The notes under the pieces were generated by a model that was not told the DNA's origin, did no database searches, and saw nothing but the letters and a program-made list of their open reading frames with translations. A DNA stretch of 64,000 nt from Hyphomicrobiales bacterium. Its GTDB lineage: Bacteria; Pseudomonadota; Alphaproteobacteria; Rhizobiales; Rhizobiaceae. The position numbers and the translations under genes are program-made. This document shows positions 1 to 64,000 of this stretch, one piece after another; the stretch's first letter is position 1, and every line of letters begins with the position of its first letter. The stretch is from NCBI GenBank assembly GCA_900465675.1, contig UBJR01000005.1:372001-436000 (forward strand), in the 5' to 3' direction.

Positions 1-1
1 C

Positions 2-232
2 GTCGTCAATATCGCCGTGCTGGTGCTACGCCGCGACAAGGTCGATCACCCGCATTTCCGCACGCCGACCATCGTGCCGGTCCTCGGCGCGGCGACCTGC
101 CTGTTCCTCGTCGGCCCCTGGACCGGCCGTGATCCGGTCCAGTACGTGATCGCCGCCTGCCTGATCGGCATCGGTGCGGTCCTCTGGTTCGCGACGATCG
201 GCTTCATGCGAAGCGCGAACCAGAATGCCTAA
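2..232 (+). CDS. C-terminal end of an APC-type amino acid permease (partial)
   Basis: Only the last 76 residues are in the window; the gene enters from the left edge in frame from base 2. What is visible has two hydrophobic stretches (around VPVLGAATCLFLVG and YVIAACLIGIGAVLWF) and ends in a short polar tail, as expected for the last helices of a 12-helix amino acid/polyamine permease. The basic loop before them (RRDKVDHPHFRTP) also resembles APC permeases. The stop codon overlaps the stop of the convergent ABC permease gene, so no terminator separates them. The family call rests on the tail alone. Confidence 0.55.
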   Translation, partial: VVNIAVLVLRRDKVDHPHFRTPTIVPVLGAATCLFLVGPWTGRDPVQYVIAACLIGIGAVLWFATIGFMRSANQNA

Positions 233-1071
233 TGCGACGACTGTTGCTTGGCGCGGGCGACGATCTGCGTCGGATTGACGAACTGCAGGGCGATGATGAG
301 CCAGAAGAGCGTCGTGATCATGTAGATCACCGCCATCGCATCGATCGACTGCGCGGCACGAACGCCGGAGGCAAACACTGCGTAATAGAGCGAGACGACC
401 AGCGTCTGCGTCGTCGGCCCCGAGATCAGGAAGGTCAGCTCGAACATCGCGATGGTGCGAACCAGAACCAGAAGCAGCGCCGCCAGCATGCCGGGCAGAA
501 GCAGCGGCAGCAGGATGCGGATGAAGAGGCTCGTGGTCCCCGCCCCGAACACCCGGGCCGCTGCTTCGATGCGCGGATCGATCTGTTCGATGAACGGGAT
601 CATCACCAGCACGACGAAGGGGAAAGACGGCACGAGGTTGATCAGCACGAGGCCCCAGAACGTACCGCCGAGGCCGAGCTGATAGAGCACGGTCGCAAGC
701 GGAATGCCGTAGGTCAAAGGCGGGATCAGCAGCGGCAGCAGGAAGAGCAGAACGATCAGCTTCTTGCCGGGGAAGTCGCGACGGGCCAGCGCATAGGCCG
801 TCAGCACCCCGAGAATGCCCGAGATCACCGTGACCGTGAAGACGATCTGGAAGGTGACGAGCACGACGCTCGATAGCTGGAATTCCTTCCAGGCGCTGAA
901 ATACCAGCGCGTCGTCCAGCCCGCCGGCAGCCATGTGCCGAGCCAGCGCGTCGAGAAGGAATTGATGATGACGACGGCGATGACGGCCAAGAGGTTGAGG
1001 ATGAACAGTCCTGCAACGGCCCAGACGGCGAAGCGCCAGATTTTCGATGTGAGGCCCTGGTCACGGATCAT
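229..1071 (-). CDS. ABC transporter inner-membrane permease, PotC type
   Basis: This 280-residue protein has about six membrane helices and a BPD_transp_1 EAA loop near EQIDPRIEAAARVFGAG, which docks to the ATPase. The length and the N-terminal helix followed by a periplasmic loop (STRWLGTWLPAGW) fit the second permease of spermidine/putrescine-type importers, a group that also takes up phosphonates, ferric iron and opine-like compounds. It is the last of four genes on this strand (binding protein, ATPase, permease, permease), three bases after the partner permease. The substrate is not known from sequence. Confidence 0.88.
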   Translation of the reverse strand: MIRDQGLTSKIWRFAVWAVAGLFILNLLAVIAVVIINSFSTRWLGTWLPAGWTTRWYFSAWKEFQLSSVVLVTFQIVFTVTVISGILGVLTAYALARRDFPGKKLIVLLFLLPLLIPPLTYGIPLATVLYQLGLGGTFWGLVLINLVPSFPFVVLVMIPFIEQIDPRIEAAARVFGAGTTSLFIRILLPLLLPGMLAALLLVLVRTIAMFELTFLISGPTTQTLVVSLYYAVFASGVRAAQSIDAMAVIYMITTLFWLIIALQFVNPTQIVARAKQQSSH

Positions 1072-1074
1072 GGC

Positions 1075-1956
1075 TCAGCCTTTCGTGCCGCCGGCAGGGC
1101 CGCGATAGAAGAACGAGCGGCAGGCGAGAACCGCCACCACGACGACAAGCTCGACAGCCCCCATGATGAGCGCGATCGCCGAGCCCAGTGAATGGTCATA
1201 TTGCTCGAAGGCAGCCTGATAGGCCGCGATCGAGATGACGCGCGTCGGCCCGGCCGGCGCACCGAGCAGAACCGCCGAGGGGAAGACGGCAAAGGCCTGC
1301 ACAAATGCCAGGCAAAAGGTGACGGCGAGGCCCGGCACCAGAAGCGGCAGGAAGACGCGGAAGAAGCGCTTGCGCGGACCGGCCCCCAGCGTTGCCGCCG
1401 CCTGCTCGATCGCCGGATCGATGCCGGTGATGTAGGAGAGCGTCAGCAGGAAGGCGAAGGGAAAGCCGGTGATCAGCAGCGAGGCGAAGACGCCCCAGTA
1501 GTTGTTGGTCAGCTTGACCGGCGCATCAAGGATGCCGATCAGCAGCAGCGTCTGATTGAACCAGCCGCGCGGGCCGAGGAACGTCAGCAGGCCATCGGCG
1601 ACGAAGACCGTTCCAAGCGTGATCGGCAGCACCAGGATCGTCGTCAGCAGGCGCTGGCGCCGCATCAGCCGGACGCGGAACGCGATTGGCACGGCGAGCG
1701 CCAGATTGAGGATGGTGACAGGCAACGCCAGCCACATCGTAGCGCCGATGGTGTTGTACTGGAAGGGATCGCTGAAGAACTTGGCGTAATTCGCATACCA
1801 CGCGCCGCCATCCTTCGGCGTCAGCGAATCCACCACGCCATAGAAGAAGGGATAGACGAACAACGCGAGCATGAAGATCAGGCCCGGCAGCACCAGCATC
1901 GTCGTGCCGTCGAGCCCGCGGACCGCAAGCCGGGTGCGAAGCGATGGCCCGCTCAT
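1075..1956 (-). CDS. ABC transporter inner-membrane permease, PotB type
   Basis: This 293-residue integral membrane protein has about six helices and an EAA loop at GIDPAIEQAAATLGAGP. It pairs with the downstream permease to form the membrane channel of a PotABCD-type importer. Its ATG overlaps the stop of the ATPase gene (ATGA), which indicates translational coupling. Like other PotB proteins it starts with a short cytoplasmic tail before the first helix (MLVLPGLIFMLALFVYPF). Nothing in it fixes the substrate. Confidence 0.88.
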   Translation of the reverse strand: MSGPSLRTRLAVRGLDGTTMLVLPGLIFMLALFVYPFFYGVVDSLTPKDGGAWYANYAKFFSDPFQYNTIGATMWLALPVTILNLALAVPIAFRVRLMRRQRLLTTILVLPITLGTVFVADGLLTFLGPRGWFNQTLLLIGILDAPVKLTNNYWGVFASLLITGFPFAFLLTLSYITGIDPAIEQAAATLGAGPRKRFFRVFLPLLVPGLAVTFCLAFVQAFAVFPSAVLLGAPAGPTRVISIAAYQAAFEQYDHSLGSAIALIMGAVELVVVVAVLACRSFFYRGPAGGTKG

Positions 1957-3056
1957 GCAGCCGTTTCCTTGAAGAGTAGCGCCCGCCCTGCAGCCGGCTG
2001 CAGGAAGGTCGCAGCACCGCGCGGCAGCACATCGTCGGAGCGGAAATAAAGATCGGAGCCGTCAGCGGATTTAGCCAGGCCGAAGAAGGCGCGGCCGCGA
2101 TATTCCATGCTGCTGACGGTGGCGGGAATGCCATCGCCGGCGACCGCGACCAGATCTTCGGGGCGCACGGAAAGCACCGCGGCATCGCCCACCTGAAGCG
2201 GCGTGCGCATCGTGCCGGTCAGCCGCGCCGGGCCAACCTCGATCTGCGCCTCGTCACCCGACACCGAGGTGACGCGGCCGCGGATACGGGTGCGGAAGCC
2301 CATGAAATCGGCGACGTTCAGATTGACCGGGCGCTGGTAGAGATCCTGCGGCGTGCCGATCTGCTCGATATGGCCCTGGCTCATGACGACGATGCGATCG
2401 GCCAGCGATAGCGCCTCGTCCTGGTCGTGCGTCACGTAAATTGTCGTCGAGCCGATCTGGTCGTGAATGCCGCGGATTTCGGCGCGCATTTCAAGACGGA
2501 GCTTGGCGTCGAGATTGGATAGCGGCTCGTCCATCAAGACGATCGGCGGACGGATGACGACGGCACGCGCAATCGCAACACGCTGCTGCTGGCCGCCGGA
2601 GAGCTGGCCGGGCAGCTTGTCTGCCTGGCTTTCGAGCCGGACGAGCGCCAGCGCATCGTTGATCCGCTTGTCCGCTTCCGGCCCCTTGATGCCCTGCATC
2701 GCCAGACCGAAGCCGACATTCTTGCGCACGCTCATATGCGGGAAGAGCGCGTAGCTCTGGAACACCATGCCGAAGCCGCGCTTTTCGGGCTCCAGCTGGT
2801 CGATACGGCCGCCGCCGAGACGGATTTCACCGCCCGAGAGTGCCAGCAGCCCGGCGATACAGTTGAGCGCCGTCGACTTGCCGCAGCCCGACGGGCCGAG
2901 CAGTGCGATGAACTCGCCGGGTTCGATCGCAAGATCGATACCGTCGAGCGCGTTATAGGCGCCGAACGAGCGGCGGAGACCATCAAGCTCGAGACGGGCT
3001 TTGTTGCGCGACGACGGCGCTGCGTTCTGGGCGGGCGCGTTCAATCGAAACTCCAT
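1953..3056 (-). CDS. ABC transporter ATP-binding protein, PotA type
   Basis: The 367-residue ATPase has Walker [10 protein letters not shown], signature LSGGQQQR, Walker B IVLMDEP and switch histidine VTHDQDEA, followed by a C-terminal TOBE domain of about 120 residues as in PotA, FbpC and MalK. It powers the importer made by its neighbours. The gene lies 53 bases after the binding-protein gene with a hairpin between, and overlaps the next permease by four bases. All catalytic motifs are intact. Confidence 0.92.
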
Positions 3057-3074
3057 ATATATCGAGGCAATGAG

Positions 3075-3098
3075 GGCGCCGGCCCTATGACCGGCGCC
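3075..3098. terminator. Intercistronic hairpin after the binding-protein gene
   Basis: A perfect 8-base stem (GGCGCCGG / CCGGCGCC) with an 8-base loop lies between the binding-protein stop and the ATPase start. No U-run follows, so it is more likely an mRNA-stabilising or attenuating hairpin that raises binding protein over transporter than a full terminator. Confidence 0.55.
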
Positions 3099-3109
3099 AT
3101 GGATTGCGA

Positions 3110-4285
3110 TCAGCCCTTCTTGGCGCCGATCTTTTCGTCCCAGATGCGGAAGGCTTCGACGAGCTGCTTGGGCTCGAGCGGCACTTCCAGCGGGTTGCTG
3201 GCGATCCAGTCGGCATATTCAGGACGGCCGAATTCCTTGATCACGTCCTGGCTTTCCTGCGGCGCCATGTCGATGGTGACATCCTTGACGGCCGGACCCG
3301 GATAGAAATAGCCGGCGTCATAGGCGATCGCCTGCTGCTTCGGCTGCAGGATGTAGTTCAGCACATCCATCAGCACCGCGATCTTCTCGTCCGATACGCC
3401 CTTCGGGATGACCGCATAATGCGCGTCGGTGACCCAATGGAAGCCGTCGAGCTTCTGCACCTTGGCTTCGGCGGGAACGATGCCGAGGGCGCGCGGGTTG
3501 ATGTCCCAGCCCGTCGTCGTGGCCACGATGTCACGGGTACCTTCGCCGAGTTCCTTGAACACCACGGCGGTGCCGGTCGGGTAGTATTCGATGTTCTCGC
3601 CGAGAGCGGCCAGATATTCCCAGGTCTTCGTCCAGCCCTTGGCGGGATCACGCGGATCGCTGTCGCCGAGAAGGTACGGAAGACCCATCAGCAGCGTGCG
3701 GCCGGGGCCGGAATTGGCAGGGCGGGCGTAGAGGAACTTGTTCTTGTTCTGCTTCGTCCAGTCGAGCAGCTCCTGCGCCGTCTTTGGCGGCGTCGCCACC
3801 TTGTCCGGCATGTATTCGATCAGCGGGCCGGACGGGTAGTAGGTGATGACGACACCCTGATCCTTGGCAAGGCCCTGCATCTTGAAGGCCTGCGGCTGCA
3901 GGGTGCTTTCAAGATTGGGAAGCTCGGATTTATGCGCGCCGAGATCGATCCAGAGACCCTGGTCGACACCAGCCGAAAGCGCGTCGGTGCCGGTCAGCAC
4001 AAGATCGATATCGACCTTGCCTGCCGCCTGCTGCGCCTTGATCTTGCCGGGCAGTTCCGGGGCCGGCGCCTTGGTGAAGGCGAAGCTCGACACCCAGTCG
4101 GCCTTTTCGGCGGCATAGGCTTCGAACATGCCCTGCGTCAGCGCAAGATTGCCGGCAACGTCGGCGATGGTGATCGTCACCGGGCTCGCCGGCTTCTTCG
4201 CCTGGGCAAACAGATGGCTGGGCAGCATGCCGGCAACGGCAACGCCCGCGGCGGTACTCACGAATGTTCTGCGCGTAATGTTCAT
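3110..4285 (-). CDS. Periplasmic solute-binding protein of the PotABCD-type importer
   Basis: This 391-residue exported protein starts with a twin-arginine-like signal (TRRTFVSTAAGVAVAGML) that probably ends near LFAQA. The rest fits the SBP_bac family of polyamine, iron and phosphonate binding proteins (for example GKVDIDLVLTGTDALSAG and the late YFYPGPAVKDV). It is first in the operon and is read away from the divergent GntR gene. A possible promoter (TTGACT, 16-base spacer, TATATC) and an ATACTAGTAT palindrome lie about 165-190 bases upstream, leaving a long leader. Given uxuA nearby, a sugar acid is possible, but this transporter class makes an amino or carboxylic compound equally likely. 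Confidence 0.85.
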   Translation of the reverse strand: MNITRRTFVSTAAGVAVAGMLPSHLFAQAKKPASPVTITIADVAGNLALTQGMFEAYAAEKADWVSSFAFTKAPAPELPGKIKAQQAAGKVDIDLVLTGTDALSAGVDQGLWIDLGAHKSELPNLESTLQPQAFKMQGLAKDQGVVITYYPSGPLIEYMPDKVATPPKTAQELLDWTKQNKNKFLYARPANSGPGRTLLMGLPYLLGDSDPRDPAKGWTKTWEYLAALGENIEYYPTGTAVVFKELGEGTRDIVATTTGWDINPRALGIVPAEAKVQKLDGFHWVTDAHYAVIPKGVSDEKIAVLMDVLNYILQPKQQAIAYDAGYFYPGPAVKDVTIDMAPQESQDVIKEFGRPEYADWIASNPLEVPLEPKQLVEAFRIWDEKIGAKKG

Positions 4286-4449
4286 GGGTGTCTCCTCCTC
4301 TTGTGCGGCGTCTGCGGACGAGCCCAGACAGCCTGCTCTCCCGTGATCTGCCAGGCGAGATCAAAACGCCGGCCAACCGCCGAAAAGCGGTTGAAAGCCT
4401 TGCAAAGCGACCGCTCCTCATCGGCAAGCCTTGGCAATGGATGAGGATT

Positions 4450-4477
4450 GATATACTAGTATGCACAACAGAGTCAA
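4450..4477 (-). promoter_or_regulatory. Putative promoter and GntR operator of the ABC operon
   Basis: On the minus strand TTGACT (4472-4477) and TATATC (4450-4455) are 16 bases apart. The perfect palindrome ATACTAGTAT (4453-4462) overlaps the -10 side. It lies 30 bases before the divergent GntR gene, so the regulator could control both its own gene and the importer. The assignment is by position and symmetry only. Confidence 0.5.
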
Positions 4478-4492
4478 CGTGCAGGAAATAGC

Positions 4493-5215
4493 ATGCGGCA
4501 GGCATCCGGCTCCGAAGCGATCGACTTTCCGCCCGCAGTGGAAAGACCGGCGAAGCTACGCCGTGTGACAACGGCCGATGCCATTTTCAACCAGCTCTAC
4601 GCCGACATCGTCTCACTGCGCATGCCGCCCGGCATGGCCCTCCAGGAAAAGAAGATCGCCGAAGAATTCGGTGTCAGCCGTACCCCGGTGCGCGAGGCAC
4701 TGCTGCGGCTTGCCGAAGGCGGGCTCGTCGATATCTACCCGCAGTCGGGCACTGTCGTTTCCCGGGTTCCCGTTTCGGCCATTCCCGAAGCCGTTGTCGT
4801 GCGCAAGGCGCTGGAAACGACGACCATCGAAGCCGCGACGCGCAACGCAACACCCGCCGATATCGAGCGGCTCGATATGATCATCAGCAGGCAGAAATCG
4901 CTGGCTTCGCTGGGCGACACATCAGGCTTTCACGAGGAAGACGAAGCCTTCCATGAGGCGATCACCCGGATTGCCGGCTATCCCGGTATCTGGACGATCC
5001 TGAAGACCGTGAAAGTGCAGATCGACCGCGCCCGCCGCCTGACGCTGCCGGCGCTGGGGCGCATGGACAATGTGGTGCGCGAGCATATCGTCATCCGCGA
5101 TGCGATCGCCAGTCATGACGTCGATGCTGCCCGCGAGGCGATCCTGCATCACCTCAGCGCCGTCATCCCAGATGTGGTGGAGCTGCGCACCCGCTATCCC
5201 GATTATTTCTGCTAG
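4493..5215 (+). CDS. GntR-family regulator with FCD domain
   Basis: The 240-residue protein has an N-terminal winged helix (residues about 25-90; MALQEKKIAEEFGVSRTPVREALLRL) and a C-terminal all-helical FCD ligand domain with metal-binding histidines (FHEEDEAFHEAI, HLSAV). FCD regulators usually repress transport and catabolic genes and are released by a carboxylic acid such as a uronate or sugar acid. It lies between the divergent ABC operon and uxuA, 39 bases upstream of uxuA, which suggests a UxuR/ExuR-like role in hexuronate use. Ligand and targets are inferred. Confidence 0.87.
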   Translation: MRQASGSEAIDFPPAVERPAKLRRVTTADAIFNQLYADIVSLRMPPGMALQEKKIAEEFGVSRTPVREALLRLAEGGLVDIYPQSGTVVSRVPVSAIPEAVVVRKALETTTIEAATRNATPADIERLDMIISRQKSLASLGDTSGFHEEDEAFHEAITRIAGYPGIWTILKTVKVQIDRARRLTLPALGRMDNVVREHIVIRDAIASHDVDAAREAILHHLSAVIPDVVELRTRYPDYFC

Positions 5216-5254
5216 AAGCCAAAAATATAGAAGCGACTGACGAGGAGGAAATCG

Positions 5255-6442
5255 ATGCGGCAAGGATGGAGATGGTTTGGGCCCGAAGCCCCGGTGACAC
5301 TGGACGAGGTGCGCCAGACCGGCGCCACCAACATTGTCTCTTCGCTGCACCAGGTCCCAATCGGCCGCGCCTGGACGGAAAAGGAAGTCTCCGAGCGCAA
5401 GTCGATGATCGAGACGACACCCGCCGGGCGTTCGCCGCTCGTCTGGTCCGTCGTCGAAAGCATCCCGATCCCCGATGCCGTCAAGCGCAAGGGCGGCAAG
5501 GCGAAGGCCGAGATCGAGGCCTGGATCGCCAGCCTCGAAGCGGTCGCAGCCAACGATATCCCGATCGTCTGCTACAATTTTATGCCGGTCGTCGACTGGA
5601 CCCGTACCGAACTCGACTACATCACGCCGACAGGCGCCACCGCCATGCGCTTCGACCACGAGCGCTTTGCAGCTTTCGATCTCTTCGTGCTGCAGCGCCA
5701 GAGCGCCGGAAACGATTACTCGGCTGAAGACCAGCAGCGGGCACGCGAGGTCTATGACGAGATGAGCGAGGAAGAGATCTCCGAGATCACCCGCATCATC
5801 ACCTCCGCCCTGCCGGGCTCCACGACCGAGCCGCTGACCATCCCCGGCTTTCGCGACAAGCTATCGAGCTATGCCGGCATCGATGCCGCGAAGCTTCGCC
5901 AGCATCTGATCGAATTCCTGCAGGCCGTGACGCCGGCTGCCGAAGCGCGTGGCGTCAAGCTGACGCTGCATCCGGACGATCCGCCACGCTCGCTCTTCGG
6001 CCTGCCGCGTATCGCCTCGAATGCCGAGGATTATGCGGCGCTCTTCGACGCCGTGCCCTCGCCTGCAAACGGTATGTGCTATTGCACCGGCAGCCTTGGC
6101 GTCCGCGCCGAAAACGATATGCCCGCGATCGCAAGGCGTTTCGCCTCGCGCATCTATTTCGCCCACCTGCGCGCCACCAAGCGCGAAGGAGACGGCCGCA
6201 CTTTCCACGAAAGCGCCCATCTGGAGGGCGATGTCGACATGGTCGCAGTGCTGAAGGAACTCGTTGCCGAAGACAGCAAGCGTAGCGCCAAGGACGAGAT
6301 CGTCTTCCGCTCCGACCACGGCCACCGCATGCTCGACGACCTCAACAAGACCGTCACGCCCGGCTATCCGGCGATCGGCCGCATGCGCGGCCTGGCAGAG
6401 CTGCGCGGGATCCTCTACGCGCTGGGGTCTATCCCGTCGTAG
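5255..6442 (+). CDS. uxuA: Mannonate dehydratase
   Basis: This 395-residue TIM-barrel enzyme converts D-mannonate to 2-keto-3-deoxy-D-gluconate in hexuronate breakdown. The opening MRQGWRWFGPEAPVTL, the block VCYNFMPVVDWTRTEL, the metal-site regions TLHPDDPPRSLFGLPRI and FAHLRATKREGD, and the end FRSDHGHRMLDD are hallmarks of UxuA, and the length is normal. It follows the GntR gene on the same strand, with AGGAGG at a good distance from the ATG. The preceding steps (uronate isomerase, fructuronate reductase) are not next to it, although the two oxidoreductases downstream could supply a related reduction. Confidence 0.95.
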   Translation: MRQGWRWFGPEAPVTLDEVRQTGATNIVSSLHQVPIGRAWTEKEVSERKSMIETTPAGRSPLVWSVVESIPIPDAVKRKGGKAKAEIEAWIASLEAVAANDIPIVCYNFMPVVDWTRTELDYITPTGATAMRFDHERFAAFDLFVLQRQSAGNDYSAEDQQRAREVYDEMSEEEISEITRIITSALPGSTTEPLTIPGFRDKLSSYAGIDAAKLRQHLIEFLQAVTPAAEARGVKLTLHPDDPPRSLFGLPRIASNAEDYAALFDAVPSPANGMCYCTGSLGVRAENDMPAIARRFASRIYFAHLRATKREGDGRTFHESAHLEGDVDMVAVLKELVAEDSKRSAKDEIVFRSDHGHRMLDDLNKTVTPGYPAIGRMRGLAELRGILYALGSIPS

Positions 6443-6447
6443 GACTT

Positions 6448-6497
6448 GCGAGGGCCGCATCTTGCGATCTTGCCCTCGCCAATACCCTCATCTTTTT
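6448..6497 (+). terminator. Possible terminator between convergent genes
   Basis: The arms GCGAGGGC (6448-6455) and GCCCTCGC (6472-6479) can pair around a 16-base loop just after uxuA, and a T-run (CTTTTT) follows 12 bases later. A second short hairpin (GCCCT C AGGGC) overlaps the end. The distance to the T-run makes this a weak intrinsic terminator. Confidence 0.35.
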
Positions 6498-6547
6498 GCC
6501 CTCAGGGCTGCGCCCACGGGATGTCACAGAGATGGGGGTGGATCGAA

Positions 6548-7621
<1,074 letters not shown>

Positions 7622-7632
7622 GGCAGGCTCTC

Positions 7633-8643
<1,011 letters not shown>

Positions 8644-8705
8644 CTCGAAATAATCCTCCTGCTTGCACGGCGCGCCGCGACCCGCCCGCTCCTCTTGTAA
8701 CCATT

Positions 8706-8732
8706 CAGATACTTGCGCCAATTCTGTGTCAA
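8706..8732 (-). promoter_or_regulatory. Weak promoter candidate for the oxidoreductase pair
   Basis: On the minus strand TTGACA (8727-8732) is followed after 15 bases by TATCTG (8706-8711). The spacing is shorter than usual. Its position inside the region of the longer reading frame supports the start at 8643. The rest of the 234-base gap before emrA shows nothing further that I recognise. Confidence 0.33.
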
Positions 8733-8877
8733 GCGATGTTTAGCCGCAGAATGCGACAAATTCTCCGGCGCAATTGCAGTGCCCAAAAAGCCGCAGGGAC
8801 GGCAGTCGGCGGCCAGGAACTGAAAGCCCGGTTGATGCGTTCTGGCGCTATTCCTCCATCAACGACCGAGATCCGCC

Positions 8878-10017
8878 GTGGACCAGAAACAGCGCACCGC
8901 ACCGCAACTGGACGAAGATCAACGCGAGGAACCGAAGGACAGCGCAGACGCTGAGCCCACCGGCAAAGAGGAAAAGAAACCGTCGATTATCCGGCGCCAT
9001 CCGCTGGCGGCGCTCTTCATCGCCGTTGCGATCGCGGCCGTCGCGGTCATCGGGTATGTGGTCTGGCTGGTTTATTTCCATCCCTATGAGAGCACCGATG
9101 ACGCCTTCATCGATGCGCGCAGTTTCTCGGTCGCTGCCAAGATTTCCGGCTATGTTGCCGATGTTCCCGTCTCCGACAACCAGCATGTCGATGCCGGCGC
9201 CGTCATCGTCAAGATCGATCCACGCGACTACCAGATTGCCCTCGATCAATCGAACGGCCAGATCGGCGTCGCGAAAGCGGCAATATCGAGTGCCGAAGCG
9301 CAGATCGCCGCCGCCGGTGCGGCGATCGACGAAGCGAAGGCGCAGCAGACCTCGGCCGCCGCAGCCCTCCAATATGCCAATGATGAAAACAGCCGGCAGC
9401 AGCAATTGGTCAAGAGCGGCGCCGGTTCCGAACAGTCCGCCCAGCAGGCCGCATCGACGTTACGGCAGAACCAGGCGAATTTCGTCCAGTCGCAGGCAAG
9501 CGTCACCTCCGCGGTGAAGAACCAGGCCGCCGCCGAAGCGCAGAAGGCGAGCGCGATCGCCACCCTTCACCAAGCTGAGGCGGAGGTGGAAGCGGCGCAG
9601 CAGAACCTCGACTACACGACCATCACTGCGGCTCAGCCGGGCCGGGTCGTCAAGCTCAGCGGCTCGAAGGGCCAGTATGTGCAGGCGGGTCAGGCAATAG
9701 CCATGTTCGTTCCCGACGAGATCTGGATCACCGCCAATTTCAAGGAAACGCAGCTCACCGACATGCGTCCCGGCCAGCCCGTCGATGTGACGATCGACGC
9801 CTATCCGGATCATCTGCTGAGGGGCAAGGTGGATTCCGTGCAGCCCGGCTCAGGCACCGCCTTCTCGCTGCTGCCGGCTGAAAATGCCACCGGCAACTAT
9901 GTAAAGGTCACCCAGCGTGTGCCGGTGAAGATCGTCGCCGACGACTGGCCGAAGGATATCGCCATCGGCCCCGGCATGTCGGTCGTGCCGACGGTGACGG
10001 TCCGGCCGAGGCATTGA
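8878..10017 (+). CDS. EmrA/HlyD-type membrane fusion protein
   Basis: This 379-residue periplasmic adaptor has a charged cytoplasmic tail, one membrane anchor (residues about 43-67), the typical ESTDDAFIDA entry to the lipoyl/barrel domain, a long Ala/Gln-rich coiled coil (about 110-240) and the closing barrel (PGQPVDVTIDAYP). It joins the inner-membrane pump encoded one base downstream to an outer-membrane channel. The chosen start is the GTG at 8878. No TolC-like channel or regulator is next to the pair. Confidence 0.92.
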   Translation: MDQKQRTAPQLDEDQREEPKDSADAEPTGKEEKKPSIIRRHPLAALFIAVAIAAVAVIGYVVWLVYFHPYESTDDAFIDARSFSVAAKISGYVADVPVSDNQHVDAGAVIVKIDPRDYQIALDQSNGQIGVAKAAISSAEAQIAAAGAAIDEAKAQQTSAAAALQYANDENSRQQQLVKSGAGSEQSAQQAASTLRQNQANFVQSQASVTSAVKNQAAAEAQKASAIATLHQAEAEVEAAQQNLDYTTITAAQPGRVVKLSGSKGQYVQAGQAIAMFVPDEIWITANFKETQLTDMRPGQPVDVTIDAYPDHLLRGKVDSVQPGSGTAFSLLPAENATGNYVKVTQRVPVKIVADDWPKDIAIGPGMSVVPTVTVRPRH

Positions 10018-10018
10018 G

Positions 10019-11629
10019 ATGAGCAGCGCCGCAACGACGGCCGGAAGCGCGCCCACAGCCGCGTTCGGGGCATCGAACCCATGGCTGATCGCGATGGTCG
10101 TATCGCTCGCGACCTTCATGGAAGTGCTTGACACGACGATCGCCAACGTGGCGCTGCGCTACATCTCCGGCGGCCTCGCGGTCAGCGCGGATGAAGCGTC
10201 CTGGGTGGTCACCACCTATCTGGTTTCCAATGCCATCATTCTGGTCGCCTCCAGCTTCATCGCCAAGCGCTATGGCCGCAGGCGCTTCTATCTGCTCTGC
10301 CTTGCCACCTTCACCGTCGCCTCGATCTGCTGCGGCCTTGCTTGGAATCTCGAGTCGCTGCTGGTTTTCCGGATGATCCAGGGCTTTGCCGGTGGTGGCA
10401 TGGTGCCGATATCGCAGTCGATCCTCGCCGACTCCTTCCCGCCCTCCAAGCGCGGCCAAGCCTTCGCGATGTTCGGCGTCGCCGTCGTCGTCGCCCCGGT
10501 GATCGGCCCGACGCTCGGCGGCTATCTCTCCGACAATTTCTCCTGGCACTGGTGCTTCCTGATCAACGGACCGGTCGGCGTCTTCGCCTTCATCCTCGTG
10601 TACATGCTGGTGCAGGAGCCGGAATCGCTTCGCAGGGAGCGCGCGGAGATGCGCAGCAAAGGCACGCGTTTTGACATTACCGGCTTCCTACTGGTCGCAA
10701 CATTCCTCGGCGCGCTGGAACTGGCGCTCGACCGCGGGCAGACGGAGGATTGGTTCGGCTCGAACTTCATCATCGCCACGGCCGCAGTCTGCCTGCTGGC
10801 CCTTGCCTTTGCCATCCCGTGGCTGATGACCCATCGAAATCCTGTGATCGATGTCCGGCTGCTTGCCAGCCGCCAGTTCGGCGCCTGCGTCATCGTCATG
10901 CTGGCAACCGGCGCGATCCTGATTGCCACGACGCAATTCGTGCCGCAGGTGCTGCAGACCAATTTCGGTTACACCGCGACCTGGGCCGGCTTTGCCCTGT
11001 CGCCCGGCGGCCTTGTGACGATGATGATGATGTTTGCCGCCGGACGCCTGACATCGATGGTCCAGCCGAAATATCTGATCGCCATCGGCATGGCGATCAT
11101 CGCGCTGGCGATGTGGGACATGACGCGGCTGAATGCCGATCTGAACTTCGGCTTCTTCGTATGGTCGCGGCTTTATCTCGGCCTCGGCCTGCCGCTGATC
11201 TTCATTCCGATCACCGCCGCATCCTATGACGGTCTGCGGCCCGATCAGACTGACCAGGCCTCCGCGCTGATCAACGCGGCGCGCAATACCGGCGGCTCGA
11301 TCGGCGTCTCGATCGCCTCCAATGTGCTGGCCCACCGCGAGCAATGGCACCAGAGCCGGCTGGTCGAGCATGTCATTCCGTCGGAACCCGGCTATACGAA
11401 CGCGTTCAATCAAGCGACGCAATTCTTCGCCGGTCGCGGCTCAAGCCTGCTCGATGCGCAGTCGCAGGCGATGGGCTGGATCGGCCATCAAGTGCAGACC
11501 CAAGCGAGCTATCTTGCCTATATCGACGTCTTCCACGTCCTGATGGTGATCTCAGCGCTGATGGTGCCGCTAGCGCTGATCCTTCGGCGCATCGATCTCA
11601 AGCAGGATGCGGCACCTGGAGGGCACTGA
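10019..11629 (+). CDS. EmrB-type drug efflux MFS transporter (DHA2, 14 helices)
   Basis: The 536-residue protein has the DHA2 signature LDTTIANVALRYISG in helix 1, WVVTTYLVSNAI in helix 2, motif A at AKRYGRRRFY and motif C at GVAVVVAPVIGPTLGG, with about 14 hydrophobic segments. It exports hydrophobic drugs or plant compounds using the proton gradient, together with the EmrA-type adaptor whose stop lies one base before its ATG. In rhizobia such pairs often handle plant phenolics, but no inducer-binding regulator is adjacent to support that here. Confidence 0.93.
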   Translation: MSSAATTAGSAPTAAFGASNPWLIAMVVSLATFMEVLDTTIANVALRYISGGLAVSADEASWVVTTYLVSNAIILVASSFIAKRYGRRRFYLLCLATFTVASICCGLAWNLESLLVFRMIQGFAGGGMVPISQSILADSFPPSKRGQAFAMFGVAVVVAPVIGPTLGGYLSDNFSWHWCFLINGPVGVFAFILVYMLVQEPESLRRERAEMRSKGTRFDITGFLLVATFLGALELALDRGQTEDWFGSNFIIATAAVCLLALAFAIPWLMTHRNPVIDVRLLASRQFGACVIVMLATGAILIATTQFVPQVLQTNFGYTATWAGFALSPGGLVTMMMMFAAGRLTSMVQPKYLIAIGMAIIALAMWDMTRLNADLNFGFFVWSRLYLGLGLPLIFIPITAASYDGLRPDQTDQASALINAARNTGGSIGVSIASNVLAHREQWHQSRLVEHVIPSEPGYTNAFNQATQFFAGRGSSLLDAQSQAMGWIGHQVQTQASYLAYIDVFHVLMVISALMVPLALILRRIDLKQDAAPGGH

Positions 11630-11632
11630 GAG

Positions 11633-12556
11633 CTAGTGGCCATCCGGCGGCACGGCTTCGGCAGGCACGGTGCCCTTGATATTCTTGCGGTGGAAGATGA
11701 ACAGCCCGGCGAAGACGATGATGGCGGCGCCGACAATAATCTGCGTATCCGGCACATCGTTGAAAAAGACGTAGCCGAGCACGATCGCCCAGAGTAGCAG
11801 CGTGTATTGCAGCGGCGCCAGCAGCGAGGCGGGCGCCAGCTTCAACGCGCGGGTGATCAGCAGATGCGCGCAGGTGGCGACAACGCCGAGAAGCAGCATG
11901 CCGCCGAGATCGATAAGCGTCACGTTTCGCCAGTCACCGGTTAGCACGACCAGCACGATGCCGGTTGCAAGGGCGGCGATCGTCTGCCACGTCACCAGGG
12001 TCGTATCGCTGGTGGAGCGCAGATAGCGGTTCATAACAAGGGTCAGCGCGAAGGCGAAGCTGCCGACGAGGCCGAAGATTGATGGCAGTGAGAGCATCGC
12101 CGTCGATGGCCGTAGCGCGATTACGACACCAACGAAACCGATGAAAACGGCAAGCCAGCGCCGCCAGCCGATCTTCTCGCCGAGGAAGAAATGCGAAAGT
12201 GCGGCAACATAGATCGGCCCGGCCATATAGAAGGTCATGACGTCGGCCAGCGGCAGATAGGCAACGGCCGCATAGAACAGCCCGACGTCAAATGTGGCCA
12301 TGCAGACGCGCATCAGCTGCAGGCGTTTCTGCTCCACATTGAAAAGCGCCCGCGGACCCTGGCGGACGATCATCGGGCCGAGCACGAAGAAAGCGCCGAG
12401 CGAGCGGATGACCAAGACCTGCCCGACGGCAAAGCTCGCCACCAGCCATTTGCCCATCGCGTCATTGAGCGCGAAAAGCAGATCGCCGATCAGCATGAAG
12501 ACGATGCCGGTCATGACGATATTGCCGGCGGCCGCCGTGGCTGAATTCGGTTTCAT
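11633..12556 (-). CDS. EamA/DMT-family transporter
   Basis: The 307-residue membrane protein has two EamA repeats of five helices each, with the repeats starting near LIGDLLFALNDAMGKWLVA and SIFGLVGSFAFALTLVMNRY. DMT transporters export amino acids, nucleosides or other metabolites, and in a few cases import. It is convergent with the EmrB gene (three bases between stops). The C-terminal tail is short and polar. No substrate can be assigned. Confidence 0.88.
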   Translation of the reverse strand: MKPNSATAAAGNIVMTGIVFMLIGDLLFALNDAMGKWLVASFAVGQVLVIRSLGAFFVLGPMIVRQGPRALFNVEQKRLQLMRVCMATFDVGLFYAAVAYLPLADVMTFYMAGPIYVAALSHFFLGEKIGWRRWLAVFIGFVGVVIALRPSTAMLSLPSIFGLVGSFAFALTLVMNRYLRSTSDTTLVTWQTIAALATGIVLVVLTGDWRNVTLIDLGGMLLLGVVATCAHLLITRALKLAPASLLAPLQYTLLLWAIVLGYVFFNDVPDTQIIVGAAIIVFAGLFIFHRKNIKGTVPAEAVPPDGH

Positions 12557-12573
12557 TATCGGGTATTTCCTCG

Positions 12574-12602
12574 CGCCTGCGGCATGATCGATGCCGCAGG
12601 CG
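12574..12602. terminator. Strong hairpin between hypothetical gene and EamA gene
   Basis: A 12-base stem (CGCCTGCGGCAT / ATGCCGCAGGCG) closes a 5-base loop. It lies after the stop of the small hypothetical gene and 18 bases before the EamA start on the minus strand. No U-run follows, so it may stabilise RNA or hinder transcription rather than terminate alone. Confidence 0.45.
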
Positions 12603-12672
12603 GCTTCGGCCTTAACGGCCGCGATGTCAAGCGTTCGGTGGCGCTAATTTATGCAGGCGAGCGCAGACAGGA

Positions 12673-13059
12673 CTAATGAATGATGCGAACCGGCACATCC
12701 TGCGCGGGTGATAGCGCAGCGCCATCCCTGGAGGCGCCATGCAGATCCGCGGCAGCGGCCGCCAGACCAAGGAGTGCTGCGCGCAGCTGGGCGTTTGTGC
12801 TCTTGCCGGCACCAAGATCGACCACAGCATCCCACAACTCATCCGCGATCACGCGGAGATTGTCTTTGTCATCATCAAGCAATTCGCAGATGGTCTCAAC
12901 CCGGGAGACGGTATCCTTCACCAGATCTCTCTTTCCCACATCTGAAAGATCCGTCACTTTATTAGCAACCGAGACGAGCTTTATGACAAGTCCAGGAATT
13001 GTTTCTTCGCGATACATCGATTGTCCCATCCGCCGATCAGAATAGAATTGATTATTCAT
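12673..13059 (-). CDS. Hypothetical 128-residue helical protein
   Basis: I do not recognise this protein. It is acidic and likely mostly helical (GLVIKLVSVANKVTDLSDV, VETICELLDDDKDNLRVIADEL) with an alanine-rich stretch near residue 95 and no signal peptide or membrane segment. It looks like a real soluble protein because the heptad-like pattern and amino acid balance are normal. The upstream GGGGGCGG is a poor ribosome site, so the first methionine is uncertain; inner methionines at residues 11 and 15 are alternatives. It is divergent from the M20 gene, with 132 bases between starts. Confidence 0.6.
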   Translation of the reverse strand: MNNQFYSDRRMGQSMYREETIPGLVIKLVSVANKVTDLSDVGKRDLVKDTVSRVETICELLDDDKDNLRVIADELWDAVVDLGAGKSTNAQLRAALLGLAAAAADLHGASRDGAALSPAQDVPVRIIH

Positions 13060-13191
13060 AACGATTCTGCCGCCCCCAATTGGGTGAGATGGCGAAAAAG
13101 TCCAGCTTTAATTGACTGCGTTCTGGAAAACGGCCTGATGCCGGGCTATGCCCTTGCTGACAGTCAAGCGAATGCGTTTCCTGGAGGCTCC

Positions 13192-14367
13192 ATGACATCC
13201 GATCCGTCCCTCGCCGCCCTTGCCGAAGAGGCAAAGGGCTGGCGCCGTACCATTCATCAGCATCCGGAACTGCTTTTCGATCTGCCCGTGACATCAGCGC
13301 TCGTCATCGGCAAGCTGACATCCTTCGGCTGCGACGAGGTGGTCAGCGGCCTGGCGAAATCCGGCGTTGTCGCGGTCATCAACGGCAAGCTCGGCGCCGG
13401 CAAGACGATTGCGTTGCGCTGCGACATGGATGCGCTGCCGATGTCGGAACAGACCAACCTGCCGCATGCCTCCAAGGTCGAGAACATGATGCATGCCTGC
13501 GGCCACGACGGCCACACCGCCATGCTGCTCGCCACTGCCAAACATCTCGCCGCCAACCGCAACTTCGCCGGCAAGGCCGTGCTCATCTTCCAGCCGGCAG
13601 AAGAGGGCGGCGGCGGCGGCCGGGTAATGATCGAGGAAGGCGCGCTCGAACGCTTCGGCATCGAGGAAGTCTATGGCATGCATAACGAGCCCGGCCTTGC
13701 TGTCGGCTCCTTTGCCATCCGCAGCGGCCCGATCATGGCAGGCGGCGACCGTTTCATCATCACCATCAACGGCAAAGGTGGCCACGCAGCCTCGCCACAT
13801 CTCAGCCACGACCCGGTCATCGTCATGGCGCATATGATCACCGCGCTGCAGTCGATCACGTCGCGCTTCATCGATCCCTTCGATCCGGTGGTTCTTTCGA
13901 TCACCTATGTCAACGGCGGCAATGACCGGGCGCTCAACGTCATCCCGGCGGCCGTCCAGATCGGCGGCACCATCCGCACGATGCAGCCGGAGACGCGCAA
14001 GGCCGTCGAAGCGCGCTTCCGCGAGGTGGTGACGATGACCGCCAAGGTGTTTTCCGCCGAGGCCCAGATCGACTGGCGCCCCGGCTACCCGGTCACCGTC
14101 AACGATGTGGCAAAGACCAGGGTCGCGGTCGCCGCAGCCGAACGCGTGGCCGGCAAGGGGCGCGTGAACGACGACTACCCGCAGACCATGGGCTCGGAAG
14201 ATTTCTCCTACATGCTGGAGAAGCGCCCCGGCGCCTTCATCTGGCTCGGCAACGGCGATAGTGCGGACCTGCACAACCCCGCCTATGATTTCAACGACGA
14301 GGCGATCATCCACGGGGTCAACTATTGGCTGGCGCTGGTCGATCAGCAACTCGGGGCCAAGGGCTGA
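13192..14367 (+). CDS. M20-family amidohydrolase (hippurate hydrolase/IAA-amino acid hydrolase type)
   Basis: This 391-residue zinc enzyme hydrolyses N-acyl amino acids. Metal ligands are visible in MHACGHDGHTAM (Cys/His/Asp), EEGGGGGRVM and YGMHNEPG, and the late GSEDFSYM is also typical. The ATG at 13192 is chosen because CTGGAGG lies just upstream and the protein then begins like its relatives; an in-frame reading from 13021 would add 57 unlikely residues. The gene is followed 12 bases later by an Ldh-family reductase, so a free amino or imino acid released here may be used there. Confidence 0.9.
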   Translation: MTSDPSLAALAEEAKGWRRTIHQHPELLFDLPVTSALVIGKLTSFGCDEVVSGLAKSGVVAVINGKLGAGKTIALRCDMDALPMSEQTNLPHASKVENMMHACGHDGHTAMLLATAKHLAANRNFAGKAVLIFQPAEEGGGGGRVMIEEGALERFGIEEVYGMHNEPGLAVGSFAIRSGPIMAGGDRFIITINGKGGHAASPHLSHDPVIVMAHMITALQSITSRFIDPFDPVVLSITYVNGGNDRALNVIPAAVQIGGTIRTMQPETRKAVEARFREVVTMTAKVFSAEAQIDWRPGYPVTVNDVAKTRVAVAAAERVAGKGRVNDDYPQTMGSEDFSYMLEKRPGAFIWLGNGDSADLHNPAYDFNDEAIIHGVNYWLALVDQQLGAKG

Positions 14368-14379
14368 GGAGCCGCATTG

Positions 14380-15420
14380 ATGACTGACACTTCGATTTTC
14401 ACGGCCGGCGAACTGCAGGCACGCGTCGTCGCCATTTTCAGGAAGGCCGGCATGAACGGCGTCCAGGCCGAGGCGGTCACCCGCGTCATCACCGCCGGCG
14501 AACGTGATGCCTGCAAGTCGCACGGAATCTACCGTATCGAGGGCGTGCTGCGCACCATCAAGGCCGGCAAGGTGACACCCGATGCCGTGCCTGAGGTACT
14601 CGCCCAGCGTGATGGCTCGGCAATCGTCAAGGTGGACGCCAAGGGCGGCTTTGCCAATCCGGCCTTCGAGCTTGGTCTGCCGCTGCTGGCAGAACGTGCC
14701 CGCGCCTCCGGCCTCGCGGCGCTCGTTATCAACGACTGCACGCATTTCTCGGCTCTCTGGCCGGAGGTCGAGGCTGTCGCAGCCGAAGGCCTCGCAGCAA
14801 TCGTCATGTGCCCAAGCTACGCAACGGTGGCGCCGGCTGGCGGCAACAAGCCGCTGCTCGGCACCAATCCGCTCGCCTTCGGCTGGCCGCGCCCGGACAA
14901 GACGCCCTACGTCTATGATTTCGCCACCTCGGTCGCCGCCCGTGGCGAGATCGAGCTTCACCGCCGCGCCGGCAAGAAACTGCCGGAGGGATGGGCGATC
15001 GACGCCGATGGCGAACCGACGATCGAGCCTGAAGCCGCACTCGCCGGCGCCATGCTGCCCTTCGGCGGCCATAAGGGTTCGGCGATCAGCACAATGGTCG
15101 AACTGCTGGCCGGTATCATGATCGGCGACCTCACCAGCCCCGAAGTGCTCGACTATCTTGGCACCACGACCCTGGCGCCGCGCCACGGCGAACTGGTGCT
15201 TGCCTTCTCGCCACAGGCCTTTGCATCAGGTCGCGCCGGAGACCCGTTCGCCCGCGCCGAAGTTCTCTTCGAGGCCATCGCTGGCCAGGGCGCTCGCCTT
15301 CCCTCGCAACGCCGCTATACGGCGCGGGTTAAGTCGCTTGCTGAGGGGATTGTGTTGACGAAGGCGGAGATAGAGCAGCTCGACCGGCAGCTTGCGCTTG
15401 GGTTGGATTCGGTTGGTTAA
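14380..15420 (+). CDS. Ldh/MDH2-family NAD(P)-dependent oxidoreductase (possible imino-acid reductase)
   Basis: The 346-residue protein belongs to the malate/L-sulfolactate dehydrogenase family, with the conserved SHGIYRIEG, INDCTHFSALWPEVE and LLGTNPLAFGWPR blocks and the late PFGGHKGSAIS. Members reduce 2-oxo acids, ureidoglycolate, or cyclic imines such as delta1-piperideine-2-carboxylate and delta1-pyrroline-2-carboxylate. An in-frame TTG lies one codon before the ATG. Co-transcription with the M20 hydrolase and nearness to a HypD-like gene favour an imino-acid role, by inference. Confidence 0.85.
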   Translation: MTDTSIFTAGELQARVVAIFRKAGMNGVQAEAVTRVITAGERDACKSHGIYRIEGVLRTIKAGKVTPDAVPEVLAQRDGSAIVKVDAKGGFANPAFELGLPLLAERARASGLAALVINDCTHFSALWPEVEAVAAEGLAAIVMCPSYATVAPAGGNKPLLGTNPLAFGWPRPDKTPYVYDFATSVAARGEIELHRRAGKKLPEGWAIDADGEPTIEPEAALAGAMLPFGGHKGSAISTMVELLAGIMIGDLTSPEVLDYLGTTTLAPRHGELVLAFSPQAFASGRAGDPFARAEVLFEAIAGQGARLPSQRRYTARVKSLAEGIVLTKAEIEQLDRQLALGLDSVG

Positions 15421-15486
15421 GTAGGCGACGCCTGCACTTCAGCGCCAACGCCGACTTGGCATATTGAAGCGGGCAGCGCTCCGCAA

Positions 15487-15613
15487 ACTCCCCTCATCCC
15501 TGTGCTTGTCACAGGGATCCAGCCCGCCCAAGCCCTTGGGCCGAAAAGACTCTTCCCACCGCGCAGACGCGCGGTGACTGGATTCCTGTGACGAGCAGAG
15601 GAATGAGGGAGAC
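15487..15613. repeat. RIME-like palindromic intergenic repeat
   Basis: The left arm (15487-15523, containing CATCCCTGTGCTTGTCACAG) and right arm (15578-15613) are near-perfect inverted copies of each other. Two perfect smaller hairpins lie between them: CCCAAG/CTTGGG at 15527-15540 and ACCGCGC/GCGCGGT at 15558-15575. Nested hairpins of this kind in intergenic DNA are typical of the RIME elements known from Rhizobium and relatives. It separates the convergent Ldh and HypD-like genes, where it could also act as a two-way terminator. Confidence 0.75.
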
Positions 15614-15687
15614 GTAAAGACAACCGCTCAAAACAAAAGCGGCCGGAGTTGCCTCCAGCCGCCTCAAAACTCAGACCTAGAAAAGTC

Positions 15688-16650
15688 TCAAGCCTTATAC
15701 TTTGCAACCGCGCCCGGAAGCTTGCTCCACTCGCCGTACCAGCTGTTGAACAGCTTGAACTGGCTCTCGACATAGCCGCGCTGGCTGTCGTTGAGGGTGT
15801 CGCTCTCGTTGAAATGCAGCGTGTATTCCTCGTCGCCCTTCAGCACCATCATGTGCTTGAAGAACAAGACGAGATCCGGACCTTCATCGAAGGAGGAGAG
15901 GACGGCGAGAGCCTGTTCCAGCTCCAGAGCCCGCTGACGCGCATCGACGTCGCCCTTCGCCGCGGCCTGCGACAGGTTGCAGAGCGTGATGACTTCCTTT
16001 GGCAGGACGTTGCCGATGCCGGTGATGGCGCCGGTGGCGCCGCAATTGACGAAGCCGTGGAAGACGGCAGTGTCGACACCGATCATCAGCGAAACGCCGT
16101 CGTCACGGCTGGTGATGTTCTCGGCCGCGTAGCGCATGTCTGCCGGGCCGCCGAATTCCTTGAAGCCGACGAGGTTGGAATGTTCGGCGCGCAGCGCGAA
16201 GAACAGGTCGGCGCGGGTGGCGAAGCCATAATAGGGGCTGTTGTAGATGACAGCCGGAAGATCCGGGGCTGCCGACAGGATCGCCTTGAAGTGCGCCTTC
16301 TGGGCGGCGATGACCGAGCCGCGCGAGAGCACGCGCGGGATGACCATCAGGCCGTGGGCGCCGACCTTCTGGGCGTGCGCCGCATGGGCAACGGCCGAGG
16401 CGGTGTTCACCGCACCCGTGCCGACGATGACGGGAATGCCGGCCTTGACCAAGCGCTCGACGCCTTCCATGCGCTGCGCGTCGCTGAGCAGCGGCCAGTC
16501 ACCCATAGAGCCGCAATAGACGACGGCCGACATGCCGTCGGCGATCAGCTGCTTGCCCTTGCGCACCAGCGCGTCGAAGTCCGGGGTCCGGTCCTTCTTG
16601 CAGGGGGTCATGAGCGCCGGGATGACGCCGGAAAAGATCTTGGCCTTCAT
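15688..16650 (-). CDS. DapA-family lyase, probable HypD (pyrroline-4-hydroxy-2-carboxylate deaminase)
   Basis: This 320-residue (beta/alpha)8 enzyme keeps the Schiff-base lysine K164 (GFKEFGG) and the catalytic tyrosine Y136 (VIYNSPYYG). The GTTGE motif of true dihydrodipicolinate synthase is replaced by GSMGDW (47-52), so it is a catabolic member. I recall close similarity to HypD of Sinorhizobium, which deaminates delta1-pyrroline-4-hydroxy-2-carboxylate in hydroxyproline breakdown; this is from memory. The gene follows the GntR regulator on the same strand, with two palindromes between. A general 2-keto-3-deoxy-acid aldolase is the main alternative. Confidence 0.75.
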   Translation of the reverse strand: MKAKIFSGVIPALMTPCKKDRTPDFDALVRKGKQLIADGMSAVVYCGSMGDWPLLSDAQRMEGVERLVKAGIPVIVGTGAVNTASAVAHAAHAQKVGAHGLMVIPRVLSRGSVIAAQKAHFKAILSAAPDLPAVIYNSPYYGFATRADLFFALRAEHSNLVGFKEFGGPADMRYAAENITSRDDGVSLMIGVDTAVFHGFVNCGATGAITGIGNVLPKEVITLCNLSQAAAKGDVDARQRALELEQALAVLSSFDEGPDLVLFFKHMMVLKGDEEYTLHFNESDTLNDSQRGYVESQFKLFNSWYGEWSKLPGAVAKYKA

Positions 16651-16720
16651 GTCAAACTCCTTCAGCGGATAGCGAATGATCGGGGCAGCACGGGCGCGGA
16701 CGTATCAGCGCCTCAAGCTC

Positions 16721-16760
16721 TGATATATCATCTAGCACTTTGTATTTTATTTGTCGACAA
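16721..16760 (-). promoter_or_regulatory. Putative GntR operators upstream of the HypD-like gene
   Basis: Two perfect 10-base palindromes, TGATATATCA (16721-16730) and TTGTCGACAA (16751-16760), lie in the 125-base gap between the GntR gene and the HypD-like gene. TTGT-N2-ACAA is close to the half-sites used by FCD-GntR proteins. Confidence 0.5.
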
Positions 16761-16775
16761 GAAATCGCCGACGTC

Positions 16776-17480
16776 TCACAAATCGATATCGTGCCGCTGG
16801 TTTCGCGAAAACAACGCCTGGATCTGCGCCACGATCTGCTCGGCATGCGCCTTGGCCAGCCTGTCGGCGGCATCGATATCCCGCGCCTCGATCGCAGCAA
16901 TCATATCCTCGTGCTCGTCGACGAACTGCTGCGGCAGACGGTCGCCGTAGGATTGATAATAGAGCCTGAGGATACGTCGGCCCTCGTCGAGCAGCCGGTT
17001 GAACAGGCTGATATAATAGGGGTTGCGTCCAGCCTCGGCGATTGCCGCATGCAACGCCGCATTGGTGGCGATCATCGCCAGCGCATCGCCAGCCTCGGCG
17101 GCGGCGGTAAAGCGGGCCTGCGCGGCGCGGATCGCCACAAGGTCCTCGGGGCGTTGATATTGAGCCGCGAGCCGCGTCGTCACCCGGTACATCAAGACAA
17201 GCGCATCGAAGAAGGTGTGTAGATTGAGGAAGTCGATATTCGCCACCATCGTCGAGCGGTTCGGCAGCGTATCGATCAACCCCTCTCCCGAGAGCCGGAC
17301 AAGCGCCTCGCGAATCGGCGTGCGCGACATCTTGAAACGCTCGGCCAACTGCACTTCATCGATGGGACTACCCGGCGGCAGGACCAGATCGAGGATCTCG
17401 TCGCGCAGCAGTTCGTAGACCATCTTCACGCCTGAGCCGCGCTTGCGCTCGGGAACGGAGGCCGGGTCTGTTTCGGTCAT
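16776..17480 (-). CDS. GntR-family regulator with FCD domain
   Basis: The 234-residue protein has a winged helix (residues about 15-80; VQLAERFKMSRTPIREALVRL) and an FCD domain with the metal and ligand histidines in NAALHAAIAEAG and DEHEDMIAAI. It shares its strand with the HypD-like gene and diverges from the second DapA-family gene. It is most likely the repressor of the HypD-like gene (HypR-like role, inferred). Confidence 0.86.
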   Translation of the reverse strand: MTETDPASVPERKRGSGVKMVYELLRDEILDLVLPPGSPIDEVQLAERFKMSRTPIREALVRLSGEGLIDTLPNRSTMVANIDFLNLHTFFDALVLMYRVTTRLAAQYQRPEDLVAIRAAQARFTAAAEAGDALAMIATNAALHAAIAEAGRNPYYISLFNRLLDEGRRILRLYYQSYGDRLPQQFVDEHEDMIAAIEARDIDAADRLAKAHAEQIVAQIQALFSRNQRHDIDL

Positions 17481-17593
17481 CGCGGAAATCCTTGTCTCTC
17501 ACCTATCGAGTAAGGGGGCACGCGCACCGGATCAATCTTTTTTCCGCAGGCGCCCTATCGGCCCGTCAAAAGCCGCTTCACGCCCGACACTCA

Positions 17594-17634
17594 TTTACAA
17601 CAAACAGGTTTACAGTAAATTACTAACATGTTAG
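17594..17634 (+). promoter_or_regulatory. Promoter and operator of the DapA-family/GntR gene pair
   Basis: TTTACA (17594-17599) and TAAATT (17616-17621) are 16 bases apart. The perfect 12-base palindrome CTAACATGTTAG (17623-17634) follows directly, where a bound repressor would block polymerase. A second odd palindrome TTTAC-A-GTAAA (17609-17619) overlaps the spacer. Confidence 0.52.
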
Positions 17635-17663
17635 CTCTCTAATTACTGACTTCAGGAGAGAAA

Positions 17664-18548
17664 ATGGTGGCGGGATTTGGTTTGTCGGTCGCTCTGGCGA
17701 CGCCTTTCAAAAGCAGTGGCGCGATTGCGGCCGATGTCATGGTGAAGCAGGCAAGGCGGAGTCTCGCAGACGGCTGCGCCAGCGTCACGCTGTTCGGCAC
17801 GACCGGCGAAGGCGCCTCGATCGGCACCCAAGAGCGCGCACGGATCCTCGATGCCTTCATGGAAGCAGGGATCGAACCGCCGCAGATCGTTGCCGGTGTG
17901 CTTGTCGATGCCGCCGAGGATGCCGCCCATCAGATGGCGCAGGCACTCTCGAAAGGCGTGCGCAACATCCTGCTTGCCCCGCCGTCCTACTTCAAGAACG
18001 TCAGCGACGATGGGCTTTTTGCCTGGTATGCCGACGTCTTCGCGCAGGTGGGCGACAAAGCGCGCGATGTGCTGGTCTACAACATTCCCTCGGTGACGAT
18101 GGTTGCCCTCAGCATCGATCTGATCGGCCGCCTCAGGACTGCCTTCCCGGCGATCGTCACCGGCGTCAAGGATTCCTCCGGCGACTGGCCCTACACCGAA
18201 ACGCTGCTGAAGACCCATGGCGACCTGATCATCCTGATCGGCGACGAGCGCCATCTCGCCAAGGGCGTGCGGCTGGGCGGCCAGGGAGCGATTTCGGGCA
18301 TGGCGAATTTCGCGCCGCTCGAGGTCCGCGCCATGGCGGTCGATGGCAAGGACGATACGCGCGTCGAACGTTTCGTTGCAGAGCTCCTGAAGCATCCCGT
18401 GACACCCGCCGTAAAAGTCATGGTGGCAACCATGACAAACGATGAAACATGGCTTGCAGTCCGTCCGCCTTTGACGTCAATTTCCGCCGGCGGCAGACGC
18501 GAACTCGCTTCTGCCTTCGAAAGCCTGTTTCGCACCAAGGCGGCCTGA
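17664..18548 (+). CDS. DapA/NanA-family aldolase or lyase
   Basis: This 294-residue (beta/alpha)8 enzyme keeps the GTTGE motif (45-49), the catalytic tyrosine Y139 (VYNIPSV) and the Schiff-base lysine K169 (GVKDSSGDW). It lacks the arginine context for aspartate semialdehyde that DapA needs, and its setting beside a GntR regulator, a sugar importer and a kinase marks it as a catabolic aldolase or dehydratase for a keto-deoxy sugar acid. AGGAGAG precedes the ATG. The exact substrate is unknown. Confidence 0.82.
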   Translation: MVAGFGLSVALATPFKSSGAIAADVMVKQARRSLADGCASVTLFGTTGEGASIGTQERARILDAFMEAGIEPPQIVAGVLVDAAEDAAHQMAQALSKGVRNILLAPPSYFKNVSDDGLFAWYADVFAQVGDKARDVLVYNIPSVTMVALSIDLIGRLRTAFPAIVTGVKDSSGDWPYTETLLKTHGDLIILIGDERHLAKGVRLGGQGAISGMANFAPLEVRAMAVDGKDDTRVERFVAELLKHPVTPAVKVMVATMTNDETWLAVRPPLTSISAGGRRELASAFESLFRTKAA

Positions 18549-18571
18549 GCGAAATGTACGAGGAGAAGCCT

Positions 18572-19231
18572 ATGGATGGAGCCGACGAGCAGCCGACGCT
18601 ACGGGAGAAAGCCTATGAGAGCTTTACCCGGCATCTGCTGGCGCGCGACGTCCGTCCCGGGCAATTCGTCTCCCAACGCCGGCTGGTCGAACTCACAGGA
18701 CTGACGCTCGGCGCCATCAGGGAGCTCATCCCGCGTCTGGAGGCGGAGGGGCTGATCAAGACGGTGCCGCAGCGCGGCCTGCAGATTGCCCATATCGACC
18801 TCAACCTGATCCGCGAAGCGTTCCAGCTTCGCCTGTTTCTCGAGAAGGAGGCCGTCGCCCTGTTCACGCAGACGGCCTCCGACGCGACCGTTGCGGCCAT
18901 GCTCGCCGAGCATCGCGACATTGTCGCGGCGATCGAGAGCGGCAACGCAACGCATGAGCTCGAAGTCCATGCCCAGGCGGTCGACTGGGGCATGCACGAC
19001 GCCTTTATCGACGCGCTCGGCAACACGATCATTTCCAACGCCTACCGCGTCAACTCGATCAAGATGCGCTTGATCAGCCAGGAGCGCTTCCGCATCGACG
19101 GCCGCGTCGGTCCTGTCATGGGCGAGCACCTCAAGGTGCTGGAGGCCATCGAACGGCGCAATGTGGACGAGGCGGTCAATGCCCTCGCAGCACATATCAA
19201 TCACGCGCGAAGCCGTGCGCTGAGACTATAG
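18572..19231 (+). CDS. GntR-family regulator with FCD domain
   Basis: I start this 219-residue protein at the ATG at 18572 because AGGAG lies seven bases before it; an ATG at 18554 is the alternative. It has a winged helix (LREKAYESFTRHLLARD to GLIKTVPQRG) and an FCD domain (LEVHAQAVDWGMHDAFIDAL). The recognition helix is unusual for the family (LVELTGLTLGAIRELIPRL instead of a SRTPVREAL motif). It sits between the aldolase gene and the sugar importer and probably controls both, through the palindrome upstream of the aldolase gene. Confidence 0.82.
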   Translation: MDGADEQPTLREKAYESFTRHLLARDVRPGQFVSQRRLVELTGLTLGAIRELIPRLEAEGLIKTVPQRGLQIAHIDLNLIREAFQLRLFLEKEAVALFTQTASDATVAAMLAEHRDIVAAIESGNATHELEVHAQAVDWGMHDAFIDALGNTIISNAYRVNSIKMRLISQERFRIDGRVGPVMGEHLKVLEAIERRNVDEAVNALAAHINHARSRALRL

Positions 19232-19284
19232 ACGACCGCCCGCGGTGAGGAGATCGCAGGGCACAAAGGAGGAGGAGTAACAGC

Positions 19285-20616
19285 ATGGCATCTTCATTCA
19301 TCAATCCCACCCGCCGCAGCTTTCTGGCGGGATCTGCCGCAGTCGGCGCGGCCGGCATCCTGGGCGTCAAGCCGGCCTCGGCGGCGGTCGACTGGAAGCG
19401 CTTCGCGGGAACGACGCTCGAGGTCAACCTAGTCAAGAGCCCGCGCAGCGAAACGATCCTCAAATACCTCAGCGAATTCGAGACACTGACCGGCATCAAG
19501 GTCAATGCCGAGGCGACGCCCGAACAGCAGCAACGCCAGAAGACCACCATCGAACTCAGCTCCGGCAAGCCGAGCTTTGACGTCGTGCACCTCAGCTACC
19601 ATGTCCAGAAGCGCCAGTTCGAAAAGGGCGGCTGGCTGGCCGATATCAGCGGCTTCCTCAATGATCCCTCGCTTACCGACCCATCGCTGGTGGAAAGCGA
19701 TTTTGCCGAGGCCGGCATGACCTTCGCCAAGGATTCCGAGGGTAAGCTGCGCTCGCTTCCCTTCTCGGTCGACTACTGGATCGTCTACTGGAACAAGGAA
19801 CTTTTCGAGAAGAAGGGCCTATCCTACCCGGCGACCTTCGAGGAGATGGTCAGCGCTGCCGAGGCCCTGACCGACAAGAGCAGCAACACTTATGGTTTCG
19901 TCGCCCGCGGCCTGAAGAATGCCAACGTACCGGTCTGGACGACGCTGATGCTGGGCTACGGCACGACGCCGCTCGGCCCGGACGGCAAGCTGCGGACGAC
20001 CTCCGATGATGCCGTGGCTGCCGCCAAGATGTACCAGCAGCTGATGACGAACGCAGCGCCGGTCGGCGTCTCGGGCTTCAACTGGGCCGAAGCGCAGTCT
20101 GCCTTCCTGCAGGGCAAGATCGGCATGTGGCTCGATGGCGTCGGCTTCGCACCGCCGATCGAAAACCCGGAAAAGTCCCGCGTCGTCGGCAAGGTCGGCT
20201 ATGGCGTCATGCCGAAAGGCCCGAAGGCGCAGGCAGCGGCGACGACGGGAGACGGCATCGGTGTTGTTGCCGCAAGCAAGAACAAGGAAGCCGCCTACCT
20301 CTTCTGCCAGTGGGTGATCTCCAAGGAAATGGGTGCCCGCCTGCTCCAGGCTGGTGCCGGCGTTCCGTTTCGCAACTCCGTGCTCGAGGATCCGAAGGTT
20401 CGCGAAGGCGTCAAGATGCCGAGCGCCTGGGTCGATGCCGTTGCAGGCTCCGCCAAGGTTTCGCAGCTCGCCCTGCCGGTCATCATTCCGGTCACGGAGT
20501 TCCGCGACATCTATGGCGTCGGCCTCACCAACATGATCGGCGGCGCCGATCCGGCGGCCGAGCTGAAGACGGCAACCGCTCAGTTCGAACCGGTCCTGGC
20601 ACGAAGCGAGGGATAA
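19285..20616 (+). CDS. Sugar ABC transporter periplasmic binding protein (CUT1)
   Basis: The 443-residue exported protein starts with a strong twin-arginine signal (NPTRRSFLAGSAAVGAAGIL) probably cut after ASAA. The mature part is an SBP_bac_1 fold as in MalE-like proteins (YWIVYWNKELFEKKGLSYP; GKIGMWLDGVGFAPPI). GGAGGAG lies before the ATG. Its stop overlaps the start of the first permease. It should bind an oligosaccharide or modified sugar in the periplasm. Confidence 0.9.
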   Translation: MASSFINPTRRSFLAGSAAVGAAGILGVKPASAAVDWKRFAGTTLEVNLVKSPRSETILKYLSEFETLTGIKVNAEATPEQQQRQKTTIELSSGKPSFDVVHLSYHVQKRQFEKGGWLADISGFLNDPSLTDPSLVESDFAEAGMTFAKDSEGKLRSLPFSVDYWIVYWNKELFEKKGLSYPATFEEMVSAAEALTDKSSNTYGFVARGLKNANVPVWTTLMLGYGTTPLGPDGKLRTTSDDAVAAAKMYQQLMTNAAPVGVSGFNWAEAQSAFLQGKIGMWLDGVGFAPPIENPEKSRVVGKVGYGVMPKGPKAQAAATTGDGIGVVAASKNKEAAYLFCQWVISKEMGARLLQAGAGVPFRNSVLEDPKVREGVKMPSAWVDAVAGSAKVSQLALPVIIPVTEFRDIYGVGLTNMIGGADPAAELKTATAQFEPVLARSEG

Positions 20617-21554
20617 TGGCATCCGTGAGCATGGAAACCGCGCGGAGCGGACGTGACGCAAAAGCGAGGAGCAAGCCGAACAGGCTTGCTCCGAACTATT
20701 GGCCCTTCGTGATCCCGGCACTGATCGTTATTGCCGCGGTCATCGTCTTTCCGTGGGTTTTCACGCTGTGGATGAGCGTGAATAGCTGGACACTTGGCCA
20801 GGCCGTCGTCTTTGCCGGCCTGGACAATTATATCCGGCTGTTCACCGACTTCCGTTTCTGGGAGTCGCTCTGGCACACGGCTGTTTACACGCTGCTTGCC
20901 GTCGTCGCCCCCCTGTTCTTCGGAACACTGGCCGCACTGATCTTCGACGCGCAATTTCCGCTCCGAGGCCTGCTGCGCGGCATTTTCGTCATGCCGATGA
21001 TGGCGACGCCTGTTGCCATTGCGCTCGTCTGGACCATGATGTTCCATCCGCAGCTCGGTGTGCTCAATTATCTTCTGTCGCTCGCTGGCATCGGCCCGCA
21101 GGAATGGATCTACAACCAGAAGAGCGTCATTCCTTCGCTGGTGCTGGTCGAGACCTGGCAGTGGACGCCGCTGATCATGCTGATCGTGCTTGGTGGTCTG
21201 GCCGCCGTGCCGCGCGAACCATATGAAAGTGCCGAGATCGACGGCGCCAATGTCTGGCAGAAATTCCGCTATCTGACGCTTCCGATGATTGCGCCCTTCC
21301 TGATGATCGGCGTCATCATCCGCTCGATCGACGCCGTCAAGAGCTTCGACATCATCTATGCGATGACGCAGGGTGGGCCCGGCACGGCGTCGGAGACGAT
21401 CAACATCTATCTCTACAACACCGCCTTCTCCTACTACGACATCGGATACGCTTCGGCGATGGCCGTGATCTTCTTCGTCATCATCGTCGTCCTGTCCTTC
21501 GTTTTGATGATGGTCCGTCAGCGCGCCAACTGGTCGGATACGGAGACACGATGA
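20616..21554 (+). CDS. Sugar ABC transporter permease (MalF type)
   Basis: The 312-residue protein starts at the ATG that overlaps the stop of the binding protein (TAATG). It has six helices, with the first after a basic N-terminal tail (NYWPFVIPALIVIAAVIVFPW), and an EAA loop PYESAEIDGANVWQKFRYLTLP that docks to an ATPase. It pairs with the next permease, overlapping it by four bases. Confidence 0.9.
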   Translation: MASVSMETARSGRDAKARSKPNRLAPNYWPFVIPALIVIAAVIVFPWVFTLWMSVNSWTLGQAVVFAGLDNYIRLFTDFRFWESLWHTAVYTLLAVVAPLFFGTLAALIFDAQFPLRGLLRGIFVMPMMATPVAIALVWTMMFHPQLGVLNYLLSLAGIGPQEWIYNQKSVIPSLVLVETWQWTPLIMLIVLGGLAAVPREPYESAEIDGANVWQKFRYLTLPMIAPFLMIGVIIRSIDAVKSFDIIYAMTQGGPGTASETINIYLYNTAFSYYDIGYASAMAVIFFVIIVVLSFVLMMVRQRANWSDTETR

Positions 21555-22375
21555 TGAAGCGCAAGACGCTCGACCGCATCGGCCTTTTCTTCGTCGCCCT
21601 GGTGATGGTCTCGCCGGTCATCCTGTTCTTCCTCTGGATGATCTCGCTATCGCTGAAATACGAAATCGACAACGGCGCCTATCCGCCGATCCTGATCCCG
21701 GAACGCTTCGCCTGGTCGAACTATCTCCAGGTGTTTCAGGAAAACAATTTCTTCCTATATTTCTGGAATTCGATCCTGGTCACCGGCGGCGCGACATTGC
21801 TGGCCCTTCTGATCGGCGTACCCGCCGGCTACGGCATCGCCCGGCTGAAGGCGGAGCGCTCGGCGATGGTGATCATGATCGCCCGCATGACGCCGGGTCT
21901 TTCCTTCCTCATCCCACTGTTCCTGTTGTTTCAATGGCTGAACCTGCTCGGGACGCTCTGGCCGCAGATCATCATCCATCTCGTGGTCACCGTGCCGATC
22001 GTTGTCTGGATCATGATCGGCTATTTCGAGACGACGCCAAAGGAGCTGGAGGAGGCAGCCAGCATCGATGGCGCGACGGCCTGGCAGGTGTTCCGCCTGG
22101 TGGCGCTGCCGATCGCCAGGCCCGGCATCGTCGTCGCCTTCATCCTGTCCGTGATCTTCTCGTGGAACAACTTCGTCTTCGGTATCGTGCTCGCAAGCCG
22201 CGAAACGAGAACGCTGCCGGTTGCGGTCTATAACATGCTGTCCTTCGAGCAGGTGAGCTGGGGGCCGCTGGCCGCTGCCGCGCTGATCGTCACCTTGCCG
22301 GTGCTGGTGCTGACGATGTTTGCGCAGAGACAGATCGTTGCCGGATTGACCTCAGGCGCGGTCAAGGGTGGCTAG
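21551..22375 (+). CDS. Sugar ABC transporter permease (MalG type)
   Basis: The 274-residue protein has six helices and the EAA loop KELEEAASIDGATAWQVFR. It begins at the ATG inside ATGATGA at the end of the first permease gene. No ATPase gene follows; the next gene is a kinase. In CUT1 systems an ATPase made elsewhere (MsiK/UgpC-like) can serve several importers, which is the simplest explanation. Confidence 0.9.
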   Translation: MMKRKTLDRIGLFFVALVMVSPVILFFLWMISLSLKYEIDNGAYPPILIPERFAWSNYLQVFQENNFFLYFWNSILVTGGATLLALLIGVPAGYGIARLKAERSAMVIMIARMTPGLSFLIPLFLLFQWLNLLGTLWPQIIIHLVVTVPIVVWIMIGYFETTPKELEEAASIDGATAWQVFRLVALPIARPGIVVAFILSVIFSWNNFVFGIVLASRETRTLPVAVYNMLSFEQVSWGPLAAAALIVTLPVLVLTMFAQRQIVAGLTSGAVKGG

Positions 22376-23345
22376 GCAGGACAATTCAACCAAACGAGTG
22401 ACCGCAGCCTTGAACCTGTCATCTCCTCCATCCACCGGCCGCCGCCATGTGCTTTGCGTTGGCGCAGCCGTGCTCGACACGCTGTTCAGGGTGCGATCGA
22501 TCCCGGAAAAGCCGGGCAAGGTGCTTCCCTACGAAATGCTGCAGGTTGCCGAGGGTATGGCCTCGAGCGCCGCCTATGCGATTGTCAGGCTGGGCGGCAT
22601 GGCAAGCCTCTGGGCCGCCACCGGCGATGACCCCGCCGGGCATCAGATCATCTCCGATCTGCAGCAGGCAGGCATAGACGTGGAAGGGATGACGCTCGTA
22701 CCGGGCGCACGCTCAGCAGTCTCAAGTATTCTCATCGACGATGATGGCGAGCGGCTCATCGTTCCCTTCTACGACAAGCAGCTGCACGACGTAGTGCGGG
22801 ATGTGACGCCCGCCGATCTCTCAATCTTCGATGCGGTTATGGTGGATGTGCGTTGGCCCGGGCTGGCCAAAAAGGTACTGCAGGCAGCCCGCCAGGCTGG
22901 CAAACCCGCCATCTTCGACGGCGACGTCGCGCCTGCAGAGACACTGGATATGCTGGCGAAAGAGGGCGATCATCTGCTTTTTTCGGAACCCGCCGCGCGT
23001 CTGCTCTGCGCATGCGACGACCCTGCTGCAATGGTGCCGATCCTTCGCGAGCGCTATCCGAATGCCCTGGTCGCCGTGACTGCAGGAGAACGCGGCTGCT
23101 ATTGGTGGAACCGGCAGGAAGACGCCGTCGCTCATGTTCCAGCCTTTCGGGTGAAGGCCGTCGATACGCTGGCGGCGGGCGATGTTTTCCACGGAAGCTA
23201 TGCCCTGGCGATTGCCGAGGGCGCCGGACCCGAAGATGCAATCCGGCTGGGTTCGGCTGCCGCCGCGCTCAAATGCACGGTCTTCGGCGGTCGCCTCGGC
23301 GCACCTGATCGCGCTGCCGTCATGGCCTTGCTGTCAAAGGACTGA
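22368..23345 (+). CDS. PfkB-family carbohydrate kinase, YihV (sulfofructose kinase)-like
   Basis: This 325-residue ribokinase-fold enzyme begins at a GTG overlapping the permease stop; GTG at 22398 is an alternative. It resembles YihV from memory in several blocks: MVDVRWPGLAKKVLQAARQ, IFDGDVAP, LLFSEPAARLL and ALKCTVFGGRLG. It phosphorylates a sugar or keto-deoxy sugar acid brought in by the importer. The catalytic loop reads VDTLAAGDVFHG; the base D272 is kept but the usual GAGD is AAGD. With the DapA-family aldolase upstream, a kinase-then-aldolase route is likely, though the substrate need not be sulfofructose. Confidence 0.82.
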   Translation: MARQDNSTKRVTAALNLSSPPSTGRRHVLCVGAAVLDTLFRVRSIPEKPGKVLPYEMLQVAEGMASSAAYAIVRLGGMASLWAATGDDPAGHQIISDLQQAGIDVEGMTLVPGARSAVSSILIDDDGERLIVPFYDKQLHDVVRDVTPADLSIFDAVMVDVRWPGLAKKVLQAARQAGKPAIFDGDVAPAETLDMLAKEGDHLLFSEPAARLLCACDDPAAMVPILRERYPNALVAVTAGERGCYWWNRQEDAVAHVPAFRVKAVDTLAAGDVFHGSYALAIAEGAGPEDAIRLGSAAAALKCTVFGGRLGAPDRAAVMALLSKD

Positions 23346-23349
23346 CGCG

Positions 23350-23994
23350 TCAGCCGCCGCGCTTCATTGCCTGAACGAGGTTGCGGCCGCGCCGCAACGC
23401 GGTGATGGCCGCGCCGACGGCCACGATCCAGAGCGCGGCACACAGAACATCGTTGTGCAGGCCGAGCAGTGGTTCGAAGACCGACAGGACGGCTGCCGCC
23501 GTGACGGTTGCCATGCGGTGCTGCTTGGCCATCGGGCCAGAGAAATCGGCGCCTTGCCCGCAGGCACGGCCAAGCTCGCGGACATAGGCGGTGAGAACCG
23601 CAAAGGCGGCCGCCGCCCAGCCAAGGCCGGCAAAGCCGATGCCGAGGCCGACACCCGCGAAAATCAGGATATCGGCGGCGCGATCCGGAAACTCGTTCCA
23701 GAAGGGGCCATCGGCCGCAGCCTTGCCGCCCTCGACCGCGACCATGCCGTCGAACAGATTGCAAAGCAGACGAAGCTGGCAGGACAGTGCTGCGAGGAGC
23801 AGGAAGACGATCCGCTGGGTGCCGGTATCCTGTCCCGCGAAATAGAAGAACAGTCCGGCCAGCGCCGCGGCCGCAATGCTCGCCTGCGAGATCTGGTTCG
23901 GCGTGACTGACTTTTGCGCCAGCCAGCGGGCGATCGCCTGCGCCCACCGTGTATTGCGGCTCGTCAGCGGACGGCGGTCTCCGGCCTCGGTCAC
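23350..23994 (-). CDS. CDP-alcohol phosphatidyltransferase-like membrane protein
   Basis: I start this 214-residue protein at the GTG at 23994, which overlaps the stop of the preceding gene (GTGA). It has about six helices and the CDP-alcohol transferase core near residues 79-108, which would join a CDP-diacylglycerol and an alcohol. The core deviates from the consensus DxxDGxxAR...GxxxDxxxD: it reads NLFDGMVAV then NEFPDRAAD, so N79 replaces the first Asp, V87 the Arg and N100 the Gly. It is last in a four-gene phospholipid operon. It could have a changed substrate or weak activity. Confidence 0.78.
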   Translation of the reverse strand: MTEAGDRRPLTSRNTRWAQAIARWLAQKSVTPNQISQASIAAAALAGLFFYFAGQDTGTQRIVFLLLAALSCQLRLLCNLFDGMVAVEGGKAAADGPFWNEFPDRAADILIFAGVGLGIGFAGLGWAAAAFAVLTAYVRELGRACGQGADFSGPMAKQHRMATVTAAAVLSVFEPLLGLHNDVLCAALWIVAVGAAITALRRGRNLVQAMKRGG

Positions 23995-24383
23995 GGCGCA
24001 GTTCTCCCTCTTGAGATCGAATAATTGTAGATCGCCGCATAGCTGGTGGAAACGGCAAGCGGCACGGCGATGGTCTTCAGGATTTCGGGCGTGCCGCTCA
24101 GCATATGGAAGGCGACGAGGATGGTCGCCGACCCCAGGCAAGCAATCAGCGGCGGCGCGACGAGACGGACGCCACCGGAAAACAGGTTGGACAGCGCCTC
24201 GACCGCCCGTTTCAGAAACAGCGTCAGACAGGCAGAGAGCGTGCCCTGCACGGCGCCCGCCATCAGCATGGCTGGCAGCGGATAGGCACGGTTGGCGAAA
24301 AGCGCCCAGCCTCCCATGGCGAGAAAGGCAAAGGCTACATGCACGGCGCTGCTTCGGCCAAGCCGCGCGACGAGGCCGCTCAT
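23991..24383 (-). CDS. Small membrane protein in phospholipid operon, function unknown
   Basis: This 130-residue protein starts at the ATG overlapping the CdsA-like stop (ATGA) and ends overlapping the next gene. About four membrane helices are visible (HVAFAFLAMGGWALFA, LMAGAVQGTLSACLTLF, LVAPPLIACLGSATILVAF, IAVPLAVSTSYAAIYNY). I do not recognise a family. Its tight coupling on both sides implies a role in the same lipid pathway. Confidence 0.72.
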   Translation of the reverse strand: MSGLVARLGRSSAVHVAFAFLAMGGWALFANRAYPLPAMLMAGAVQGTLSACLTLFLKRAVEALSNLFSGGVRLVAPPLIACLGSATILVAFHMLSGTPEILKTIAVPLAVSTSYAAIYNYSISRGRTAP

Positions 24384-25330
24384 GTCAGCGACCACCAGTA
24401 ACGAACGAGATGGAAGAAGATCGGCGCCGAGAAGACGACGGAATCGAGCCGGTCGATCAGGCCACCGTGGCCCTCGATGATGTGGCCCCAATCCTTGACG
24501 CCGCGGTCGCGCTTGATCGCCGACATGACGAGCCCGCCGAAGAAGCCCATCAGGGTGATGATGAGCGCCAGGAGGCCCGCCTGGAAGGGCGTGAACGGGG
24601 TGATCCACCAGAGCGAAGCACCGATCAGCGTGGCGCTGGCAATGCCGCCGATGAAGCCTTCGACAGTCTTTGAGGGCGAGAGTTTCGGAGCAATCTTGGT
24701 GCGGCCGAAGAGCTTGCCCCAGACATATTGCAGCACGTCGGACAGCTGCACGACGATGACGAGGAAGGCGATCAGCAGGACGTTGCGGCCCTCATATCCG
24801 GGGATCGTCAGTGTCAGCAGCGCCGGCACGTGCGAGGCGCAGAAGACGCAGATCATCAGCGCCCATTGGACTTCGGCGATTCGGATCAGGAAGCGCTCGG
24901 TATCGCCGCGCAACACCGAAATAATCGGCATCAGCAGGAAAGCGTAAACAGGCACGAAGATCGAATAGATGCCGTATTCCTCGGCCCAGAGCAGATAATA
25001 CTGGATCGGCAGAACGACGAAGAAGGCCGAGGCGAGCGCCCAGTGATCGGCCCGCTTGGTATTGGTCAGTGTGATGAATTCGCGCAGCGCCGCAAAGGAG
25101 CAAAAGGCGAAGAGAATGATGACCCCTGCCCGCCCGGCCAGAAAGGCGATGCCGATGAAGATCACCATGATCCACCAGGCCTTGATGCGGGCGTTCAGGT
25201 TTTCGATGGCGCTGTTGGAACCGTCGGGCGACAGCTTCCGGTGCAGCACATAGCCGATGGCGGATGCCAGGATCAGCACACCGAAAATGCCGAGAACCAG
25301 GGTGATCAGATCGTGTTGCGCCCCGTTCAT
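24380..25330 (-). CDS. Phosphatidate cytidylyltransferase (CdsA family, YnbB-like)
   Basis: The 316-residue polytopic enzyme makes CDP-diacylglycerol from phosphatidate and CTP. SPSKTVEGFIGG and the C-terminal signature SAIKRDRGVKDWG followed by EGHGGLIDRLDS identify the family; the EGHGG form is like the YnbB group rather than housekeeping CdsA. It overlaps the PlsC-like gene upstream and the small membrane gene downstream by four bases each. It is probably a second, pathway-specific copy in this genome. Confidence 0.9.
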   Translation of the reverse strand: MNGAQHDLITLVLGIFGVLILASAIGYVLHRKLSPDGSNSAIENLNARIKAWWIMVIFIGIAFLAGRAGVIILFAFCSFAALREFITLTNTKRADHWALASAFFVVLPIQYYLLWAEEYGIYSIFVPVYAFLLMPIISVLRGDTERFLIRIAEVQWALMICVFCASHVPALLTLTIPGYEGRNVLLIAFLVIVVQLSDVLQYVWGKLFGRTKIAPKLSPSKTVEGFIGGIASATLIGASLWWITPFTPFQAGLLALIITLMGFFGGLVMSAIKRDRGVKDWGHIIEGHGGLIDRLDSVVFSAPIFFHLVRYWWSLT

Positions 25331-25995
25331 TCGCCAGCTCCGGCCGTTTTCGGCGACAGCGCCAGCATCGCGGCGCGCAGACGCTCAAGAAAATCTTCCT
25401 TCGTCTCGCCTCTCTCCAGCTGCATCGGGCTGCCGAACGTCACGGTGCAGATCAGCGGTATCGGCACGATTTCTCCCTTCGGCATGACGCGGTTCAGATT
25501 GTTGATCCAGACAGGCACGAAATCGATATCCGGCCGCGCTTCGGCCAGATGAAAGATGCCGCTCTTGAACGGCAGCAACGGCTCTTCTGTCTGATTTCGC
25601 GTGCCCTCGGGGAAGACGATCAGCGACGAGCCGCTGTCGATGGCGTCGGCCATCTGCGCAATCGGATCCTGCGTCCGGTTCTCGCGGTCCCGCTGGATCA
25701 GCACCGAATTGAAGACATCGCGGCCGATGAAGGTACTGAGCCTGGATTTCAGCCAATATTCGGCACCGGCCACCGGCCGTGTTTCGGCGCGCATTCTGGG
25801 CGGCAGCACCGCCCAGACGAGAATGAAATCGCCATGGCTGGAGTGATTGGCAAAATAGACGCAGCGCCGCGGCGGCAGGCCTTCGCCCGACCAGATGGCA
25901 CGCACCGCGGTGATGGCGCGCGCAAACAGCACGATCGCCACCGCGGCAGGCTTTGCAATCAATGTCCGCATGTCCTGCATCAAGGCTTCCTGCAT
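25327..25995 (-). CDS. 1-acyl-sn-glycerol-3-phosphate acyltransferase (PlsC family)
   Basis: This 222-residue membrane-associated enzyme transfers an acyl chain to lysophosphatidate. The catalytic HX4D motif is HSSHGD (51-56) and the substrate motif is FPEGTR (128-133), with one N-terminal hydrophobic helix. It is the first gene of the four-gene operon PlsC, CdsA, small membrane protein, CDP-alcohol transferase. An alternative start is the methionine at residue 6. Confidence 0.92.
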   Translation of the reverse strand: MQEALMQDMRTLIAKPAAVAIVLFARAITAVRAIWSGEGLPPRRCVYFANHSSHGDFILVWAVLPPRMRAETRPVAGAEYWLKSRLSTFIGRDVFNSVLIQRDRENRTQDPIAQMADAIDSGSSLIVFPEGTRNQTEEPLLPFKSGIFHLAEARPDIDFVPVWINNLNRVMPKGEIVPIPLICTVTFGSPMQLERGETKEDFLERLRAAMLALSPKTAGAGE

Positions 25996-26079
25996 TCAGG
26001 GTTGCAGGAACCTAGCTGCCTTTTGCGCAGACGGGAAGCAGCGCCGTAAGCCGGGTAAGATTTCCACAGGCGGCCGGCA

Positions 26080-27381
26080 TCACGCCGACCGTGCTTCTCC
26101 CTCATCGGCCTCGGCCGACACGAGAATCTTATCGACGCGGCGGCCATCGAGATCGACGACCTCGAAGCGCCAGCCATTCTTGACGAAGCTCTCACCGAGC
26201 TCCGGCAGGTGCTTCAGCTCTTCGAGAATGAGACCGGCGACAGTCTGGAACTCGATGTCGTCGTCGAGCTTGAAGCTCATGAACTCGGCGAATTCGTCGA
26301 TCGGCGTCCAGCCGGATACCAGATAGGAGCCATCGGTGCGGCGAACGATTGCCTGTTCTTCCGAAGGACCTTCCAGCAACGCGCCCATGATCGCTTCCAT
26401 GATGTCGCCGGACGAGATGACGCCTTCGAAATGGCCATACTCGTCATAGACGAGAACCATGTGAACGGGCGATTTGCGGATCGCCTGGATCGCATGCGTT
26501 GCGGTCGATAGATCCGAAATGACCGGAACTTCATGGGCCAGCGCCTGGATATCGGCATGGCCGTTGGCATTCATGGCGTCGTAATAGTCCTTGACGAACA
26601 GGACACCAAAGACTTCGTCGGAGCTGCCGCGGCGAACCGGCAGACGCGAGCGGCGCGTCGCATGCAGCAGGGTGCGGATCTCTTCCGGGGTATCATCGAC
26701 ATCGACGACCTCGACATCGCGGCGCGGCGTCATCAGGGCGCGGGCCGTGCGGTCGGCAAGGCGCATGACGCCCGAAATCATCGCCGATTCTTCGCTTTCG
26801 ATCACGCCGGCGCTCTGCGCTTCGGCGAGGACCGTCTTGATCTCTTCGTCGGTCACGCCGTCGCTGACCTTGCCGGACTGGCCAAGCAGCTTCAGCACCA
26901 GCTTGCCCGATGCATCGAGCAGCCAGACGAGCGGCAGCGCAAATTTGGAGAGCACGACCATCGCAGGCGCCACCTTGGCTGCAACCGCTTCCGGTTCGCG
27001 CAGCGCAATCTGCTTCGGCACGAGCTCGCCGACGATCAGCGACAGGTAGGTGATGGCGACGACCACGGTGCCAACGCCGAGCGCATCCGACAGCGCCGGG
27101 CCAACGCCCTGCTCCGACAGCCACTGCGTCAGGCGTCCGCCGAGCGTGGCGCCGGAAAAGGCGCCCGAGAGCACGCCGACCAGCGTGATGCCGATCTGCA
27201 CGGTGGACAGGAAGCGTCCGGGATTTTCGGCAAGTCTGATGGCCTGGGTGGCCCCCAGGCTGCCGTGATCGGCGAGAACTTTAAGACGGGCGGGGCGGGA
27301 AGAAACGACAGCAAGTTCGGACATGGCGAGCACACCGTTCAGAACGGTAAGCAGGACCACGATAGTGATTTCGACTAACAA
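26080..27381 (-). CDS. CNNM/CBS-domain transporter-like protein (HlyC/CorC family)
   Basis: I start at the TTG at 27381, giving 433 residues beginning LLVEITIVVLLTVLNGVLAM, as is usual for the family; a longer in-frame reading adds 55 unlikely residues. The order is DUF21/CNNM membrane domain (about 1-190), two CBS domains (TPRRDVEVVDVDDTPEEI; VPVISDLSTATHAI) and a CorC_HlyC domain at the C-terminus. Members act in magnesium or cobalt movement across the inner membrane. The start codon is uncertain because no good ribosome site is seen. Confidence 0.85.
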   Translation of the reverse strand: MLVEITIVVLLTVLNGVLAMSELAVVSSRPARLKVLADHGSLGATQAIRLAENPGRFLSTVQIGITLVGVLSGAFSGATLGGRLTQWLSEQGVGPALSDALGVGTVVVAITYLSLIVGELVPKQIALREPEAVAAKVAPAMVVLSKFALPLVWLLDASGKLVLKLLGQSGKVSDGVTDEEIKTVLAEAQSAGVIESEESAMISGVMRLADRTARALMTPRRDVEVVDVDDTPEEIRTLLHATRRSRLPVRRGSSDEVFGVLFVKDYYDAMNANGHADIQALAHEVPVISDLSTATHAIQAIRKSPVHMVLVYDEYGHFEGVISSGDIMEAIMGALLEGPSEEQAIVRRTDGSYLVSGWTPIDEFAEFMSFKLDDDIEFQTVAGLILEELKHLPELGESFVKNGWRFEVVDLDGRRVDKILVSAEADEGEARSA

Positions 27382-27630
27382 AAGGAGCCTATGATATCGA
27401 CAAGGATGTCCCAAGATAAGGGTAAAGCGCTGACATTGAAAGCAAACGATCCGTTGAATGGCGGATATTTTTTCGTGACCGGAGCGTCTCCATACCGATA
27501 TCTGGCATGTTTCGGAACGCCGCAGGCCATCGTCTCCGCGGCACAACCAAAACCTTCACGTTTCCGAAAAGCGGAACTTTTAAGCGTTCTATCGGTTCTT
27601 CATGCTCAACGAGCCTGGGGAGAATACCTT

Positions 27631-27834
27631 ATGACACAGATCCGAGAAACCGAGCGCCGTGGCCGTACTTTGCGCGGCCGCCCGTATAGCCTTCCGGAAT
27701 TTGCCAAGAAATACGGCCTCGAAGACGATCAGGCTGAAGACCTCTTCGTGCGCTTCGGCCCCTCCTCGATCGAACTCGATCTGCTGATGGCTGCGAAGCG
27801 CCGTCCGCCTGTGCGTCTCGAACAGGTAATGTAA
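27631..27834 (+). CDS. Small conserved hypothetical protein (67 residues)
   Basis: The ATG at 27631 is preceded by GGGGAG and opens a 67-residue basic protein (MTQIRETERRGRTLRGRPYS... ending in RRPPVRLEQVM). There is no membrane segment. The middle (SLPEFAKKYGLEDDQAEDLF) looks like a short helix-turn-helix-like or helical pair. I do not know the function. The 249 bases upstream, back to the divergent CNNM gene, contain no other gene I can support. Confidence 0.65.
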   Translation: MTQIRETERRGRTLRGRPYSLPEFAKKYGLEDDQAEDLFVRFGPSSIELDLLMAAKRRPPVRLEQVM

Positions 27835-27892
27835 TCGATCCCGACCCGACCATGCGGCTTGCGAACGGCAGTCTCTGACGAAGGAATGGACG

Positions 27893-28723
27893 ATGAACGC
27901 CACGACCGCAGCCAGCAAGAAAACCAAGCCGAATGCCGCGATGATGAAAGCGCGGGCGGTTCCGCAGCTGATCGACCCGGATGCGGAACCGTTCGTCGCC
28001 GAAGCCGTGCGTGAGCTTGTCGATTGCAAGATCCCGTTTCTGGTCGCCGGTACCTATGCTGTCTGCGCCTACACCGGCATCCAGCGGCAGACGAAGGATT
28101 TCGACATCTTCTGCAAGGCCGGTGACTACGGCCGCATCCTTGGGCATTTCAAAGACAAGGGTTACGCCGTCGAAGTCGAGGATGAGCGCTGGCTCGGCAA
28201 GGTCTTCAAGGGCAAGCATTTCTTCGATGTCATTTTTGCGTCGTCCAACGGCACGATGCCTGTCGGCGACGACTGGTTCAAGGATGCGCGTCAGGTGGAG
28301 ATGTGCGGTTGTCCGGTCTGGATCATCAGCCCGACAGAGCTGCTTTGGTCGAAATTCTTCGTACAGCTGCGCCACCGCTATGACGGCGCAGATATTGCCC
28401 ATGTGATCCTGCGCGCCCACGACAAGATCGATTGGCGCAAGCTGCTCGGCTATATGGAAGTGCACTGGGAAGTGCTGCTGATTGCGATCCTGAACTTCCG
28501 GTGGATCTACCCAACCGAGCGCGACAAGATCCCGCAATGGCTGATCGACGAGCTGCTGGAGCGCCTTGCGGCCCAGCGCGAGCTGCCGCTGCCGCAGATG
28601 CGCATCTGCCGCGGACGGATGTATTCGCGCGTCGATTTCGAGATCGACGTCAAGGAATGGGGTTTTGCCGATGTGGGCGGCGAGGGACAGCCGCGCGGCG
28701 AATGGGAGGAAGCCGATGGCTGA
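27893..28723 (+). CDS. Nucleotidyltransferase-fold protein
   Basis: The 276-residue protein carries the nucleotidyltransferase pattern VAGTYAVCAYTG, then TKDFDIF with the metal-binding D69/D71 pair. The rest is mixed and ends in a polar tail; no HEPN or HTH domain is present. Such proteins transfer nucleotides to RNA, drugs or proteins, and the exact target here is unknown. It overlaps the metallophosphoesterase gene by eight bases, so the two are made together. Confidence 0.78.
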   Translation: MNATTAASKKTKPNAAMMKARAVPQLIDPDAEPFVAEAVRELVDCKIPFLVAGTYAVCAYTGIQRQTKDFDIFCKAGDYGRILGHFKDKGYAVEVEDERWLGKVFKGKHFFDVIFASSNGTMPVGDDWFKDARQVEMCGCPVWIISPTELLWSKFFVQLRHRYDGADIAHVILRAHDKIDWRKLLGYMEVHWEVLLIAILNFRWIYPTERDKIPQWLIDELLERLAAQRELPLPQMRICRGRMYSRVDFEIDVKEWGFADVGGEGQPRGEWEEADG

Positions 28724-29438
28724 GACGAGAAGGAAGATCCGCGTCGCCGCCGTCGCCGACCTGCATGTGAAGGAAGACGGCGCCAAATCCTACAAGGAGC
28801 TTTTTGCCGAGGTCTCCGGTGTTGCCGATGTTCTCGTCATGGCAGGAGACCTCACCGATCTCGGCAAGCCCAAGGAAGCTGAGCTTCTCGCTGCCGATCT
28901 GCGCAGCTGCACGGTTCCCGTCGTTGCCGTTCTCGGCAACCATGACCACGAGAGCGGGTCTGTCGAGGACGTGACCCAGATCCTGACCGATGCCGGGGTG
29001 AAACTGCTGAACGGCCAGGCGGCGGAGATAGCGGGCGTCGGCTTCGTCGGCGTCAAAGGTTTTGCCGGCGGCTTCGGCCGGCATATGCTCGGCTCCTTCG
29101 GCGAGAACGCCATCAAGGCGATGGTCGCCGAAAGCGTCGAGGAATCGATGCGGCTTGAAAATGCCATGCGCCAGGTGCGCGCCGACAGATCGATGGTGAT
29201 CCTCCACTATGCGCCGATCGCCGAGACCGTCGTCGGCGAGCCGCTGGAGATCTACCCGTTTCTCGGATCTTCGCGTCTGGCGGAAACCATCGACCGCTTC
29301 AAGGTCAATGCGGTCGTCCACGGCCATGCCCATCGCGGCACATACGAGGGCCGCACACCTGGCGGAGCGCCGGTCTATAATGTTGCCGCCCATATCGAAA
29401 AACCGACCGGCAAGACCTATGCGCTGCTGGAGCTGTAA
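28716..29438 (+). CDS. Metallophosphoesterase (calcineurin-like)
   Basis: This 240-residue cytosolic phosphoesterase has all the metal motifs: ADLHVKED (DxH), MAGDLTD (GDxxD), LGNHDHE (GNHD), VILHYAP and VVHGHAHRG (GHxH). The ATG at 28716 lies inside the end of the nucleotidyltransferase gene with GGGAGGA before it. The pairing suggests that one enzyme adds and the other removes a nucleotide or phosphate, but that is inference. Confidence 0.9.
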   Translation: MAETRRKIRVAAVADLHVKEDGAKSYKELFAEVSGVADVLVMAGDLTDLGKPKEAELLAADLRSCTVPVVAVLGNHDHESGSVEDVTQILTDAGVKLLNGQAAEIAGVGFVGVKGFAGGFGRHMLGSFGENAIKAMVAESVEESMRLENAMRQVRADRSMVILHYAPIAETVVGEPLEIYPFLGSSRLAETIDRFKVNAVVHGHAHRGTYEGRTPGGAPVYNVAAHIEKPTGKTYALLEL

Positions 29439-29440
29439 AT

Positions 29441-29710
29441 CTAGGCGCGTTTGCCGATCTTCCGGACCGGCTTCTGTTCCGGCCGGACGACACGAAACGC
29501 GTCGTTTTCAGCAGCCCGCATCAGGCGGCCGGTGCGGCGCAACATGTCGATCAGCTCACTGCCGTCGGTCGATGCGCGCGTTCGTTCGAGCTGCTCGTAT
29601 TCCGCCATCGCCTGCTGCCAGTGAGCACCGCCCCGATCGTGCGGGCGGCCCTCTTCCTCCCAGATGGCATAGGCACGCTGATTGATCCAATCGTCCTTCG
29701 TACGGCTCAT
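29441..29710 (-). CDS. DUF2934-like small protein
   Basis: This 89-residue protein starts at ATG 29710 (MSRTKDDWINQRAYAIWEEE). The block QRAYAIWEEEGRPHDRGGAHW is the typical DUF2934 pattern found in many rhizobial proteins of unknown function. The C-terminal half is basic. It is convergent with the metallophosphoesterase gene with two bases between stops. Confidence 0.75.
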   Translation of the reverse strand: MSRTKDDWINQRAYAIWEEEGRPHDRGGAHWQQAMAEYEQLERTRASTDGSELIDMLRRTGRLMRAAENDAFRVVRPEQKPVRKIGKRA

Positions 29711-29853
29711 GATATGTCCAACTGAAATAAGCAAAATAATCTCCGGGAAGACTGCCAGAGCGGGCTTACAGAGTCGTTACTTGCGCGGACGAAATTTGAG
29801 CGGATTTACTTGCACTATCAGCAGCAAGATCAGGCCGAAAGAATGTGCGTGTT

Positions 29854-30252
29854 CTACTCCTTGCGCTCGGCAAGCTCGATGATGATGCCGTCGGGGTCGC
29901 GCAAGAAGGCGATCTTGTGCAGCACCTCGGAATTGAAGGCGAGACGCGGCCGCTCCTTCACCTCGACGCCGGCGGCTTCAAGCTTTGCGAAAGTCTCGTC
30001 GACGCTGTCGAACAGGAAGGTCAGATGGCGCATACCCGCGGTGCCGTCAGGCACATCCGCGGCTCTGGCTGCGCCGCCTGGCGGCGCGACGATCTCCAGC
30101 ATGCCGCCGCCTGCATCCAGAAATACGAGATCGGAGCCATCCGGCTGCTTTTTCCGAAGATGAAGTCTGAGGCCTAGCAGGCTACAGTAGAAATCGACGG
30201 TGCGATCCATGTCGCTGACCGTCATGCCGACGTGTTCGAAGGATTTCAGCAT
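29854..30252 (-). CDS. Glyoxalase/VOC-family protein
   Basis: The 132-residue protein is a single VOC domain, starting MLKSFEHVGMTVSDMDRTVDF and ending with FLRDPDGIIIELAE, which carries the metal-ligand glutamate. Lactoylglutathione lyases, epimerases and dioxygenases share this fold; the length suits a small glyoxalase I-like enzyme. The start at 30252 is chosen because the family usually begins just before the first strand. Substrate unknown. Confidence 0.85.
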   Translation of the reverse strand: MLKSFEHVGMTVSDMDRTVDFYCSLLGLRLHLRKKQPDGSDLVFLDAGGGMLEIVAPPGGAARAADVPDGTAGMRHLTFLFDSVDETFAKLEAAGVEVKERPRLAFNSEVLHKIAFLRDPDGIIIELAERKE

Positions 30253-30486
30253 TGCAGGCGGGGCCTCCTCTCCCCGGCAGGCGGATGAAAAATCGCTGCC
30301 GAACCTACGCCTCTGCAACCGGGCCGCAAGTCCGAAATCTAGCCTTCAACGAAACGTGCAGTCAGTTTTTCCGGTGATCAGCCTTGCCCGCGCTGGCCGA
30401 ATATGATCGATTTCCGGCGCTGCTGGAGGGCGGCAATTTTCCGCAATTTCCATGAGCAATCGCTCATCAGCATTGGAGGGGTTACC

Positions 30487-31644
30487 ATGTCCCAGCTTCT
30501 CGACGCCGCTTCCGCAAACGGCCTCTTCGTCGGCCGCATCTGGAACCTTGAGGCCGGTGGCCCGTCGATCGTGACGATCCGCGACGGGCAGCTCATCGAT
30601 ATCACTTCCAAAGACGTGCCGACGCTGAGCGCGCTGCTGGAACTGGCCGATCCTGCAGGTTTCGTCCGCGCGGCCGCCGGGACGCCTGCCGGGACGCTGG
30701 AGGCAATCGCCGCAAACAGCACCGGCGCTCCGGATACGAGCAAGCCCTATCTGCTGGCGCCTGCCGATCTTCAGGCGATCAAGGCCTGCGGCGTCACTTT
30801 CGCCCAGTCGATGATCGAGCGCGTCATCGAGGAGAAGGCGGCCGGCAACCCTGACCGCGCCGCTTCGATCCGCGATCGCGTTGGCGCGCTGATCGGCGGC
30901 AGCCTTGCGAATATCAAGGCGGGCTCGCCCGAGGCCGCCAAGGTCAAGCAGGCGCTGATCGATGAAGGCATGTGGTCACAATATCTCGAAGTCGGCATTG
31001 GTCCCGATGCCGAGGTGTTCACCAAGGCACCGGTTCTGTCGTCGGTCGGCTGGGGCGCCGATGTCGGTTTGCACCCGATCTCCACCTGGAACAATCCGGA
31101 GCCCGAGATCGTGCTGGCGGTCAACAGCCGCGCCGAGATCAAAGGCGCGACACTCGGCAACGACGTCAACCTGCGCGATGTCGAGGGCCGCTCGGCGCTG
31201 CTGCTCGGCAAGGCGAAGGACAACAACGCATCCTGCTCGATCGGCCCTTTCATCCGCCTGTTCGACGACAGTTACACAATCGACGACATGCGCAAGGCCG
31301 AGCTTGACCTCAAGGTAACAGGCGAGGACGGCTTCGTTCTGCACGGCAAGAGCTCGATGTCGAAGATCAGCCGCGATCCGACTGATCTCGTCAAGCAGAC
31401 CTGCGGCGCGCACCACCAGTATCCCGATGGCTTCATGCTGTTTCTCGGAACCCTCTTTGCCCCGACCCAGGACCGCGACGCCAAGAACCAGGGCTTCACC
31501 CACAAGCTCGGCGATGTGGTGGAGATCTCTTCGGCCGGGCTTGGAACACTTAGCAACACCGTGCGCCTGTCGACGCAATGCCCGCCCTGGACATTCGGCA
31601 TCTCGGCCCTCTTCAAAAGTCTCGCAAGGCGCGGCTTGTTGTGA
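30487..31644 (+). CDS. Fumarylacetoacetate hydrolase-family protein
   Basis: This 385-residue protein starts at ATG 30487 behind GGAGGGG. The C-terminal FAH domain is visible (NNPEPEIVLAVNSRAEIKG; GNDVNLRDVEGRSALLLGKAKDNN), with metal-binding acidic residues in PEPEIVL. FAH-family enzymes cleave carbon-carbon bonds in diketo acids or decarboxylate. The N-terminal 100 residues are unlike fumarylacetoacetase proper. No pathway partner is adjacent. Confidence 0.82.
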   Translation: MSQLLDAASANGLFVGRIWNLEAGGPSIVTIRDGQLIDITSKDVPTLSALLELADPAGFVRAAAGTPAGTLEAIAANSTGAPDTSKPYLLAPADLQAIKACGVTFAQSMIERVIEEKAAGNPDRAASIRDRVGALIGGSLANIKAGSPEAAKVKQALIDEGMWSQYLEVGIGPDAEVFTKAPVLSSVGWGADVGLHPISTWNNPEPEIVLAVNSRAEIKGATLGNDVNLRDVEGRSALLLGKAKDNNASCSIGPFIRLFDDSYTIDDMRKAELDLKVTGEDGFVLHGKSSMSKISRDPTDLVKQTCGAHHQYPDGFMLFLGTLFAPTQDRDAKNQGFTHKLGDVVEISSAGLGTLSNTVRLSTQCPPWTFGISALFKSLARRGLL

Positions 31645-31687
31645 GCGGCAATTGTGCTTGGCGCCGCAATCGGGTTAGAAGAGCAGC

Positions 31688-31849
31688 ATGAACGACAACG
31701 TCATCAAGTTTAAGAAACCGAACAAGCCGAAGCCGCCGCGCCAGATCAATCCGGCGCTGCGCAAGCTCATCGTGGTCCTGACCATCCTGGTGCTCTTTGC
31801 GGCCGCCTGGGGCTATTTCAACTTCTTCGGCGGCCAGCCAACGCCGTAA
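31688..31849 (+). CDS. Small single-span membrane protein (53 residues)
   Basis: The ATG at 31688 opens MNDNVIKFKKPNKPKPPRQ, a very basic proline-rich tail, followed by one helix (LIVVLTILVLFAAAWGYF) and the end NFFGGQPTP. Charge placement predicts the tail inside the cell. Small proteins of this form are common in rhizobia and have no known function. It lies 43 bases after the FAH-family gene and may be co-transcribed. Confidence 0.7.
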   Translation: MNDNVIKFKKPNKPKPPRQINPALRKLIVVLTILVLFAAAWGYFNFFGGQPTP

Positions 31850-31876
31850 GCGTGCGGGCGCGGCTTCGCCGTTTCC

Positions 31877-34045
31877 TCACCAGTTGAAGGTCAGCTTGCC
31901 CATCACCGTCCGGCCATCGCCATAGGTGCAGCCAAACGAGCTGCAGCTGGCGATATATTCCTTGTCAGCCAGATTTCGAAGGTTAAGCGAGGCGGTGACG
32001 CCTTCTTTCTTGTAGGTGAGTGCCGCATCGAAGAGGGTGACTCCGTCGAGGTCGTAGGTGTGCAGGACTGCGGGGGTACCGTAGCTTGCATATCCATAGC
32101 GCTGGCCTACATAGCGAACACCCGCGCCGATGCCGACGCCTTCAAGCGGGGAGCCTTCTGCAAAGCTGTAATCCATCCAGATGCTGGCGGCATGCTCCGG
32201 AACACCGTCCAGTGGGAGGCGGTTCGTCAGCATTCCGGGGGCGATCGTGTCTGTATCCGTATAGGTGTAGGCCGCTCGGAGATTGAGGCCATCCGCCAAG
32301 CTCGTCACTCCTTCGAGCTCGACGCCTTTGGCATGAACTTCACCGATCTGACTGGTGACGCCGCCAACCGTCTGCAGGACATTTTGCTGACGCAGATCGT
32401 AGACCGCCGCAGAGAAAAATCCGTCCCAGCCTTCGGGCTGATACTTCACGCCGATTTCGACCTGCTTGCCTTCCGTGGGACGGACATCGGAAAAGGTTGA
32501 CGTGGGCGCAACCGGCTCAAACGAAGTGCTGTAGCTGACATATGGTGCGATACCATTGTCGAAGACATAGCCCAGCCCGACGCGTCCCGTCAGCTTTTGG
32601 TCATCGCGATCGAGAGATCTGACCGCCCGCGTTGCAGGCAGGAAATTCGTCGTGGTGCCATCCGTACTTGCCCAATCCTGTCTCAGGCCAAATGTCGCCC
32701 GCCAATTGTTGTAGGCCATCTCGTCCTGAACATAGATACCGACTTGACTGAGGTCCGTGTCCACCAGCGTGTCCGTCGTACGGGACAGCAGGCTGATCGG
32801 TCCACCATAAGTGGGATTCAGGATATCGAGCGGCGTTGCCCGGAAGAACCGGGTGCGCGCATTGTTGCTGAAATAGCGATAGTCCAAGCCGATCAGAAGC
32901 TTGTGCTCCAGATCACCGGTCTCGAACTCTCCCAGCAGACTATTGTCCACATTGAAAGTGTTAAGCAGTTCGTCCTGGAAAGTCGCATTGCGCAGGATTG
33001 AGTGACCATCGGCGCCCACACCCGGACCATAGGCTACGTTCGCGACGGTCGTTGACATCCCCAGCGCCTGATAATCCCAATCGAAATTCGAGTAGCGGAC
33101 ATTCTGGCGGAAGGTCCAGGTGTCGTTCAGCTTGTGCTCGAACTCATAGCCGAGATTGGTCAGCGTCCGGTTGGAATGGTCGAAGCTCTTGTCGCCGACA
33201 TAGAAGTCCGGGCTGAGCGTGTTGGCAAACAGCGCAGGCACGCCCGACGGCGTGCTCGGATTGTCGTGCTGCACGCTGGTCAGGATCGTCAGCTTGGTGT
33301 CTTCATCGGGCTGCCAGGTGACGGCAGGGGCGATGAAATAACGGTCGTTGTCGAGCTGATCGACCTGGGCGCTCGCGGTTCTTGCCAGGCCAGTTACACG
33401 GTAGGCGAAATCCGACGCGTCGCTGACCGGGCCGCCGGCATCGAAATAGGTGCCATAGGTATCGTAGCTGCCGATCTGCAGGCCCACCTCGCCAAAGCGG
33501 TCGAAGGTCGGCCGCTTGCTGATCAGGTTGATGATGCCGCCCGGATTGCCCTGGCCGAACATCACGGAGGCCGGGCCGCGCAGCACTTCGATACGCTCGA
33601 GCTGATAGGGATCGATCGCCGGCGCGCCTGCCGTCCGCATCAGTCTCAGGCCGTTCAGATATTGCGACTGACGGCCATCGAACCCACGGATGCGCGGCGC
33701 ATCGAAACGCGGATCGGACCCGCCCGGCTGGCTGACGACACCGGGCATGTAGTCGAGAGCCTGGCTTACGGTTTCGGCATCCTGCGCCTTCAGCTGGTCC
33801 GCGGTGATGACGGAGATCGACTGCTGGGTTTCGAGAATCGGCGTTCCGGTCTTGGTCGCCGTCGAACTCGTCCTTGCAACGAAACCCTTCACCGGCGCAT
33901 TCGGGTCCTGCTTCGCCCGGCCCTGGACGGTGATCGGCGCGAGCTCGGTCACGGTCTGCGCATCCTGCGCGACCGCGGCTGCCGGAAGGAGCGCTGCCCC
34001 GCAAACGGTGGACAGCAGGACAAGCGATAGATTCTTCACGCGCAC
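31877..34045 (-). CDS. TonB-dependent siderophore receptor
   Basis: The 722-residue outer-membrane receptor begins with a signal peptide (NLSLVLLSTVCGAALLPAAAVAQ), a TonB box-like segment (ELAPITVQG), a plug domain (SISVITADQLKAQDAETVSQAL, GQGNPGGIINLISKRP) and a 22-strand barrel that ends in the C-terminal aromatic FNW. It resembles ferrichrome/hydroxamate receptors (FhuA/FcuA group). It imports an iron-siderophore complex using ExbB-ExbD-TonB, which are not in the window. The start is a GTG; a second GTG is two codons on. A TGA-N9-TCA box lies 44 bases upstream. Confidence 0.93.
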   Translation of the reverse strand: MRVKNLSLVLLSTVCGAALLPAAAVAQDAQTVTELAPITVQGRAKQDPNAPVKGFVARTSSTATKTGTPILETQQSISVITADQLKAQDAETVSQALDYMPGVVSQPGGSDPRFDAPRIRGFDGRQSQYLNGLRLMRTAGAPAIDPYQLERIEVLRGPASVMFGQGNPGGIINLISKRPTFDRFGEVGLQIGSYDTYGTYFDAGGPVSDASDFAYRVTGLARTASAQVDQLDNDRYFIAPAVTWQPDEDTKLTILTSVQHDNPSTPSGVPALFANTLSPDFYVGDKSFDHSNRTLTNLGYEFEHKLNDTWTFRQNVRYSNFDWDYQALGMSTTVANVAYGPGVGADGHSILRNATFQDELLNTFNVDNSLLGEFETGDLEHKLLIGLDYRYFSNNARTRFFRATPLDILNPTYGGPISLLSRTTDTLVDTDLSQVGIYVQDEMAYNNWRATFGLRQDWASTDGTTTNFLPATRAVRSLDRDDQKLTGRVGLGYVFDNGIAPYVSYSTSFEPVAPTSTFSDVRPTEGKQVEIGVKYQPEGWDGFFSAAVYDLRQQNVLQTVGGVTSQIGEVHAKGVELEGVTSLADGLNLRAAYTYTDTDTIAPGMLTNRLPLDGVPEHAASIWMDYSFAEGSPLEGVGIGAGVRYVGQRYGYASYGTPAVLHTYDLDGVTLFDAALTYKKEGVTASLNLRNLADKEYIASCSSFGCTYGDGRTVMGKLTFNW

Positions 34046-34088
34046 GGCAACCTCATGGAGACGAGGACGGGACGACCCGCCTAAAACT

Positions 34089-34103
34089 TGACAATTTCAG
34101 TCA
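34089..34103 (-). promoter_or_regulatory. Iron-responsive operator (TGA-N9-TCA, RirA type)
   Basis: The sense strand reads TGACTGAAATTGTCA, matching the TGA-N9-TCA iron box described for RirA in rhizobia, and continues AGTTTTAG. It lies 44 bases before the receptor start. The similar box upstream of the fbpA gene, at nearly the same distance and with the same GTCAAGTTT flank, supports it. Confidence 0.65.
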
Positions 34104-34185
34104 CGTTACTAGACGCTTTCGTTTTTTTGATCCAATAAGGCAATGAGCGTTTTTCATAAGCGCTGGTTCTGAAAACAGGTGGCAA

Positions 34186-35136
34186 TTGGCGAATAGCTCC
34201 GCGCTCGAGCTCAGGCATCTCCGATATTTCGTTGCGCTTGCCGAAGAGCAGAATTTCGAGCGTGCGGCGGCCCGGCTGGGTATTGCCCAGCCCGGCCTCA
34301 GCCAGCAGATCATCAAGCTCGAAGCCCTGCTCGGCGTAGCCCTGCTCGATCGCAGCCGCCGCGCGGTGCGGCTGACGCGGCCGGGACTTGAGCTCGCCGA
34401 ACAGGGCCGCCGCGTTCTCGGTCAGGCGGAGAACGCGATTGACGCCGTTCACCGCGCCGCGCGCGGCGATCTGGAGCGGGTCTCGGTCGGCTATGTCGCC
34501 TCGGCTGCCTATTCCGGCGTGCTCGGCGATGCGCTTTCGAAGTTCAAGGCCGCGAGCCCCGGTGTCGAATTCCAGCTGATCGAGATCGAGATGCGCCAGC
34601 AACTCGAAAAGATCGCCGACAAGACACTCGATCTCGGCTTCATCCGGCCACCGATCTCGCTTCCGCCGGGTTTGGCAGCCGAAGTCGCGGTGCGCGAAGA
34701 TTTCGTCGTGGCCCTGCCTGCCGGCCATCGACACGCGAGTGCCGCATCCGTTTCCCTGAAATCACTCTCCCCGGAAGTGTTCATCACGCCGCGCCAACCT
34801 GCCGATACCGGCTTTCACCGCAACACGATCGCCGCCTGCCGCGAAGCCGGTTTCGAGCCTCACATCAACAGTTCCGGCCGGGATTTCATAACGATCGCCA
34901 GCATGGTCGTGCTCGGCGTCGGCGTTGCGCTGGTGCCGCGCTCGTTCCAATGCGTCCAGCTTCCGGGCATTACCTACACCAGGCTGAAAGGATGCTCGGT
35001 GACATCGGATCTGGCGATCGCCTACCGCAAGGTCGAGCCATCGCCGGTCATCAAGGGCTTCATCGCCCATTTCAAGAAAAACCTGGTACGCGATCAGGAC
35101 GGTCTTCGCGATGACGTTGCCGACGAGAGCTTCTGA
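34186..35136 (+). CDS. LysR-family transcriptional regulator
   Basis: The 316-residue protein has the LysR winged helix (ELRHLRYFVALAEEQNFERAAARLGIAQPGLSQQIIKLE) and an inducer-binding domain (VSVGYVASAAYSGVLGD; DLGFIRPP), similar to the CatR/CbnR group. It starts at a TTG. It is divergent from the TonB receptor gene with 140 bases between starts. LysR proteins usually act on the divergent gene, but iron control of the receptor seems to come from the RirA box, so its target is unclear. Confidence 0.88.
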   Translation: MANSSALELRHLRYFVALAEEQNFERAAARLGIAQPGLSQQIIKLEALLGVALLDRSRRAVRLTRPGLELAEQGRRVLGQAENAIDAVHRAARGDLERVSVGYVASAAYSGVLGDALSKFKAASPGVEFQLIEIEMRQQLEKIADKTLDLGFIRPPISLPPGLAAEVAVREDFVVALPAGHRHASAASVSLKSLSPEVFITPRQPADTGFHRNTIAACREAGFEPHINSSGRDFITIASMVVLGVGVALVPRSFQCVQLPGITYTRLKGCSVTSDLAIAYRKVEPSPVIKGFIAHFKKNLVRDQDGLRDDVADESF

Positions 35137-35212
35137 TTGCCGCCGCCTAGTCTTGTTGACAAAGTTCATTTTCGCCGGGAAGCTTTCACGCTCCATAAGG
35201 CTGGAGGATACT

Positions 35213-35677
35213 TTGACGCTGCCGTCAGCAATTTTTGAGACGTATCGCTCCACGCTTGTCTCACAGCCCTTGTCTGCGCTTTGGCGGGGGCATGGCTCTG
35301 CTATTTTTCTGGAGTTTGGCCGCTTATCGCCAAAGGTGAAACGAGATGGGTCTGCTGCCAATCCACAGGGCGACTATACGGTCATAATCGAGTGGAGTTG
35401 GCGAATTGAGAACGAGGAGTCCATCCTGTGCGGAAGCTGGAGCGATGAAGATAATTGGAAGGAGATATTTCAGACGCTGATCGGACAGACGGTTCAAGAC
35501 ATCTCGATCTACGGACGGCTTCCAGAACTATCGATTTCTTTCGCCAATGGACTTTACGTTGCTTCCTTTATGACCGCCGAGGGGCAACCTGCTTGGGGCA
35601 TCATCGACCGTTCGCCGCAACACCAAAAATGCAGATGCTTGGGCGTTCGCGATGGCGTCATCGTCGAAGAATTCTAG
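35213..35677 (+). CDS. Orphan hypothetical protein (154 residues)
   Basis: I start at the TTG at 35213, which has CTGGAGG just before it, rather than at a farther upstream codon inside the LysR gene. The product has alternating strands (YTVIIEWSWRIENEESILCGSW, LSISFANGLYVASFM) and no catalytic motif I know. The local base use is less GC-rich than the neighbours, which suggests a recent arrival. It resembles small immunity-like or DUF proteins in shape, but I cannot assign it. Confidence 0.55.
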   Translation: MTLPSAIFETYRSTLVSQPLSALWRGHGSAIFLEFGRLSPKVKRDGSAANPQGDYTVIIEWSWRIENEESILCGSWSDEDNWKEIFQTLIGQTVQDISIYGRLPELSISFANGLYVASFMTAEGQPAWGIIDRSPQHQKCRCLGVRDGVIVEEF

Positions 35678-35688
35678 CCGGTGAGGGT

Positions 35689-36258
35689 CTATGACACCAC
35701 GTTGCGGATGAACTTCACGATCCCGGTCTGCCGGTTCGCGTAGGAATAGTCCTGGGCCGAGCTGTAAATCGCAAAAGTCCCTGCCGGGTAGTCCTTCTCG
35801 GCGCCGCCGACGGTAAGAGTCAGCACGCCTTCGGTGACGAAGATCATTTCGTGCCAGCCCTGCGGGTCCGGTTCCGCGTCATAGCGCTCGCCGCCTTCGA
35901 GCGACCAGAGCCACATCTGTGTCTCGTGGGCCGCAGGCGCAGTGCCGAGCAGAACGCCGGCGCTTGCCGGGCCGTTTCCGCGCCAGGTCACCTCGTTGAT
36001 ATCGGCAGAGGAGCTGCGGTCGGGATCACGCACCAGATCGACGAACCCGACGCCCATTGCCGCCGCCAGCTTGTCGAGGCTGGAGAGACTGATATTCGCA
36101 TCACCGGCTTCGACGGCGACGATCATCCGCCTGCTGATCCCCGATGCTTCAGCCAGCGCCACCTGGCTCATGCCGGAGGCCTGACGATGCCTGCGAAGAT
36201 TGCCGGAAACATGCGCTAGGACATCGCGACGCACTTGACTGTGCAATATATTGCTCAT
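35689..36258 (-). CDS. XRE-family regulator with C-terminal cupin domain
   Basis: The 189-residue protein has an N-terminal helix-turn-helix (GMSQVALAEASGISRRMIVAVEAG, residues about 28-52) and a C-terminal cupin sensor domain (EMIFVTEGVLTLTVGG). Such regulators sense small molecules and control amino acid or polyamine breakdown. It diverges from the ornithine cyclodeaminase-family gene. A 12-base palindrome lies in its second to sixth codons. Confidence 0.87.
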   Translation of the reverse strand: MSNILHSQVRRDVLAHVSGNLRRHRQASGMSQVALAEASGISRRMIVAVEAGDANISLSSLDKLAAAMGVGFVDLVRDPDRSSSADINEVTWRGNGPASAGVLLGTAPAAHETQMWLWSLEGGERYDAEPDPQGWHEMIFVTEGVLTLTVGGAEKDYPAGTFAIYSSAQDYSYANRQTGIVKFIRNVVS

Positions 36259-36263
36259 AGGCT
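36235..36263 (+). promoter_or_regulatory. Promoter with embedded palindrome (operator) of the catabolic operon
   Basis: TTGACT (36235-36240) and TAGGCT (36258-36263) are 17 bases apart. The perfect palindrome GCAATATATTGC (36243-36254) fills the spacer. This position would let the XRE-cupin protein block the promoter and at the same time its own first codons. The -10 is weak. Confidence 0.5.
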
Positions 36264-36381
36264 CCTTTTACTCTTGATGGGCAGACTATTCAACAGCGAT
36301 TTCAGCCGTGCGTGGGGCACCTACGCGGGAACGGATGTTTGCGCGCGGCCGTCTGCCCCGCATTTAAAGGCGAGGTCATTC

Positions 36382-37326
36382 ATGTCGCAACAGCCAATCG
36401 TTCTCCACGAAGCCGATATCACCGCTCTTCTTCCGAAAGTGGACGTCCGCTCGGTGCTGGAGCGCATGTTCCGCTCGCTGGCAGATGGCGATGCCGTTCA
36501 GCCGCCGCAGACGCTCAGCCTTTTCCCGCGCGATGCCGGCGACTTCATCACCTATCTCGGCGTGCTCTCGGGCGAGAAGGTCTTCGGCGCCAAGCTTTCC
36601 CCCTACATCCCCGGCGACGGCAAGGCGCTGGTCACGGCCTGGACGCTGCTGATGTCGATGGAAACGGGCACGCCGGTACTGCTCTGCGATTCCAAGAGGC
36701 TGACCACCGAGCGCACCGCGGCGACATCGGTCATCGCCGCCGATGTCCTGGCGCCTTCAGATGCGTCGGTGCTCACCATCGTCGGCTCCGGCCCGGTGGC
36801 GCTTGCCCATCTACGCTATGCGGAAACGATCCGCGCCTGGAAAGAGGTGCGCATCGCATCACCGAACGTCGCCAGCCGCAAGGACATTCCTGCGACGATC
36901 GCCAGTGGCGTTGCGGTCAGCCAATACGCCGATGCCAATGCCGCCGTAGCGGGCGCCGACGTGGTGCTGCTTTGCACTTCCTCGGGCAAGCCCGTCATAG
37001 ACGTTAAGTCGCTGTCGAAATCGGCCGTCGTGACCTCGATCAGCACCAATGCCGCCAATGCCCACGAGGTCGATCCCGCGGCCCTACAGGGCTTCGACGT
37101 CTATTGCGATTACCGCGCGACGACACCGGCATCAGCAGGCGAAATGAAACTGGCTGCCGCCGCCGGACAATGGAGTGCTGACGCGCTTTGCGGCGACCTG
37201 CCCGAACTGCTGGCTGGCAGAGCCAAGGCTCCGAGCTGCGAACGCCCGGCCTTCTTCCGCTCGATCGGCCTTGGCCTCGAAGACGTTGCGGCCGCCGTCG
37301 CCCTGCTCGCCGCCGCCCGCGCCTAA
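36382..37326 (+). CDS. Ornithine cyclodeaminase/mu-crystallin family protein
   Basis: The 314-residue NAD(P)-dependent enzyme starts at ATG 36382; an upstream in-frame extension is unlikely. It has KLSPYIPGDGKAL, the family signature LTTERTAATSVIAAD and a Rossmann segment TIVGSGPVALAHLRYA. Family members include ornithine cyclodeaminase, imine reductases and EutC of ectoine use. It is first in an operon with an aminotransferase, an amino acid importer and an M20 peptidase, so it probably handles an amino or imino acid released from the imported compound. Confidence 0.85.
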   Translation: MSQQPIVLHEADITALLPKVDVRSVLERMFRSLADGDAVQPPQTLSLFPRDAGDFITYLGVLSGEKVFGAKLSPYIPGDGKALVTAWTLLMSMETGTPVLLCDSKRLTTERTAATSVIAADVLAPSDASVLTIVGSGPVALAHLRYAETIRAWKEVRIASPNVASRKDIPATIASGVAVSQYADANAAVAGADVVLLCTSSGKPVIDVKSLSKSAVVTSISTNAANAHEVDPAALQGFDVYCDYRATTPASAGEMKLAAAAGQWSADALCGDLPELLAGRAKAPSCERPAFFRSIGLGLEDVAAAVALLAAARA

Positions 37327-37353
37327 GACACAAGCAATAGCCAGGAGAATGAC

Positions 37354-38487
37354 ATGAAGATCCGCAATTTCGGCGTCGAGATTTGGATGAACAAATACGA
37401 GAACGTCTGCGAGCTGAACCTCGCCGAGACCTGCGTCGAATCGCTGACCGTCGGCGAATTGCTCGACATGGCAGGCAAGACGGATATCGCCGCCGAATTG
37501 CTGCCGCTGAAGCTCACCTATGGCGAGATCGAAGGCAGCGTGCGGCTGCGCAACCTGGTTGCCGGCCTCTACGAGCGCCAGAAGCTCGAGAATACCGTAA
37601 TCACCCACGGCGCGATAGGCGCCAACGCACTCGTTCACCTGACCCTCGTCGAAAAGGGCGATCGCGTCATCTCCGTGCTGCCGACCTACCAGCAGCACTA
37701 CTCGATCCCCGAGAGCATCGGCGCCGACATCCAGATCCTAAAGCTCACCGAAAAGACCGGCTTCCTGCCCGATCTCGAAGAGCTGAAGAAGCTGGCGACC
37801 CCGGGCACCAAGCTGATCGCCATCAACAACCCGAACAACCCGACCGGTTCGCTGATGGACCGCGCCTATCTCGAAAAGATCGTCGAGATTGCCCGTGCTT
37901 GCGGCGCCTGGATCCTCTGCGACGAAGTCTATCGCGGCACGGATCAGGAAGGCGCAGACGGCATGACCGCCTCGATCGCCGATCTCTACGAAAAGGGCAT
38001 CAGCACCGGCAGCATGTCGAAGACCTATTCGCTGGCCGGATTGCGTCTCGGCTGGATTGCCGGTCCGGAAGATTTGATACATGCGGTTTCCGTTCATCGC
38101 GACTACAACACGATCAGCGTCGGCCGCCTCGACGACCACTTTGCGGCGATCGCGCTCGAAAATCGCGACAAGATCCTGAAGCGTAGCCATCATATCACCC
38201 GCAGCGGTCTCTCCATCCTCTCGGACTGGGTCGATGCCGAGCCGCTGATTTCCTGGATCAAGCCGAAATCCGGCACCACGGCCCTGCTGAAATACGATCT
38301 GCCGATCTCCTCCGAGGACTTCTGCCTTCGCCTTCTCGAACAGAAGGGCGTCATGCTGACGCCGGGCAGCGCCATGGACATGGAGGGCTACCTGCGCATC
38401 GGCTACACGAATGGCGAAGCGGTACTCCACGAGGGCCTGAAGCGCATTTCGCAATTCCTGAAGGAGGCCGCCGTTTCGGCCGCCTGA
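37354..38487 (+). CDS. PLP-dependent class I/II aminotransferase
   Basis: The 377-residue protein has the fold-type I motifs: NNPNNPTGS, CDEVYRGTDQEG, and SMSKTYSLAGLRLGWIAG with the Schiff-base lysine. A conserved start MKIRNFGVEIWMNKYE and LNLAETCVESLTVGEL look like a subgroup distinct from AspC; I recall some likeness to capreomycidine-synthase-like proteins, uncertain. It lies 27 bases after the cyclodeaminase-like gene and should move an amino group in the same pathway. Confidence 0.86.
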   Translation: MKIRNFGVEIWMNKYENVCELNLAETCVESLTVGELLDMAGKTDIAAELLPLKLTYGEIEGSVRLRNLVAGLYERQKLENTVITHGAIGANALVHLTLVEKGDRVISVLPTYQQHYSIPESIGADIQILKLTEKTGFLPDLEELKKLATPGTKLIAINNPNNPTGSLMDRAYLEKIVEIARACGAWILCDEVYRGTDQEGADGMTASIADLYEKGISTGSMSKTYSLAGLRLGWIAGPEDLIHAVSVHRDYNTISVGRLDDHFAAIALENRDKILKRSHHITRSGLSILSDWVDAEPLISWIKPKSGTTALLKYDLPISSEDFCLRLLEQKGVMLTPGSAMDMEGYLRIGYTNGEAVLHEGLKRISQFLKEAAVSAA

Positions 38488-38512
38488 TCTCCTCGAAAAC
38501 CCAAGAATTCCA

Positions 38513-38532
38513 GCCGCCCGGTTGCGGGCGGC
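38513..38532. terminator. Intercistronic hairpin before the binding-protein gene
   Basis: A perfect 8-base stem (GCCGCCCG / CGGGCGGC) around the loop GTTG lies between the aminotransferase stop and the binding-protein start. No U-run follows. Confidence 0.5.
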
Positions 38533-38568
38533 GGATTGAGTCCGTTTCCAAACAAAAGGGGAATTTCC

Positions 38569-39348
38569 ATGAAACGACTTTTGACAGTGCTCTCGCTTTC
38601 GCTTCTCGCGGGCACCGCCTTTGCCGACGAGCTTCGCATCGGCACCAGCGCCGATTACCCGCCGTGGGAATCGGTCGATGCCAGCGGCAACATCATCGGC
38701 TTCGACAAGGATGTCGGTGACGAGATCTGCAAGCGCATCGCCGCCACCTGCAACTGGCAGAACCAGGCCTATGACGGCCTGCTGCCGGGTCTTCAGGTCG
38801 GCAAGTTCGACCTCGTCATCTCGGGCGTGTCGATCAACGACGAACGCTCGCAGAAGGTCGATTTCTCGGCCGCCTATGCCGACGCTCCGAACGCGATCGT
38901 CACCGCGCCAGGCAGCGATGCAGCCTCGGCCAAGTCTGCCGCCGATCTCACCAAGGCCCTCGCCAAGGCTTCGATCGGCGTTCAGTCCGGCTCGACCCAC
39001 GAGCAGGTGATCCGCGCCCATTTCCCGGATGCCGACGTACGGGTCTACGACCGTCCCGACCAAGTTGCCGACGACCTCGTCGCTGGCCGCATCGATGCCG
39101 GCCTGATGGAGCGTTCCGCCTGGGAGCCGCTCATCAAGGATCGCGGCGCCGACAAGCTCGCCTATGCAGGTCCGCTGCTGACCAGCGCCGACTTTGCCGA
39201 ATTCGGCAAGGGCCAGGGCGTTGCCATGGGCAAGGGCAAGGCCGAGCTGAAGACCAAGGTCGACGGCGCCGTCGAAGCGATGCTGAAGGACGGTACGGTC
39301 AAGACCATTTCCGAGAAGTGGTTCGGCTACGACGCCTCCAAGAAATAA
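38569..39348 (+). CDS. Amino-acid ABC transporter binding protein (PAAT)
   Basis: The 259-residue periplasmic protein has a Sec signal (MKRLLTVLSLSLLAGTAFA, cut before DEL) and the SBP_bac_3 fold (RIGTSADYPPWESVDASGN, VISGVSINDERSQKVDFS, and GKGKAELKTKVDGAV). It binds a polar amino acid or opine-like compound. GGGG lies before the ATG. A 9-base hairpin follows the stop, and the peptidase and two permeases come after. Confidence 0.9.
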   Translation: MKRLLTVLSLSLLAGTAFADELRIGTSADYPPWESVDASGNIIGFDKDVGDEICKRIAATCNWQNQAYDGLLPGLQVGKFDLVISGVSINDERSQKVDFSAAYADAPNAIVTAPGSDAASAKSAADLTKALAKASIGVQSGSTHEQVIRAHFPDADVRVYDRPDQVADDLVAGRIDAGLMERSAWEPLIKDRGADKLAYAGPLLTSADFAEFGKGQGVAMGKGKAELKTKVDGAVEAMLKDGTVKTISEKWFGYDASKK

Positions 39349-39356
39349 TGGCATGC

Positions 39357-39379
39357 GGGAGGCGGCATGCCCGCCTCCC
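39357..39379. terminator. Intercistronic hairpin after the binding-protein gene
   Basis: GGGAGGCGG and CCGCCTCCC form a perfect 9-base stem with a 5-base loop in the 46-base gap between the binding-protein gene and the M20 gene. It likely protects the upstream message or partly stops transcription. Confidence 0.6.
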
Positions 39380-39394
39380 CTTCCAGGAGAGACC

Positions 39395-40762
39395 ATGCGC
39401 ATTTCACCCGACATCCTGGCGGCAGCCAGGAACGATCTGTCCGCCCTGGTGGCCATTCCATCCGTCAGCGCCCGTGGCGAAGGCATGGAGGCCTGCGCGG
39501 ACGAGGTCGAGCGCCTTCTTGCCGAAGCCGGTTTCAGCACAGGGCAGCACAAGGGCGATGTCGGCCCGTTCGTCGTCGGCGAGACCGGCGATGGACCGTT
39601 CACGCTTGTCATCTACAATCACTACGACGTGCAGCCGGAAGACCCGGTCGCCCTCTGGACTGATCCGCCCTTCGTGCTCACCGAGCGCGATGGCCGCCTC
39701 TACGGCCGGGGATCGGCCGACGACAAGGGCGAGTTCATCAGCCGCATAGCCGGTTGGAATCTTTTCCGCCAAGCCCATCCCGGCGCCCTGCCGTTCAAGC
39801 TGATCTGGATCGTCGAAGGCGAAGAGGAGATCGGCAGCCCGTCGCTGACCCGCTTCCTCGACAGCCGCTTCCCGGACACCAGGGCCGACCTCTGCTGGTG
39901 GGAATTCGGCGAAGTCGACAAGTCAGGCCGCCCGATCATTCTTATGGGCTTCAAGGGCATCCTCGCGGTCGAGCTCGAATGCCGCACGGCGCGGGCCGAC
40001 CTGCATTCGAGCCTTGGCGCTATCTTCGATAATCCGCTCTGGCGCCTTGCGGCCGCCATTGCCTCGCTGCGAGACGCTTCCGGCCGCATCCTGATCGACG
40101 GCTTTTATGACGACGTTATGGCGCCGGATGTCCGCAGCCGCGCGCTTGCCGCGACCCCGCCTTTCCCGCTCGAAAGCCTGCAGGCCGAAACCGGCGGACA
40201 GCGCCTGCTCGATGGCGTCGATGCTGATACGTTCTACGAGCACCTGAATTTCGAACCCTGCCTGAACGTCAACGGCTTTCACGGCGGCTATGACGGCGAA
40301 GGGGCAAAGACCGTTCTGCCCTGCACCGGAATGGCCAAGCTCGATTTCCGGCTGGCACCGGGCCAGCACCCGGTAGAGATCGCCGCATTGCTGCGCCGTC
40401 ACCTGGACGCGAAGGGATTTGACGACGTCGAGATGAAAATCCTCGATGCCGAGGTTCTCGGCGTCAGAAGCGACCCGTCGCATCCCGCCGTCGATCTGGG
40501 GGCGGCACTGCTGGAAAAATGGTTCGGGCGGCCAGCGGTGATCCAGCCGAGTTCGGCCGCCTCGGGGCTTGCGCATCCTTTCGTCCACAAATTCGGCGCC
40601 ACCCTGTTCGGCGCCGGCCTGACGCATCACGGCGCGATGCTGCACTCTCCGGACGAGAATATCCTAGTCTCCCATTTCGAGAACATGATCGGCTTTTCCG
40701 CCGAGTTTTTCGCGGCCCTTTGCGAGAGCGCAGTGACCCGGGAGGCTGCCGCAGATGCTTGA
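39395..40762 (+). CDS. M20-family metallopeptidase (dipeptidase/deacylase type)
   Basis: The 455-residue zinc enzyme starts at ATG 39395 after AGGAGAG. Metal and catalytic motifs are YNHYDVQPEDP, GRGSADDKGEF and EGEEEIGS, as in the M20 carboxypeptidase/dipeptidase group. It overlaps the first permease by eight bases. In this operon it should split an imported dipeptide or N-acyl amino acid before the aminotransferase and cyclodeaminase-like steps. The linkage to uptake is seen; the substrate is inferred. Confidence 0.88.
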   Translation: MRISPDILAAARNDLSALVAIPSVSARGEGMEACADEVERLLAEAGFSTGQHKGDVGPFVVGETGDGPFTLVIYNHYDVQPEDPVALWTDPPFVLTERDGRLYGRGSADDKGEFISRIAGWNLFRQAHPGALPFKLIWIVEGEEEIGSPSLTRFLDSRFPDTRADLCWWEFGEVDKSGRPIILMGFKGILAVELECRTARADLHSSLGAIFDNPLWRLAAAIASLRDASGRILIDGFYDDVMAPDVRSRALAATPPFPLESLQAETGGQRLLDGVDADTFYEHLNFEPCLNVNGFHGGYDGEGAKTVLPCTGMAKLDFRLAPGQHPVEIAALLRRHLDAKGFDDVEMKILDAEVLGVRSDPSHPAVDLGAALLEKWFGRPAVIQPSSAASGLAHPFVHKFGATLFGAGLTHHGAMLHSPDENILVSHFENMIGFSAEFFAALCESAVTREAAADA

Positions 40763-41426
40763 TGCCCTCGTCCAATATCACGGACAGCTTCTGCAGGGGC
40801 TGTTGACCACCCTGATCGTTGGCGTCGCCAGCTTCGTCGCGGGCTTCGTCATCGCCGCAGCCCTTGCGCCGCTCGCCGTCTATGGCAGTCCGCTGACGCG
40901 CAAGATCATTATGGGCTATGTCGGGCTGATCCGCGGCCTACCCGAACTGCTGGTCATCTTCCTGGTCTTCTATGGCGGCACGGTGCTGCTGACCAAGATG
41001 ATCGGCCGCTATGTCGAAGTCGATGCGTTGACCGCGGGTGTCGTGTCGCTGTCGGTCGTTGCCGCCGCATACCTAACCGAAATCCTGCGCGGCGCTCTGC
41101 TCAGCGTCTCGCAGGGACAGTGGGAGGCAGCACTGTCGCTCGGGCTGCGCAAGCCCCGCGCCTTCCTTCTCGTCATCCTGCCGCAGATGATGGTGCGCGC
41201 CCTTCCCGGCCTTGGAAACCAGTGGCTGGTGATCCTCAAGGAAAGTGCCCTCGTCTCGGTCGTCGGCCTTGAGGAGCTGATGCGCAAATCGGTGGTCGCC
41301 GCCGGCGCGACGCATCAACCACTCGCCTTCTATCTGGCCGCTGCCGGCCTCTATGTTGCCATCACCGGCATCTCGTCCCTTCTCCTGAAGGCGTATGAGC
41401 TGCGCCTCACGCCGCATATGAGGTGA
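40755..41426 (+). CDS. Amino-acid ABC transporter permease (PAAT, HisQ type)
   Basis: The 223-residue permease has about five helices and the HisM/HisQ EAA loop GQWEAALSLGLRKPRAF. The opening LLQGLLTTLIVGVASF is typical for polar amino acid and opine importers. It overlaps the peptidase gene by eight bases and the next permease by four. Confidence 0.9.
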   Translation: MLDALVQYHGQLLQGLLTTLIVGVASFVAGFVIAAALAPLAVYGSPLTRKIIMGYVGLIRGLPELLVIFLVFYGGTVLLTKMIGRYVEVDALTAGVVSLSVVAAAYLTEILRGALLSVSQGQWEAALSLGLRKPRAFLLVILPQMMVRALPGLGNQWLVILKESALVSVVGLEELMRKSVVAAGATHQPLAFYLAAAGLYVAITGISSLLLKAYELRLTPHMR

Positions 41427-42112
41427 CCATGCTCTCCTTCGATCTGTTTCTTCCGGCGTTTCTGACCGTCAAGGACGGCTTCATCCTCACCGTCCTGATC
41501 ACCGTGGCGAGCTTCGCGCTCGGCCAGGTTCTGGCCCTGCCGCTGGCTTTGGCGGTGACCTCCTCGCGCCGTTCTCTGCGCGTGCCGGTCTCGACCTATA
41601 CGTTCCTGATCCGCGGCAGCCCGCTGCTGGTCCAGCTGTTCATCGTCTATTACGGCCTCGGCCAGATCGATCTGATCCGCCACGGCTTCCTGTGGCCGGT
41701 GCTGCGCAGCCCCATCTATTGCGCCATCTTCGCAATCGGCCTGAATTCGGCCGCCTATTCCGCCGAGCTGCTGGCCGGTGCGATCCGCCAACTCCCGGCA
41801 GGTCAGTGGGAGGCAGGACAGGCGCTCGGGCTGCATCGCGTGGTGCTATTGCTGAAGATCATCCTGCCGCAGGCCTACCGTGCCATCCTTCCGGCGATCG
41901 CCAACGAACTGGTGCTGGTCATGAAGGGCTCGACGCTCGCCAGCGCCGTGACCGTGATGGAAATGACCGGTGCCGCCCGCGTCTTCGTCGCCCGCACCTA
42001 CGCGCCCTTCGAAACCTTCCTGATCGCCGGTACGCTCTATCTGTTGATGGGTGCGGTCTTCGGCCGGATCTTCCGCTTCATCGAAATGCGGGTGGCGATT
42101 CCGGGGCGGTAA
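41423..42112 (+). CDS. Amino-acid ABC transporter permease (PAAT, HisM type)
   Basis: The 229-residue partner permease has the EAA loop GQWEAGQALGLHRVVLL and five helices. The start is the GTG overlapping the previous stop; ATG at 41429 is an alternative. No ATP-binding gene follows: the next gene is on the other strand. The importer must use an ATPase encoded elsewhere. Confidence 0.9.
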   Translation: MTMLSFDLFLPAFLTVKDGFILTVLITVASFALGQVLALPLALAVTSSRRSLRVPVSTYTFLIRGSPLLVQLFIVYYGLGQIDLIRHGFLWPVLRSPIYCAIFAIGLNSAAYSAELLAGAIRQLPAGQWEAGQALGLHRVVLLLKIILPQAYRAILPAIANELVLVMKGSTLASAVTVMEMTGAARVFVARTYAPFETFLIAGTLYLLMGAVFGRIFRFIEMRVAIPGR

Positions 42113-42130
42113 CGGCCCCGGCCGGTAGCA

Positions 42131-44269
<2,139 letters not shown>

Positions 44270-44381
44270 GTCATCCTCCGGCATGTCATTGCGCCGCACG
44301 CTATCACCAGGAATGCATGCGGCGCGATAGGGCCTTAGGATAATTTACACGAGCCTTCCCGTCACGCTTCCGCGTGCCCGG

Positions 44382-45584
44382 TCACCCGTGCGCGTGTCTG
44401 GGGATCTTCGGCAGGAAGATCGTCAGCAGGCCGAGCAGCGGCAGATAGGAGCAGATCTTGTAGATGAACTCGATGCCGTGGCTATCGGCGAAATCGCCGA
44501 GGAAGGCGGCGCCGAGACCACCGGCGCCGAAGGCGAAGCCGAAGAACACCCCGGCAATCAGCCCGACGCGGCCCGGCACCAGCTCCTGCGCGAAGACGAC
44601 GATCGCCGAGAAGGCCGAAGCGAAGATCAGGCCGATGACGACGCTGAGAACGCATGTCCAGAAGAGGTTGGCATAGGGCAGCATCAGCGCGAAGGGAATG
44701 ACGCCGAGGATCGAGAACCAGATGACGAAACGGGCGCCGAGACGATCGCCGATCGGGCCGCCGAGGAAGGTGCCGACGGCAACCGAGCCCAGGAACAGGA
44801 ATAGCATCAGCTGCGCCTGCTGCACGCCGAGCTGGAAACGGTCGATGACATAGAAGGTGAAGTAGCTCGAGATACTTGCCATGTAGACGTTCTTCGTCGC
44901 GGTCAGAAGCACGAGGATCAGCAGCGCGATCACCACCTTGTTCTGCGGCAACGGCAGGGTGCGGCTGACGGCCGGCTTGCCGGCATTCTGGCGGCGGTGG
45001 CTCATGTACCAGTTGCCGACCCAGCCGAGCACGATCATGCCGATCAGCGCGATGCCCGATAGCCAGGAAACGCTGTGCTGGCCGAGCGGGAAGACGATGA
45101 ACGCGGCGATCAGCGGGCCGATCGCCTGACCGGCATTGCCGCCCACCTGGAAGAAGGACTGTGCAAAGCCGTGACGGCCGCCGGAGGCCAGCCGCGCGAC
45201 GCGCGAGGACTCCGGATGGAAGACGGCGGAGCCGAAGCCGATGAGGCTTGCCGCAACGAGCAGCAGCTCGAAACTGCCGGCATTGCCCAGCAGGATCAGG
45301 CCGCAGAAGGTGCTGGCCATGCCGACTGGCAGCGAATAGGGCATCGGCCAGCGGTCGGTGAAGATGCCGACGAAAGGCTGCAGCAGCGACGCGGTGACCT
45401 GGAAGGTCATCGTCAGCAGGCCGATCTGTACGAAGTCGAGGTTATAATTGGCCTTGAAGAGCGGATATAGCGACGCAAGAAGCGACTGCATGATATCGTT
45501 CAGCATGTGGCAGAAGCTGACTGCCATCAGGATCGACATTGTCGTCTTCTGGAAACGCGGCGCGGTTTCGCTCACTACGGCCAT
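44382..45584 (-). CDS. Fosmidomycin-resistance-type MFS exporter (Fsr family)
   Basis: The 400-residue protein starts at ATG 45584 with AGGAGG upstream. It has about 12 helices; ILMAVSFCHMLNDIMQSLLASLYP in helix 1 and the block FHPESSRVARLASGGRHG are typical of Fsr. Such carriers export fosmidomycin-like phosphonates or other anions. It is not clearly linked to its neighbours. Confidence 0.88.
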   Translation of the reverse strand: MAVVSETAPRFQKTTMSILMAVSFCHMLNDIMQSLLASLYPLFKANYNLDFVQIGLLTMTFQVTASLLQPFVGIFTDRWPMPYSLPVGMASTFCGLILLGNAGSFELLLVAASLIGFGSAVFHPESSRVARLASGGRHGFAQSFFQVGGNAGQAIGPLIAAFIVFPLGQHSVSWLSGIALIGMIVLGWVGNWYMSHRRQNAGKPAVSRTLPLPQNKVVIALLILVLLTATKNVYMASISSYFTFYVIDRFQLGVQQAQLMLFLFLGSVAVGTFLGGPIGDRLGARFVIWFSILGVIPFALMLPYANLFWTCVLSVVIGLIFASAFSAIVVFAQELVPGRVGLIAGVFFGFAFGAGGLGAAFLGDFADSHGIEFIYKICSYLPLLGLLTIFLPKIPRHAHG

Positions 45585-45890
45585 GAATATATCCTCCTGC
45601 AACAGGATTCCTTGCCTGCTGCGGTCATGTGATGAAGAAATGGAAGCGTTCGGGACCGGGTGAAATCCTCCCGGTGGCGTTCGCTAGCACAGCATCTATC
45701 GCAACTTCTGCGTCCGGCACAGCCCGCTTTGGCCAAGAGCGGTACGCCAATGCCTAAAATTTGCGCGCCTGCGCCATTTTTGCTGCGCCTCCGAAGACTG
45801 GCGTTGAACGCGGGATTTCGGGCGGTGGTTGTACGCGGGCCTTGGGCTCCCTAAAGTAAGGCGGTTCGAACCAAGCTTCCAAGGACCCGC
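45585..45890. other. Gene-free stretch between Fsr and fbpC
   Basis: In these 306 bases I see no convincing gene or RNA. A 6-base inverted pair (ACCGGG 45655-45660, CCCGGT 45670-45675) is the only symmetry found. Both flanking genes are read outward, so their promoters must lie here. I found no TGA-N9-TCA iron box with the flank seen at the other iron genes. Confidence 0.5.
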
Positions 45891-46940
45891 ATGCAGGACA
45901 AGGCCTCTTCACCCGCGCTCGAGATATCAGCGATCCGCCGCAGCTTCGGCGCCCAGGCAGCACTTGCCGGCCTGTCGCTGACCGTCGCCCGTGGCGAGAT
46001 CGTCACCCTGGTCGGCCATTCCGGCTGCGGCAAGTCCACGCTTCTCCGGGTGATCGCAGGCATCGAGCGGCCGGATGGCGGAGCAGTGGTGCTGGAGGGC
46101 GAGATGGTGTCCGGGCCGGACCGCTTCGTCGAGCCGGAAGAACGCAAGATCGGTTTCGTCTTCCAGGACTATGCCCTCTTTCCGCATCTGACGGCGATGC
46201 AGAACATTCTCTTCGGTCTGCGCAGGCGGCCAAAGGCCGAAGCGGCAGCGATGGCGGCGGAAGTCATCAGCATTGCCGGGATCGGCCATCTGACGGACCG
46301 CTACCCGCATATGCTCTCTGGCGGCGAGCAGCAGCGCGTGGCACTTGCCCGGGCGCTGGCGCCGCGGCCGCGCATCCTGCTGATGGACGAGCCATTCTCC
46401 AACCTCGACCAGGGGCTGCGCGAGCAGGTCCGCACCGAGACGATCGCACTTCTGAGAACACTCGGCACCACCGCCATCATCGTCACCCATGATCCGCAGG
46501 AGGCGCTGTCGGCGGGCGACCGGGTGGTGCTGATGCGGGCGGGTGAGATCGTTCAGGTGGGAACCGGCTACGATCTCCACGACCGGCCGAACTGCGCCTA
46601 TGCCGCCGAATTCTTTTCGCTGGCGAACAAGATTCCCGGCATCAGCAGGAACGGCCGCATGGAAACGGCAATCGGCAGCTTCGCGCATGGGCTCGACCTG
46701 CGCGACGAGGAAAGCGGCACCGTCTATGTGCGCTTCCAGGATATCACGGTCTCGGTCGATGAAGGTGACCTGCCGGCCCGCATCATCAGGCGCTCCTTCC
46801 AGGGGGAAATCGAGGAACTGACGCTCGATGTCGAGGGTCTCCAGGCTCCGATCCGGACCCGCACCATGCGGCGCCTGCCGGACGATGCGCAGAGCGTGCG
46901 AATCTCGATCGCTCCCGAACGGGTGCTCGCCTTCGCCTGA
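45891..46940 (+). CDS. fbpC: Ferric-iron ABC transporter ATP-binding protein
   Basis: The 349-residue ATPase has Walker A GHSGCGKST, signature LSGGEQQR, Walker B ILLMDEP and VTHDPQEA, with a C-terminal TOBE_2-like domain, as in FbpC/FutC. It is followed by an iron-binding-protein gene and a fused permease gene. It is set apart from them by a 102-base gap holding a hairpin and an iron box, so it may also have its own promoter. Confidence 0.86.
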   Translation: MQDKASSPALEISAIRRSFGAQAALAGLSLTVARGEIVTLVGHSGCGKSTLLRVIAGIERPDGGAVVLEGEMVSGPDRFVEPEERKIGFVFQDYALFPHLTAMQNILFGLRRRPKAEAAAMAAEVISIAGIGHLTDRYPHMLSGGEQQRVALARALAPRPRILLMDEPFSNLDQGLREQVRTETIALLRTLGTTAIIVTHDPQEALSAGDRVVLMRAGEIVQVGTGYDLHDRPNCAYAAEFFSLANKIPGISRNGRMETAIGSFAHGLDLRDEESGTVYVRFQDITVSVDEGDLPARIIRRSFQGEIEELTLDVEGLQAPIRTRTMRRLPDDAQSVRISIAPERVLAFA

Positions 46941-46951
46941 ACGGGTGAGAA

Positions 46952-46975
46952 CGCCATCACGAAGCCGTGATGGCG
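46952..46975. terminator. Hairpin between fbpC and the binding-protein gene
   Basis: CGCCATCACG and CGTGATGGCG form a perfect 10-base stem with the loop AAGC, 12 bases after the fbpC stop. Few U residues follow, so it is at best a partial terminator that separates fbpC from the iron-regulated promoter downstream. Confidence 0.6.
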
Positions 46976-46987
46976 GCGACTTAAACT

Positions 46988-47002
46988 TGACTATCCCCCT
47001 CA
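46988..47002 (+). promoter_or_regulatory. Iron-responsive operator (TGA-N9-TCA, RirA type)
   Basis: TGACTATCCCCCTCA matches TGA-N9-TCA and lies 40 bases before the start codon. The opposite strand reads GTCAAGTTTAAG at its edge, like GTCAAGTTTTAG at the TonB receptor box. Confidence 0.62.
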
Positions 47003-47042
47003 AGAACTGCAGCTACGGAGCGCAGTCATTTACGGGGGTAGT

Positions 47043-48062
47043 ATGATGCAAACCAAAATGTCCGCGGCATTCGCCGCTTTTTCTCTGTGCGCTCTTCCGG
47101 TCACCGTTTCGGCCGCCGAGCTCAATCTCTACACGACACGTGAGCCGGCGCTGATCGCGCCGCTTCTGGAAGCCTACACGGCGAAGACCGGCACCAAGGT
47201 CAACACCGTGTTTCTCAAGGACGGTCTTGCCGAACGTGTGGCAAGCGAAGGTGCTGCCTCTCCGGCAGATATCCTGATGGCCGTCGATGCCGGCAATCTG
47301 GTGGATCTCGCCGAAAAGGGCGTCACCCAGCCGATCGAGTCCGCAACGCTCAACGCCGCCATTCCAGAACAGCTTCGCGATGCGAAGGGCTACTGGTTCG
47401 GCCTGTCGATGCGCGCCCGCGTGCTCTATGCCGCCAAGGATGTCGATCTGACGGCCTTCAACTACGAGGATCTCGCCGATCCCAAGTGGAAGGGCAAGAT
47501 CTGCATCCGCTCTGGCCAGCATCCGTACAACACGGCGCTGTTTGCGGATTATATCGCCCATTACGGCGAAGCCGAAACCGAAAAGTGGCTTTCCGGCATC
47601 AAGGACAACCTCGCCCGCAAGGCGGCCGGTGGTGACCGCGACGGCGCAAAGGATATCCTCGGCGGCGTCTGCGACATCGCCATTGCCAACTCCTACTATG
47701 TCGGTCTGATGCGCTCCGGAAAGGGCGGCGAAGACCAGGTCAAGTGGGGTGAGGCGATCAAGGTGGTCCTGCCGACCTTCAAGAACGGCGGCACGCAGGT
47801 CAACATCTCCGGTGCGGCCGTTGCCAAGCATGCGCCAAACAAGGAAGAAGCCGTGAAGCTTCTGGAATATCTCGTCTCCGACGAGGCCCAGAAGATCTAT
47901 GCCGAAGCCAATTACGAGTATCCGGTCAAGGCCGGCGCCTCTGTCGATCCGATCATCGCCTCCTTCGGCGAATTGAAGATCGACAGCAAGCCGCTGGCCG
48001 AAATTGTCGGCTACCGCAAGGAGGCGAGCGCGCTCGTCGACAAGGTCGGTTTCGACAACTAA
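47043..48062 (+). CDS. Ferric-iron periplasmic binding protein
   Basis: The 339-residue exported protein has a Sec signal ending VTVSAAE and an SBP_bac_6/FutA-type fold (LYTTREPALIAPLLEAY, PADILMAVDAGNL, and IAIANSYYVGLM with the tyrosine pair that binds Fe3+ in FbpA/FutA). It starts at ATG 47043, with ATG 47046 as an alternative. The upstream iron box and the permease downstream fix its role in ferric iron uptake. Confidence 0.9.
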   Translation: MMQTKMSAAFAAFSLCALPVTVSAAELNLYTTREPALIAPLLEAYTAKTGTKVNTVFLKDGLAERVASEGAASPADILMAVDAGNLVDLAEKGVTQPIESATLNAAIPEQLRDAKGYWFGLSMRARVLYAAKDVDLTAFNYEDLADPKWKGKICIRSGQHPYNTALFADYIAHYGEAETEKWLSGIKDNLARKAAGGDRDGAKDILGGVCDIAIANSYYVGLMRSGKGGEDQVKWGEAIKVVLPTFKNGGTQVNISGAAVAKHAPNKEEAVKLLEYLVSDEAQKIYAEANYEYPVKAGASVDPIIASFGELKIDSKPLAEIVGYRKEASALVDKVGFDN

Positions 48063-48069
48063 GGCGATC

Positions 48070-48095
48070 GGGGCGGCTGCACCTGCGGGCGCCCC
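48070..48095. terminator. Short hairpin after the iron binding-protein gene
   Basis: GGGGCG and CGCCCC can pair around a 14-base loop and are followed by TTT. It lies in the 52-base gap before the permease gene. The stem is short and the call is weak. Confidence 0.38.
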
Positions 48096-48114
48096 TTTCC
48101 GTTCGGATGATTGC

Positions 48115-49776
48115 ATGTCCCTGACATCAGTGGCAGATCGCCCCGCAAGGCGGCCGGTCAGCGCCTGGCTTTCCGGAGCCGGGCTTGTTGCGTTTCTCGT
48201 CATCCTGCCCTTCGGCGGCCTCGCCTTCGAAGCGTTCAAAGGCTCGCCGTCGCTCTGGAGCCATCTGTTTTCGACGATCCTGCCGGTCGCCCTTGCGGAT
48301 ACGGTGATCCTGCTCGGCGGGGTCGGCCTGATGACGGCGGCAATTGGTACGCTGACGGCTTGGCTGGTGACAGCCTACGACTTTCCCGGCCGCCGCGTGC
48401 TGGAATGGGCGCTGCTGCTACCGCTCGCGGTGCCGACCTATATCATCGCCTACGCCTATCTCGATATCCTGCATCCGATCGGCTCCGTGCAGGGCGCGAT
48501 CCGCTGGCTGCTCGGCTATGAGAGCCCACGGCAGTTCCGCTTGCCCGATATCCGTTCGATGACGGGCTGCATCCTGCTGCTCGGCATGGTGCTTTATCCC
48601 TATGTCTATATTCCTGTCCGGGCGATGTTCCTGACGCAGTCGGCCAATCTCATCGAAGCGGGACGGATGCTCGGCATTAGCAGGCGCGGCGTCTTCTGGC
48701 ATATCGCCCTGCCGCTTGCCCGCCCGGCCGTTGCCGTCGGCGTCAGCCTGGCATTGATGGAAACACTGAACGACGTCGGCGCCGCCGAATTTCTGGGCGT
48801 GCGGACCCTGACGGTCTCGATCTACACGACCTGGATCACCCGCACCGACCTGCCCGGCGCATCGCAGATCGCGCTGGCACTGTTTTTCATCGTCGTAGCC
48901 CTGATTGCCATCGAGCGCTGGGCCCGGCGCAATCAGCGCTACGCAACCGACAGCCGCCGCAGCCGCGGCCTGCAGCCGCAAAAGGTCTCTCCGTCCAAGG
49001 GTCTCCTTCTCTCTGCTCTCGGCTTCCTGCCTGTTATCCTCGGCTTCGCGGCGCCGGCTGTCTATCTGGCCTCGGAGGCCTGGAAGCGCTTCCGCTTCGC
49101 CGGGGTTTCCGCCAATTTCCTCAGTGAAGCCGGATACACAGTGCTCTTCGCCTCGGTCGCCACCGCCGCGGTCATCCTTCTCGGCCTTCTGCTTGCCTAT
49201 GCCGGCCGTCTATGGCCGGGTGCAGGCTCATCCTTGCTGATGCGGATTGCGGCAACCGGCTATGCCGCACCGGGAACAGTCGTGGCGATCGGCGTGCTGA
49301 TCGTCCTCGGCAGTGCGGACAGGATGATCTTTCATGCCGGTACTCAATGGTTGGGCGTCGTCACCGGATTGTTCTTCATGGGATCGGGAGCGGCCCTCGT
49401 CTATGCGCTGGCGGTTCGCTTCCTGGCGATTTCGGCGGGCGGCATCGACGCCGGACTGGCGCGCATTCCTGTCACGCTCGACCACGCCTCGCGCACACTT
49501 GGCCAGACACCATCAGGCACCTTCCGCCTCGTGCATCTGCCGCTGTCGAAGACGGCGATTGCCGCCGCTGCGCTGCTGGTCTTCGTGGATTGCGTCAAGG
49601 AACTGCCGGCGACCCTGCTGCTGCGCCCGCTGAATGTCGAGACTTTCGCCACGCATCTCTACGGCGAGGCAGCGAGGGGAACATACGAGGAGGCATCGAT
49701 CGCCGCTCTCGCAATCGTCCTCGTCAGCCTCCTGCCCGTCATCCTGCTCTCGCGGGTCGGCACCACAAGGCGCTGA
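48115..49776 (+). CDS. fbpB: Ferric-iron ABC transporter permease (fused double permease)
   Basis: This 553-residue protein has two permease halves of about six helices each, as usual for FbpB/FutB. EAA loops are at SANLIEAGRMLGISRRGVF and ARIPVTLDHASRTLG. I start at ATG 48115, since an in-frame start inside the binding-protein gene gives an unlikely leader. It completes the importer with fbpC and the binding protein. Confidence 0.9.
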   Translation: MSLTSVADRPARRPVSAWLSGAGLVAFLVILPFGGLAFEAFKGSPSLWSHLFSTILPVALADTVILLGGVGLMTAAIGTLTAWLVTAYDFPGRRVLEWALLLPLAVPTYIIAYAYLDILHPIGSVQGAIRWLLGYESPRQFRLPDIRSMTGCILLLGMVLYPYVYIPVRAMFLTQSANLIEAGRMLGISRRGVFWHIALPLARPAVAVGVSLALMETLNDVGAAEFLGVRTLTVSIYTTWITRTDLPGASQIALALFFIVVALIAIERWARRNQRYATDSRRSRGLQPQKVSPSKGLLLSALGFLPVILGFAAPAVYLASEAWKRFRFAGVSANFLSEAGYTVLFASVATAAVILLGLLLAYAGRLWPGAGSSLLMRIAATGYAAPGTVVAIGVLIVLGSADRMIFHAGTQWLGVVTGLFFMGSGAALVYALAVRFLAISAGGIDAGLARIPVTLDHASRTLGQTPSGTFRLVHLPLSKTAIAAAALLVFVDCVKELPATLLLRPLNVETFATHLYGEAARGTYEEASIAALAIVLVSLLPVILLSRVGTTRR

Positions 49777-49810
49777 AAGGCACCCGCGCGGTTTGCGCGG
49801 GCGCTCTGTC

Positions 49811-50803
49811 CTAGCGTTCGCGCTCGAACAGCGCGTCGGTTTCCTGCCACAGGGCATCAGGGATCGGCAGCTTCGCCCAATCGAGATTCTGCGCAATGCG
49901 CTCCGGCCGGCTCATGCCGAGAACGGCGGCGGAGACGTGTGGATTGCGGAAGGCGAACTGGATCGCTGCCGCCTGCAGGGGGACGCCGTGACGCTCGCAG
50001 ATCGCCTCGATCCGCTTGGCCCGGGCGACGACTTCCTCCGGCGGAGCACCGTAATCGAAGGTCGTGCCTGAATTGCCCGGACCCGTGGCGAGAATGCCCG
50101 AATTGAACACCCCGGCGACGACAATCTCGACACCCCGATGAGCAGCTTCCGGCAGCAGGTCGGCTTCAGCCGCCCGGTCGAGCAGGGTATAGCGCCCGGC
50201 CATCATGACAGCGTCGAGCGCGCAGGCCTTCATGAACCGTGTTGCAACATCGCTCTCATTGACGCCGACGCCGATCGCCTTGATGTGACCGGCCTTTCTG
50301 AGATCGTCGAGCGCCCGGTAGCAGCCTTCGACGGCCTCGTTGAAACGCCGCTCATAGGCATCCCCATGGGTGAAGCGATCGACATCATGGATATAGACCA
50401 GATCGAAATCGGCAATGCCGAGCCGGTTTGCCGATTGCTCGAGCGAACGCATCGTTCCGGCATAGCTGTAGTCGAAGAACGGCTTGAGGCGCAGCGGCGA
50501 GGCCCACAGACCGTAATCGACCTTCTCGCCATAGGGCGGCGCCATATAGCGGCCGGCCTTGGTGGAGACCGTGACGGTCTTGCGATCGATGGTTCGCAGG
50601 AAGGTGCCAAGGCGCAATTCGCTGAGACCGTGGCCATAGAGCGGCGCGGTGTCGAAATAGCGCATCCCGCCGTCAAAGGCGGCAGCCAGAACATCGGCCG
50701 CCTGCGCCTCGGTCACATCCCGGTAGAGCGTTCCGATGCCGCTCGCGCCGAAGCCGAGGCGGGAGGCAAAGCCGATCTTGCTCGAAGTCATAACCGCCGT
50801 CAT
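49811..50803 (-). CDS. Aldo/keto reductase (D-threo-aldose 1-dehydrogenase/L-fucose dehydrogenase type)
   Basis: The 330-residue NAD(P)-dependent enzyme has the AKR tetrad in YFDTAPLYGHG (Asp, Tyr), STKAGR (Lys) and VYIHDVD (His). The layout matches the AKR group that oxidises L-fucose, L-galactose or D-arabinose to lactones. The ATG at 50803 overlaps the stop of the amidohydrolase gene (ATGA). With that lactonase-like gene it would form the first two steps of oxidative sugar breakdown. Pyridoxal 4-dehydrogenase is an alternative in this group. Confidence 0.82.
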   Translation of the reverse strand: MTAVMTSSKIGFASRLGFGASGIGTLYRDVTEAQAADVLAAAFDGGMRYFDTAPLYGHGLSELRLGTFLRTIDRKTVTVSTKAGRYMAPPYGEKVDYGLWASPLRLKPFFDYSYAGTMRSLEQSANRLGIADFDLVYIHDVDRFTHGDAYERRFNEAVEGCYRALDDLRKAGHIKAIGVGVNESDVATRFMKACALDAVMMAGRYTLLDRAAEADLLPEAAHRGVEIVVAGVFNSGILATGPGNSGTTFDYGAPPEEVVARAKRIEAICERHGVPLQAAAIQFAFRNPHVSAAVLGMSRPERIAQNLDWAKLPIPDALWQETDALFERER

Positions 50804-51675
50804 GCCCGGTCCTCCCCAAAGCCTGGAAGCCGGTAGACCTCGATCGCGTTCAGTCCGAAGATCCGCTCCCGCTCGGCGCTCGACAGATCCTTGAGGCATT
50901 CCTGCAGCGCCTCGACGACACGGTCGTAGCTTGCCGCTACCAGGCAAACCGGCCAGTCGGTGCCGAACATGCAGCGATCGGTGCCGAAGACATCGAGCAC
51001 TTCATGGACGTAGGGCTTCAGGTCCTCAGGCGTCCAGCTCTGCCAGTTGGCTTCCGTCACCATGCCGGAGACCTTGCACCAGACGTGGTCACGTTGCCCT
51101 TTGAACTGGCGGATCAGCACCGCCCATTCGTCGAAACCGCCATTGCGGATTTCTGGCTTCGAGATGTGGTCGAGCACGAAGCGCGTTTCAGGGAAGGCTT
51201 CCACTGTCGCGATGCAGGAGGGCAGTTGCGGCAGGTTCGGCACGAGGTCATAGACGAGCCCGGCAGCCTCGACAGCTTCCAGGCCCTTCTTCACGTCATC
51301 GCGCAGCAGCCAGTTCGGGTCACTTTCCGTCTGGATAAGGTGCCGGACGCCGACCAGCCACTTGCCCTGAGGCGACGATTGCAGTTCGGCAAGCGTCTGG
51401 ACGAGTTTCGGATCGGTCAGATCCACCCAGCCGACGACGCCGGCGACGAAATCCGTCGCCTCCGCCGTCCTGATGAAATCCCAGGTCTCGCCGAGATCGT
51501 TCCAGGTCTGCACCAGAACGGTTCCGTTGACGCCATTCTTCTGTAGAGCCGGGCGCAGGTCGTCCGGCTCGAACACGCGGTTGATCGGTTCGAAGGGGCC
51601 GCTCAGCCAGCCATAATCGCCACCGCTTTTGGGATCCCAGAAGTGATGATGGGAATCGATGATCGGGCTTGTCAT
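50800..51675 (-). CDS. Amidohydrolase_2-family lactonase (L-fuconolactonase-like)
   Basis: The 291-residue TIM-barrel hydrolase has DSHHHFWD at the N-terminus, LDHISKP in the middle and FGTDWPV near the C-terminus, as in L-fucono-1,5-lactonase and related lactonases. The start MTSPIIDSHHHFWDP is usual. It lies between two aldo/keto reductase genes, 12 bases after the first on this strand. It should open the lactone made by one of them to an aldonic acid. Confidence 0.84.
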   Translation of the reverse strand: MTSPIIDSHHHFWDPKSGGDYGWLSGPFEPINRVFEPDDLRPALQKNGVNGTVLVQTWNDLGETWDFIRTAEATDFVAGVVGWVDLTDPKLVQTLAELQSSPQGKWLVGVRHLIQTESDPNWLLRDDVKKGLEAVEAAGLVYDLVPNLPQLPSCIATVEAFPETRFVLDHISKPEIRNGGFDEWAVLIRQFKGQRDHVWCKVSGMVTEANWQSWTPEDLKPYVHEVLDVFGTDRCMFGTDWPVCLVAASYDRVVEALQECLKDLSSAERERIFGLNAIEVYRLPGFGEDRA

Positions 51676-51687
51676 GGTTGACGCTCC

Positions 51688-52674
51688 CTACCAGCGCTGA
51701 TGAACATATTGCTTGATGTAGGTGTCGTAGATCGACCTGATCTCCCGCATCGCGCTGTCGGAAATCGCCGGCAAGCTGGCGGCCTCGGCATTGGAGCTCG
51801 CCTGCGCCGGATTGCGGGCGCCCGGAATGGGGAGCGTGACGGCGTCGAACATCAGGATCCAGCGGAGCGCGAATTTCGCCATGGTCGTATCGCCGGAGAC
51901 CAGGGGACGAACCTTTTCGACCGCCTCCAGACCGACCTCATAGGGTACGCCGGAGAAGGTCTCGCCGACATCGAAGGCTTCGCCGTTGCGGTTGAAGAGC
52001 CGGTGGTCATTGCTCTCGAACTTGGTGTCCTTCTTGAACTTGCCCGACAGCAGCCCGCTTGCCAGCGGCACGCGGGCGATGATCGCCACCTTCTTTTCCT
52101 CCGCCTGCTTGAAGAAATGCTCGATCGGGCGCTGGCGGAAGGCGTTGAAAATGATCTGGACACTGACGACGCCGGAATATTCGATCGCCTTCAGCGCTTC
52201 CTCGACGCGCTCGACGCTGACGCCGTAATTGCGGATCTTGCCCTGCTCCACCAGCCGGTCCAGACGTCCGAAAACTTCAGGGTGATAGTAGAGATCCGTC
52301 GGCGGGCAATGCAGCTGGACGAGATCGAGGCAATCGGTCTCAAGGTTCTTGAGGCTGCGATCGATCCAGCCGTTCAGGTTCTCCGCGCTATAGCCTTCGA
52401 CGGACTGTTCGGGCAGGCGGCGACCGGCCTTGGTAGCGATGAACGGGCGTTCGCCGCCGCGTTCCTTCATCACCTTGGCGATCAGGCGTTCCGAATGGCC
52501 GTCGCCATAGACATCGGCCGTGTCGATAAAGGTGACGCCGGTGTCGAGAGCGGCGTGCAGGGCGGCGAGCGCCTCCGTATCGTTGACCTCTCCCCATGCG
52601 GCGCCAATCGCCCACGCGCCAAATCCGATCTCGCTGACCTTGCGGCCTGTCCGGCCGAACTCCTTCGTTCGCAT
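51688..52674 (-). CDS. Aldo/keto reductase
   Basis: The 328-residue protein has the AKR motifs GFGAWAIGAAWG, FIDTADVYGDGHSERL, ATKAGRR and VQLHCPP, and so the full catalytic tetrad. It differs from the other AKR in this operon and is closer to the YajO/IolS type. It is first in the three-gene operon and is divergent from the importer operon, with overlapping promoters. It may act on the same sugar or its keto form. Confidence 0.85.
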   Translation of the reverse strand: MRTKEFGRTGRKVSEIGFGAWAIGAAWGEVNDTEALAALHAALDTGVTFIDTADVYGDGHSERLIAKVMKERGGERPFIATKAGRRLPEQSVEGYSAENLNGWIDRSLKNLETDCLDLVQLHCPPTDLYYHPEVFGRLDRLVEQGKIRNYGVSVERVEEALKAIEYSGVVSVQIIFNAFRQRPIEHFFKQAEEKKVAIIARVPLASGLLSGKFKKDTKFESNDHRLFNRNGEAFDVGETFSGVPYEVGLEAVEKVRPLVSGDTTMAKFALRWILMFDAVTLPIPGARNPAQASSNAEAASLPAISDSAMREIRSIYDTYIKQYVHQRW

Positions 52675-52719
52675 CTCTCACTCCCTGATTTGCGGTGACC
52701 GGCGGGCCGGTACTGTCTG

Positions 52720-52747
52720 GTTAGACTTGCTTGACATTCTCCGTCAA
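52720..52747 (-). promoter_or_regulatory. Possible promoter of the AKR/lactonase operon
   Basis: On the minus strand TTGACG (52742-52747) and TCTAAC (52720-52725) are 16 bases apart, 46 bases before the first gene. It overlaps the promoter of the importer operon, so both could answer to one operator. Confidence 0.4.
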
Positions 52748-52759
52748 CCCAATTATCAG
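52731..52759 (+). promoter_or_regulatory. Promoter of the importer/larA operon
   Basis: A consensus -35 TTGACA (52731-52736) and a near-consensus -10 TATCAG (52754-52759) are separated by exactly 17 bases. This is the best sigma-70 match I saw in the window. The 17-base palindrome begins six bases after the -10. Confidence 0.65.
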
Positions 52760-52765
52760 AAAACA

Positions 52766-52782
52766 GGGTTGTACGACAACCC
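52766..52782. promoter_or_regulatory. GntR-type operator, 17-base palindrome
   Basis: GGGTTGT-ACG-ACAACCC is a perfect palindrome with a 3-base centre. It contains TTGT-N3-ACAA, which fits the TNGTNNNACNA rule of FadR/FCD regulators. It covers the expected start of transcription, so a bound protein would block the importer operon. The likely binder is the FCD regulator encoded beside larA. Confidence 0.65.
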
Positions 52783-52819
52783 GGTAAGTACGCAAAATCT
52801 GCATCGGGAGGATGAGACC

Positions 52820-54031
52820 GTGCGATCACTTGTTTTGGGAGGCATTTCTCTAGCGCTTAGCCTCGGCGCGTCACTGCAAATGGCATCGGCTGAAGACACG
52901 ATCAAGATCGGTGTCGTGGCCGCAGAATCCGGCGCTTTCGTCTCGGCCGGTCACACCTTGCCGGCGGGCGTTGGCCTAGCGGTCAAGGAAATCAACGACG
53001 CGGGAGGCGTCAAGGTTGGTGACAAGACCTACAAGGTCGAGATGGTGAAGCGCGACGACCGCACAGACATCTCCACCGCCATTGCCGCGACCCAGGAACT
53101 GGTTCGCGATGAAAAGGTTTCGGCGATCTTCGGTTCGGAAACCCACGACTTTACATTGGCGATGACCAAGATCACCCAGCCTGCCAAGGTGATCCAGTTT
53201 GCCGGCAACAGCACGCTGGCAAAAATCCTGAACCCGCAGTCCGTCGCCCCCGGCGCCGAAGACCATTACCTCTTCCAGTCCGAGCCGCAGGAATTCCAGC
53301 GCTCCGGCTCAACGGCCCGCGGCGTTCTCAGCCTGCTGACCCCGCTCGTCGGCCACCCGCTGAAAAAGTCTGTGGTCATCGTCGGCAATGACGCGACCGG
53401 CCAGTTCCTGACCTCCTATTACGTCAAGGCACTGAAGGCCGAAGGACAGGAAGTGCCTGAAGTCATCTCCTATCCGCCCGACACCACCGACTTCTCGCCG
53501 TTCCTGACGCGCGCCAAGAGCCTGAACCCTGACGTCGTGCACTTCTGGTACAACGGCGACTCGACGCTGACGGCCCTGCCGCAGGCGCTCGAACTCGGCG
53601 TTGCCCCCAGCTACTTCCTGTTCGGCGTCGACCCGGGCATCTGGAAGGAACGAGGCCTGACCGCCGACGTGCCGGTCGCCATGAGCTGCGTGCCGATCTG
53701 CTGGGGTGAATCTTCCAACGCCAATGCGAAGACCTATTTCAAGGCCTACTTCGCTGCCGGCGCACCGAAGGGCGTAACTTCCTCGGTCTCGCTGCTCTAC
53801 TACGACTATGTCCATATGCTCGCCGAAGCCTGGACCAAGGCCGGTTCGCTCGATCCGGACAAGACCGTCGCAGCCCTGGAATCGCTCCATCACAAGGGCG
53901 TGGTTTCCGATGACCTCTCCTTCAACAAGAGCCATCAGGTGACGCACGCAACCGAGGTCTGCGCTGCAGCACCGGGCGGCGACATCTCCTGCGCGATGCA
54001 GCAGCCACCCGCCGAAGCCCCCGCGGAATAA
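52820..54031 (+). CDS. Liv-type ABC transporter periplasmic binding protein
   Basis: This 403-residue protein starts at GTG 52820 with GGGAGG before it; a longer in-frame reading passes through the promoter and is rejected. It has a Sec signal (LVLGGISLALSLGASLQMASAED) and a Peripla_BP_6 fold (IGVVAAESGAFVSAG, KSVVIVGNDATGQFL). The family binds branched amino acids, amides, aromatic acids or other carboxylates. It leads the operon that ends with larA, so a hydroxy or sugar acid is a fair guess for its ligand. Confidence 0.88.
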   Translation: MRSLVLGGISLALSLGASLQMASAEDTIKIGVVAAESGAFVSAGHTLPAGVGLAVKEINDAGGVKVGDKTYKVEMVKRDDRTDISTAIAATQELVRDEKVSAIFGSETHDFTLAMTKITQPAKVIQFAGNSTLAKILNPQSVAPGAEDHYLFQSEPQEFQRSGSTARGVLSLLTPLVGHPLKKSVVIVGNDATGQFLTSYYVKALKAEGQEVPEVISYPPDTTDFSPFLTRAKSLNPDVVHFWYNGDSTLTALPQALELGVAPSYFLFGVDPGIWKERGLTADVPVAMSCVPICWGESSNANAKTYFKAYFAAGAPKGVTSSVSLLYYDYVHMLAEAWTKAGSLDPDKTVAALESLHHKGVVSDDLSFNKSHQVTHATEVCAAAPGGDISCAMQQPPAEAPAE

Positions 54032-54045
54032 ACTGCCGATGCGCC

Positions 54046-54070
54046 TCCCGCCGGCCCCCTGCGCCGGCGG
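54046..54070. terminator. Intercistronic hairpin after the Liv binding protein
   Basis: CCCGCCGGC and GCCGGCGGG form a perfect 9-base stem with a 7-base loop, followed by ACTTTCG. It lies between the binding-protein gene and the first permease gene and may raise the ratio of binding protein to transporter. Confidence 0.62.
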
Positions 54071-54132
54071 GACTTTCGTCATTGAAAGCGGACGCGCCTG
54101 ACGCGCAGTCCCCGTAACAGCGGAACAGAGCT

Positions 54133-55002
54133 GTGGACATTCTCATTCAGCAAATCCTCAACGGCCTGTCGATCGCGAGCGTCATCACGCTGATCGCCGT
54201 CGGGGTCACCTTGATCTTCGGCCTGACCGGCATCATCAATTTCGCGCATGGCGAATTCCTGATGGTCGGCAGCATCGTCACTTGGCTTGCCGTGCAAGCC
54301 GGCCTCGGATTCTTCATCGCTCTCGTGCTCGCCGTCCTTGCCGTCGGCGTCATGGGCTTCGTGCTTGAACGCGGGCTGTTTCGCTTCACGCTGACGCGGC
54401 CGACCAATGGCTTCATCGTCTCGCTCGGGCTGATCGTCGTGCTGCAGCACATCGTCATCTTCTTCTACGATCCGAACCAGAAGAGCATTCCACGCCCGCT
54501 GACCGGCATCTGGGATATCGGCGGCGTCCGCATCGCCTCGGTTCGCGTCATGGTCATTCTCGTCACCATCGCGGTCGTGGCACTGACCTTCGCCATGGTC
54601 ACCCGCAGCCGCTATGGACGCGCGCTGCGCGCCGCCGTCGATGATCGCGATACGGCTGCACTGATGGGCATCCCGGTCCGTCGCTACATCACCGGTGTCT
54701 TCGTGCTCGGCAGCGCCCTTGCCGGTCTCGGCGGCGCGTTGCTCATCGCCCTCTTCCCGATCACGCCGTTCACCGGCGGCACCATGGTGATGAAGGGTTT
54801 TGCCGTGGCGCTGATCGGCGGCCTCGGAAACCTGACCGGTGCTGTCGTCGCCGGCCTGATTCTCGGCATCGTCGAAGGCTTCAGCGCCGGCTACGGCTTC
54901 TCCGCCTGGACAGACGCCTATTCCTTCGCCCTGATGATCCTGGTTCTGCTCTTCCGCCCGAATGGACTGTTCGGCGGCACGAGCGGCCCGAAAATGGCCT
55001 GA
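54133..55002 (+). CDS. livH: Liv-type ABC transporter permease
   Basis: The 289-residue permease starts at a GTG and has eight helices. GLTGIINFAHGEFLMVGS and the loop RSRYGRALRAAVDDRDTAALMGI are hallmarks of LivH. It pairs with the LivM-like permease that follows after 19 bases. Confidence 0.92.
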   Translation: MDILIQQILNGLSIASVITLIAVGVTLIFGLTGIINFAHGEFLMVGSIVTWLAVQAGLGFFIALVLAVLAVGVMGFVLERGLFRFTLTRPTNGFIVSLGLIVVLQHIVIFFYDPNQKSIPRPLTGIWDIGGVRIASVRVMVILVTIAVVALTFAMVTRSRYGRALRAAVDDRDTAALMGIPVRRYITGVFVLGSALAGLGGALLIALFPITPFTGGTMVMKGFAVALIGGLGNLTGAVVAGLILGIVEGFSAGYGFSAWTDAYSFALMILVLLFRPNGLFGGTSGPKMA

Positions 55003-55021
55003 CGCGCGAAAGGCACATGCT

Positions 55022-56041
55022 ATGAACAATTCACTTTCGTCGCTCCGCTCACTGATACCGGCTCTGGTCGTGCTGGCGATCCTTGCCTTCGTCCCGACGC
55101 TTGGCGCCAGCAACCGTATGCTGTCGCTGGCGATCTCGGCCGGCATCAACATCGTCGCGCTCTATGGCCTCTCGGTGCTGTTCGGCCAGACCGGTATCCT
55201 CTCCATGGGCCATGCGGCCCTTGTCGGCGTCGGCGCCTATGCGGCGGCGCTGCTTGCCCGCGATACCGGCATCAGCTTCTGGGTGGCACTGCCGCTTGGC
55301 GGCATCGCCGCTGCCGCCTTCGCGGCCATCATCGGCGTCCCCTCGCTGCGCGTCTCCGGCCACCACTTCGTCATCATGACCTTCGCCTTCGGCCAGCTGC
55401 TGACCATCGTTCTGACAAATGGCGGTGATTTCACCGGTGCCGCGACTGGGCTCGACCTGCAATTGCCGGTCAGCTTCTTCGGCATGCGTCTCGATGATCT
55501 CGTCCCCTATTATTTCGTCGTGCTGGCCTTCGTGGCACTCAGCGCCATCGCCAGCTGGGGGATCATCAACTCGCCCTATGGCCGGACGCTGCGCGCCATC
55601 CGCGAAAACGAGAAACTGGCCGCCTCGCTCGGCATCAATGTCGGCCGCCACAAGATCGGCGCCTTCATCGTCAGCGGCGTCTTTGCCGGTGTCTCGGGCG
55701 TGCTGCTCGCCTATTTCCTGCGGCACATCTCGCCCAGCCAGTTCTCCTCCTTCCCGAGCATCTATTTGGCGCTGATGGTGATGATCGGCGGCGCGCGCCT
55801 GCTGCTCGGGCCGATCGCCGGCGGCATTCTCGTCTCCTTCCTGCCTGAGGTCCTGAACCTCGATCCCGTCGAATCCCGAATCCTCTACGGCGTCTGCCTG
55901 ATCGCCGTCATCCTGCTGCTCCCGAACGGCCTGATCGCCGGCCTCATCGACGGCTGGAACAGGCTCGTTCGCGGCCCGGCGCAAAAGCAGGCGTCGCGCC
56001 AGGCGGCAACTGCCACGCATGCTTCGGAGGCAGGCCGATGA
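55022..56041 (+). CDS. livM: Liv-type ABC transporter permease
   Basis: The 339-residue permease has about ten helices with FGQTGILSMGHAALVGVGAYAAA and the loop NSPYGRTLRAIRENEKLAASLGI, typical of LivM. The ATG at 55022 is the natural start. It overlaps the LivG gene by four bases. The C-terminal tail is polar and rich in Ala and Gln. Confidence 0.92.
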   Translation: MNNSLSSLRSLIPALVVLAILAFVPTLGASNRMLSLAISAGINIVALYGLSVLFGQTGILSMGHAALVGVGAYAAALLARDTGISFWVALPLGGIAAAAFAAIIGVPSLRVSGHHFVIMTFAFGQLLTIVLTNGGDFTGAATGLDLQLPVSFFGMRLDDLVPYYFVVLAFVALSAIASWGIINSPYGRTLRAIRENEKLAASLGINVGRHKIGAFIVSGVFAGVSGVLLAYFLRHISPSQFSSFPSIYLALMVMIGGARLLLGPIAGGILVSFLPEVLNLDPVESRILYGVCLIAVILLLPNGLIAGLIDGWNRLVRGPAQKQASRQAATATHASEAGR

Positions 56042-56760
56042 ACGCCATTCTTGAGATCAGCGGACTGAAGAAGCAGTTCGGCGGCGTCACAGCACTATCC
56101 GGTGTCGACCTGTCGATCGAAGAGGGCGAGATCCTCGGCATCGTCGGCCCGAACGGTTCCGGCAAGACGACGCTCTTCAACGTCATCACCGGCGTCTACC
56201 GGCCGACCGAGGGGCATGTCCGCTGGCGCGGGCGGGATATCACCAGTCTCGCCGCCCATGAAGTGTCGGGCGCCGGTATCGGCTACACCTTCCAGCAGGC
56301 CATGGCCTTTCCGGGCCTCACCGTCTGGGAAAACGTCCAGATCGCCTGCGAGCATGCGCGCAAGACGAGCCGACCCTATCCCTGGACAACGCCCGCCGCC
56401 CTGCTCGATTTCGTCGGACTGACGGCGCTCGCAAATGAGCGCGCCGGCGTTTTGCCCTTCGGCAATCTGCGTCTCCTCGGCATCGCGCTGGCGCTCGCCA
56501 CGCGGCCCTCGCTAATCCTGCTTGATGAGCCGGCGGCAGGCCTGAACGACAAGGAAACCGCAACGCTGGTCGGGCTGGTCAAGCAGTTCCCGGCCCACGG
56601 CATCAGCGTCTGCGTCATCGATCACGACATGAAGCTGATGCAGATGCTCTGCAAGCGGCTGGTCGTCCTCGATTTCGGCTCGAAGATCGCCGACGGGCCG
56701 ACACAGGACGTTCTTTCCAATCCGAAGGTGCTCGAAGTCTATCTCGGAGGTGCGCTGTGA
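56038..56760 (+). CDS. livG: Liv-type ABC transporter ATP-binding protein
   Basis: The 240-residue ATPase has Walker A GPNGSGKTT and Walker B LILLDEPAAGLND with VIDHDMKLM. The signature motif is degenerate: LPFGNLRLLGIALAL where relatives read LSYGxQRRLEIARAL. It may still work in a heterodimer with LivF, whose signature is intact. It overlaps both neighbours by four bases. Confidence 0.9.
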   Translation: MNAILEISGLKKQFGGVTALSGVDLSIEEGEILGIVGPNGSGKTTLFNVITGVYRPTEGHVRWRGRDITSLAAHEVSGAGIGYTFQQAMAFPGLTVWENVQIACEHARKTSRPYPWTTPAALLDFVGLTALANERAGVLPFGNLRLLGIALALATRPSLILLDEPAAGLNDKETATLVGLVKQFPAHGISVCVIDHDMKLMQMLCKRLVVLDFGSKIADGPTQDVLSNPKVLEVYLGGAL

Positions 56761-57485
56761 ACCTGCTCGATGTTTCCAATGTAACAACAGGGTATGGCCC
56801 AACGGTCGTCAACCGCGATGTCTCCGTCACGCTCGGCGAGAACGAGGTGATCACCATTCTCGGCCCGAACGGCGCTGGCAAATCGACTTTGCTGCGCACC
56901 ATCGTCGGCCTCGTCAAACCGCGCGCGGGAACGATCAGCTTCGCCGGCGAAAACGTGACGGGCCGTACGCCCGATATCATGGCCAAGCGCGGTGTGGTTC
57001 TCGTGCCGGAAGGACGGCGGATCTTCGGCGACATGACCGTCGAGGAAAACCTGCGTCTTGGCGCCTATGCGCGGCGTGACACCGACGCTGTCGAAGCCGA
57101 CGTCAAGACGATGGAGCGCTTCTTCCCGATCCTTGCCACCAAGCGGCAGCAGAAGGGCGGCTCGCTGAGCGGCGGCCAGCAGCAGATGCTGGCGATCGCC
57201 CGCGGCCTGATGGCGAGACCCCGCGTGCTGCTGCTCGACGAGCCGTCGCTCGGGCTTTCCCCGCTGCTCGTCAAGGAAATCCAGACGATCATTCTCGACA
57301 TCGGCAAGACCTTCAACGCCTCCGTTCTACTGGTCGAGCAGAATGCCGGCCTGGCGCTTTCCGTCGCCACCCGCGGCTATCTGATGCAGAACGGCCGCAT
57401 CGCGACGTCGGGGCCGATCGCAGAACTCAAGGACATGTCGCTGATGCGCGAGCTCTATCTCGGCGGCGTGGCGGAGCAGGTGTGA
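56757..57485 (+). CDS. livF: Liv-type ABC transporter ATP-binding protein
   Basis: The 242-residue ATPase has Walker A GPNGAGKST, signature LSGGQQQML, Walker B VLLLDEPSLGLSP and VEQNAGLAL, all intact. The length and C-terminus (MRELYLGG) fit LivF. Its stop overlaps the possible GTG start of larA, so transport and racemase genes are coupled. Confidence 0.92.
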   Translation: MNLLDVSNVTTGYGPTVVNRDVSVTLGENEVITILGPNGAGKSTLLRTIVGLVKPRAGTISFAGENVTGRTPDIMAKRGVVLVPEGRRIFGDMTVEENLRLGAYARRDTDAVEADVKTMERFFPILATKRQQKGGSLSGGQQQMLAIARGLMARPRVLLLDEPSLGLSPLLVKEIQTIILDIGKTFNASVLLVEQNAGLALSVATRGYLMQNGRIATSGPIAELKDMSLMRELYLGGVAEQV

Positions 57486-57487
57486 CG

Positions 57488-58774
57488 ATGGACACGATCG
57501 CTCTTTCCTACGGCCGCGGCCATCTCGACATCACGCTTCCGCCGGGCGCCCGGCCGACGGTGATCCGCAAGCAGCAACTGCCGAAACTCGCCGATGGCAA
57601 GGCGGCGGTGATCGAGGCGCTGCGCCATCCGGTTGCCTCCAAACCTCTTGCTGACCTTGCAAAGAACCGCCAAAGCGCCTGCATTCTGATCTGCGACATC
57701 ACCCGGCCGGTGCCGAACCGGCTGTTTCTGCGCCCGATGATCGAGACGATGATCGCGTCGGGCATTCCGCAGGAGAAGATTTCGGTGCTGGTCGCCACCG
57801 GCCTGCACCGGCCGAATCTCGGCGATGAGCTGGCCGAACTGGTCGGCGATCCCTGGGTGCTCGAAAATGTCCGCGTCGAAAACCACTATGCCAGAGACGA
57901 GGACGCCCATATCGATTTCGGCTTCACCAAGACGCGGAACACGCCGGTCAAGCTCGATCGGCTGTTTGCCGAGGCCGATCTCAGGATCGCCACCGGCCTT
58001 GTCGAGCCGCATTTCATGGCAGGCTGGTCGGGCGGACGAAAGGTCATTGCCCCGGGCGTTGCCCATCACGAGACGATCCGGACATTCCACTCGGCACGCT
58101 TCATGGAAGACCCGCTGGCCGTCCAATGCAATCTGATCGGCAATCCACTGCACGAGGAGCAGCTGGAAATCGTCCGGATGCTCGGTGAGGTCTATGCGTT
58201 GAATACCGTGCTGGATGAGGATCGCGATCTCGTCTGCGTCACCTTCGGCGAGATCATCGCCAGCCATCAGGCGGCGGTCGATTTCGTCAGCGGCGCGACA
58301 CAGATCCCTCTCGACCGGAAGTTCTCCACCGTCATCACCTCTTCGGCCGGCTATCCGCTCGACAAGACCTACTATCAGACCATCAAGGGCATGGTGACGC
58401 CGCTCGATATCCTGAAGCCCGGCGGCACGCTGATCATCGCGTCGGAATGTTCGGAAGGCTTCGGTTCACCGGAATTCCGCGAGGCGCAGGCAAGACTGGT
58501 CGAGCTCGGACCCGATCGGTTCCTGGCGACGCTGACGGCAAAGAGCCTAGCAGAGATCGACGAGTGGCAGACGGAGATGCAGTTGAAGCCGATGCGGCTC
58601 GGCAGCGTCGAGCTCTATACGACCGGTCTTTCGGGCGACGACCGGACGCTGACAGGCGTCGGCATGATCGACGATATCGAGACGGCAATCGCCCGCAGCA
58701 TCAGCGCCAACGGCGATGCCGATGTCGCCATCATCCCGGAGGGGCCTTATGTCGTGCCTCGATATGCGGCGTGA
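57488..58774 (+). CDS. larA: LarA-family nickel-pincer racemase/epimerase
   Basis: This 428-residue protein belongs to the LarA (DUF2088) family. Residues matching Lactobacillus plantarum LarA, counted from this ATG, are R73 (TRPVPN), H107 (ATGLHRP), H175 (VEPHF), K185 (GGRKVIAPG; joins the cofactor) and H201 (TFHSAR; nickel ligand), so it should bind the nickel-pincer nucleotide and move a hydride at a 2-hydroxy acid. A GTG at 57482 is a possible start. It is the last gene after livF in the importer operon. The substrate may be lactate, malate, an aldonate or another 2-hydroxy acid; LarA relatives vary widely. Confidence 0.9.
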   Translation: MDTIALSYGRGHLDITLPPGARPTVIRKQQLPKLADGKAAVIEALRHPVASKPLADLAKNRQSACILICDITRPVPNRLFLRPMIETMIASGIPQEKISVLVATGLHRPNLGDELAELVGDPWVLENVRVENHYARDEDAHIDFGFTKTRNTPVKLDRLFAEADLRIATGLVEPHFMAGWSGGRKVIAPGVAHHETIRTFHSARFMEDPLAVQCNLIGNPLHEEQLEIVRMLGEVYALNTVLDEDRDLVCVTFGEIIASHQAAVDFVSGATQIPLDRKFSTVITSSAGYPLDKTYYQTIKGMVTPLDILKPGGTLIIASECSEGFGSPEFREAQARLVELGPDRFLATLTAKSLAEIDEWQTEMQLKPMRLGSVELYTTGLSGDDRTLTGVGMIDDIETAIARSISANGDADVAIIPEGPYVVPRYAA

Positions 58775-58778
58775 GTGC

Positions 58779-59525
58779 TTAACGATGAAGGTTGGCGTCG
58801 CGCAACTCTTCGAAGCGCGCGGTGCTCTTCGACAGGTGATTGCGCAGCGCCTTGCGGGCGGCCGCTTCGTTGCCGTCGCGGATCGCGGCGAAAATCGCAT
58901 GGTGCTCCTTGCGCATCCGCTCGGCATGCTGCTCGCGCCCGGCCGCCGTCATCTTGTCGAGCCGGGCCCACTGGCGCGGCACCATCGCATTGCCGAACGT
59001 GTCGAACAGCCGTCCGTAATAGGAATTCTGCGTCGCAACGAGGATCGAGCGATGGAAGGCAAAGTCTTCCTCGGCGCCATAGCCGCCTTCGGCTATCGCC
59101 CGGTCCAGCGCATCGAGCCGGTCCTGCATGCGGACGATATCCTCCGGCGTGCGCCGGAGCGCCGCGAGACCGGCAGCCTCATATTCGATGCCGAGGCGCA
59201 ATTCGAGAACCCGCAGCACCTCGTCGATCGATTCCAGATCGTTGGGGATGATCGAAAAGGAACGCGGCGTCGGATCGTTGGAAACGAAGGCGCCGAGCCC
59301 CTGGCGGGTCGTAATCAAGCCTTTCGCACGCAACGTCGCAAGCGCCTCACGCACGATCGTGCGGCTGACGCCCGTCGCTTCCATGATCGCCTGCTCGGTC
59401 GGCAGCCGCTGGCCGGGCTTCAGATCGCCGGACTCGATCTGGGCGATCAGGCTGTCAGCCAGCCCGCTGCGCAGATTCGGCGTCTGCGGGATGGTGTTGA
59501 AAACGGCGTTGTCCCTGTCCTTCAT
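58779..59525 (-). CDS. GntR-family regulator with FCD domain
   Basis: The 248-residue protein starts at ATG 59525. It has a winged helix (LPTEQAIMEATGVSRTIVREALATL) and an FCD domain with histidines in FAFHRSILVATQN, EEHHAIFAAI-like KEHHAIFAAI and LRNHLSKS. It lies between larA and the larCEB operon, convergent with larA. It is the natural repressor for both through the palindrome at the importer promoter. No copy of that palindrome is seen in the 125-base gap before the larCEB operon. Confidence 0.87.
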   Translation of the reverse strand: MKDRDNAVFNTIPQTPNLRSGLADSLIAQIESGDLKPGQRLPTEQAIMEATGVSRTIVREALATLRAKGLITTRQGLGAFVSNDPTPRSFSIIPNDLESIDEVLRVLELRLGIEYEAAGLAALRRTPEDIVRMQDRLDALDRAIAEGGYGAEEDFAFHRSILVATQNSYYGRLFDTFGNAMVPRQWARLDKMTAAGREQHAERMRKEHHAIFAAIRDGNEAAARKALRNHLSKSTARFEELRDANLHR

Positions 59526-59650
59526 GCTGTCGCGACGTCCATTCTCGCCGTCAGGCGGCGGCCGGGGAATAATGCCGTTGCTACCGCATACCAGCACAAA
59601 AAGCAAAAGCCCGCCCGGCGGGGATAACCAGAACGAACGGGGAGGAAAGA

Positions 59651-60568
59651 ATGAAAGAGAAAATCGGCTTCATCGGTCTCGGTGCAATGGGATCAGGCAT
59701 GGCGGCCAATCTGCTGTCGAAAGGCTGGCCGCTGACCGTCATGGCCCACAGAAAGCGCGAGGCCGTCGAGCAGTTGAAGGCGCAGGGCGCCAGCGAAGCG
59801 GCGACGCCCAAGGCACTGGCGCTGGCATCGGATGTGGTGGTGCTCTGCGTCACCGGTTCCGAGGAAGTTCAGCAACTCCTGTCCGGTCCAGATGGCCTGC
59901 TCGCCTCCGGAAGGCGGATGCTTTTGATCGACTGCTCGACCTCCAACCCCGCCGTGACGATCAAGCTCGCTGCCGAACTTTCCGAGCAGGGCATCACGCT
60001 CGTCGATGCGCCACTCGCCAGAACGCCGAAGGAAGCAGCCGAAGGCAAGCTGGATGTGATGGCGGGAGGCTCTGCCGATGGCATTGCCCGCGCCCGGCCG
60101 ATCCTCGAAGCCTTCGCCGCCCGAATCATCGAGACCGGCCCTGCTGGCACCGGGCACACGATGAAGCTGCTCAACAACTTCGTGTCGATGGGTTACTCGG
60201 CGATCTATTCGGAAGCATTGATGATCGCCGCGAAGGCCGGGTTGACGCCTCAGGTATTCGACAGCGTGCTGCGCGGCAGCCGCATGGATTGCGGTTTCTA
60301 CCAGGCCTTCTTCGAATTCGTGTTGAACCGCAACGAAAACGCTCAGCGCTTTGCCATGGCCAACGCATTGAAGGACATGTCCTATCTGGCATCGCTGGCC
60401 CAAGCGCTTCAGGCGGTAAATCCGGTCGGCGCAGCCGTGCGCAACAGCTTTGCGACGGCGGTCGCCGCTGGCCATGGCCAATCCTTCGTGCCGGCCCTTT
60501 CGGATGTCATCGCGGCTGCAAACGGTGTCTCGCTGACTGAAGCAGCGGACGGAAAACAGGGCGGATGA
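59651..60568 (+). CDS. 3-hydroxyisobutyrate dehydrogenase-family NAD(P) oxidoreductase
   Basis: The 305-residue protein has IGFIGLGAMGSGMAANLL at the N-terminus for the dinucleotide and the catalytic lysine region HTMKLLNNFVSMG. The usual DAPVSGG substrate loop reads DAPLARTPKEA, so it is a divergent member. Relatives act on 3-hydroxyisobutyrate, tartronate semialdehyde, threonate or other beta-hydroxyacids. Its stop overlaps the larC start (ATGA), placing it at the head of the cofactor operon; it may oxidise a product or isomer made by LarA. Confidence 0.86.
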   Translation: MKEKIGFIGLGAMGSGMAANLLSKGWPLTVMAHRKREAVEQLKAQGASEAATPKALALASDVVVLCVTGSEEVQQLLSGPDGLLASGRRMLLIDCSTSNPAVTIKLAAELSEQGITLVDAPLARTPKEAAEGKLDVMAGGSADGIARARPILEAFAARIIETGPAGTGHTMKLLNNFVSMGYSAIYSEALMIAAKAGLTPQVFDSVLRGSRMDCGFYQAFFEFVLNRNENAQRFAMANALKDMSYLASLAQALQAVNPVGAAVRNSFATAVAAGHGQSFVPALSDVIAAANGVSLTEAADGKQGG

Positions 60569-61857
60569 CCGTGCTGGAAATTCACCTCGACCCCGTCGGC
60601 GGCATTGCAGGCGACATGTTCGTCGCAGCCCTGCTCGATCTCAGGCCGGACCTGAATACCGGCTTGCAGGCGGCGCTGAAACGCTGCCCGCTGATCGAAG
60701 ACGTCGGGTGCGAACTTGTGGCGCATCACGACGGCGTGCTGACCGGCAGCCGCTTCAAGGTGCATCATACTGAGCATGGGACGGATCACCCGCATGATCA
60801 CCATCATCATGACCATCACGGCCACCATCATCATGATCACGGTCATGCGGAGCACGATCACAGCCATGCAGGGCATCACCATCACGTCGCCTGGCGGGAC
60901 ATCCGCGATGCCCTGAGCCGTTCGGCGCTCGGCGGAGACACCATCCGCCACGCGACCGGCATCTTCGAAAAGCTGGCGGAAGCCGAAGCCAAGGTCCACG
61001 GCACGACACCCGAAGACATTGCCTTTCACGAGGTTGGCGCCTGGGATTCGATCGCCGACATCGTCTCTGCCGCCTGGCTGATAACGCAACTCGGCGCAGC
61101 GCATTGGAGCGTTGGTCCGGTCCCGCTCGGAAGCGGCCGGGTGAAGACCTCGCATGGACTGCTCCCGGTTCCGGCGCCGGCGACCGTGCACCTGCTAAAG
61201 GATTTCGATGTCATCGATGACGGGATCGGCGGCGAGCGCGTGACGCCAACGGGTGCCGCTATCCTTGCTTATCTTTGCGGGACAAAGACCGCACCCGGCC
61301 GAAGGGTCCTGAAGGCATCAAGCCATGGCTTCGGCACCAAGCCGCTCCCCGGCATCAGCAACTGCCTGCGGCTCCTGGCCTTCGAGCGCCGCGACGAGGT
61401 ATCAGGCTTCAACGGCACGGTGGCGGTGCTCGAATGCGAGATCGACGACCAGACTGGCGAAGACATCGCCCAGGCCGTCGACCGGCTGCGTAACCGGCCG
61501 GATGTGCGCGACGTCGTCCAGATGCCGGTCTTCGGCAAGAAGGGCCGGATGATGACCCATCTCCGGGTGCTTGCCGACCCATCGAAAAGCAGGGATGTCG
61601 CCGCCGCCATGCTCGACGAAACGACAACCATCGGCGTGCGCGCCACGACGGCTGAGCGGATGACGCTGAGCCGCGAGCAGGAAACGGTCGAGCACGCAGG
61701 AAAGATCTACGCCTTCAAGCTCGTCGACCGCCCCTCGGGCCGCACCGCCAAGCTCGAAGCCGACAACCTGACATCCACCCCGGGTGTCGCGGCACGCAAC
61801 AGCCTGAGGAGTCTTCTGGAGGGGCTGTTGAAACAAAAGAGAGGAGACCTGTTGTGA
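60565..61857 (+). CDS. larC: Nickel-pincer cofactor nickel-insertion protein LarC (unsplit, His-rich)
   Basis: This 430-residue protein inserts nickel into the pincer nucleotide using CTP. The start LDPVGGIAGDMFVAALLD (near residues 8-25), AFHEVGAWDSIADIV and the C-terminal part are typical of LarC/DUF111. In L. plantarum LarC is made by a programmed frameshift from two frames; here it is one continuous frame. Residues 67-107 hold 24 histidines in 41 positions, likely a nickel store or chaperone segment. It overlaps larE by four bases. Confidence 0.94.
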   Translation: MTVLEIHLDPVGGIAGDMFVAALLDLRPDLNTGLQAALKRCPLIEDVGCELVAHHDGVLTGSRFKVHHTEHGTDHPHDHHHHDHHGHHHHDHGHAEHDHSHAGHHHHVAWRDIRDALSRSALGGDTIRHATGIFEKLAEAEAKVHGTTPEDIAFHEVGAWDSIADIVSAAWLITQLGAAHWSVGPVPLGSGRVKTSHGLLPVPAPATVHLLKDFDVIDDGIGGERVTPTGAAILAYLCGTKTAPGRRVLKASSHGFGTKPLPGISNCLRLLAFERRDEVSGFNGTVAVLECEIDDQTGEDIAQAVDRLRNRPDVRDVVQMPVFGKKGRMMTHLRVLADPSKSRDVAAAMLDETTTIGVRATTAERMTLSREQETVEHAGKIYAFKLVDRPSGRTAKLEADNLTSTPGVAARNSLRSLLEGLLKQKRGDLL

Positions 61858-62645
61858 GAAAGGCTCTGGAGGAATGTCTCGCCTCGCTCGGCGACGTCTC
61901 GATCGCGGTCAGCGGCGGTATCGATTCGCTGACGCTGGCGGTCATTGCAACCCGGCTTCTCGGACCCGCACGCGTCAACATCATGCACGCGGTCTCGGCG
62001 GCGGTCCCCGGAGAGGCCACCGAACGCGTCAGGATGCTGGCGGACAGCGAGGGCTTTGACCTCGAGATTATCGATGCCGGCGAATTATCCGATCCGGATT
62101 ATCTCCGGAACCCCGTCAACCGCTGCTTCTTCTGCAAGGGCAATCTCTACGGTGCCATCGCCGCCCGGTCGAACCGTCAGCTGCTGTCGGGGACCAATCT
62201 CGACGATCTCGGCGAGTACCGGCCGGGGCTTGAGGCGGCCAAGAATTTCTCCGTCCGCCATCCCTTCGTCGAGGCCGGTATCGGCAAGCAGGCTGTGCGC
62301 CAGCTGGCGCGCGACGCGGGCCTCGGCGCGCTGTCGGAGCTGCCGGCCTCCCCCTGCCTCTCCAGCCGGATCGAAACCACGATCGCCATCGAGCCGGAAA
62401 TGCTGGAGGCCGTGCACCGGATCGAGACGTTCCTGACCGAGACGCTCAGACCTCAAACCGTCCGCTGCCGCATCAGGCGCAGCGGCATCGCCATCGAGCT
62501 TGATCGCGATGCGCTGGCACTGGCAACGGCAATGAACGACGTCGGCAACGACCTGCGCGGCATGCTGCCCGGCGCCTACAGGAACGGTCCGCTGACCTTC
62601 GAGCCATACCGCAATGGCAGCGCTTTCGTCGGTGCCAGGCCATGA
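61854..62645 (+). CDS. larE: Sulfur-transferring cofactor protein LarE
   Basis: The 263-residue PP-loop enzyme (SGGIDS at 20-25) activates the nucleotide and gives sulfur to the pincer cofactor. NRCFFCKGNLY (C91, C94) and SPCLSSR with C168 are family motifs; C168 matches the sacrificial cysteine of L. plantarum LarE. C205 is the only later cysteine, so a three-cysteine cluster of the type seen in iron-sulfur LarE proteins is not evident; this suggests the sacrificial mechanism. It starts at GTG overlapping larC. Confidence 0.93.
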   Translation: MRKALEECLASLGDVSIAVSGGIDSLTLAVIATRLLGPARVNIMHAVSAAVPGEATERVRMLADSEGFDLEIIDAGELSDPDYLRNPVNRCFFCKGNLYGAIAARSNRQLLSGTNLDDLGEYRPGLEAAKNFSVRHPFVEAGIGKQAVRQLARDAGLGALSELPASPCLSSRIETTIAIEPEMLEAVHRIETFLTETLRPQTVRCRIRRSGIAIELDRDALALATAMNDVGNDLRGMLPGAYRNGPLTFEPYRNGSAFVGARP

Positions 62646-63304
62646 CCGGCGATGCCGTCTTCGATTTCGCCCGGGCCGAGCGCATCGGCCTCAGCGAAGC
62701 CGTATTCTGTGCGGGCAAGACGCCGCAGCAGATTGCGGCGATCCTTCGAAGCGCCAGCGAGCGGGATGCCGGTCTGCTGCTCACGCGCCTCGACGACCAG
62801 AAGTTCGCGGCGCTCCCGAGTGAATTGAAGCCCGCCACGGACTGGTGCCCGCTGTCGCAAACCGCATTTTTCGGCCCGGTTCCGCCGGTATCCTTGACCC
62901 AAACCGTCGCGATCGTCGCAGCCGGAACCTCGGACGCACCGGCCGCCCGGGAAGCCGAGCGGACCCTTCGCCACGCAGGCGTCGAGGCATCCGTCATCAT
63001 CGATGTCGGGGTTGCCGGGCTCTGGCGGCTGATGGACAGGATCGAGGAGATCCGCCGCTTTCCCGTGGTCATCGCCGTTGCCGGCATGGACGCGGCGCTC
63101 GCAAGCGTTCTCGGCGGTCTGTACGGCGGCAGCCTGATCTGCGTGCCGACCTCGGTCGGCTATGGCGCGGCCGAAGAGGGCCGCACCGCACTCAACGCCA
63201 TGCTGGCCAGCTGCGCGCCGGGCATCGTCGTCACCAATATCGACAACGGCTACGGCGCCGCCTGCGCGGTGCTCCGCATGCTTGGTGTCATGAAGCTTCG
63301 CTGA
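62642..63304 (+). CDS. larB: Nicotinate-nucleotide carboxylase/hydrolase LarB
   Basis: The 220-residue protein carries out the first cofactor step, carboxylating nicotinic acid adenine dinucleotide. The C-terminal PurE-like part has AAGTSD (93-98), VAGMDAALASVLGGL (146-160), CVPTSVGYG (167-175) and TNIDNGYGAA (198-207). It completes larC, larE and larB in one operon, overlapping larE by four bases. The order differs from the L. plantarum operon. Confidence 0.94.
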   Translation: MTGDAVFDFARAERIGLSEAVFCAGKTPQQIAAILRSASERDAGLLLTRLDDQKFAALPSELKPATDWCPLSQTAFFGPVPPVSLTQTVAIVAAGTSDAPAAREAERTLRHAGVEASVIIDVGVAGLWRLMDRIEEIRRFPVVIAVAGMDAALASVLGGLYGGSLICVPTSVGYGAAEEGRTALNAMLASCAPGIVVTNIDNGYGAACAVLRMLGVMKLR

Positions 63305-63307
63305 TCA

Positions 63308-63328
63308 GGGAGCCGTCGAGCGGCTCCC
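63308..63328. terminator. Bidirectional terminator-like hairpin
   Basis: GGGAGCCG and CGGCTCCC form a perfect 8-base stem with a 5-base loop between the convergent stops of larB and the FAH-family gene. Only a short T-tract (CTTTCTC) follows. Confidence 0.55.
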
Positions 63329-63338
63329 CGAGGCTTTC

Positions 63339-64000
63339 TCAGGCAGCGTCCACAGTCAGCTGCGTCTGCTCGCCGAGACCGTCGATGCCGAGCTTTATCG
63401 TCTGCCCGGCCTTCAGGAACAGCGGCGGCTTCATGCCGAGGCCGACGCCCGGCGGCGTGCCCGTCGAGATGATATCGCCCGGCTGCAGGCTCATGAACTG
63501 CGAGATGTAGTGAACGAGGAAGGAGACGCCGAAGATCATCGTCTTCGTCGAGCCGTTCTGGCGCATCGTGCCATCGACGGACAGCCACATCTTCAGGTCT
63601 TGCGGATCGGCGATCTCGTCGCGCGTTACCATCCATGGGCCGATTGGGCCAAAGCTGTCGGCCGACTTCCCCTTGGTCCACTGCCCGCCGCGCTCGGCCT
63701 GAAATTCGCGCTCCGAAACGTCGTTGATCAGGCAGTAGCCGGCAACATGTTTCATCGCGTCGGCTTCCGAAACATAGCGGGCCTCGTCGCCGATGACGAT
63801 GCCGAGCTCGACTTCCCAGTCGGTCTTCTTCGACTTGCGCGGGATGATGACGTTGTCGTTCGGGCCGGTGATGGCGCTGGTGGCCTTCATGAACAGGATC
63901 GGCTCTTCGGGAATGGCCGCACCGGTCTCGGCAGCGTGGTCTGCATAGTTCAGGCCGACGCAGATGAACTTGCCGGTGCGCGAGACGCAGGGGCCATACC
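63339..64000 (-). CDS. Fumarylacetoacetate hydrolase-family protein (partial, 5' end outside window)
   Basis: The frame stays open to the right edge and reads, for example, FICVGLNYADHAAETG and then WEVELGIVIGD, INDVSEREFQ and GTPPGVGLGM, all family motifs; 219 complete codons, or 220 counting the stop, are in view. Members include 2,4-diketo-3-deoxy-L-fuconate hydrolase, which gives pyruvate and lactate, and ureidoglycolate lyase. With the AKR and fuconolactonase-like genes 12 kb away this fits oxidative 6-deoxysugar breakdown; the dehydratase and second dehydrogenase would be beyond the edge. Confidence 0.85.
   Translation of the reverse strand, partial: YGPCVSRTGKFICVGLNYADHAAETGAAIPEEPILFMKATSAITGPNDNVIIPRKSKKTDWEVELGIVIGDEARYVSEADAMKHVAGYCLINDVSEREFQAERGGQWTKGKSADSFGPIGPWMVTRDEIADPQDLKMWLSVDGTMRQNGSTKTMIFGVSFLVHYISQFMSLQPGDIISTGTPPGVGLGMKPPLFLKAGQTIKLGIDGLGEQTQLTVDAA

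Follow-up and report, generated by a model that had tools for sequence, protein, structure and literature searches.

A nickel-pincer nucleotide racemase system among L-fucose-type sugar-breakdown genes of a rhizobial bacterium

A nickel racemase system of a known kind, consisting of larA and the cofactor genes larC, larE and larB, lies in an unusual setting in the window, the whole 64,000-nucleotide stretch of Hyphomicrobiales DNA analysed here. Sugar-breakdown genes flank it, in agreement with the catabolic setting named in the preliminary description of this DNA, and the importer-larA operon and the sugar genes have a conserved operator-like palindrome in common. Judging from the sequence, there is about an even chance that LarA racemises the 2-hydroxy-acid product of the sugar pathway, lactate or glycerate. 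Papers on nickel-pincer racemases have reported mostly in vitro activities, and their authors call the native substrates often uncertain. Our literature search found no paper on a lar system in such a sugar-breakdown context, and words for rhizobia or alphaproteobacteria were absent from the main texts of the LarA papers searched; in plant-associated bacteria, the setting here, these racemases have hardly been discussed. Taken with gene order and natural deletions, the conserved operator suggests a single metabolic role, open to testing by growth and induction. If true, bacterial L-fucose catabolism would gain a step that handles lactate.

The gene block in the window comprises the following features.

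49811-50851, minus strand: akrF, aldo/keto reductase, L-galactose/L-fucose dehydrogenase-like, probably the first step of the pathway
50800-51675, minus strand: amidohydrolase, L-fucono-1,5-lactonase-like (FucB); NF052480 199 bits, below the cut-off of 400
51688-52674, minus strand: akr2, second aldo/keto reductase; Pfam Aldo_ket_red 229 bits
52768-52780, no strand: putative palindromic operator GTTGTACGACAAC, between akr2 and the SBP-liv-larA operon
52820-54031, plus strand: SBP, periplasmic binding protein of a Liv-type ABC importer; Peripla_BP_6 165 bits
54133-57485, plus strand: livH, livM, livG, livF (ORFs 54133-55002, 55022-56041, 56038-56760, 56757-57485), named by sequence and conserved order
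57482 (GTG) or 57488 (ATG) to 58774, plus strand: larA, NPN-dependent 2-hydroxyacid racemase, SAR-like
58779-59525, minus strand: GntR/FCD regulator 1; Pfam GntR and FCD above cut-off
59651-60568, plus strand: beta-HAD, beta-hydroxyacid dehydrogenase family gene; NAD_binding_2 and NAD_binding_11
60565-61857, plus strand: larC; TIGR00299 178 bits (cut-off 90), NF052512 105 bits (cut-off 50)
61854-62645, plus strand: larE, CXXC-C type; TIGR00268 234 bits (cut-off 150)
62642-63304, plus strand: larB; NF033503 250 bits (cut-off 175)
63339-64000, minus strand: FAH-family hydrolase, L-2,4-diketo-3-deoxyrhamnonate/fuconate hydrolase-like (FucG), extending beyond the window

The four lar genes are intact and lie where the preliminary description had put them, and they score above family cut-offs. 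LarB, LarE and both LarC1 and LarC2 exceed their curated cut-offs, so that the set for NPN biosynthesis is complete; larC packs LarC1 and LarC2 into one ORF, whose translation shows a His-rich segment. The earlier outline of the locus also held: larA closes the Liv-type operon SBP-livH-M-G-F (52820-57485), with which a GTG start would give it a 4-bp overlap, a GntR/FCD gene lies between, and a beta-HAD gene is placed ahead of larCEB (both identified with Pfam). These coordinates come from the ORF list, with start codons, including that of the 55022-56041 ORF, chosen by us. The SBP has only distant PDB matches (best 54 bits). For beta-HAD, the closest PDB entries are 3-sulfolactaldehyde reductase (137 bits) and tartronate semialdehyde reductase (127 bits); it is named at family level, and the SGG motif seen in tartronate semialdehyde reductases encoded close to larA in Accumulibacter-type loci is absent from it.

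LarA passes the Pfam cut-offs for Lar_N (185 bits) and LarA_C (54 bits) and, numbered from 57488, contains D70, R73, H107, H175, K185, H201, Y296, Q297 and K300. Its AlphaFold model gives Z of 40-45 against lactate and malate racemase structures, the closest being Isosphaera pallida LarA (Z 44.5-44.9 over 418-420 residues). By its domains, modelled fold and residues, LarA is a member of the NPN-dependent LarA superfamily. The catalytic and cofactor residues cited previously (R73, H107, H175, K185, H201) were exact and are present in 83 of 83 related rows; loss of K185 or H201, raised earlier as a possible objection, was not encountered in any of them. These rows include two doubly fetched places (L047/L172 and L044/L175) and leave aside the larA fragments of genomes G466 and G488 and the remnant in G440.

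The pocket residues F176-M177-W360-Q361 are retained in 82 of the 83 rows. According to PMC7583248, the rule for SAR (group 2) is Leu-Met or Phe-Met in the loop together with a bulky hydrophobic pocket, and F176-M177 and W360 agree with it. LarA thereby fits, by residues, the broad short-chain aliphatic 2-hydroxyacid racemase type, and the pocket predicts lactate- or glycerate-sized substrates. Of the range suggested initially (lactate, malate, phenyllactate, gluconate), the 2-hydroxy acid stands and the breadth does not: published residue rules, not assays, led us to reject malate, 2-hydroxyglutarate, phenyllactate and gluconate, the short-chain aliphatic pocket making malate, phenyllactate and gluconate unlikely. 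The NCBIfam name 'lactate racemase' was not accepted, as LarA scores 333 bits with the nickel-dependent lactate racemase equivalog NF033504 (cut-off 460). Since the assayed I. pallida racemase also stays below it (408 bits), this low score says little on lactate activity. The best substrates of the I. pallida enzyme are L-lactate and 2-hydroxybutyrate, followed by L-glycerate. An identity of just 40% to the nearest assayed enzyme weighs against racemisation of the pathway product. The LarA tree proposed as a check was built, and larA copies from different contexts are intermixed in it; owing to the extremely long branches of its two characterised rows (8.5 and 10 changes per column), it gives no placement among characterised LarAs.

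The block runs on beyond the window into genes of a probable non-phosphorylating L-fucose-type pathway, encoding a FucF-like SDR (287-290 bits to 8y11/8xwk/8y4j), a GlcD-family FAD dehydrogenase, a sugar ABC importer, a glyoxalase I above its cut-off and a glycerate-2-kinase-like protein (252 bits, cut-off 550). FucF and FucG homologs are both present, which points to a route-III L-fucose pathway, with the hydrolase at 301 bits to PDB 8gsr and at 393 bits with NF053535, below the cut-off of 500. Candidates for L-fucose dehydrogenase and fuconolactonase are akrF, which has L-galactose dehydrogenases as best PDB matches (102 bits) and no NCBIfam match at 1e-20, and the amidohydrolase, which in addition to its sub-threshold NCBIfam score gives 148 bits to the PDB 4dlf/4dnm sequence. 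An L-fuconate dehydratase gene (551 bits to 2hne/1yey) lies ~170 kb off on the same contig, and the block itself has none, a point against the pathway product as substrate.

The FAD dehydrogenase matches best an uncharacterised oxidoreductase (376 bits), followed by human D2HGDH (321 bits) and mouse LDHD (161 bits). Being nearer to the D-2-hydroxyglutarate than to the D-lactate enzyme, which also speaks against the pathway-product reading, it was rejected as D-lactate dehydrogenase and filed only as GlcD-family D-2-hydroxyacid dehydrogenase. An FMN L-lactate dehydrogenase gene scoring above its subfamily cut-off is present in the genome and could allow use of L-lactate in the absence of LarA; the LarA step may be redundant, and the gene weighs against its necessity. 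The glycerate-kinase-like gene adjoins a GMC gene in just 4 of 13 stretches viewed, the window's own included, again to the disadvantage of product racemisation; two of the 13 stop soon past the GMC gene and one before reaching it, so that absence of the kinase there is not established.

The same gene order was looked for in other rhizobia and found in Rhizobium, Kaistia and Phyllobacterium. Among 80 related named loci, which are the best of 382 confirmed ones, 15 contain the complete block SBP-livHMGF-larA-gntR-HAD-larC-larE-larB, hence the order is beyond chance, and akrF is retained in 12 of the 15. Within these 80 loci, larA is near glycerate-kinase genes in nine and near lactate-oxidation genes (lutA-like plus lutB) in four, the LutA call being based on the CCG domain and the position before LutB, since none of the NCBIfam matches is to a LutA model. 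A candidate lutC ORF beside lutA-lutB was dropped as unlike LutC. Neighbours were annotated in part and several loci reach contig ends near larA, so genes for other substrates may be missed in these best 80 of 382. The gene-order search found LarA in 10 of 397 genomes drawn from a larger group, the own genome included. Most of the genus, 148 genomes in all, has a weaker akr2 homolog (~62-67%), and only matches of at least 85% were counted.

A 13-bp palindrome precedes the importer-larA operon, with near-identical forms at two other block promoters, and is conserved across families. Among relatives, 15 of 16 distinct akr2/SBP intergenic regions carry GTTGTACGACAAC without a mismatch, as do all three SBP upstream regions that lack akr2; doubly fetched places were merged for the operator counts (17 rows to 16, 30 rows to 22), and the shuffles preserve base content only. 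In the 6.25 Mb genome, GTTRTNNNAYAAC occurs exactly at four places, two of them inside the block, versus eight for the backward control. The weight of the operator rests on position and conservation. Within one mismatch, it was absent from the gntR/beta-HAD promoter (0 of 20 rows) and from the regions upstream of the second lar clusters L032, L034 and L035 and of the L044/L175 operon; within two mismatches, none was found upstream of the unlinked dehydratase gene, which likewise speaks against the pathway product as substrate. The operator was first noticed in these same sequences and tested afterwards, and its pattern is not over-represented genome-wide, both of which tell against LarA acting on the pathway product.

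On the reading favoured here, LarB, LarE and LarC would make the nickel-pincer nucleotide and load LarA, which would racemise a short-chain 2-hydroxy acid via proton-coupled hydride transfer. The flanking genes would constitute a non-phosphorylating route-III pathway for L-fucose, probably also for L-galactose, ending in pyruvate plus L-lactate from the former or L-glycerate from the latter. LarA may interconvert the L and D forms of this acid, whereby the D-2-hydroxyacid dehydrogenase of the block, or D-glycerate kinase in the case of glycerate, could use it. Speaking for this reading are the SAR-type pocket and the structural closeness to I. pallida LarA, the fucose-type genes next to the window and the dehydratase gene on the same contig, the operator at three promoters with its conservation in relatives, and the larA relatives near glycerate-kinase or lactate-oxidation genes. 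The likely owner of the shared operator would be the GntR encoded with the D-2-hydroxyacid dehydrogenase, and the beta-HAD-larCEB operon, which has no copy of the operator at its promoter, may be under separate control of GntR 1. More tentatively, and at rather less than an even chance, LarA of the sugar regulon might be a stereochemical adaptor that turns both L-lactate and L-glycerate into the D forms for one D-2-hydroxyacid dehydrogenase and D-glycerate kinase, with two Rhizobium genomes suggesting that a second lar cluster can supply the cofactor in trans.

It is rather unlikely, though worth weighing, that the Liv-type importer brings in one external 2-hydroxy acid for LarA to epimerise and that the sugar pathway is only a co-regulated neighbour. 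In all 15 complete loci, livF overlaps larA or is separated from it by no more than 20 bp, and three Phyllobacterium loci retain the importer and lar block with aldo/keto reductases, lactonase and hydrolase absent within the fetched stretch, which also disfavours the pathway-product reading. In G436/L044, the row of genes runs from a sugar-type ABC importer through larA-larC-larE-larB to a glycerate-kinase-like gene, again in keeping with an importer-LarA unit. However, Rhizobium G440 has lost larA and larCEB from an otherwise intact block, keeping the Liv importer, GntR and beta-HAD there and a second lar cluster; the liv-larA operator is common to the sugar genes; and close LarA relatives also occur with no Liv genes nearby. 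The initial proposal is supported in part; the locus is not simply an import-plus-epimerise unit standing by itself.

Mobile lar genes that landed in the sugar locus as a passenger, with no metabolic link, are improbable: the patchy occurrence (the genus has them in 14 of 148 genomes, in two of these only as fragments or pieces) and the mixing of contexts in the tree would suit them, but the order and the importer-larA promoter operator are conserved in Rhizobium, Kaistia and Phyllobacterium. That LarA is a C2-epimerase of an aldonate of the pathway itself, such as L-fuconate, we consider highly improbable; the pathway does contain L-fuconate as a 2-hydroxy acid, and gluconate is epimerised by some LarA homologs, yet gluconate epimerases usually have E-V-A-H at the four pocket positions that read F-M-W-Q here. 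Hardly any credence is given to a pathway defined by beta-HAD, sulfolactaldehyde-like or another 3-hydroxyacid route, whose 2-hydroxy acid would be the LarA substrate. beta-HAD, retained in G440 despite the lar loss, is closest to 3-sulfolactaldehyde reductase and has its R123, N174 and S178 positions, which we take to bind the sulfonate in that enzyme; no sulfonate genes, however, were recognised among the annotated block genes, and the LarA pocket lacks the extra lysine of malate racemases.

The racemase itself most resembles I. pallida LarA (LarAH2/SAR, PDB 9eia/9eid), with which it has in common the fold (Z 44.9 over 418 residues), the checked catalytic, cofactor and carboxylate-binding residues, the second loop Met and the pocket Trp and Gln. 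It differs by the 40% identity, by Phe in place of Leu at the first loop position and by its sugar-linked gene context. LarE, with C91, C94 and C168, has the CXXC-C motif that, according to PMC9283937, marks the [4Fe-4S] subtype, and it matches this subtype by motif, the cluster being predicted. It resembles in CXXC and a distant third cysteine the [4Fe-4S] sulfur insertase LarE of Thermotoga maritima but belongs to another organism and gene context. LarA, LarB, LarC and LarE are all present as in Lactobacillus plantarum, whose pocket has F-F and T instead of F-M and Q and whose LarE is single-Cys rather than CXXC-C; the single larC ORF is a further difference. The Lactobacillus-type layout has larA and the cofactor genes in one operon, whereas here, as the preliminary description had remarked, the arrangement is different, a divergent GntR and the beta-HAD gene splitting larA and larCEB into two transcription units. 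The route-III L-fucose pathway of Herbaspirillum huttiense (FucA-C, F, G) is mirrored by FucB, FucF and FucG homologs, a FucA-like aldo/keto reductase and an unlinked FucC; the dehydratase here lies outside the block, which adds to that pathway a nickel racemase system, a Liv-type importer and a D-2-hydroxyacid dehydrogenase.

Open reading frames and profile searches placed larA, the minus-strand GntR/FCD gene, the beta-HAD gene, larC, larE and larB where the preliminary description had put them, and its LarA residue numbers proved exact, counting from the ATG at 57488. In the source genome (6.25 Mb in 49 contigs, the window being C15:372001-436000), LarA was the sole match of a Lar_N search at E 0.001. 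Overlaps of 4 bp join the beta-HAD gene, larC, larE and larB in succession, and livF and larA also overlap by 4 bp if larA starts at the GTG at 57482.

Among the NCBIfam models, lactate racemase was the top match of LarA at 333 bits, below the cut-off of 460, followed by malate racemase models; as a yardstick, the assayed racemase of I. pallida reaches 408 bits, likewise below that cut-off. The I. pallida enzyme is also the closest solved structure (40% identity over 424 columns), and the AlphaFold model of LarA (mean pLDDT 85.6) is predicted to resemble it closely, with Z of 44.5-44.9. All nine catalytic, cofactor and carboxylate residues compared are invariant in 83 related LarA rows (81 distinct places). 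At the specificity positions these rows have F (83/83), M (82/83), W (83/83) and Q (83/83). In the passages on pocket residues of two papers, F-F-W-E/Q is assigned to lactate racemases, Leu-Met or Phe-Met to a short-chain aliphatic group, a lysine to malate enzymes and E-V-A-H to gluconate enzymes (PMC11770544, PMC7583248). The part of a further paper that deals with I. pallida LarA describes a preference for L-lactate and 2-hydroxybutyrate, then L-glycerate (PMC11851776). From these rules and preferences, a small aliphatic acid would be the expected substrate of the window LarA. In the tree of LarA rows, two characterised rows lie on very long branches and the group of the window LarA is not placed.

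The genes around the lar system point to a sugar pathway, which continues in L111, the 14 kb directly beyond the window end.

Genes flanking the lar genes, with those of a probable sugar pathway (place; strand; description)
Upstream of importer-larA; fuconolactonase-like amidohydrolase and two aldo/keto reductases
Cut by the window end; strand -; hydrolase matching L-2,4-diketo-3-deoxyrhamnonate hydrolase, 301 bits
L111; strand -; SDR, best matches human BDH2 (314 bits) and Herbaspirillum L-2-keto-3-deoxyfuconate 4-dehydrogenase structures (287-290 bits)
L111; strand -; second GntR/FCD regulator
L111; strand -; GlcD-family FAD dehydrogenase
L111, after the FAD dehydrogenase; strand +; glyoxalase I gene, above cut-off
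L111, after glyoxalase I; strand -; four-gene sugar ABC importer
L111:8730-10337; strand +; GMC oxidoreductase gene adjoining the sugar importer
L111, last of the listed genes; strand +; glycerate-2-kinase-like gene, below cut-off

The 4dlf group matched by the amidohydrolase is presumably L-fucono-1,5-lactonase. The Herbaspirillum structure entries are confirmed as L-2-keto-3-deoxyfuconate 4-dehydrogenase in the relevant part of PMC11199699, and Route III, as outlined there and in PMC6336799, takes L-fucose to pyruvate and L-lactate. The block itself lacks a dehydratase; an L-fuconate dehydratase gene (551 bits) lies on the same contig ~170 kb from the block (L127:6202-8228, corresponding to C15 ~602-604 kb), adjoined, outside the block, by a second keto-deoxy-fuconate-dehydrogenase-like SDR that is 60% identical to the block SDR. 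L-Galactose taken through the same route would yield L-glycerate, as follows from the chemistry. Of 13 stretches viewed, 12 carry the GMC oxidoreductase, for which the L-fucose route offers no obvious role; the thirteenth gave no match to the GMC or sugar importer genes.

Gene order was compared in 80 named loci, the best 80 of 382 related ones, and the complete order SBP-livHMGF-larA-gntR-HAD-larC-larE-larB recurs in 15 of them, in Rhizobium, Kaistia, Phyllobacterium and further Rhizobiales. Within the fetched stretches of these 15, the second GntR was found in 14, the FAD dehydrogenase and the SDR in 13 each, the lactonase with the aldo/keto reductases in 12 and the hydrolase in 10; lactonase, reductases and hydrolase were not found within the stretches of the Phyllobacterium trio. 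Across 148 genomes of the genus, LarA occurs in 14 (two with fragments or pieces only), and all 11 genomes with an SDR ortholog at E 1e-100 and all 12 with the second aldo/keto reductase (akr2) at >=85% identity fall within this set. The twelfth akr2 genome, G513, has the SDR split over two reading frames: the FucF-like SDR matches as two adjoining pieces (L174:3108-3657), as if frameshifted, and the binding-protein gene there also matches as two pieces.

A 13-bp palindrome recurs, with slight variation, at three promoters of the block.

Putative operator sites (position; sequence; place)
52768; GTTGTACGACAAC; between akr2 and the importer-larA operon
L111:3196; GTTATCATACAAC; between the FAD dehydrogenase and glyoxalase genes
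L111:8594; TTTGTACGACAAC; between the sugar-binding protein and GMC genes

With duplicate places merged, relatives have an exact copy of the first site at 15 of 16 distinct places and a copy with one mismatch at the remaining one, and in Phyllobacterium it is also exact (3/3 upstream regions); the second site does not vary over 22/22 distinct places, and the third has at most one mismatch in 12/12. Shuffled regions carried the operator at <=1 mismatch in 5 of 1180 cases, a figure that is not an independent test, since the motif came out of the very sequences compared and the rows share ancestry. Genome-wide, the exact pattern occurs in 4 places, 2 of them in the block, and a control pattern in 8. 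The gntR/beta-HAD promoter had the operator at <=1 mismatch in 0/20 rows. We infer that the importer-larA operon and the sugar genes are under joint control of one of the block's GntR proteins.

Where the Liv context is missing, larC, larE and larB often come straight after larA, and larC lies within 300 bp of larA in 30 of the best 80 related loci. A MOFRL-type glycerate-kinase-like gene occurs in the fetched stretches of 4 loci (immediately behind larB for L032 and L044; below the NCBIfam cut-off where tested) and a GlxK-type glycerate kinase in those of 5, the sole one tested, L098, having kinase and tartronate semialdehyde reductase above cut-offs. Four stretches (L080, L085, L088, L094) carry lutA-like and lutB lactate-oxidation genes shortly before larC-larE-larB-larA, with LutB above cut-off in both tested. 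The GlxK loci form one part of the tree and the lut loci another, so that each amounts to few independent cases. The kinase and lut contexts agree on lactate and glycerate. The larA of L048 groups with Inquilinus (100/99), and the title of its genome, Mycobacterium sp. KBS0706, looks doubtful.

A LarA step on the pathway product would suit these contexts; against it, the FAD dehydrogenase is nearer to D-2-hydroxyglutarate than to D-lactate enzymes, the source genome has an FMN L-lactate dehydrogenase gene, and, of the 13 stretches viewed, 4 (that of the window counted) show the glycerate-kinase-like gene beside the GMC gene. The observation of a complete lar system is confirmed; its reading as import plus epimerisation of one hydroxy acid is supported in part and narrowed.

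Natural deletions bear on how the lar genes belong to the block. With the reductases at one end and the sugar importer at the other, the block of G440 is intact, save that larC-larE-larB are missing and larA has shrunk to its first and last codons, still in frame (L169:11318-11445 and 13214-13306, on C67); the sole larB found is on another contig, C2, in a second cluster larA-larC-larE-larB. In G488, larCEB is absent between beta-HAD and hydrolase, and the sole larB found adjoins another larA end. A larA fragment is present in G466, where a larB search gave no match. Therefore larA and larCEB tend to be kept or lost jointly, the other genes of the block can dispense with the local lar copy, and another site in the genome can probably supply the cofactor. 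The larA of G488 was seen only in pieces (L170, L171; C8, C9, C14), most of which lie where contigs end, as if the assembly had broken at near-identical copies. In Rhizobium sp. BK376 (L033, L035), the Liv block and a second cluster have sister larA genes (100/99), with larC genes that are less alike, at 67% and 54% to the window larC, which suggests that larA may have been exchanged between the two loci.

In the open-access literature, without supplementary tables, no paper on such an arrangement was among the matches listed for LarA with fucose or rhamnose. Open-access searches gave none for LarA with Rhizobium and lactate racemase, none for L-fucose catabolism and ABC transporters in rhizobia, and none among the matches listed for LarA with glycerate kinase (none having all three terms). 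The LarA papers whose main texts were searched for mentions of rhizobia and alphaproteobacteria name neither; the sole mentions of fucose in PMC11851776 are as an additive to the crystals and in a reference, and the other LarA main texts searched lack the word.

The lar system belongs to a known kind of enzyme system; what is new is its regulatory and metabolic setting. Its beta-HAD protein (59651-60568) carries ART and NN...S at the positions of SGG and NQ in tartronate semialdehyde reductases, and in this resembles 3-sulfolactaldehyde reductase; ART is found in all compared Liv-block copies except L061, where the search pattern had no match. The window LarE has C91, C94 and C168 in the CXXC-C arrangement which, in the Thermotoga LarE described in part of PMC9283937, is linked to a [4Fe-4S] cluster. 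By this likeness the window LarE is probably not a single-use sulfur donor, and so probably differs from the LarE of Lactobacillus, which is one.
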